Shown here one piece after another: positions 1-27,486 of a stretch of DNA of 27,486 nucleotides. Made by a program: the position numbers and the translations under genes. Every line of letters begins with the position of its first letter. The stretch's first letter is position 1. Origin of the DNA: a virus; the IMG/VR virus record IMGVR_UViG_3300027746_000673, positions 1 to 27,486 of that record. One strand, written 5' to 3'. The notes beneath the pieces are model-generated. The model was not told where the DNA came from, did not search any database, and worked only from the letters and a program-made list of their open reading frames with translations.

Positions 1-1
1 C

Positions 2-2053
2 GGAGCCGGGGGATACGATCCGATTAGTTATCCTGGATCATGGCAGTTGATCGCCAGCAAAGGGGCTACATTTACTGGTGGGACGCTGAATGTGGGCGTT
101 ACCATAGACGAAACAGCAACCACAGGATTCATTGCTACCTTTAACGGAAACGGATTAAACTTTCCTTCCTCGCCTGTGGAAATGTTAATTTCACAAGAAG
201 AAACCCGCATCACAGGGTTCAACATAGAACTGCCACTAAACAGCAGTAATATTAATAGCAGGATACAATTTGGTGATGGAACAAATCAGACTACAGCGGC
301 CTTGCCTCTGACTGGCGGGACGATGACTGGGGCGATTAACTTGGGAGACGCAACTGCTTACAACTACATTGACGCTTCTGGGTTGGATGTTTTCAACCCA
401 AACGGAGAAACTTTTTATCAAGCAGGTGGTTGTCATGGTTCAGACCCAAGCGGAAACTTCACCGCACAACCAAACTACCTTTCTGCATTTGACGTACTCA
501 ATGACCGTCAAACGGAGATGTACGGAGGTAGAATTTATCTCCAAGGTGGAGGAAATGATTTAAGCATCATTCCTACTCGCATTATTTTTGGCGATGAGGA
601 AGAAGGCCACTTACAATTAACCGATGATGGCATTTCATTCAACAACGATGAGGACGACCCGCAGCCACTAAACTGTCTCACAAAGTATGTAAGGACTGGC
701 ATAACTTTCCCAGATGGAACAACCCAGACTACGGCTGGTGGCGGTGGATCATATCTCCCCCTGGCTGGCGGAACGATGACTGGGGCAATTACTTTTGATG
801 GCACGTCCGGTCAGTATATCAGCAAGGGTAATTTCGACACGTCTCGCGGCGGCAACTACGGCATCAGCCTGGTATGCTCTATCGGCTACGAATTCAACTG
901 GCAGGCAGGCTGGCTGACAACTACTGAACAGTCCAGCGTCACCCCTCGTCCGCTCTACCTCGATTCTCTGGCAGGAACGACGCTGCGCGCTTGGAACAGT
1001 TCCACAAACCTTGGAACGGAAGTCTCGCACACCGGCATCACCTTTCCAGACGCTACCGTCCAGACCACGGCTGGTATTCCTGCTGATGGTGAAGTTACTC
1101 TCAGCAACTCAACGCTTCACTTTACGGACGGAAACATTAACACTACTATATCTTATCAAGATGGCATTAATCTGTGGCACGCAACAAGTAGCACGGACAT
1201 TAACGCTTTTGGTATTAGTATTACAACCTCTGGCGAGACAACTACAATCAATGGTGGTAATTTTAATTTCAACGGTGCTTCAGCTCAGTTCGTAAGCGAA
1301 GGTAACGACATTGCATTAATTTCAAATACCAATTCTGGCACGCTCGCAGTTATCGGAGTTTACGACGACGCACAGGGAGGAACCTTTGAAGCAGTTAAGG
1401 GATCTCAGCGCACAATCTTGAACGGAAACGGCATCACCTTCCCGGACGGCACCATCCAGACTACAGCTGGTGCTGGAACGCAAGGTCCGCAAGGCGATCA
1501 AGGCCCGCAAGGACCAGCAGGGAATGACGGCAGCGGTGGTATTGATGAAGCCCCGTATGACAGTAATGCTTACATTCGTATCAACAATAGCTGGCAACCT
1601 CTGTCATCTTACGACCAGACAGGCGGCGGTGGTATTGGCGAAGCCCCTTACGACGGAAACCCATACATCCGTATTAATAACAATTGGGAACCTCTGTCAT
1701 CTTACGACCAGTCTGGCGGCGAACAAGGTCCGCAAGGACCGCAGGGCGATCAAGGACCGCCAGGGAACGACGGTAGTAGCGGTGGTGGCGGTGGAAATGA
1801 CGGAGCGCAAGGCCCAGAAGGTCCGCAGGGTCCGCAAGGCCCAGAAGGTCCGCAAGGACCAGCGGGGAACGACGGCGGGAGTTTTTCCGATGCCCCTTAC
1901 GACGGCACATCCTATGTCCGCATCAACAATAGTTGGGCGCAAACCTTTAGGGACTTCACGCCTTACAACGCCAGCGGAGACCCATTCTATCCCTACGAAG
2001 TTAAGATCACCGTCAACGGCACGGACTATTGGATGCCTGTCCGACCAGCTTAA
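2..2053 (+). CDS. Tail fibre / collagen-like adhesin (5' partial)
   Basis: The reading frame is open from the first bases of the window, so the N-terminus lies upstream; TTG at 47 is only an internal codon and not a convincing start. The visible 683 residues form a modular phage fibre. The motif G-I-T-F-P-D-G-T-x-Q-T-T-A, or a close variant, occurs four times (about 264-300, 703-738, 1048-1080, 1427-1465), and two copies are followed by LPL(A/T)GGTMTGAI, which is common in phage tail fibres. From about 1475 three Gly-X-Y collagen-like tracts alternate with three copies of an AP-YDG...Y(I/V)RINN-W module. The last 30 residues (ending WMPVRPA) are a distinct tip. Probable role: trimeric host-receptor binding fibre. 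No intramolecular chaperone or peptidase domain was recognised. The stop is 24 bases before the terminase gene. The fibre assignment is strong; the receptor is unknown. Confidence 0.85.
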   Translation, partial: GAGGYDPISYPGSWQLIASKGATFTGGTLNVGVTIDETATTGFIATFNGNGLNFPSSPVEMLISQEETRITGFNIELPLNSSNINSRIQFGDGTNQTTAALPLTGGTMTGAINLGDATAYNYIDASGLDVFNPNGETFYQAGGCHGSDPSGNFTAQPNYLSAFDVLNDRQTEMYGGRIYLQGGGNDLSIIPTRIIFGDEEEGHLQLTDDGISFNNDEDDPQPLNCLTKYVRTGITFPDGTTQTTAGGGGSYLPLAGGTMTGAITFDGTSGQYISKGNFDTSRGGNYGISLVCSIGYEFNWQAGWLTTTEQSSVTPRPLYLDSLAGTTLRAWNSSTNLGTEVSHTGITFPDATVQTTAGIPADGEVTLSNSTLHFTDGNINTTISYQDGINLWHATSSTDINAFGISITTSGETTTINGGNFNFNGASAQFVSEGNDIALISNTNSGTLAVIGVYDDAQGGTFEAVKGSQRTILNGNGITFPDGTIQTTAGAGTQGPQGDQGPQGPAGNDGSGGIDEAPYDSNAYIRINNSWQPLSSYDQTGGGGIGEAPYDGNPYIRINNNWEPLSSYDQSGGEQGPQGPQGDQGPPGNDGSSGGGGGNDGAQGPEGPQGPQGPEGPQGPAGNDGGSFSDAPYDGTSYVRINNSWAQTFRDFTPYNASGDPFYPYEVKITVNGTDYWMPVRPA
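264..1465 (+). repeat. Four dispersed fibre-shaft motifs
   Basis: In-frame repeats encode variants of (G)I-T/Q-F-P/G-D-G/A-T-x-Q-T-T-A near 264-300, 703-738, 1048-1080 and 1427-1465. The first two continue into LPLTGGTMTGAI and LPLAGGTMTGAI (near 303-336 and 756-789). They separate stretches of unrelated sequence about 310-440 bases long, which fits a shaft made of exchangeable receptor-facing modules joined by a constant hinge. They are protein-level repeats; the DNA copies have diverged. Confidence 0.8.
1475..1879 (+). repeat. Collagen-like Gly-X-Y tracts with interleaved APYDG modules
   Basis: Three collagen-like tracts (1475-1531, 1718-1774, 1802-1879) consist of G-P-Q, G-D-Q, G-P-A, G-P-E, G-N-D triplets. 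Between and after them lie three copies of a module of the form (E/D)APYD...Y(I/V)RINN(S/N)W, the first two about 92 bases apart. A 23-base perfect direct repeat (1596-1618 and 1689-1711, offset 93 bases, in frame) lies in the first two modules. Phage collagen-like segments form trimeric stalks. Such DNA can recombine or slip to change stalk length in whole triplets; the exact 23-base copy suggests a fairly recent module duplication. Confidence 0.88.
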
Positions 2054-2077
2054 CTTAAAAGCCTGACTACAAGTAAC

Positions 2078-3643
2078 ATGTCTGAAGACCAAGATCTAAA
2101 CCGACAGATCACAGCAGCAGAACGATTGCTAAGGCTAAAGAAGTCTAAGAGCAGCCTTCTTGGATTTACTAAGTTTACGATGCCGGATCATGAAAATCCG
2201 GAAGACCATCTAAAGTCACGATACGAGCCGGCCAAGCACCACGAAGTAATTGCTGCTGCGCTGGAAGAATGTGAAGCGGGGCGCATGCCCCGCCTTATTA
2301 TCACAATGCCCCCCCGACACGGCAAGTCAGAGCTGGCATCTCGCCGATTTCCGGCATGGTTTATGGGGCGAGATCCTTATCGGCAGATGATTTTTGCCAC
2401 ATACAATCAAGAGTTTGCCCAGGACTTTGGTAGATCGGTACGCGAGACTATGCGCATGCCCGTCTATCAGCAGGTGTTTCCGGGCTGCAAGCTGCGCACG
2501 GGGTCGGCGGCAGCCGACCGCATCCAGACGGACGAAGGTGGATTGGCGGTATTTGTCGGCACGGGCGGCTCGCTGACAGGCCGTGGCGCCGACCTGCTTA
2601 TCATTGACGACCCCATTAAGGACCGCGAGGAAGCCGACTCTAAGACCTTTCGAGACAAGCTATGGTCTTGGTTCACGGAAGTCGCCATGACCCGTCTAAT
2701 GCCCGGCGGAAGGGTTGTAATCATCATGACACGCTGGCACGAGGATGATCTGATTGGTCGCCTGACCGACAAGACCAACCCTTGCTTTAACCCTGAGGAG
2801 GCGGTAAATTGGAAGGTTCTTGCGCTGCCGGCTATTGCCGACGAAGACGACCCCATGGGACGCAAGCCTGGGGAGCCCCTGTGGCCCAACCGGTTCCCGC
2901 TTGAGTCCCTAGATCAGATTAGGCGCCTTAACGCCAGGGGCTTTTCGGCCCTTTATCAAGGCAAGCCTACTCCCGAAGACGGCGACTACTTCAAGCGCGA
3001 GTGGATCAAGACCTACACGCCAGACCAGCTGCCAAAGAATTTACGCATTTACGCTGCGTCTGACCACGCCGTATCTATTGCGCAAGACGCTGACAAGACG
3101 TGTCTTATGGTTGTTGGCGTTGACGAAGAAGACAATATATGGGTGCTTCCTGACGTTTGGTGGCGCAAGGCTCAAACCGATGTAGTTTGCGACGGCATGT
3201 TGGACCTAATGAAGCGCCACCGGCCAATGCTATGGTGGGCAGAAAAGGGTCACATCTCCAAGGCAATTGGACCTTTCCTTCGCAAGCGCATGCAAGAAGA
3301 GTCGATCTACTGTGCCATTGACGAAGTCAATCCGGCCAAAGACAAGCAGACCAGAGCTCAGGCTATCCGTGGCCGTATGGCTATGGGCAAGGTCTACTTC
3401 CCCAAGTTTGCCCACTGGTGGCAGGACGCCCTTAACGAAATATTAAAGTTCCCGTCAGCCCGACATGACGATTTTGTAGACACAATCGCGCACATCGGCA
3501 TGGGTCTATCGCTTCAGGTTTCCGCCAACAAAGCCATGGAAAAAGAAGACTCAGGGCCTAAGACCGGAAGCATAGCCTGGGTCAAGTATTCCTCCAAAAT
3601 GAAAGAATGGAGAGAAAACAGATTGAAATCTTTTTGGACCTGA
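2078..3643 (+). CDS. terL: Terminase large subunit
   Basis: 521 residues, the usual size for a phage packaging motor. The N-terminal ATPase has a Walker A motif PPRHGKS at residues 78-84 and a Walker B motif LLIIDD at 173-178. A T-RWHEDD segment follows, typical of terminases of this class. The C-terminal RNase H-like nuclease shows an acidic residue in AASDHA (Asp329) and the late HDDFVD segment (464-468). The enzyme cuts concatemeric DNA and pumps it through the portal encoded next door. No small-terminase gene is present in this window. The start is the first ATG after the fibre stop, preceded by AAC and without a Shine-Dalgarno sequence. Identification is very secure. Confidence 0.96.
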   Translation: MSEDQDLNRQITAAERLLRLKKSKSSLLGFTKFTMPDHENPEDHLKSRYEPAKHHEVIAAALEECEAGRMPRLIITMPPRHGKSELASRRFPAWFMGRDPYRQMIFATYNQEFAQDFGRSVRETMRMPVYQQVFPGCKLRTGSAAADRIQTDEGGLAVFVGTGGSLTGRGADLLIIDDPIKDREEADSKTFRDKLWSWFTEVAMTRLMPGGRVVIIMTRWHEDDLIGRLTDKTNPCFNPEEAVNWKVLALPAIADEDDPMGRKPGEPLWPNRFPLESLDQIRRLNARGFSALYQGKPTPEDGDYFKREWIKTYTPDQLPKNLRIYAASDHAVSIAQDADKTCLMVVGVDEEDNIWVLPDVWWRKAQTDVVCDGMLDLMKRHRPMLWWAEKGHISKAIGPFLRKRMQEESIYCAIDEVNPAKDKQTRAQAIRGRMAMGKVYFPKFAHWWQDALNEILKFPSARHDDFVDTIAHIGMGLSLQVSANKAMEKEDSGPKTGSIAWVKYSSKMKEWRENRLKSFWT

Positions 3644-3657
3644 TAACTATCTTGAAA

Positions 3658-5781
3658 ATGAAATACGAAGACGAGCCAAACGAGGGAGCCCTCCACGAAA
3701 AGATGGAAGGACCACAATTTGAAAAGATGGAAGACAAGATGGAAGGTGAAGAGAAGCCGTCCAGCGGCATCATCCGCGAAATCTCCGCCGAGCAGACCGT
3801 ATCGCGCCGCGCACTTGTTCGCGAATGGCAGGATCGGGTGATGCGCGGCAAGAAACACTGGGAAGCCCCGCACAAGCGCATGCGCGAGGACATGGACTTC
3901 CTTATGGGAAAGCAGTGGCCATGGCACTCCGAGACCGATGACCGCTATGTTTGCAACCTTGTTCAACGCCATGTTCAGCAGCGCGTTGCGTCTCTTTACG
4001 CCAAAAACCCTAAGGCAGTTGCCAAGCGCCGAGACACCTTAGACTTCACGATTTGGGAAGGCGACGCCAGCCAGCTTCAGTCGGCTCAGATGGCAAACGA
4101 CATTGCCATGCAAAACACCGGCATGCCTGATCCTAATTCGTTGGCGCTGATGCAAGATGTTCAGCAGGGCTTTGAGCGCCGGCGCATCATGGACAAGATT
4201 GCGAAAACGATGGAAATTGTATTCCACAACATCATCGAGACCCAGAACATTAAGGATCAAATGAAGCAGCTTGTTCGGCGCACTTGCGTCACCGGCGTTG
4301 GCTTTGCCAAAATTGGATTTCACCGAGTAATGGGCAAGCGACCTGAAGACGTTGAAAAGATCACCGACATTACCGAACAGATGCGCAAGCTTGAGCGCCT
4401 GATGGCCGACAAACAAGACAACATCTTTGACGAAAACAGCATTAAGTATGAAGAATACAAAATTATGTTTGAAGAGTATAGCCTCAAGAATGACGCTATT
4501 ATTGAAGAAGGCCTAGTGTTCGACTTCCCGCCGTCTTCCAACATCATTATCGACCCGCGCTGCCGTCAACTCAAGGGCTTTATCGGCGCTGAATGGGTGT
4601 GCCAGGAGTTCGTTCTTTCCATGGATGAGGTAAAGGAGATATACTCCGTAGACCTTGGCACTAACTACACGCGTCAGGTTGACGACTCCAAGCGCAACAT
4701 TGACCAGGACAAATCGGATTGCGATCTGGTTCGCGTATGGGAAATCTACTCCAAGAAGGACGGAATGAAATATGTTGTGGCAGACGGCTACAATGAGTTT
4801 CTGCAAGAGCCTGCTGCTCCGGACGTTAAGCTCCGCCGGTTCTGGCCATTCTTTGTCTTGGCGTTTAACGAAGTTGAGAACGACAAGGAGATCTACCCTC
4901 CGTCTGACGTTCGGCTGTTAATGCCGATCCAGAAGGAATACAACCTTGCGCGTCAGCGCTTGCGCGAACACCGCAACGCCAACCGTCCGCTTTACGTCAC
5001 TCCGGTCGGAGCCTTGTCCGAAGGTGACGTCAGAAAGCTAATGGATCGAGCGCCCAACGAAGTCATCCAACTTAACTCGCTGCAACCCGGCCAAAAGGTC
5101 AGCGACGTCTTGCAGCCGGTGCAGCCTATTGGCATCGACCCATCTCTTTACGATACCTCAATGCTGATGGAAGACTTGATGCGCGTAGTTGGAGCGCAGG
5201 AAGCCAACATTGGCGGTACCTCAAACAGCACGGCAACCGAAGTGTCGGTGTCCGAAGCCAGCCGGCAGACGGCGCTAGGCTCTAATGTTGACGACCTTGA
5301 CGGTTTCCTAAGCGAGCTGTGTCGCTCGTGTGGCCAGCTGCTGCTCATCATGATGGACCCCGAAACGGCAAAGCGCATGGCAGGCCCTGGCGCCATGTGG
5401 CCTACCATGTCTTCTTTGGAAGTCTCTGAGGAGCTGCTGCTTACGATTGAAGCAGGAAGCTCTGGTCGTCCCAATAAGGCCTCTGACATTGCCAACTTTG
5501 AGCGCCTTGCGCCGACCCTGATCCAAATCCCAGGCATTGACCCAACTTGGCTGGCCAAGGAGGCCATCCGCCGTATGGACGACAGCCTAGACCTTACGGA
5601 AGCCGTCCGCGCTACGCTGCCTTCTATTGTGGCCATGAACTCCCAGAAGAACCTTGCCCCAGGCGGAGATCCAAACGCTGCTGGAGCAATGCCTACGGGA
5701 AACGCAGGTGGCATGGCCAGCGAGGTTTCGGCGCCTAACATGGCCGGCGGTATGCCACAAACCGTTCCTAACGCCATTTAG
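3658..5781 (+). CDS. Portal protein
   Basis: 707 residues from the ATG at 3658; a longer form from 3607 would overlap the terminase gene by 37 bases. I prefer 3658 because all but three genes here start just after the preceding stop and have A at -3, as this one does. The protein lies between terminase and scaffold. It carries the DFLMGKQWPW...VCNLVQRHVQQ region seen in podovirus portals, a long helical middle section, and a Gly/Ala/Met/Pro-rich C-terminal tail (last ~40 residues) that is probably flexible. The dodecameric ring it would form is the DNA channel and the docking site for terminase and then the gp11-like adaptor. The first ~40 residues are an unusual acidic extension with three KME repeats. 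Confidence 0.92.
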   Translation: MKYEDEPNEGALHEKMEGPQFEKMEDKMEGEEKPSSGIIREISAEQTVSRRALVREWQDRVMRGKKHWEAPHKRMREDMDFLMGKQWPWHSETDDRYVCNLVQRHVQQRVASLYAKNPKAVAKRRDTLDFTIWEGDASQLQSAQMANDIAMQNTGMPDPNSLALMQDVQQGFERRRIMDKIAKTMEIVFHNIIETQNIKDQMKQLVRRTCVTGVGFAKIGFHRVMGKRPEDVEKITDITEQMRKLERLMADKQDNIFDENSIKYEEYKIMFEEYSLKNDAIIEEGLVFDFPPSSNIIIDPRCRQLKGFIGAEWVCQEFVLSMDEVKEIYSVDLGTNYTRQVDDSKRNIDQDKSDCDLVRVWEIYSKKDGMKYVVADGYNEFLQEPAAPDVKLRRFWPFFVLAFNEVENDKEIYPPSDVRLLMPIQKEYNLARQRLREHRNANRPLYVTPVGALSEGDVRKLMDRAPNEVIQLNSLQPGQKVSDVLQPVQPIGIDPSLYDTSMLMEDLMRVVGAQEANIGGTSNSTATEVSVSEASRQTALGSNVDDLDGFLSELCRSCGQLLLIMMDPETAKRMAGPGAMWPTMSSLEVSEELLLTIEAGSSGRPNKASDIANFERLAPTLIQIPGIDPTWLAKEAIRRMDDSLDLTEAVRATLPSIVAMNSQKNLAPGGDPNAAGAMPTGNAGGMASEVSAPNMAGGMPQTVPNAI
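3697..3745 (+). repeat. Short KMEG/KMED repeats at portal N-terminus
   Basis: Three imperfect copies of a 13-base unit (GAAAAGATGGAAG at 3697 and 3721, one-base variant at 3733) encode K-M-E repeats in the charged N-terminal extension of the portal protein. Each copy contains an in-frame ATG with an A-rich lead, so shorter portal forms starting here are possible. The function is not known. Confidence 0.7.
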
Positions 5782-5807
5782 TTGACTTTCCCCAAATACC
5801 AGCAAAC

Positions 5808-6878
5808 ATGAATACCGTGAATGAGACGCTAAATCAACCTGAGTCTGCTCCGTCGGCAGATTCTTCACCCACGACCGAGGTTGTTTTGCAGCAACCTCTT
5901 GAGGCAAACTCTGCGCCAGAGGTGGCGCAGACGCCGGAGCCAAACCATGACGCTAAAGATAGTGCCGTAGAGTCGTCGACTACGGACGACAAGGACGCTA
6001 ATAAGAAGGCCACCCTACTCGATGTTGTGAAAGCAGCATATGAGAAGGGCAAGCCTGACTCGGATTCGTCCAACGAGGGGGACCACAGTAAACCCGCTGA
6101 ACACAGTAATTCCGATGCAAAGCTAGTCCAGGACGATAGCCAGCAGAAGGATAACAGTGATCGGCCGGCCGAAAAGCTGCCGTTCCACAACCACCCACGA
6201 TGGAAGGAAATGATCACCGAACGCGAGGCACTGAAACCCAGGGCCGAACAGTACGACAAGATCACTAACTTCATGAATACCAACGGCCTCACCCCTGAGG
6301 AGATGGCCGAAGGTATGCACGTCATGGCGTTAATGAAGCAAAACCCAGTTGATGCTTACAAGCAACTTCAGGGTTACATCGAAAAACTTGGTCCGCTTAC
6401 CGGAGACGTTCTGTCCCCGGATATCAGGGCTAAGGTCGATGAAGGCTTTGTTGACGAAGAAACTGCCAAAGAACTATCTATGCTTAAAGCACAGCGTGAT
6501 CTTATGGAGTCTCGCCAGCAACAGGTGTTTGCACAGCAACAGCAGCAAGAAGTTGCCTCTAGGCAGCGCGGCATCCACGATGCCGTTCTGAATTGGGAGC
6601 AACTCGAAAAGGCCAAGGATCCTGATTGGTCCGCGAAATACGAAATGGTAATGGAACGTGTCAATACGCTCCTTGTTGGCAATCGACCTCAAAATCCCGA
6701 TCAGGCGATCGAGATCGCACGACGCGCTCTCTCTGACGTGAACACGAGGCTTCGACCGCTGGCAGGGCGTGGAACCACAATTAAGTCTCCCACCAGTTCC
6801 TTGTCGTCCAACCAAGCCCGTTCGGCCCCCCGTTCTCTGGACGAGGTAATCCGCATGGGCCTTCAGTCTAACCACTAA
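5808..6878 (+). CDS. Capsid scaffolding protein
   Basis: 356 residues. The first ~115 residues are acidic, Ser/Pro/Glu-rich and low in complexity, as in many phage scaffolds. The segment PFHNHPRWKEM (from residue 125) is a motif often seen in scaffolds of this podovirus group. The rest is predicted helical, with a Gln-rich coiled-coil-like section (QQQVFAQQQQQ) and a basic C-terminal part, which in scaffolds usually contacts the coat protein. It has no cysteine. It lies directly upstream of the capsid gene, 14 bases away, the standard position. Role: guides prohead assembly and is then removed; no protease domain is visible in it. The start has AAC before ATG. Confidence 0.88.
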   Translation: MNTVNETLNQPESAPSADSSPTTEVVLQQPLEANSAPEVAQTPEPNHDAKDSAVESSTTDDKDANKKATLLDVVKAAYEKGKPDSDSSNEGDHSKPAEHSNSDAKLVQDDSQQKDNSDRPAEKLPFHNHPRWKEMITEREALKPRAEQYDKITNFMNTNGLTPEEMAEGMHVMALMKQNPVDAYKQLQGYIEKLGPLTGDVLSPDIRAKVDEGFVDEETAKELSMLKAQRDLMESRQQQVFAQQQQQEVASRQRGIHDAVLNWEQLEKAKDPDWSAKYEMVMERVNTLLVGNRPQNPDQAIEIARRALSDVNTRLRPLAGRGTTIKSPTSSLSSNQARSAPRSLDEVIRMGLQSNH

Positions 6879-6892
6879 AACTATATACTACC

Positions 6893-7963
6893 ATGGCCAA
6901 CTCATTCTCTATTCTCGAGAACACCATCGCGTCCGCCCTTGATTTCCATATCAAGAGCGACGCTTTCGCTCAGTCCATCCAGGAGAAGCCTCTGCTCAAC
7001 CTTTTCACGAAGAAGCAGAAGACCTTTCCCGGCGGCAAAGGCGATATCAGCATGCCCGTTGTGTTTGATTACACGACCACGATCCAGGGCTACGAAGGCG
7101 ACGAAACCGTCAACTACGTCAACCCGCAGAACACCAAGCGCGTCTCGTACCCTTGGAAGGAAATTCACTCCGGTATCACCGTCACCCTGACGGAACTGAA
7201 GGTCGACGGCATCTCCGTCACCGACAGCATGACCGGCGAGAACACCTCCAAGCACTCGGGTCGCGACGCGACTGTCCTCACGAACATCCTCAAGGCCAAA
7301 CTTGACGATATGACTGAAGGCTGGTCTCGTGGCTTCAACCAGATGTTCTGGGGCGACGGCTCGGACGCCAAGAAGATTGCTGGTATTCAGGCCTTTATCA
7401 AGCCTGCTGCCACCAACGATCTCGGCACCACCGGCGGTATCGCGCGCAACACGGTCTTCCAGGGCGGCAAGAAGCTCTGGCAGAACCGTACCGGCACGTT
7501 CACCTACGCCTCCGGCGAGACCAACATCATCGAAGGTCTGCGCAAGGAAGTGCGTCAGCTGAAGCGCTACGGCGGTAAGCCCACGGTCATTCTCTGCGGT
7601 TCTGGCTTCCTTGAGAAGCTCGAAGCTGAGATCACCTCCAAGGGTATCTTCACCCAGACCGGCTTCTCGAAGGGCACCGATATCTCTATCGGAGTCCCCT
7701 CGCTGATCGGCCTTGGTGAGTTCGTGTACGACCCGACCCTGGACGACCTGCTCCCCCCTGGTGCGCTCACTGGTTCGCAGACCAACTACGCCTACATCCT
7801 CGATATGGAGTCCCTGTGTCTCTATACCATGGAAGGCGAAGACAAGAAGGTCCACAACCCTGCTCGCCCCGAAAATAAGTATGTCATCTACAAGGGCATG
7901 ACTTACACGGGTGGCATGGCCTGCAAGCGCCTCAACAGCTCCGGTCTCTATATCGCTGCCTAA
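6893..7963 (+). CDS. Major capsid protein
   Basis: 356 residues, directly after the scaffold and followed by a strong terminator. The N-terminal half contains KTFPGGKGDISMPVVFDY and FWGDGSDAKKIAGIQAF; such patterns occur in capsid proteins of metagenomic podoviruses. An HK97 fold is expected but is inferred from context. Codon use is clearly more biased than in neighbouring genes, with preferred C-ending codons (ATC, CTC, ACC, GGC, AAC) and AAG for Lys, as expected for the most abundant virion protein. The start has ACC before ATG and no Shine-Dalgarno sequence, showing that very high expression does not depend on one. It has three cysteines. Confidence 0.9.
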   Translation: MANSFSILENTIASALDFHIKSDAFAQSIQEKPLLNLFTKKQKTFPGGKGDISMPVVFDYTTTIQGYEGDETVNYVNPQNTKRVSYPWKEIHSGITVTLTELKVDGISVTDSMTGENTSKHSGRDATVLTNILKAKLDDMTEGWSRGFNQMFWGDGSDAKKIAGIQAFIKPAATNDLGTTGGIARNTVFQGGKKLWQNRTGTFTYASGETNIIEGLRKEVRQLKRYGGKPTVILCGSGFLEKLEAEITSKGIFTQTGFSKGTDISIGVPSLIGLGEFVYDPTLDDLLPPGALTGSQTNYAYILDMESLCLYTMEGEDKKVHNPARPENKYVIYKGMTYTGGMACKRLNSSGLYIAA

Positions 7964-7985
7964 GCGATATAGGCTGGTTTCAAAC

Positions 7986-8012
7986 AAAGGGCCGGATTTT
8001 CCGGCCCTTTTT
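7986..8012 (+). terminator. Rho-independent terminator after capsid gene
   Basis: GGGCCGG (7989-7995), a five-base ATTTT loop, CCGGCCC (8001-8007), then five T. Three further A-T pairs extend the stem (7986-7988 with 8008-8010), and CAAACAAA/TTTGTTTG flanks add weak symmetry, so it may act on both strands. It separates the capsid block from the tail block. No convincing promoter was seen between it and the next gene at 8052, so partial read-through is likely needed. Confidence 0.9.
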
Positions 8013-8051
8013 GTTTGCATTTTGGATTGGCCCGGGGACACTGTGCTAACC

Positions 8052-8360
8052 ATGGAATACGCTAACATCGAACTTCGTCTGGGCAATAGCATGCTCAATA
8101 CGATCTCTAAAACCGTCACTGCGCCTGAGGCCCGAATCCTTGAGCATCTTAACGGAGAAGGTTCTGTCATCATCAACACAATCATTGGCACATCCGAGAA
8201 CACTGACCGTGTTGAGCGCGAGCGCATCACTATCCTGTACGGCAAGGAAGGCCTTGATCGTTGTTACCCCGGTGCGGCCCCGCTGCACAAGACTTTTGTC
8301 GACGCCGGCTTTGACGGTCGCGTCCCTGAGGTCGCCAAGAAGCCCAAGACCCTAAACTAA
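8052..8360 (+). CDS. Small conserved-position protein, unknown function
   Basis: 102 residues starting MEYANIELRLGNSML and ending in a lysine-rich tail. A longer frame reaches back to 7911 but would begin inside the capsid gene and read through the terminator, so the ATG at 8052 (ACC before it) is the better start. The central part, TVTAPEARILEHLNGEGSVI, suggests a compact alpha/beta structural protein. Small genes often sit between capsid and adaptor in podoviruses and may be head-completion or decoration proteins, but I cannot assign this one to a named family. Its stop is one base before the adaptor start codon. Confidence 0.75.
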   Translation: MEYANIELRLGNSMLNTISKTVTAPEARILEHLNGEGSVIINTIIGTSENTDRVERERITILYGKEGLDRCYPGAAPLHKTFVDAGFDGRVPEVAKKPKTLN

Positions 8361-8361
8361 C

Positions 8362-9060
8362 ATGGCACGCGGAACGTCTCTACTCGAATTGAGGGCAATG
8401 CTCCGAGGCGAGATCGGGGCGTCTCCAAACGTTGCCATGGGGGTCAACACCATCAACCAAATGGATCAGACCCTCAGGCGCGTGCAAGAGCGCCTGTGGT
8501 CTGATTTTGATTGGGACTTTGGGTACATTGAGCGCGATGAAACCCTGCACACCGGCCAAAAGTATTACACTTTTGACCCGGAAATTGATTACGATCGAAT
8601 TGTAACCACGCATGTAAGCTTTTCCGAAATCTGGCATCCTGTAGACTACGGCATTGGGCCCAATGAGTATAATCAGTTCGACTCCAACCGTGGACAGGCC
8701 ACTGAGCCCGTGCTGCGCTGGCGCCACTACGAAGGCAACCAGTTTGAAGTTTGGCCGGTTCCGACGACCCATAACCAAAAGCTTCGCTTTAAGGCGGTAA
8801 AGAAGCTGGCGCCCCTAATTGCAGACACTGATCTCGCTACTTTGGACGACAACCTTATCGTTCTTTACTCCGCTGCCGAGTTCCTTGCTCGCTCTAAGGC
8901 GGAAGACGCCCAGGCTAAACTAGCCCAAGCCGTCTCGCACTACAATCGCCTCAAGGGTCTAGGTATGAAACGCGACCGGTTTATCTATGGCGGCGGCATC
9001 GACCGCAATGAGAGACTTCGCATTGTGGGAGGCCGTTTCGTAAGAGACGACAGGATCTAA
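8362..9060 (+). CDS. Head-tail adaptor, T7 gp11-like (tail tubular protein A)
   Basis: 232 residues; T7 gp11 is of similar size (196 residues). The N-terminal part (LLELRAMLRGEIGAS...LRRVQERLWSDFDWDF) matches the helical start typical of gp11-like adaptors, followed by a beta-rich section with GQKYYTF and a helical C-terminus (AEFLARSKAEDAQAKLAQAVSHY). It would form the dodecameric ring between portal and nozzle. Placement directly before the gp12-like gene, with a one-base TAATG overlap, is the classical arrangement and implies translational coupling. The start has AAC before ATG. Confidence 0.87.
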   Translation: MARGTSLLELRAMLRGEIGASPNVAMGVNTINQMDQTLRRVQERLWSDFDWDFGYIERDETLHTGQKYYTFDPEIDYDRIVTTHVSFSEIWHPVDYGIGPNEYNQFDSNRGQATEPVLRWRHYEGNQFEVWPVPTTHNQKLRFKAVKKLAPLIADTDLATLDDNLIVLYSAAEFLARSKAEDAQAKLAQAVSHYNRLKGLGMKRDRFIYGGGIDRNERLRIVGGRFVRDDRI

Positions 9061-9062
9061 TG
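9058..9062 (+). promoter_or_regulatory. TAATG stop-start overlap
   Basis: The adaptor stop TAA and the nozzle start ATG share one base. An AGGA tetranucleotide a few bases upstream is the only Shine-Dalgarno-like sequence at any gene start in the window. Coupled translation of two tail proteins needed in fixed ratio is likely. Confidence 0.75.
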
Positions 9063-11930
9063 CCGTACACTATCGTAGACAACTTTGGCGCCGGTCTAGA
9101 TAGCCGAAGGCACATTCTTAACTCCAAGCCAGGGACTCTGGCAAAGATTGAAAATGCACACATTACGCGTGGTGGCGAAATTGAAAAGCGTAAAGCCTTT
9201 GTCCAATTAGCGATAGATGGCAACTGGGGTTATAGTTATGGACTAGAATCAACGGCAACAGGTGTTTACGTTTTTTCACCCTTCCCCCAAGTTGGTTCTC
9301 TGCCGGAAGGGTTTAACTTAATGGTCCTTGCGCCTCCAACCAACTCTCAAGGTGTAAGTTTTGGCTTCGACGGATACGACCTAGACGTAAACATAGAAAA
9401 CTATGACTCTCCTGTAATGTCTACTGTCTTTGGTGGCAAAATTTTTGCCATCATGAGACATAGAAACCATTATGGAAATGCACCTTCGCCGTCAGGCAGT
9501 TATTGCACGGCGTATTACGACGGCGTTGCTATCAAGGACTGGTACGAAGGCGTATCGCCTTCAAGTTCTTATTACCATTCTGATATTTGTTTAGATATGG
9601 TTTCCTATTTTTCTACAACCCTTACCCCCGGGTATACGGCAGAAAATGGCTACATGAGCAACTCTCTTAATGCCAACATGGAACCCCCAACGGCCCTTGA
9701 CCCTGCGGTCATGCAAGACATTGATGGTTATGCTCCAGGAGATCAGATTGGCGTTTCTAAAAGCTTTGTTATTACGGGAAAGCCTGGAATTGATTTTACA
9801 GTTGAACCAATCAAGATGGATTCATGGATAGTGGAGGCCATTGATGTGCAAAAGAAAGTTGATTACGTTGCGCCAACTGAGGCCACTGCTACCCTTAACA
9901 TTATTGCTGGAGCAGAAAATGCTGCAAAAATTCACGTTCAAGGAAGAAATTTTCCTGGGGCAGCTGCTTCGATCAGAAGTATACGAGTCAATGCGTCTTC
10001 TGTAACCGCTACGGACGGAACCGATATCCTGAATTGGACAAGTTCAATTGGCCTCCAGCACCTAACTTTTAACCCCACATACACTACTGGATCTAATTAT
10101 GGTAACCTGTTATACAACATAGCTAAGGTAATTAATGACAACACCACAAGCGGCTTGGCCCATGGGTATAAAGCATATTCTCGAAGGCTTTACAAGAATA
10201 CCGGAAATGACACCAATGCAATAGACATTTATGCCCCGGCAGATGAAGGAGAGAACGCTAACGGATGGCTTGTTCAAATAGAGTTTGATACAGATCCTTC
10301 AGGTTTTGGTGACCTGCAGACCCTTTGTGATCCGACAAGCGTAGCGCCAAGTCCTTACAATCCTGGCAAGTTTATTGCCACTATGGGCACTCTTAGCGAA
10401 GGAACTACAAATCAGGTTGTTTCTATCAAAGTTGACGGCGTAGAAGTGCTTGGAAAACCTGTTGATTGGCAAGAGTCAAACGGCTTTACGGCAAGCCTTG
10501 TAAGGACTCAGATGAACGCGTTTACTTCCAGCGTAGAATACGAAACCAAAGTTAACGGATCCTTAATTACTTTTACTGGTGTTGCCGGCCAGGGTGCGCT
10601 AATGAACAACAAGTCAATTAGGGTTGAGACACTTGGAAATGTTATCGTAACTACCTCTGGAACGTTTAATGGTGGGATTAACGGGATCGTCGCTTTGCCT
10701 AAAAAAGTAAGAATTAGATACAACGAGCGTACTCCTTGGGTTTCTCCAACATGGGGGGAAAAATTTGGAGTAACTATTACGGGTAACGATGATCCGATTA
10801 ACCCAATAGTTGTTGGCGCATCAAGAATGGCCGATGTATTTGGAAAAGACCCATCTTTTGTATTTACCTACAAAGCCAAGGTTTATGTCGGATTTGACTC
10901 TGTTGTTTATTTCAGCGCGCTAAATGACTGCACAAAGTGGGACATTTACGACCTTGGCTCTGGATTCATTGACATGTCTAACAACTTTGGAGGCCGCGAA
11001 AGGCTCACCGGATGTGGCGTGTACCAGGACAAGATGGTCTTCTTTACTAGTCGCAGCTCTCAGACTTGGAACATAGATCCGGATCCATCCCTAAGCAGGC
11101 AATACCAGACCATTGAAAACTCGGGATGCGTTGCTGCCGACTCGATTGTTTCCATTAACTCGGTAGATTTGATCTACCTTGGAGACAACGGCTTTAGGTC
11201 ACTCCGCGCAAGAGAAACCACTGACTCGGCGTATGCTAACGATATCGGTTCTGCGATTGATAGCATGGTCATTGATCACATGCAACAACTTGAGACCAAT
11301 AACCCAACCGACTGGTCTGATCCGTTAAGCGCAGCGCAATACAACTGGTTTACCAGAAAGCACTCGTGCAGGGCAGTCGTGGAGCCGGTAGACGGTAGGC
11401 TTATGATGTTCCTTGGGAACGACGTTTATGTTCTTTCGTACTTTTCGGGAGCAAGCATTTCAGCGTGGTCAAAATACCAACTGCCAACATCTGAGCATTG
11501 CACGGGTTTAACCATGTTTAACAACAAGGTTTATATCAGAACTGACAGTGGCGATATGCTCAGTCGCGGGGGTGGTCAATTCTTTGTCTACGGCGGAACA
11601 GACGGCAATACTTACGACAGCTCTGCTGTTGATGTAGAAATGCCGTACTTAGACGCTGCCAAGCCGGCTACGATCAAGGAAGCCAAAGGCGTAGACATGA
11701 CCTGCGAGGGCCAATGGACGGTATACTTGGGCTTTGATCACACGGTTCCAACCGTTAGGGACGAAATCGCAAGGCTCAATCAGTCAACTTTTGCCTTTGG
11801 TCGCATTATGGCCACAGGATACGGGACTCACTTTGGTCCAAAGTTTACCTGCGAAGCCCCAGGAAAGGCCAAGATTGCCAACTTTATCGTTCACTTTGAT
11901 GAACGAAACTCTAAGCACGAAGCCGGATGA
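9060..11930 (+). CDS. Tail nozzle, T7 gp12-like (tail tubular protein B)
   Basis: 956 residues, longer than T7 gp12 (794). The N-terminus contains NFGAGLDSRR...PGTLAKIENAHITRGGEIEKRKAF (residues ~8-46), a hallmark of podovirus nozzle proteins. A long beta-rich middle region (about residues 260-530, with immunoglobulin- or lectin-like alternation of short strands) is probably an insertion that accounts for the extra length. The C-terminal half has beta-propeller-like repeats (for example KVYVGFDSVVYF, DKMVFFTSRSSQTW, NKVYIRTDSGDML). It has ten cysteines, a normal level, unlike the ejection proteins downstream. Role: hexameric tail tube tip that contacts fibres and controls DNA release. Its stop overlaps the next start as ATGA. 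Confidence 0.85.
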   Translation: MPYTIVDNFGAGLDSRRHILNSKPGTLAKIENAHITRGGEIEKRKAFVQLAIDGNWGYSYGLESTATGVYVFSPFPQVGSLPEGFNLMVLAPPTNSQGVSFGFDGYDLDVNIENYDSPVMSTVFGGKIFAIMRHRNHYGNAPSPSGSYCTAYYDGVAIKDWYEGVSPSSSYYHSDICLDMVSYFSTTLTPGYTAENGYMSNSLNANMEPPTALDPAVMQDIDGYAPGDQIGVSKSFVITGKPGIDFTVEPIKMDSWIVEAIDVQKKVDYVAPTEATATLNIIAGAENAAKIHVQGRNFPGAAASIRSIRVNASSVTATDGTDILNWTSSIGLQHLTFNPTYTTGSNYGNLLYNIAKVINDNTTSGLAHGYKAYSRRLYKNTGNDTNAIDIYAPADEGENANGWLVQIEFDTDPSGFGDLQTLCDPTSVAPSPYNPGKFIATMGTLSEGTTNQVVSIKVDGVEVLGKPVDWQESNGFTASLVRTQMNAFTSSVEYETKVNGSLITFTGVAGQGALMNNKSIRVETLGNVIVTTSGTFNGGINGIVALPKKVRIRYNERTPWVSPTWGEKFGVTITGNDDPINPIVVGASRMADVFGKDPSFVFTYKAKVYVGFDSVVYFSALNDCTKWDIYDLGSGFIDMSNNFGGRERLTGCGVYQDKMVFFTSRSSQTWNIDPDPSLSRQYQTIENSGCVAADSIVSINSVDLIYLGDNGFRSLRARETTDSAYANDIGSAIDSMVIDHMQQLETNNPTDWSDPLSAAQYNWFTRKHSCRAVVEPVDGRLMMFLGNDVYVLSYFSGASISAWSKYQLPTSEHCTGLTMFNNKVYIRTDSGDMLSRGGGQFFVYGGTDGNTYDSSAVDVEMPYLDAAKPATIKEAKGVDMTCEGQWTVYLGFDHTVPTVRDEIARLNQSTFAFGRIMATGYGTHFGPKFTCEAPGKAKIANFIVHFDERNSKHEAG
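11927..11930 (+). promoter_or_regulatory. ATGA start-stop overlap
   Basis: The start of the gp13-like gene overlaps the nozzle stop in ATGA, with no Shine-Dalgarno sequence upstream (CACGAAGCCGG). Expression probably depends on ribosomes ending the nozzle gene. Confidence 0.7.
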
Positions 11931-12412
11931 CCACTTTTGCAAAGATAAACAAGGATGACCTTCTTTTTGTCGTAAGCAACATGCGCAAAAACGATCGGTC
12001 TGAAGTGTTTGCTACAAGGTGGAGCGACTCGGACGAGGACCTGGCCAACGACATTATCAATGGCGGTGAGTTTGGATGGATTTCCGGTCAAGGCGACACT
12101 CCTATTGCGGCCTTTGGCGCCATCCCGATCTGGAACGGTGTTTGGTCTGTGTGGATGGTGGCCACCGATAGGTGGCCGGAAGTGGCCCTAGAAACCTCTA
12201 AGTTTATCAAAAGAGTCATGGTGCCAACCCTGGAGCAGATCGGGGCGCACAGGGCAGAGTGCAGGTCCTGGTCAGAACACCACGACGCCCACCGGTGGCT
12301 GGAAATGCTAGGCGCTAAAAAGGAATCGCAAATTAAGAACTTTGGCAGAAACGGAGAGGAATTCTACGTTTACTGCTGGACTCAGCCCGTAACTAAGCCA
12401 TATTCGGCCTAA
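11927..12412 (+). CDS. T7 gp13-like internal virion protein A (GNAT-fold, DUF2833-like)
   Basis: 161 residues; T7 gp13 has 138. The order of strands and helices, with GWISGQGDTPIAAFGAIPIWNGV then VWMVATDRWPEV, and later ECRSWSEHHDAHRWLEMLGA, matches the acetyltransferase-like fold of phage gp13/DUF2833 proteins (an N-acetyltransferase ends with the same 'R-W-LE-LGF' pattern). Position right after the nozzle gene is the T7 position. In T7 this protein assists assembly of the internal core and is not itself clearly an active acetyltransferase; no substrate can be inferred here. An active GNAT enzyme is the alternative. Confidence 0.72.
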   Translation: MTTFAKINKDDLLFVVSNMRKNDRSEVFATRWSDSDEDLANDIINGGEFGWISGQGDTPIAAFGAIPIWNGVWSVWMVATDRWPEVALETSKFIKRVMVPTLEQIGAHRAECRSWSEHHDAHRWLEMLGAKKESQIKNFGRNGEEFYVYCWTQPVTKPYSA

Positions 12413-12424
12413 CCCAATACGACC

Positions 12425-13048
12425 ATGTGTTCCGGAGGAGGATCTGACAATTACGCCGCGCAGGCCCGAGCTGACGAAACCGCAAGGCAGGACCGCATCA
12501 AAACGGGAACTGCCGATGTAAACAAGAAGTTTGAAGGCTTTAATGACGCTTTCTACGGACAGCGCCAGCAGGAATACAAGAACTACGCAGAGCCACAACT
12601 TAGGGATCAGCTTAAAGGCGAGTCCTCATCTCTGGCGTTCAACTTGGCTAGGTCTGGACTGACTGACTCTAGCGAGCGCTCGCGCAACGAAGGAGAGCTC
12701 CAAAAGCAATTTAGCGCAGGTAAGGCTGAGATTGCCAACGCTGCCCTAGATCAATCAAATCAAGCCCGACAGAGAACTGAGCAAAACAGGTCTGAACTCC
12801 TTGCACAACTTAACGCTACCGGAGATGCAGCCTCTGTTGGAAGCCAGGCAGTTAATCGCGCTGGGCTTCTAGCTTCCCAGCAATCCTTCTCGCCTATTGG
12901 CCATATGTTTAGCGCAACCACCGGCCTGCTTGGCAACGCTGCCAGGGCTGGATACTACGATAATAACGCACCAGGAATGAACGCCTACACCGGCTTATTC
13001 CGTGGCAACTCAAACAACTCTGGCGCGTCCAGAACCGTAAAGACCTAA
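12425..13048 (+). CDS. Putative internal virion protein (Met-Cys start)
   Basis: 207 residues. It starts MCSGGGSDN, then is largely helical and rich in Gln, Arg, Ala and Asn, with FEGFNDAFYGQRQQEY (around residue 38) and LAFNLARSGLTDSSERSRNEGELQKQF, patterns I associate with virion proteins of metagenomic podoviruses. The C-terminal part (FSPIGHMFSATTGLLGNAARAGYY) is mildly hydrophobic. The only cysteine is Cys2. It lies in the slot between gp13-like and gp14-like genes, so an ejection or internal-core protein is likely. It is not a lipoprotein: there is no signal peptide before the Cys. The start has ACC before ATG. The family name is uncertain. Confidence 0.7.
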   Translation: MCSGGGSDNYAAQARADETARQDRIKTGTADVNKKFEGFNDAFYGQRQQEYKNYAEPQLRDQLKGESSSLAFNLARSGLTDSSERSRNEGELQKQFSAGKAEIANAALDQSNQARQRTEQNRSELLAQLNATGDAASVGSQAVNRAGLLASQQSFSPIGHMFSATTGLLGNAARAGYYDNNAPGMNAYTGLFRGNSNNSGASRTVKT

Positions 13049-13053
13049 TTAAC

Positions 13054-13800
13054 ATGTGCGAACCAACCACAGCAACGCTTGCATTGACCTCTCTTGGCCT
13101 AACGGCTGCAGGAACGGCCGCTAGTTACGCTGGCGCTGAAAAGGCCAAAAAGGCCATGGACGCTGCAGCTTATGCGGAAAAACTCAGGCAAGACAAACTC
13201 AAAGCAGAATCGAAAGTCATGTTCGACGCGTCCCTCGGCGAGTCGGGCGCGGACGTCTCGAACAAAAATATCGGCGACGCAGTTGCTAAAAGAGACGCCG
13301 CAACCGATGCTGCTGTTCAAGAGGCTGTGCCTTCTTCTGTTGGGTCGACTACCGGAGCAACCTCCAAAACGGTAAGCGACGAAAGCGCTACGCGCACTTC
13401 GGCTGGTCGAAACGTGGCTTCGATCTACTCCAAGAATAAGAACCCTCTTAGTGGCGTAAATGACGTTAACGTCAATGACGCTATCCGAAACGGCAGATAC
13501 CTTCAAGACCAGGGCCGTGTAGCTAACTTTATGGCAAAATCGGCAGAGGTTCTTCCGATTGAAATGGACGCAGCCAAAGAAAAGGGCTCTGGTCTTCGCG
13601 GTGTAGGAACTATTCTTACCGGCGCAGGTTCGCTTGTTGGCATGGGCGCGGGCATGGGAGCCGGCGCAGCCGGCGACGCTGCTGCAAAGCTTGCGGCAGA
13701 AAAAACCTTAATGGACGGAGCTTTGCTCCACCCCGTGCTCGGAGCCAAATCCCCGGCATCCTGGTACCGAATGTTTGGCGCACCACAACCCCCTATCTAA
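13054..13800 (+). CDS. T7 gp14-like internal virion protein B
   Basis: 248 residues; T7 gp14 has 196 and also begins Met-Cys. Residues 6-27 (TATLALTSLGLTAAGTAASY) are an Ala/Gly-rich hydrophobic helix, followed by a charged helical part (AEKAKKAMDAAAYAEKLRQDK). A second hydrophobic Gly-rich segment at about 183-208 (GVGTILTGAGSLVGMGAGMG) has a glycine-zipper spacing that suits membrane insertion. In T7, gp14 leaves the virion and forms the outer-membrane pore of the ejection conduit. The only cysteine is Cys2. The stop is followed after one base by the next gene. Assignment rests on the start, the hydrophobic N-terminus and gene order. Confidence 0.72.
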   Translation: MCEPTTATLALTSLGLTAAGTAASYAGAEKAKKAMDAAAYAEKLRQDKLKAESKVMFDASLGESGADVSNKNIGDAVAKRDAATDAAVQEAVPSSVGSTTGATSKTVSDESATRTSAGRNVASIYSKNKNPLSGVNDVNVNDAIRNGRYLQDQGRVANFMAKSAEVLPIEMDAAKEKGSGLRGVGTILTGAGSLVGMGAGMGAGAAGDAAAKLAAEKTLMDGALLHPVLGAKSPASWYRMFGAPQPPI

Positions 13801-13801
13801 T

Positions 13802-15919
13802 ATGGCAGATTTCTCATGGGTAGAACCCTCAATGAAGAACCTGGGCAATATGCTCGGGCTCGATCCTGAGGCTAAGGCAAAGGGCGCGGCCCTTCAGCAG
13901 CAGCGCGAGCAATCGGCAGCTGCTACTGACCTTACGAGGGCAAAGCTTGGCCTTGTGCCGAAGCAAGGCGCTGAAATTGATGCTCGCACCGCAGGTTACA
14001 AAGAGAAGACCCGTGGTGAAAAAGACAAAAACGATGCAAATGGTCGTCTTGCTGAAGCCATTGCTGCGGCTACTTTTGTTGATGAAAACGGAGACGTTCA
14101 GGTAGATCCGAATGGAATCGCTGGTATCGTAAAAGAGTTCCCTCATGTAAAGGTCGACCTTGAAAAGTTCGGGAAAGGACTAGCCGAGTTACGCCTTCAA
14201 TCAAAGAAGCGCGGTGGCGGCAATGGCTCCGGACTTCCGCAGCCCGACGCGTCTAAGAAGATTGTAGGACCTCCCCCCGGAGAAATCATGGATGCCCCAG
14301 CACCGGTGCCTGGTCAGCCCATTCAGCTTTCCGGTGGCATGCCTGACTTGACGCTATATTCTTCAATTATGGGCGGAGCGCCGTCTGATCTAGAAACTTC
14401 GCTGCGCCAAAATCAAATTAATAGCATTAAGGCCGGCATAGATGCGCCTGCCAATGGTGCCACACAGCCCGCCCCCGATGGCGTTGCTGGCATGCTTTCC
14501 GGTCGCGCAAAGAACGATATTCCTGACGCACAACTCCAGCGCCGATTAGCGCAGACGGGTAAGGTTCTTAGCATCAATCAAGCCGTAAGCCCCGAACAGG
14601 CTGCTGACGTCCGAACGCAGAATACCGATAACACCATTAGGGTCAACGCAGCCAAGCCAGTGACCCTTGGCGCTGGGCAGCAATCTTTTAACCAACAAGG
14701 AGAAAAGCTGGCTGAAAATACCCTGCCTCGAACGCTCGCAGGCGGGGCAAGCATGGTAGATAAAGACGGCAATGTAGTTACAACTGCACCAAAAGTTGGA
14801 GGAAAGGGCTCAAAAGGCACTGGCTCCGGCGGAGAATACGGAGACCCGACTACCCTGGACGTCAACCGTTCTAACGAATGGATTGCTCGCGCCAAGGAAG
14901 TTGTATCTGAATGGGCAGGGTCTACCTCTGGAAATCCGATCAGCCCCGGCGTAGCATCTCAGCTGGCTGCCCACGCTTACCAGATGGAGTTCGGTGAAGG
15001 CATGCCGACCAAAAACGCAGATGCCGTTATGCGTTCGTATCTTGCCAAGTCTGGTTACAAGTTTGACAACACGGTAGGCAATTGGAATCCGTTTAACTCA
15101 AATAAGACAGAAGTCTATACACAGGATGGCAAAAATGTAACGGGTGGCTCTGATAGCCCCGTGCAACCTATTGTTCCCGCCCTTCAAGGCGGCGACGTAC
15201 AGCGCGGAAAAGTAAATGGTACATCGTTGAAGGTTAACCCCAAAGACCCAAGAATGGGTCTAATGCCGTCTCCTGACGGTAGCAGCCCCGATAAGCCTCA
15301 CGTCCTGGGCGTAGCCGGATACCCATCTGATCCTGCGGATGCAAGAATTTTGCCTGGGACTATTTTTGCTGCCTTTAACTCTGAAGACAACAAATACTAT
15401 CTTTACCAGAAACAACCAGACGGAAGAAACGTAACCATTGATGATGCTACAAGTCGTGGACAAATTGGTCTTCACATGGCCGACCTTCAGGAAGCAGGCT
15501 TTACCGTGTTTGGTAAGGACATGCCAAAGGACAAGCGCTTTAGGGTTAATGGCGTCGAAAAATCTTATAAACCCTACGAAGCAGTAGACGTCAGGCATCT
15601 TCTTGCGCCAGGCCTAGGGTTAAGAATTTCTGAAATGGGATGGGTAAATAGAATCGCATCGTTCAGTGAGTTCGACAAAATGCTAAGATACATTGCAAAG
15701 ACGGAAACGGGCGAGGAAAATGAATGGCGTGCGTTGAACGCCAGCCAAACAGTCAAGGCCTACTACGTCGAAAAGGACCCGGATAAGAAAATGGACATTC
15801 TTCAGAATTGGCTCAACAAAAGGGTTGCTCCGGTGCGAGAGTTTGCTCAGAAAGAAGAGGAAGCGAGAGCGGCCCAAAAGACCGCGACTTTAGCATCCAC
15901 TCTATCTGATACCAAATGA
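13802..15919 (+). CDS. Putative ejection protein in the gp15 position
   Basis: 705 residues from the ATG at 13802; an upstream in-frame ATG at 13775 lies inside the preceding gene and is unlikely. I recognise no enzymatic motif. The N-terminal ~130 residues are helical and charged, then a Gly/Pro-rich flexible region (GGGNGSGLPQPD, DAPAPVPGQPIQLSGGMPD), a Gln/Asn/Ala-rich middle, a Gly/Ser linker (KGSKGTGSGGEYGD), and a folded-looking C-terminal half with aromatic residues, ending in a charged helix (EFAQKEEEARAAQ). It has no cysteine at all. It sits where T7 encodes gp15, the periplasmic tube protein, and overlaps the giant gene by four bases. The role as ejection protein is inferred from position and composition. 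Confidence 0.68.
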   Translation: MADFSWVEPSMKNLGNMLGLDPEAKAKGAALQQQREQSAAATDLTRAKLGLVPKQGAEIDARTAGYKEKTRGEKDKNDANGRLAEAIAAATFVDENGDVQVDPNGIAGIVKEFPHVKVDLEKFGKGLAELRLQSKKRGGGNGSGLPQPDASKKIVGPPPGEIMDAPAPVPGQPIQLSGGMPDLTLYSSIMGGAPSDLETSLRQNQINSIKAGIDAPANGATQPAPDGVAGMLSGRAKNDIPDAQLQRRLAQTGKVLSINQAVSPEQAADVRTQNTDNTIRVNAAKPVTLGAGQQSFNQQGEKLAENTLPRTLAGGASMVDKDGNVVTTAPKVGGKGSKGTGSGGEYGDPTTLDVNRSNEWIARAKEVVSEWAGSTSGNPISPGVASQLAAHAYQMEFGEGMPTKNADAVMRSYLAKSGYKFDNTVGNWNPFNSNKTEVYTQDGKNVTGGSDSPVQPIVPALQGGDVQRGKVNGTSLKVNPKDPRMGLMPSPDGSSPDKPHVLGVAGYPSDPADARILPGTIFAAFNSEDNKYYLYQKQPDGRNVTIDDATSRGQIGLHMADLQEAGFTVFGKDMPKDKRFRVNGVEKSYKPYEAVDVRHLLAPGLGLRISEMGWVNRIASFSEFDKMLRYIAKTETGEENEWRALNASQTVKAYYVEKDPDKKMDILQNWLNKRVAPVREFAQKEEEARAAQKTATLASTLSDTK
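15916..15919 (+). promoter_or_regulatory. ATGA overlap at start of giant gene
   Basis: The giant gene begins with ATG at 15916, overlapping the TGA stop of the preceding gene. No Shine-Dalgarno sequence precedes it (CTATCTGATACCAA), so translation is probably coupled to the 705-residue protein, tying their amounts together. Confidence 0.75.
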
Positions 15920-18900
15920 GCTCCATTCCTGATCGCGAAATTGTAGATAACGAAAACCTAAGGCCGATTCAGTCTGGCATTGGGTCTATCGTTGAAAACA
16001 AACGAATCCTTGCAGCTTCCGATGTACCTGGCGCCGGTTATGCCGTTGCTGCCGGAACAATGCGAAGCGCCATTCCAAGCTTTGCTGGTTGGCTTGGTAG
16101 CCGTGGCGGCGCCTTAATCGGGGCAACAGCGGGAACCGCTGTGGCGCCGGGGGGAGGTACTGCTGTTGGAGGATTTGTAGGGTCTACGGCTGGTGGCGCG
16201 ACGTTAAGCTCGCTTGCTCAATGGGCGCAGGAAAAGGTAGCCCCAGTTGGGGCAAAAGAAATGTTTGCTATGCACAAATATCCCGTGCTGACGCAGGTTG
16301 GCGGTTATCTTTCTGCAACCCCTTACATGCGCGGATCAACTTTAAAAGAATGGTCAGAAAATCCTCTTAAACAGGCCCAAAACGCAGCAGGCGAATTTGG
16401 TGGAGAATTTGGCGGTTCGCTGGCTATCCACCTTGCAACCGGTCAAAGGCTAAAGAATTTTGATGTAAAGGGTGAAGCCATTGGCGCCGTCATTGAGTCG
16501 TTTATTCAGAATGAAGAAACCGCCTTGGGTCGCAGAATTACGTCTGGCCTAGGACTTGACGGTCCAGGCCATGCGCCAACCATTACCAGACCAGGTCAAG
16601 TCCCCGTCTCGCAGCGCGAACTTGTCGCGGAAGCTACCGCTGCGCCCGTCGCTCCTCCAGTTGCTGCTCCTGTAGCCACGCCAGCTGCACCCGTTGCGCC
16701 GGTTGCAACGACCCCTGGAGTTCCAGCTCCTACCGTTACCCCTGGAGCCCCTGTCGCACCGGCAGGAACGGTTCCGCCGGCAGCAGGAACGGTTCAGCCA
16801 GCTACCACAACGGTTCCTCCAACCACCCAGACCGGGACGATTGATACGCGCAACATCCCCGTCCAACAGGAAGAATTGATGCCCGTTCAGCCAAGGCCAA
16901 CAGATAGCCAGGATGGACAGAAGATGTGGGATGAGCTTTACGGTGAAACCCATAAACCCAATGGAAGGCCGATTACGTTTTCTGAAGCAAGGCCTGCGGC
17001 GCACACTGATCAGCGGAGTGATCCTGCTTATAATCCAGCGTTTGAAACCCCAGACAGGGGTACGGGCAATATGCCCGTCACAAAGCGACCAAGAATTATT
17101 CCTGAATCCATCGCTAGTTACAATTTAGCCGATTTTCTTCACAGCGATACGCCAGAAATGGCTATGAGGAATCTCAATGAGGAGGCTGCTAGAAACCCAA
17201 AAGTTGCTGAGTATATAAAGAACAACAAGGTAGCCATCGATAAGGCAATTCAGGATCATATTGCGTGGAATAAGAAGCATAAAGATACTCACTATCCATC
17301 AGGAACCCCACAGCCTTCTCAGGTAGAAGCTGATTTGATTAAGAAATATGACCCTTCTCAAAATCCCGAATACGCTGCTGACTTGAAGCGACGACAGGAC
17401 GAGTGGGATCTGAAACACGGAAATGACTTTCAGCACACTGGATGGCCAAAGGACAACAGAACTGCCACGGCAAGGTTCCGTGAGGGGCAGACCCTTGGAA
17501 GAAAGAATTTTTACAAGAAGATGGTCGGTCCTGCAGGTAAGCGCTCAGTTGCATGGTACAGCCAAGATAGGGATATCATCCTTCCAGGAACCGTCGGCGG
17601 TCGCCGGGTCTACCGAGTAGGACTGCAAGGAACAAGCAGCATGATGGGGGACATGGTGGACATGACGAACCCTAACATGATCACGGAAAACCTTGATGAA
17701 GCCGTAGCATTTATCGAAAAACACCGGCAGGAACAGGCTGCAACCCAAGCAGAACGGGATGCGCGAGAGCAGGAAGCGCGCGAGTCTGACAAGAACAAGC
17801 AGTCTCAGACCGAGGCAAAGGACACCAAGGACGCTCCGGAGGCAAAAGATGAGCCCAAAGCTCCCGTAGCTCCCGTAGCTCCCGTAGCTCCCGTAGCTCC
17901 GGCAGCTGACACGGCTCCGGCCGGAGAGATCAACGCCACTGCTATTGCGGCGCTGTTTGAGAAGGTGCCAGAATACAAGTGGGCAAGCCCGTCCGGCGAC
18001 GCCTACGCCAAGTTCCGAATGGAAGTCATGAAGGCGCTTGGCGCCGAAGGGATTACCAAGACCAACTCTGGCGTTAACAACTACCGAACCCTGCTAATCA
18101 ACAAGCTGGGCATTGACCCCAAGCAGACGATCGCGGCAATCGACAAGGATATCGTAAAGTTCCTGAAGAAGCTCCTTAAAGGTAGCTCCGGAAGCCTGGA
18201 CAATGACGACTCCGCCCAGGGCGACACGCCAACTACTACGACCCGCAAGGACAAGAAGCCCGCCGGTGCAGCGCCTGCCGGCGCTGCGACCATCACCAAG
18301 CCGATCACTGAAGATGAGAAGAAGCAGCTCAAGGAGCTAAACATCGAACAGATCAGGCAGGACAATGAAGACGCCGAAGACGATTCCGATCCAAACGAGA
18401 AGTTTCATGCCATCTTTGACGATATTGCTGAACGCAATGGATACCTTAACAAAGCGGGAATGAGGAAGTACCTTGAATCCGTTTATGGCAAGGACGAGTT
18501 TGACGCCATGGATGCAAGCGAAGCGCTGAAAGATTGGGATGCTCTAACAAAGCCGGTGGTGTGGGACAAAAAGACAACCCCGATCGCAGGAACAAGTGCT
18601 TCCGTTGCCGTAATTCAAAATAACGAAAAATTTAAAGGTGGAGACTACGGCGCTGGCTGGAGCTCTGCTATGGTGGTCTTTGGAAAAGACGGAGAAGTAA
18701 TCAGCATCCATCAGTTTAGGGCCTGGAGGGGCAAACCTAGCGGAACGCCGGAATTCGGAGGCCGTAAGCTTCTCATGGACCAAGATGGCGCAAGCAAACA
18801 AATGGGAATTTCGGAGCCAAAGGGATGGGATTACGTAGTCAGCCAATACGGCAAAGAAGAAGCATCAAAAATTGCAGAAGGCGCCATTAAGGCTTTTATT

Positions 18901-21900
18901 GATGCATCCAAAAAATACTCAAAGACATTAGACTCAAAGAACGAAAAATCGTCTAATGCGTTAATATTTCAGAGAACAAATAACGGAAATACTGATATTG
19001 CAAGGGGGGAAATTGATACCGACCCGCTAAATCTTGCACTAGGATTAAACGGAAAAGAGTCAGACAGGGAATTTTTTGAAGCCCTTGAAAAGAAGTTTGG
19101 ATTAAAATTTATAACGGCTAACAGGGGGTACGCGGGATATGGAAGTGAAGAAAGGTACAACAGGAACAATGAGTTTAAGTTTAGCCTTGGGATTGCTGGA
19201 GGAGTGGTCCACAAGCCCGACGTTGATCCTGACTATAACCTTAATAATGACGAGTGGAGGGCTGCCGCAGATTATGAAGCTCTAAAAGAACAGGTAGAAA
19301 GCCCGGAACCAGAAGCCGTAAAGCTTCGCGCAAAGATCGAAACCCTCAATCATGATGGTGCTGCATACAAAAAGGCAAATCAAAGGCTCAGTGAGCTAGA
19401 TCGAGAGCACGCAGAAAAGATTTTTGAAAAATACAAGATTTTTAGGCCAGGAGACAAAAGGTATGTACCCGGGGTGTTAGTCCCGAATTACTACCCTGAA
19501 CAAAAAGATCTCTCTCGCAACGAGGAAAGACTCAAGTCCTCAATTCCTTCATACGGCACTATTCACCGCAACGAAGAGCAGCTAAAAGGTTCATCAAAGA
19601 CCCTTGATGAAGTCTTTGAGGTGATGGATGTTGTTGCAAAAAAGATTGAAGAAATTAAAGTAAGAATTTCAAAGGGTAACTCAAAAGACCTTGATGTTGA
19701 CCTAAAAGAGCACGCAAGACTTGTAGAAAACCTCAGACTTGCAAGCGAAAGGGCCATTCCCGAGCTTTTGAGGCTCCAGAAGGAAACTGATGAAGCCGTA
19801 GAAAAAGCAAGTGAGGGCCAAGACAAAGCCGGGCATGTGTTCCCAATTGAAGGAACCGACAAGACGATCTCATTCAACACAGACGCAAAAGAAGGACACA
19901 AGTTCAACACGCAGTCCATTGAAGCCGTCAAAAAGCTAATAGAGCTACAGGACAAAGCAGTTAAAATAGGCGAGCAAAAGGGAGGAAATAAGACAAAAGA
20001 GTATGATGACGCATGGAACGCGTTTCATGCTTTTGAGGCCGTGTATAAGCTCATGAACTTGGCCGAAAGAACCGAAACAATCGGATCTATCAAAGGTGCA
20101 AACGGTAAAGAAATTGCCACATTGTTAATTGTTTCTGGCGCCGAAAAAGCCATGCCGTCTGCAGATCAACTTGCCCAGGCAGAAATTGGAGAAACAGAAT
20201 CCCATGAGCTTTCCGAGCTATTTGGCGGAATGGTGACAAACGTAAAGCTTGGAATCCCGGCTGGATCGGACAAAAAGACCATCATTGGAATTATCAATCA
20301 AGTAAAGCATAGGCTTATGATGATGAGAGAGACTGCCACCGATGACCCCAGGTTAAAGAACATAGAAGTAGATCACGAGCATGATCTTCTTTACAATAAT
20401 TCCTACGTTTTTGACCTTAGCTCGCTTGATCCTGCGTCTGCAAAAATTGCCTTAACAGAGCTTAAAGAAAATTTCGATGGAGACACGATTGAGGACTTCA
20501 ACATTGATGAAGAATTAATTAAGACGCAGAAGAAGCTTACGAAAGACAGTGGCCTTGTAATTTTCTTTGACTCCATGGTAAGTCGAAATGAAGAAGCTTT
20601 ACAGGTTTACGACAAAAAAACCCAAGCGTTAAGAGATGTCAATTTTGACGACGCCGTGCAGGCCGCACTTGAGGCTCTGGCCGAAAATAGCGGAATTAAG
20701 GAGTTTGGAAAAGGAGAAAGAACTAAACTTTGGAGAAAACTTGATAAACTTATTGAAGCAATGGATGAGTGGAACGATTCTTCCGTAGGGAAAATTTTAA
20801 AATTTATAGAGGAAAACAAGGGCCCGCTTGATTACGGTCGAACCAAAAGGCTCTATCAGGAAATGCAGGACTTTAAGTCCGGCAAGATGTTTGGAGACGC
20901 CAAGCCCACCGCTGCCACCAAGCCCACCACGCCGGCTGCCGCCGAGGCAAAGCCTGCCACGCCGGCCATGGACAGCGTTACCGCCATGGCCCAGGAGAAG
21001 CCTAATGACTCCGCTTCGCTCAAGGCGGCTAGGACCAAGCTCCGCGCCGTTATAGAGAAGATTGGCGCCGACAGCCAGCAGGCTGCGTCCATGGCCAAAA
21101 ACATCGCTCGCGCGGAAGAGAAGCAAGCCAGCTTTAACAAGTCCTCCGAGGGCATCGTTAAGCCATACACTGACACCCCTGAGCCGGACACCGTGACTCA
21201 GGCAAGGGCTCGAATGGCCGCAGGACTCAAGAAAGGGCAGGTCCTGAGCGCCACCTACAGAAAAGCGCAAGAGATCGTAGACCAATACGAATCAGAACAC
21301 GACCTCTACACGGGTACCGTAACCGAAGAAGGTATCAAGCGAGTGTCTAACAAGGTGCTGGAAGACTTCCTTCAGCGAGCCCAGGACGCGGTCAACGAGG
21401 CCGGCGGAATGGACAAGGCTGGGGAAACACTGAAGTCTGAGTTAGGCGTAGCGTTCAGCATGGCGCAGGAAGAGTATCAGCGCCGCGAAATGGAAGCCGG
21501 TCGAAAGGATGAGTACGGAGACCTGCTGGCAGACATTGCAAGCATTGTTGGTACATCCAATGGTAGCATTGCCATCCCAACTCTCCCCAAGGCGCTGAAG
21601 TCTAGCTACTCCGAAATGTCGGAGATGTTCGACTCCGGGTTTACCACCGGGAAGAACAGCATCCTTAGGCAGCCAATGCACGGCATTGATGTGCAGCGCT
21701 ATCTTACCGACAAGGAATACAAGAAGCAGGTCAATAACACGGCTGAAGCCATGTTGGAACAGCTTGCTGAAAGACTGTCCGAAATAGGATGGGCTCAGTT
21801 TGATCCTAGCAACTTCTCATCTAGCGAGCTGATGGACGCTCTTTACGAGGCCGGTATGGGGCGTGCCTTAGTGCCGAAAGACGGAGTCATGGGCGCAAGC

Positions 21901-24900
21901 TGGAAGGGCGACGTTGGTAATGTCGCAAGCGTAGCCAACACGGACACGGCAACCTTGCCCCAGGATCTGTTTAAGGCTACTCAGAAGCCAAAGCAGCTAG
22001 GCGCCAAGAAGTCTAACGACCTGATCGATGAAGCGGACACCTTTAGCCTATCTGGCGAAAAGTCCGCACCGGCGCCCACGGGGACTACAACGACAACGGA
22101 CGACAAGACGCAAGACCTTGCGCCCGAAACCCAAGAGCCAGCCTACATCGCCCAGGCTCGCACCCAGCTCTCAAAGCTTGAGAAAGCCGGCGCAAGCCCT
22201 GCGCAGCAGCGCACGCTTCGCGACACCATTGAACAGTACGAAGCCACCCTAAAGCAACCCCAGCAAGAGGAGGCCACGGAAACCAAGCCCGCCACGGTAG
22301 CAGCTACCCAGGAGCAGATTGATCAGTTCGAGGAAGCCGCCGGCCGAGCCGACGACACCATGGACGACCTTGAAAGCAGCGCCGGCGGACAGGCCAAGGC
22401 GGACAAAGCTATCAATGGCAAGAAGGGCCTGATCGCCATGGCAAGAGATGCCATCGAGAAGTCTCCATTCAGCGAAAACGCAGAGCAGAACACGGCTTCC
22501 CATCAGGACACTGCAAGCATGCTGCGCGCAGCATCAACCCTGGCTAACGAGATTGCCGACTCTAATGAAGAGGCGGCCAACAACATTGAAGACATGGGTC
22601 GCGAGGATCAGTTCTCCGATAGGCAGGACATGATTGACCAGCTACGCGAGCTTGCGGAAGTCCTAGATCAGCTTGCCGACATAAACGAAGCAGCAGCCGG
22701 AAACCAAAGCGAAAGCGAACAGCCTTCGGTTAAAATGACTAGAAAAGACGTTGATCGCGAGATCCAGCGCCTGCGCGATGAGCAGAAGAAAGAAATGGAT
22801 GCCGTCCTAGACAGCAACATGGGTTATCGCGAAACAAACGACGCTCTCACTGCGCTTAGTAAAAAGTACGAGCCTCAGTTTAAGAAGCTTACGGCTGAAC
22901 TAAAGAAGCTAACCAAAAACGACCCAGGCGCAATGAGCGTTGAGGGCTCTATCAATCGTGACGGCGAATTTGCAAAGTTTGTGGTGGGGCTCAAGAGAAA
23001 GCTCGATGCTGGCACTATTACGCAAGCAGAGTACGACGAGGCATACGCCAGGGTTCAGAAGGCAGGCCAAGTCAAGCCGGTCACGGATGATGCTGATTCC
23101 TCCAAGAACACGGAAGTCCCGCAAGAGGGCGGTAAGACGACGATCAAGGGCAGCAACCTTGCCATGCCTCTTCCGGATTCAATTACTAACCAGGACAAAA
23201 AGGATGCAGTAGTGGTATCGGTGATGACTGAAATTAGGAACCAGATCAGAAATAGCCAGAACGGGACCGGGACACGCGTTGACTTTGGAGACCTTAAAAA
23301 AATAAAGGGCGCTGAAGCCTTCGTGTTTGAAAAGATCAAAGCGTTCTTGGACAGCAATCCCTCCGCAAGCTATCTTGAGATTGTTGCCAATCTTTATCAG
23401 GTTTCCCTGCCCAATTCAACCAAGTCACTGAAGGGCAAGCTTGCTGACGCCCAGGCCCTTAACGCCATTCTGATGGACGCGTACAGGACTGCCGTAGCAA
23501 ACCTAAGGCTGTCTCAGATCGCAAATGGCGTTCCGGAGTCTGAGGCCATTTCTGGCGACATTAGTAGCAACCAAAGTGATGCTATATCTGGATACCATGT
23601 AATGAATGAAATCGGCTTATTTGAGGCGATTCAAAGGTTTTTAAACACTGCGGACGCGCCTTATGCACCCGGAGAGGTGGACAGCAAAAAGGGTAAGCCA
23701 AAAAATGACGCAGATGAACTTCTTGGAAACACTGCGTTTGGCATGATGCGCCTGTTCAACGACACTGTAAACAAGCTCATCAGAACGGGCAAATACACGA
23801 CAACCACCAGCCTTCTTGACGCAGTGATTAAAGACCTGGAGGCGCAGGTCAAAGGCGGCCTTAACACCAAGATTGAAAACGAAGTCCTGACCAAGATTAA
23901 GGCTCATGTAAATAGCCAAAAGGGCGATCAGCCATTCTCCAGATTTGACCGTCAGGCGGACGACAACGACAAAGCGCGCGAGCTAGATACGCGCGTGGCT
24001 CGCAATTCCCAGAATCGACAGGGCGACCCGGATGCACGCAAGGGCTTCACGGGCATGATTTCCAGAGCCCTGGACGAGCTGCGCCTGCGTGGCGAGATCA
24101 CTGCCAAGGAGGCAGAAGGCCTCACGCGCATCATGAATTACATCGGTTCGCAGTTCTTTTCCGGAGAGAAAATGTCGATCAAGAACGACAGCCAGCGCGG
24201 TTACTACGGCATGTATTCCTTCGGTGACAAGGTCCTGACCATCTTCCGAGACGCCATGCGCGACGGACGCTTCGAGTATACGGCAGCACATGAAATCGCC
24301 CACTTGCTTACCAAGTACCTCCCAGACAAGGACCGAAAGGACCTGATCAACGAGTGGAGGACGGCACGCATGAAGTTCCTGAAGGAGAACCCTGGCATTG
24401 CTGCCATCCTGAAAGACCCGTATGCCGACTTCAACTCCCTCCACTTTAGCTCTCTGGATATTCAGAAAGCTGAGTCCATCCAGCCCGGAGTCACCAAGTC
24501 CTTCGTCAAGAAGGAGCTTCAAATAGGCCTAAGAGGCAAAACCAAGACCGTCTATGTCGTGGCAGCACACGAAGGCGTGTACCAAATCTTCAACGCGGAC
24601 GAATACTTCGCCGAGAACTTTGTGCGCGTCGTGATGAAGCGCCTAAACAGCGACCCTGCCTATACCGGCAACCCGAATACCTGGCGCGAGAAGCTGGCTT
24701 CCCTTTGGGATATGATCAAGACGGGCTTCCGTCAGATGTTCGGCAAGGACGTGACTGCCAGAATTCTGGCAGACTTTGCCAAAGGTAAGATTAGCCCTGA
24801 CATGAAGGGCAATTACGGACTTACCGACCTGCATAACGCGATGCCGTCTAAAGACGGATCTGCTGACCTTTCAACCTGGAATACCAGACATGGCCAAAAT

Positions 24901-27486
24901 GCCATGACCGTTACCGAGCAAAGCGAAAAGAATCTTTTGGCTAATGTAAAAAAGTCGTTGGACAAGAGTATGACCATAAAAGATGCCATACACATGGTAC
25001 TTCGCGGGGTAACGGGCGGACAGTCAGAGCTAGTGAAGCTTCTGACGTCCAAGTATAACCGGGATTACGAAATTCAATTCTCAAGCAAATCCTATGAAGA
25101 ACTCTATGGTTCCCACTCAAAGACTTCAGAAGGTAGGCCTATCAACGCAGCGCGCGTAAGGGGTGCTCACGTTGCCAGCGGACAGTATATCAGAATTTTT
25201 CCGGAAGACATTTTGGCCAGCGCCAAGAAGTATAACATCAGCTTTGCGGACGCGCTCGCGTTTGTCATCACGCACGAAGTTATCCATTCCTACACGCTAG
25301 ATGTTATTAAGACGAACTCTATAATGCGTAACCAGGCTACTGACCTTGTAAAAGAGATCCGTGATGAGCTTGGCCTTACAATGACGGAGGCTCAAATCGA
25401 CAAGCGCTTCTACGGTCTTTCTTCACCGGCAGAACTGCTTACCGAGTGCCTTATCGACAAGGAGCTTAGAGATATTGCAAACTCGATCAAGACAAAGACA
25501 AAGAGACTGTCAGAACTAAGTGGAGATACGCTAATGGAAAAGATTATCTCTCTGTTCCATAACGCGCTTGAATCCATCGGGATCAAGGTAAACAGGGATA
25601 GCGTGCTCGAAAGAGTAACGGAGATGATCGCAGTAGGAAGAGAAGAAGCTTCTGCCATCAAAAAGGGTACGCAGTATTATGGATTCTATACGCTCAGAGA
25701 ACAGATGCGCGCCAAGGGCAACTTCAAGTCTACATGGGACTACGCATACTCACCTGACAGCCCAACCGGTGTGCTCAAAAGGACAGCTGTATCGCGAGAC
25801 AAGACCGCGACTGCAAAACAGGTGGCAAAAGACATGGCTAAGGCGCAAAGGGCAAGAGAAGAAGGACATGCAGAGCTCGCAGACATTTACGAACGAAATG
25901 CAGCAGAAAAGCAGAGGAGTCACGATGAGTTTGCCGCGCGCATCGAGGAGGAGCTAAACGGCAACACCACGCCAATGCTCGAACAGGCCATCCCTGACCT
26001 CAAGAAGATTGACGGCAACGACACCCCAAGCGCACGCGAAACGCTGCTTGGCATCCGCGACGACGTTATGCCGTCCATCGGTCCTGCCCACCGCCCACCG
26101 GTCAGAAAGAACGAAGAGAAGAACATCGCCCAAATCGCATGGGACGTTATCTCCGGACGCTACTTCTCAGGCCTGAGCTCCAAGGCTCACCAGAACGCCG
26201 ACCGCCACGATTACAGCGAGACGGTCAAGCAGGTGGCCAACATGATCCACTCCCGCCCAGGAGTAAACTCTAACACCTCCGAGCGAGACATACCTACGGC
26301 CATGATGGTCAGCCGTATCAAGTTTCAGAACAAGTTTAACACTATTGTTGACCCACTGAAGGGCATGCTTTCCGGGTTTAGAGACAGCAGCGCCGGCACG
26401 GCCAAGGAGCAGCGCGAAGTAGTATACCGTGCGCTGCACGACATGATCCGTGGCGAAAAGCCAATCACCAAGGGCAAGCTTGGCGAGGTTGCAACCAACC
26501 TTAAAAAGCTTTTTGAGGAGCTCAGGGAGTACCGCGTTGGCGCCGGCGAACAACTTGGCGATGTTAAGGATTATTTCCCGGCAGTCTACGACTCTCCGCG
26601 CATCTCCCAGGAGCGTGGCGCCTTCACCAAGGACGCGACAACGGCATACTACATGACTCTGTCCAAGCTTGAGGCCGGGGAGCTCGCCAAAGAGCTTGAG
26701 GTTTCCAAGAAGGAAGTTGAAGCTGGCGTAACCAAGGACGGCAAGCCGATCGACGAACTGATCAAGGAGAAGTCCGTAGCCAAAGCAATGGAGCTGTTCA
26801 ACATGCACCTTCGCGGTATGGGCTCATCCGAATTTGACAGCATCTTCGGCGGCAACTCCGGAAACGACAGCGAAAACACTAACTTGAAGCGCGTGTTCAA
26901 AGGCGAGGCTCAGAGCATCATGTCCAAGTGGCAGGTCGCTGACCCGTTCCGCGTGGTAACGGCCTACATCACGTCCTCCGTGAAGAAGGCTGAAATCGTA
27001 AGAAAGTTTGGCGCCGAAGGCGAAATCTGGAAGCAGTATTCCGAACAGATGGAAGCCGATGGCGTTCCGTATGATACTATCGCAGAAATGCGCGAGCTCG
27101 TGCGTGTTGCCTCTGGCTACGGCATCCCGCCCAAGGGCAAGGCTGCCCAGACCTACGTTGACTCGATCACTATGATGACTGCGGCTTCCGCAATGGGTCG
27201 CGGCTTCCTGAATAACCTGGTTGAGCCTGTCACCATGGGCATCCGCGCCGGCAATCCCCTCATGGCCGCCCGAGGATTGGTCGAAACGTCGATCAGGTTT
27301 GTGCGAGAAATCGCCAACCTTTCGCCGGCGCTAAAGGCCAAATTGGGTGAAACGTTCTGGTCTGAATACGGCAAGGAGATCGGCACAATCCATAGCAGCA
27401 TCGAAGATGCATGGATGGCCACTCACTCCATGGACCTTGACGCCGACCGCGCAGACCCCCGCTTCCGCTGGATTACCAATCGCATC
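15916..27486 (+). CDS. Giant modular phage protein with two metallopeptidase domains (3' partial)
   Basis: The frame starting at 15916 has no stop up to the last base: 3857 codons visible (over 400 kDa), and the gene continues beyond the window. Order of parts by residue: Gly-zipper hydrophobic segment 56-100; helical region to ~240; Pro/Ala/Val/Thr linker 241-309; charged region; linkers 640-672 and 756-795; an AT-rich block of unknown fold 876-1650 with helical coiled-coil-like parts; linker 1661-1685; helical region; linker near 2049-2075; helical charged region; first metallopeptidase (HEIAH 2792-2796); second metallopeptidase (HEVIH 3120-3124); and a C-terminal helical part containing VKDYFPAVYDSPRI, similar in style to phage large polyvalent proteins. 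Only one cysteine (3178). Its place after gp13/gp14/gp15-like genes is that of T7 gp16, suggesting a virion protein injected with DNA. No transglycosylase motif was seen. Function is inferred. Confidence 0.85.
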   Translation, partial: MSSIPDREIVDNENLRPIQSGIGSIVENKRILAASDVPGAGYAVAAGTMRSAIPSFAGWLGSRGGALIGATAGTAVAPGGGTAVGGFVGSTAGGATLSSLAQWAQEKVAPVGAKEMFAMHKYPVLTQVGGYLSATPYMRGSTLKEWSENPLKQAQNAAGEFGGEFGGSLAIHLATGQRLKNFDVKGEAIGAVIESFIQNEETALGRRITSGLGLDGPGHAPTITRPGQVPVSQRELVAEATAAPVAPPVAAPVATPAAPVAPVATTPGVPAPTVTPGAPVAPAGTVPPAAGTVQPATTTVPPTTQTGTIDTRNIPVQQEELMPVQPRPTDSQDGQKMWDELYGETHKPNGRPITFSEARPAAHTDQRSDPAYNPAFETPDRGTGNMPVTKRPRIIPESIASYNLADFLHSDTPEMAMRNLNEEAARNPKVAEYIKNNKVAIDKAIQDHIAWNKKHKDTHYPSGTPQPSQVEADLIKKYDPSQNPEYAADLKRRQDEWDLKHGNDFQHTGWPKDNRTATARFREGQTLGRKNFYKKMVGPAGKRSVAWYSQDRDIILPGTVGGRRVYRVGLQGTSSMMGDMVDMTNPNMITENLDEAVAFIEKHRQEQAATQAERDAREQEARESDKNKQSQTEAKDTKDAPEAKDEPKAPVAPVAPVAPVAPAADTAPAGEINATAIAALFEKVPEYKWASPSGDAYAKFRMEVMKALGAEGITKTNSGVNNYRTLLINKLGIDPKQTIAAIDKDIVKFLKKLLKGSSGSLDNDDSAQGDTPTTTTRKDKKPAGAAPAGAATITKPITEDEKKQLKELNIEQIRQDNEDAEDDSDPNEKFHAIFDDIAERNGYLNKAGMRKYLESVYGKDEFDAMDASEALKDWDALTKPVVWDKKTTPIAGTSASVAVIQNNEKFKGGDYGAGWSSAMVVFGKDGEVISIHQFRAWRGKPSGTPEFGGRKLLMDQDGASKQMGISEPKGWDYVVSQYGKEEASKIAEGAIKAFIDASKKYSKTLDSKNEKSSNALIFQRTNNGNTDIARGEIDTDPLNLALGLNGKESDREFFEALEKKFGLKFITANRGYAGYGSEERYNRNNEFKFSLGIAGGVVHKPDVDPDYNLNNDEWRAAADYEALKEQVESPEPEAVKLRAKIETLNHDGAAYKKANQRLSELDREHAEKIFEKYKIFRPGDKRYVPGVLVPNYYPEQKDLSRNEERLKSSIPSYGTIHRNEEQLKGSSKTLDEVFEVMDVVAKKIEEIKVRISKGNSKDLDVDLKEHARLVENLRLASERAIPELLRLQKETDEAVEKASEGQDKAGHVFPIEGTDKTISFNTDAKEGHKFNTQSIEAVKKLIELQDKAVKIGEQKGGNKTKEYDDAWNAFHAFEAVYKLMNLAERTETIGSIKGANGKEIATLLIVSGAEKAMPSADQLAQAEIGETESHELSELFGGMVTNVKLGIPAGSDKKTIIGIINQVKHRLMMMRETATDDPRLKNIEVDHEHDLLYNNSYVFDLSSLDPASAKIALTELKENFDGDTIEDFNIDEELIKTQKKLTKDSGLVIFFDSMVSRNEEALQVYDKKTQALRDVNFDDAVQAALEALAENSGIKEFGKGERTKLWRKLDKLIEAMDEWNDSSVGKILKFIEENKGPLDYGRTKRLYQEMQDFKSGKMFGDAKPTAATKPTTPAAAEAKPATPAMDSVTAMAQEKPNDSASLKAARTKLRAVIEKIGADSQQAASMAKNIARAEEKQASFNKSSEGIVKPYTDTPEPDTVTQARARMAAGLKKGQVLSATYRKAQEIVDQYESEHDLYTGTVTEEGIKRVSNKVLEDFLQRAQDAVNEAGGMDKAGETLKSELGVAFSMAQEEYQRREMEAGRKDEYGDLLADIASIVGTSNGSIAIPTLPKALKSSYSEMSEMFDSGFTTGKNSILRQPMHGIDVQRYLTDKEYKKQVNNTAEAMLEQLAERLSEIGWAQFDPSNFSSSELMDALYEAGMGRALVPKDGVMGASWKGDVGNVASVANTDTATLPQDLFKATQKPKQLGAKKSNDLIDEADTFSLSGEKSAPAPTGTTTTTDDKTQDLAPETQEPAYIAQARTQLSKLEKAGASPAQQRTLRDTIEQYEATLKQPQQEEATETKPATVAATQEQIDQFEEAAGRADDTMDDLESSAGGQAKADKAINGKKGLIAMARDAIEKSPFSENAEQNTASHQDTASMLRAASTLANEIADSNEEAANNIEDMGREDQFSDRQDMIDQLRELAEVLDQLADINEAAAGNQSESEQPSVKMTRKDVDREIQRLRDEQKKEMDAVLDSNMGYRETNDALTALSKKYEPQFKKLTAELKKLTKNDPGAMSVEGSINRDGEFAKFVVGLKRKLDAGTITQAEYDEAYARVQKAGQVKPVTDDADSSKNTEVPQEGGKTTIKGSNLAMPLPDSITNQDKKDAVVVSVMTEIRNQIRNSQNGTGTRVDFGDLKKIKGAEAFVFEKIKAFLDSNPSASYLEIVANLYQVSLPNSTKSLKGKLADAQALNAILMDAYRTAVANLRLSQIANGVPESEAISGDISSNQSDAISGYHVMNEIGLFEAIQRFLNTADAPYAPGEVDSKKGKPKNDADELLGNTAFGMMRLFNDTVNKLIRTGKYTTTTSLLDAVIKDLEAQVKGGLNTKIENEVLTKIKAHVNSQKGDQPFSRFDRQADDNDKARELDTRVARNSQNRQGDPDARKGFTGMISRALDELRLRGEITAKEAEGLTRIMNYIGSQFFSGEKMSIKNDSQRGYYGMYSFGDKVLTIFRDAMRDGRFEYTAAHEIAHLLTKYLPDKDRKDLINEWRTARMKFLKENPGIAAILKDPYADFNSLHFSSLDIQKAESIQPGVTKSFVKKELQIGLRGKTKTVYVVAAHEGVYQIFNADEYFAENFVRVVMKRLNSDPAYTGNPNTWREKLASLWDMIKTGFRQMFGKDVTARILADFAKGKISPDMKGNYGLTDLHNAMPSKDGSADLSTWNTRHGQNAMTVTEQSEKNLLANVKKSLDKSMTIKDAIHMVLRGVTGGQSELVKLLTSKYNRDYEIQFSSKSYEELYGSHSKTSEGRPINAARVRGAHVASGQYIRIFPEDILASAKKYNISFADALAFVITHEVIHSYTLDVIKTNSIMRNQATDLVKEIRDELGLTMTEAQIDKRFYGLSSPAELLTECLIDKELRDIANSIKTKTKRLSELSGDTLMEKIISLFHNALESIGIKVNRDSVLERVTEMIAVGREEASAIKKGTQYYGFYTLREQMRAKGNFKSTWDYAYSPDSPTGVLKRTAVSRDKTATAKQVAKDMAKAQRAREEGHAELADIYERNAAEKQRSHDEFAARIEEELNGNTTPMLEQAIPDLKKIDGNDTPSARETLLGIRDDVMPSIGPAHRPPVRKNEEKNIAQIAWDVISGRYFSGLSSKAHQNADRHDYSETVKQVANMIHSRPGVNSNTSERDIPTAMMVSRIKFQNKFNTIVDPLKGMLSGFRDSSAGTAKEQREVVYRALHDMIRGEKPITKGKLGEVATNLKKLFEELREYRVGAGEQLGDVKDYFPAVYDSPRISQERGAFTKDATTAYYMTLSKLEAGELAKELEVSKKEVEAGVTKDGKPIDELIKEKSVAKAMELFNMHLRGMGSSEFDSIFGGNSGNDSENTNLKRVFKGEAQSIMSKWQVADPFRVVTAYITSSVKKAEIVRKFGAEGEIWKQYSEQMEADGVPYDTIAEMRELVRVASGYGIPPKGKAAQTYVDSITMMTAASAMGRGFLNNLVEPVTMGIRAGNPLMAARGLVETSIRFVREIANLSPALKAKLGETFWSEYGKEIGTIHSSIEDAWMATHSMDLDADRADPRFRWITNRI
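16108..16194 (+). other. Glycine-zipper hydrophobic segment of giant protein
   Basis: Residues 65-93 have glycines at 65, 69, 73 and again at 81, 85, 89, 93, that is two runs of GxxxGxxxG in an Ala/Thr/Val background (GALIGATAGTAV, then GTAVGGFVGSTAGG). Such zippers pack transmembrane helices. In an ejected protein this could be the part that enters the host membrane. No signal peptide is present. Confidence 0.7.
16636..16842 (+). other. Pro/Ala/Val/Thr-rich linker 1 of giant protein
   Basis: Residues 241-309 are almost only Pro, Ala, Val, Thr and Gly (ATAAPVAPPVAAPVATPAAP and onwards to VPPTTQTGT). This is a disordered or extended spacer between the N-terminal membrane-like region and the next domain. 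It contains no charged residue except near its ends. Confidence 0.85.
17860..17895 (+). repeat. Four tandem copies of a 9-base unit
   Basis: GCTCCCGTA is repeated four times without error and encodes APVAPVAPVAPV inside the second Pro/Ala linker (17833-17932, residues 640-672). Perfect copies suggest recent slippage; copy number could vary between related phages without disturbing the frame. Confidence 0.92.
18181..18300 (+). other. Linker 3 of giant protein
   Basis: Residues 756-795 are rich in Gly, Ser, Asp, Thr, Lys and Ala (GSSGSLDNDDSAQGDTPTTT, then RKDKKPAGAAPAGAA). This is a probable disordered spacer that follows a small helical domain at about 676-755. Confidence 0.7.
18541..20860 (+). 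other. AT-rich block inside giant gene
   Basis: Sample 60-base stretches here are about 32-33% GC (18961-19020, 20701-20760), against 45% at 18121-18180 and 63% at 22321-22380. Codon choice changes with it: AGA/AGG for Arg, AAA for Lys, TTA for Leu. The encoded residues (about 876-1649) begin with a beta-rich part (AGWSSAMVVFGKDGEVISIH) and continue as charged helices. The block ends next to linker 4 (20896-20970). I do not recognise the fold. The pattern suggests acquisition from another genome. Confidence 0.72.
20896..20970 (+). other. Linker 4 of giant protein
   Basis: Residues 1661-1685 (GDAKPTAATKPTTPAAAEAK and PATPA) form a Lys/Pro/Thr/Ala-rich spacer at the exact junction where the sequence returns from AT-rich to GC-rich. 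This marks a domain boundary. Confidence 0.78.
22060..22140 (+). other. Linker 5 of giant protein
   Basis: Residues 2049-2075 (EKSAPAPTGTTTTTDDKTQD and LAPETQEPA) are Thr/Pro/Asp-rich and probably disordered. A further short Glu/Thr/Pro-rich stretch lies at 22261-22310. The regions on either side are charged helices. Confidence 0.7.
24001..24789 (+). other. First zinc-metallopeptidase domain of giant protein (HEIAH)
   Basis: AAHEIAHLLTKYL has the HExxH motif at 24289-24303 (His2792, Glu2793, His2796), in a GC-rich block (58% GC at 24241-24300). A helix with DEYFAENF follows at 24598-24621; Glu2896 or Glu2900 is a good candidate for the third zinc ligand, as in gluzincin-type enzymes. Before the motif is MYSFGDKVLTIFRDAMRDGR, the usual strand leading to the catalytic helix. 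The spacing of about 100 residues to the third ligand is long. An intact active site is likely; the substrate is unknown. Confidence 0.75.
24901..25690 (+). other. Second zinc-metallopeptidase domain of giant protein (HEVIH)
   Basis: FVITHEVIHSYTLDV has HExxH at 25273-25287 (His3120, Glu3121, His3124), about 325 residues after the first. SSPAELLTECLID at 25420-25458 supplies Glu3173 or Glu3177 as third ligand, in the same arrangement as metallopeptidases in phage large polyvalent proteins, where HE-xHA-T is followed by a PAEF-AEA-type helix. The strand INAARVRGAHVASGQYIRIF precedes it. The block is lower in GC (38-40% in sample lines) than the first domain. The only cysteine of the protein (3178) is here. 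Confidence 0.78.

Follow-up and report, generated by a model that had tools for sequence, protein, structure and literature searches.

The structural module and its terminal giant gene

The window, that is, the whole 27,486-bp stretch of DNA analysed here, is a linear IMG/VR virus record with a podovirus structural module whose last gene is cut by the contig end. The features delineated in it are as follows.

2..2053, + strand: fibre-like protein, 5' end off the contig (Pfam Collagen 2.8e-6, Fibritin_C 3.5e-4)
2078..3643, + strand: terminase large subunit (Pfam Terminase_6N 4.7e-17, Terminase_6C)
3607..5781, + strand: portal protein, P22-like (Pfam P22_portal 5.1e-9)
5808..6878, + strand: scaffold position, assigned by position only (between portal and capsid protein), no family match
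6893..7963, + strand: major capsid protein (phrog_9953 major head protein 1.6e-34)
8362..9060, + strand: head-tail adaptor, SU10-like (Pfam SU10_adaptor 4.8e-9)
9060..11930, + strand: tail nozzle / tubular tail protein B (tblastn 7e-60 to Rhizobium phage RHph_N65)
11927..12412, + strand: small internal virion protein, gp13-like position (phrog_308 internal virion protein 1.1e-16)
12425..13048, + strand: structural-block gene by position, no function assigned, 1 Cys in 207 aa
13054..13800, + strand: gp14 position in the ejection block, by position, with a weak phrog_4359 match (E 0.08), 1 Cys in 248 aa
13775..15919, + strand: putative ejection protein in the gp15 position, by position, 0 Cys in 714 aa
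15916..27486, + strand: probable giant gp16-class ejection protein, 3857 aa seen and ~4200 expected, 1 Cys
15916..16632, + strand: glycine-zipper-rich N-terminal segment of the giant, aa 1-239, shared with the closest relative only
16576..16875, + strand: Pro/Ala/Thr-rich linker, ~aa 221-320, P+A+T over half in 60-residue windows
23938..24810, + strand: zincin-like peptidase module, aa 2675-2965, HEIAH at 24289-24303 and then a conserved FAE motif
25273..25287, + strand: second HExxH motif, HEVIH, aa 3120, then SPAELLTE, kept in contigs G001 and L003 only
26119..27486, + strand: constant C-terminal region of gp16 class, aa 3402-3857, cut by the contig end, common to all relatives found

The cut gene at 2-2053 encodes collagen repeats followed by a fibritin-like trimerisation region, which suggests a trimeric fibre. 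The major capsid protein is 96% identical to that of the closest relative. The nozzle protein also matched the 'packaged DNA stabilization protein' of Microcystis phage Mae-Yong1326-1 (tblastn 3e-42). It is 956 aa long, whereas its counterparts have 465 aa (Mae-Yong1326-1) and 587 aa (RHph_N65), and it carries a long insertion past about residue 150. The RHph_N65 nozzle (L004:3251-5014) is labelled 6-phosphogluconate dehydrogenase, likely a misannotation, and the Mae-Yong1326-1 counterpart of the small internal virion protein is annotated as an N-acetyltransferase. The likely start of the gp15-position gene is the ATG at 13802, giving 705 aa.

Both Mae-Yong1326-1 and RHph_N65 have a gene order similar to that of the window. 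The giant is the last gene of the structural module and directly follows the gp15-position gene, a place that matches those of its equivalents in Mae-Yong1326-1, Bruynoghevirus and T7. The lineage is LUZ24/KPP25-like within the podoviruses and not T7-like, although its genes are arranged as in T7. Searched against bacterial genomes, the capsid profile picked up five distant relatives and the L003 giant gave no match.

The giant frame begins with an ATG at 15916 that overlaps the stop of the preceding gene (ATGA) and runs for 3857 codons (424 kDa) without a stop up to the contig end. A colinear homologue is present on G001 (IMGVR_UViG_3300032333_000234, 48,302 bp), where it spans 4209 codons with a stop (462.5 kDa) and occupies 12.6 of the 48.3 kb, and a third contig, L003, holds the matching C-terminal 1253 codons with the stop present. 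As the colinear G001 homologue stops at 4209 codons, the window giant is expected to be about 4200 aa in full length, with about 350 residues missing. The window and G001 giants share 56.5% identity over 3774 aligned codons (54-57% over the full length), with dN/dS of 0.04-0.24 in those 250-codon windows in which synonymous change is unsaturated. The uninterrupted frame reported by the earlier, sequence-only reading of this DNA is thus confirmed, its estimate of at least three times the length of T7 gp16 (1318 aa) is borne out at about 3.2-fold, and the T7-like order that it proposed upstream of the giant (nozzle, gp13-like, gp14-like, gp15 position) agrees with the family matches and with the relatives.

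Relatives with a constant C-terminal region and variable fronts

The capsid-protein profile retrieved 442 related viral contigs, and more than 20 of the contigs examined encode a giant or its C-terminal part. When measured at the matching position on the longer capsid-related contigs, the giants were 1741, 2310, 2613, 2768, 2807, 2899, 3321, 3587, 3637, 3690, 4005, 4198, 4209, 4222, 4274 and 4528 aa long, and the equivalent gene is 2441 aa in Mae-Yong1326-1 and 1056 aa in Bruynoghevirus. The approximately 25 relatives of 1056-4528 aa share a constant C-terminal part, ~770 residues long, in which close members are 45-58% identical and those at the family edge ~18-25%; in front of it they differ. 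The region before the constant part is variable, and some of its modules recur in different members and at different places. RadC/JAB domains occurred in 7 of the 16 scanned giant sequences and in two further giants, GNAT and ParB-like matches were present in other relatives, and LPD1 was detected in the Mae-Yong1326-1 giant.

Some members depart from this layout. In G007 and G008 (L093:4482-13681 and L094:3223-12797) a pair of adjacent genes (1342+1702 and 1313+1856 aa) takes the place of the single giant, with gaps of ~65 bases between them and the break well ahead of the conserved C-terminal part. G024 (L145/L146, contig ~29512-42765) encodes at the matching position a 4418-aa giant with 9 cysteines. 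The C-terminal part of this protein is no more than a marginal match to the family profile and possibly represents a different vehicle. UniProt lists fragments of such giants from uncultured phages under the name 'Large polyvalent protein associated domain-containing protein', hence sequences of this type are not unseen.

Homology and predicted structure of the C-terminal region

The window giant gave no family above cut-off in Pfam, PHROGs and NCBIfam, and when searched in two pieces by tblastn against 50,697 phage records it had no match at 1e-5. The link to cultured phages surfaced only through the complete C-terminus of L003. The C-terminus matched Mae-Yong1326-1 from both G001 (E 5e-12) and L003 (tblastn 2e-8), and that of L003 also matched structural proteins of KPP25 and phiR18 (tblastn 4e-7 to 9e-7). 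Mae-Yong1326-1 in turn links it to the 1056-aa gene of Bruynoghevirus (E 5e-11), a link that was recovered by profile-profile comparison (E 1.1e-7, 94%). Profile-profile comparison of the window clade with a single Bruynoghevirus sequence was weak (E 0.1) and required intermediates, and when the six distant members were all aligned, conservation was nowhere high enough to scan with. The equivalent of this Bruynoghevirus gene in LUZ24 is gp50 (1055 aa), which is listed as a phage particle protein (PMC3890496); nine proteins were found in LUZ24 virions by mass spectrometry (PMC3517423).

We modelled the C-terminal region with AlphaFold in its G001 version (814 aa, 29 sequences in the alignment), and the model was all-helical with pLDDT 78 and pTM 0.79. 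In BFVD the model matched the structural protein of KPP25 (E 1e-16) and, from several T7-like phages, internal virion proteins C/D (~1e-8 to 1e-10). The best of 995 PDB chains realigned to it was T7 gp16 (Z 9.6), matched over 293 residues within T7 residues 510-1209, followed by a PhiM1 ejectosome protein (Z 8.2) and an E1004 core protein (Z 8.0), and the first unrelated chain after these three podovirus core proteins had a Z of 5.6. For helical proteins, a Z below ~13 is modest. The C-terminal profile had no match among PDB sequences, and Foldseek of the model against the PDB gave nothing significant (best E 0.03). Because of this lack of a significant Foldseek match and the modest Z, the predicted structural resemblance to T7 gp16 is taken as supportive but short of decisive. 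The stretch of T7 gp16 that aligned to the model overlaps a region for which DNA binding in the host cytoplasm has been proposed (PMC8954989). Two membrane-like hydropathy peaks at ~140-190 and 35-75 residues from the end, together with a basic tail, were present in G001 and most members, and were read in relatives only as the window ends before them.

Cysteine depletion in the giants and in ejection proteins

The window giant has 1 cysteine in 3857 residues and the preceding gene none in 714; in relatives, too, the gene immediately ahead of the giant has almost no cysteine. In the window the proteins for terminase, portal, capsid and nozzle contain 0.8-1.2% cysteine. Across the family the giants hold 24 cysteines in 66,638 residues, and the other upstream ORFs 84 in 16,310 (p 1e-38). 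In five classical podoviruses (T7, N4, P22 and phiKMV, whose ejection proteins are established, and LUZ24) the ejection proteins hold 1 in 11,966 against 135 in 18,795 for other virion and packaging proteins (p 1e-27). Both p-values overstate independence because the choice of ORFs was mechanical and related sequences entered the same counts. The ejection set comprised T7 gp14-16, N4 gp50-52, P22 gp7/20/16, phiKMV gp35-37 and, by position, LUZ24 gp50-52. Tryptophan and histidine were not reduced in the family giants. No report of cysteine absence in ejection proteins was found in the open-access papers searched, and one may exist.

The N-terminal cargo of the family (14 cysteines in 51,284 residues, 0.027%) is as poor in cysteine as the C-terminal part (0.072%), which suggests, on composition, that the cargo travels too. 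P1 DarB is a polyvalent protein that is packaged in the head of a contractile-tailed phage and does not pass through an ejectosome, and it has 9 cysteines in 2255 residues; polyvalent proteins in general are therefore not marked by a lack of cysteine. Most simply read, the entire chain together with its cargo would pass the oxidising periplasm un- or partly folded. Taken together, the homology chain, the structure match and the cysteine depletion support the assignment of the constant C-terminal part as a gp16-class domain, and they likewise support the gp16 position, last in the ejection block, that the sequence-only reading had given to the giant.

The N-terminal part and its putative peptidase module

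The glycine-zipper-rich segment at aa 1-239 is 58.7% identical to G001 aa 1-242, with four of its five GxxxGxxxG motifs within aa 61-93 and one at 159. The candidate enzyme domains of the window giant are two HExxH regions, one of them in a conserved module, and no other activity was recognised. The zincin-like module at aa 2675-2965 is also encoded in G015, G017, G021, L118, L119 and L134, with identities of 41% to G015 and 44-46% to L118, L134 and L119. Zincins have a conserved glutamate motif downstream of HExxH, and here the HExxH and a downstream E were kept in all eight members spanning them. Its best Pfam match was Peptidase_M78 (E 0.09, below cut-off). The peptidase region gave a poor model (pTM 0.36) whose sole match was a coiled coil, hence no peptidase family is claimed for the module. 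For such peptidases of polyvalent proteins, a role in processing the protein ahead of its delivery or afterwards has been proposed, and the region of N4 virion RNA polymerase (vRNAP) with such a peptidase is needed for encapsidation (PMC5512222).

A transglycosylase domain gave no family match in the window giant or G001, and a diverged one is possible. The Mae-Yong1326-1 giant (L005:18409-25734) is labelled peptidoglycan transglycosylase without a matching domain (no transglycosylase family match at E up to 1), likely a misannotation.

The proposal that the giant resembles large polyvalent proteins held in part. The profile search against LPD families suggested with it gave no Pfam LPD domain in the window giant or G001, and the peptidase match of the window giant stayed below threshold. 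What stands are the two HExxH motifs and the relatives with RadC/JAB, GNAT and LPD1, which are typical of the class.

Proposed function and alternative readings

We consider it likely that the giant is a gp16-class ejection protein of a LUZ24/KPP25-like podovirus with more than 3,000 cargo residues placed in front. The cargo is best read as being of polyvalent type and as including a putative zincin-like peptidase module. The sequence comparisons establish the gene and its position, a conserved C-terminal domain that resembles gp16, a variable N-terminus and a severe lack of cysteine over the entire chain. From homology, position and composition we infer packaging and ejection of the giant; its threading and all activities of its cargo are proposals. 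The protein would be made late and packaged in the head as the third, innermost ejection protein (T7 gp16 class), and at infection it would thread through the nozzle, either together with the smaller ejection proteins or behind them. The C-terminal part of T7 gp16 inserts at the inner membrane and helps to move DNA, and the helical C-terminal region of the giant may do the same. The destination of the N-terminal part, which includes one or more zincin-like peptidase modules, would be the periplasm or cytoplasm; there it may cleave itself or proteins of the host and protect the incoming DNA.

Packaging could instead be confined to the C-terminal gp16-class part, the N-terminal part being cleaved off in the producing cell to act in assembly, perhaps with the zincin module itself as the cutter. 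P1 DdrB is processed before packaging and such peptidases have been proposed to act in autoprocessing (PMC5512222), the peptidase module of the giant lies shortly ahead of the conserved part, and the gene is naturally split in G007 and G008. Yet the N-terminal cargo is at least as cysteine-poor as the C-terminal part, a depletion unneeded in the reducing cytoplasm, and N4 vRNAP is packaged uncut (PMC5512222); we regard this cleavage as unlikely. It is very improbable that the ejected giant serves mainly transcription or replication as N4 vRNAP does, with a polymerase domain too diverged to be seen: the size is similar, and the lack of cysteine and the place as last ejection gene are as in N4, whose gp50 gave a weak entry in the structure list (residues 3218-3500, Z 3.8), but neither the window giant nor its closest homologue had a polymerase match in Pfam, PHROGs or NCBIfam, and the N-terminal part varies from relative to relative, as a conserved enzyme would not.

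The giant of the window phage is known from genes alone, which would fit a cytoplasmic, non-virion polyvalent protein that follows the structural genes by chance. The C-terminal homology to LUZ24 and KPP25 particle proteins, the gp16-like model, the fixed gene position and a cysteine depletion in common with proven ejection proteins argue against such a protein, and we hold it to be extremely improbable. An assembly artefact fusing several genes has a negligible chance: the giant frame does run off a metagenomic contig, but a full-length colinear homologue with a stop lies on a separate contig, giants of 1741-4528 aa occur on more than 10 further contigs, and purifying selection acts along the whole length. 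Misassembly of separate genes, an objection that had been raised together with the original claim, is refuted by these independent contigs. Judged from such comparisons, the giant gene is real and neither a chance frame nor a chimera.

Implications for delivery by podoviruses

With the ejected giant as the preferred reading, the published size range of gp16-like proteins, 609 to 1337 aa in a 2022 review (PMC8954989), would be extended more than 3-fold, up to 4528 aa, and a vehicle-plus-cargo design would be present in a widespread group of uncultured phages. By analogy, N4 vRNAP (3500 aa, 383 kDa, 4 +/- 1 copies), which is packaged and ejected and for which unfolding for ejection has been proposed (PMC12633501), offers a precedent for size and delivery, so that a virion protein this large would not be unprecedented.

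More broadly, podovirus ejection proteins might form a modular delivery system in which a constant gp16-class C-terminal vehicle carries exchangeable, cysteine-free cargo of several thousand residues, a view to which we give about even chances. If it is true, cysteine would be kept out so that the whole chain can pass tail and periplasm, and its absence would be a general mark of ejected proteins in uncultured phages; the signature, if widely valid, would offer a simple test for them. Two questions thereby become testable: what set of proteins a podovirus delivers into its host as infection begins, and in what way a chain of 460-500 kDa passes a narrow tail.

Comparison with known systems

The giant resembles T7 gp16 and LUZ24 gp50 as the last gene of the ejection block, with a related helical C-terminal region and almost no cysteine, and most giant relatives also have the hydropathy peaks near the C-terminus and the basic tail in common with T7 gp16. 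It differs from both proteins in being 3 to 4 times longer, with N-terminal 3,000 residues that are unrelated, and from T7 gp16 in that the transglycosylase was not found. This domain is not universal, being present in T7 and absent in P22-like gp16-class members (PMC8954989).

Like the giant, the virion RNA polymerase gp50 of N4 (Schitoviridae) is very large, is the third ejection protein and has no cysteine, whereas it carries an RNA polymerase, no sequence relation was found between the two, and its C-terminal end gives only a weak structural echo. Large polyvalent proteins (Iyer et al. 2017) are similarly long and multi-domain, are encoded beside virion genes and contain peptidase-like modules; the window giant, in contrast, is without an LPD match and has its cargo fused to a gp16-class ejection domain. 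The Mae-Yong1326-1 giant (UUJ74515.1, 2441 aa) is shorter and carries LPD1, but it has the same gene order, the C-terminal domain, two HExxH motifs and no cysteine.
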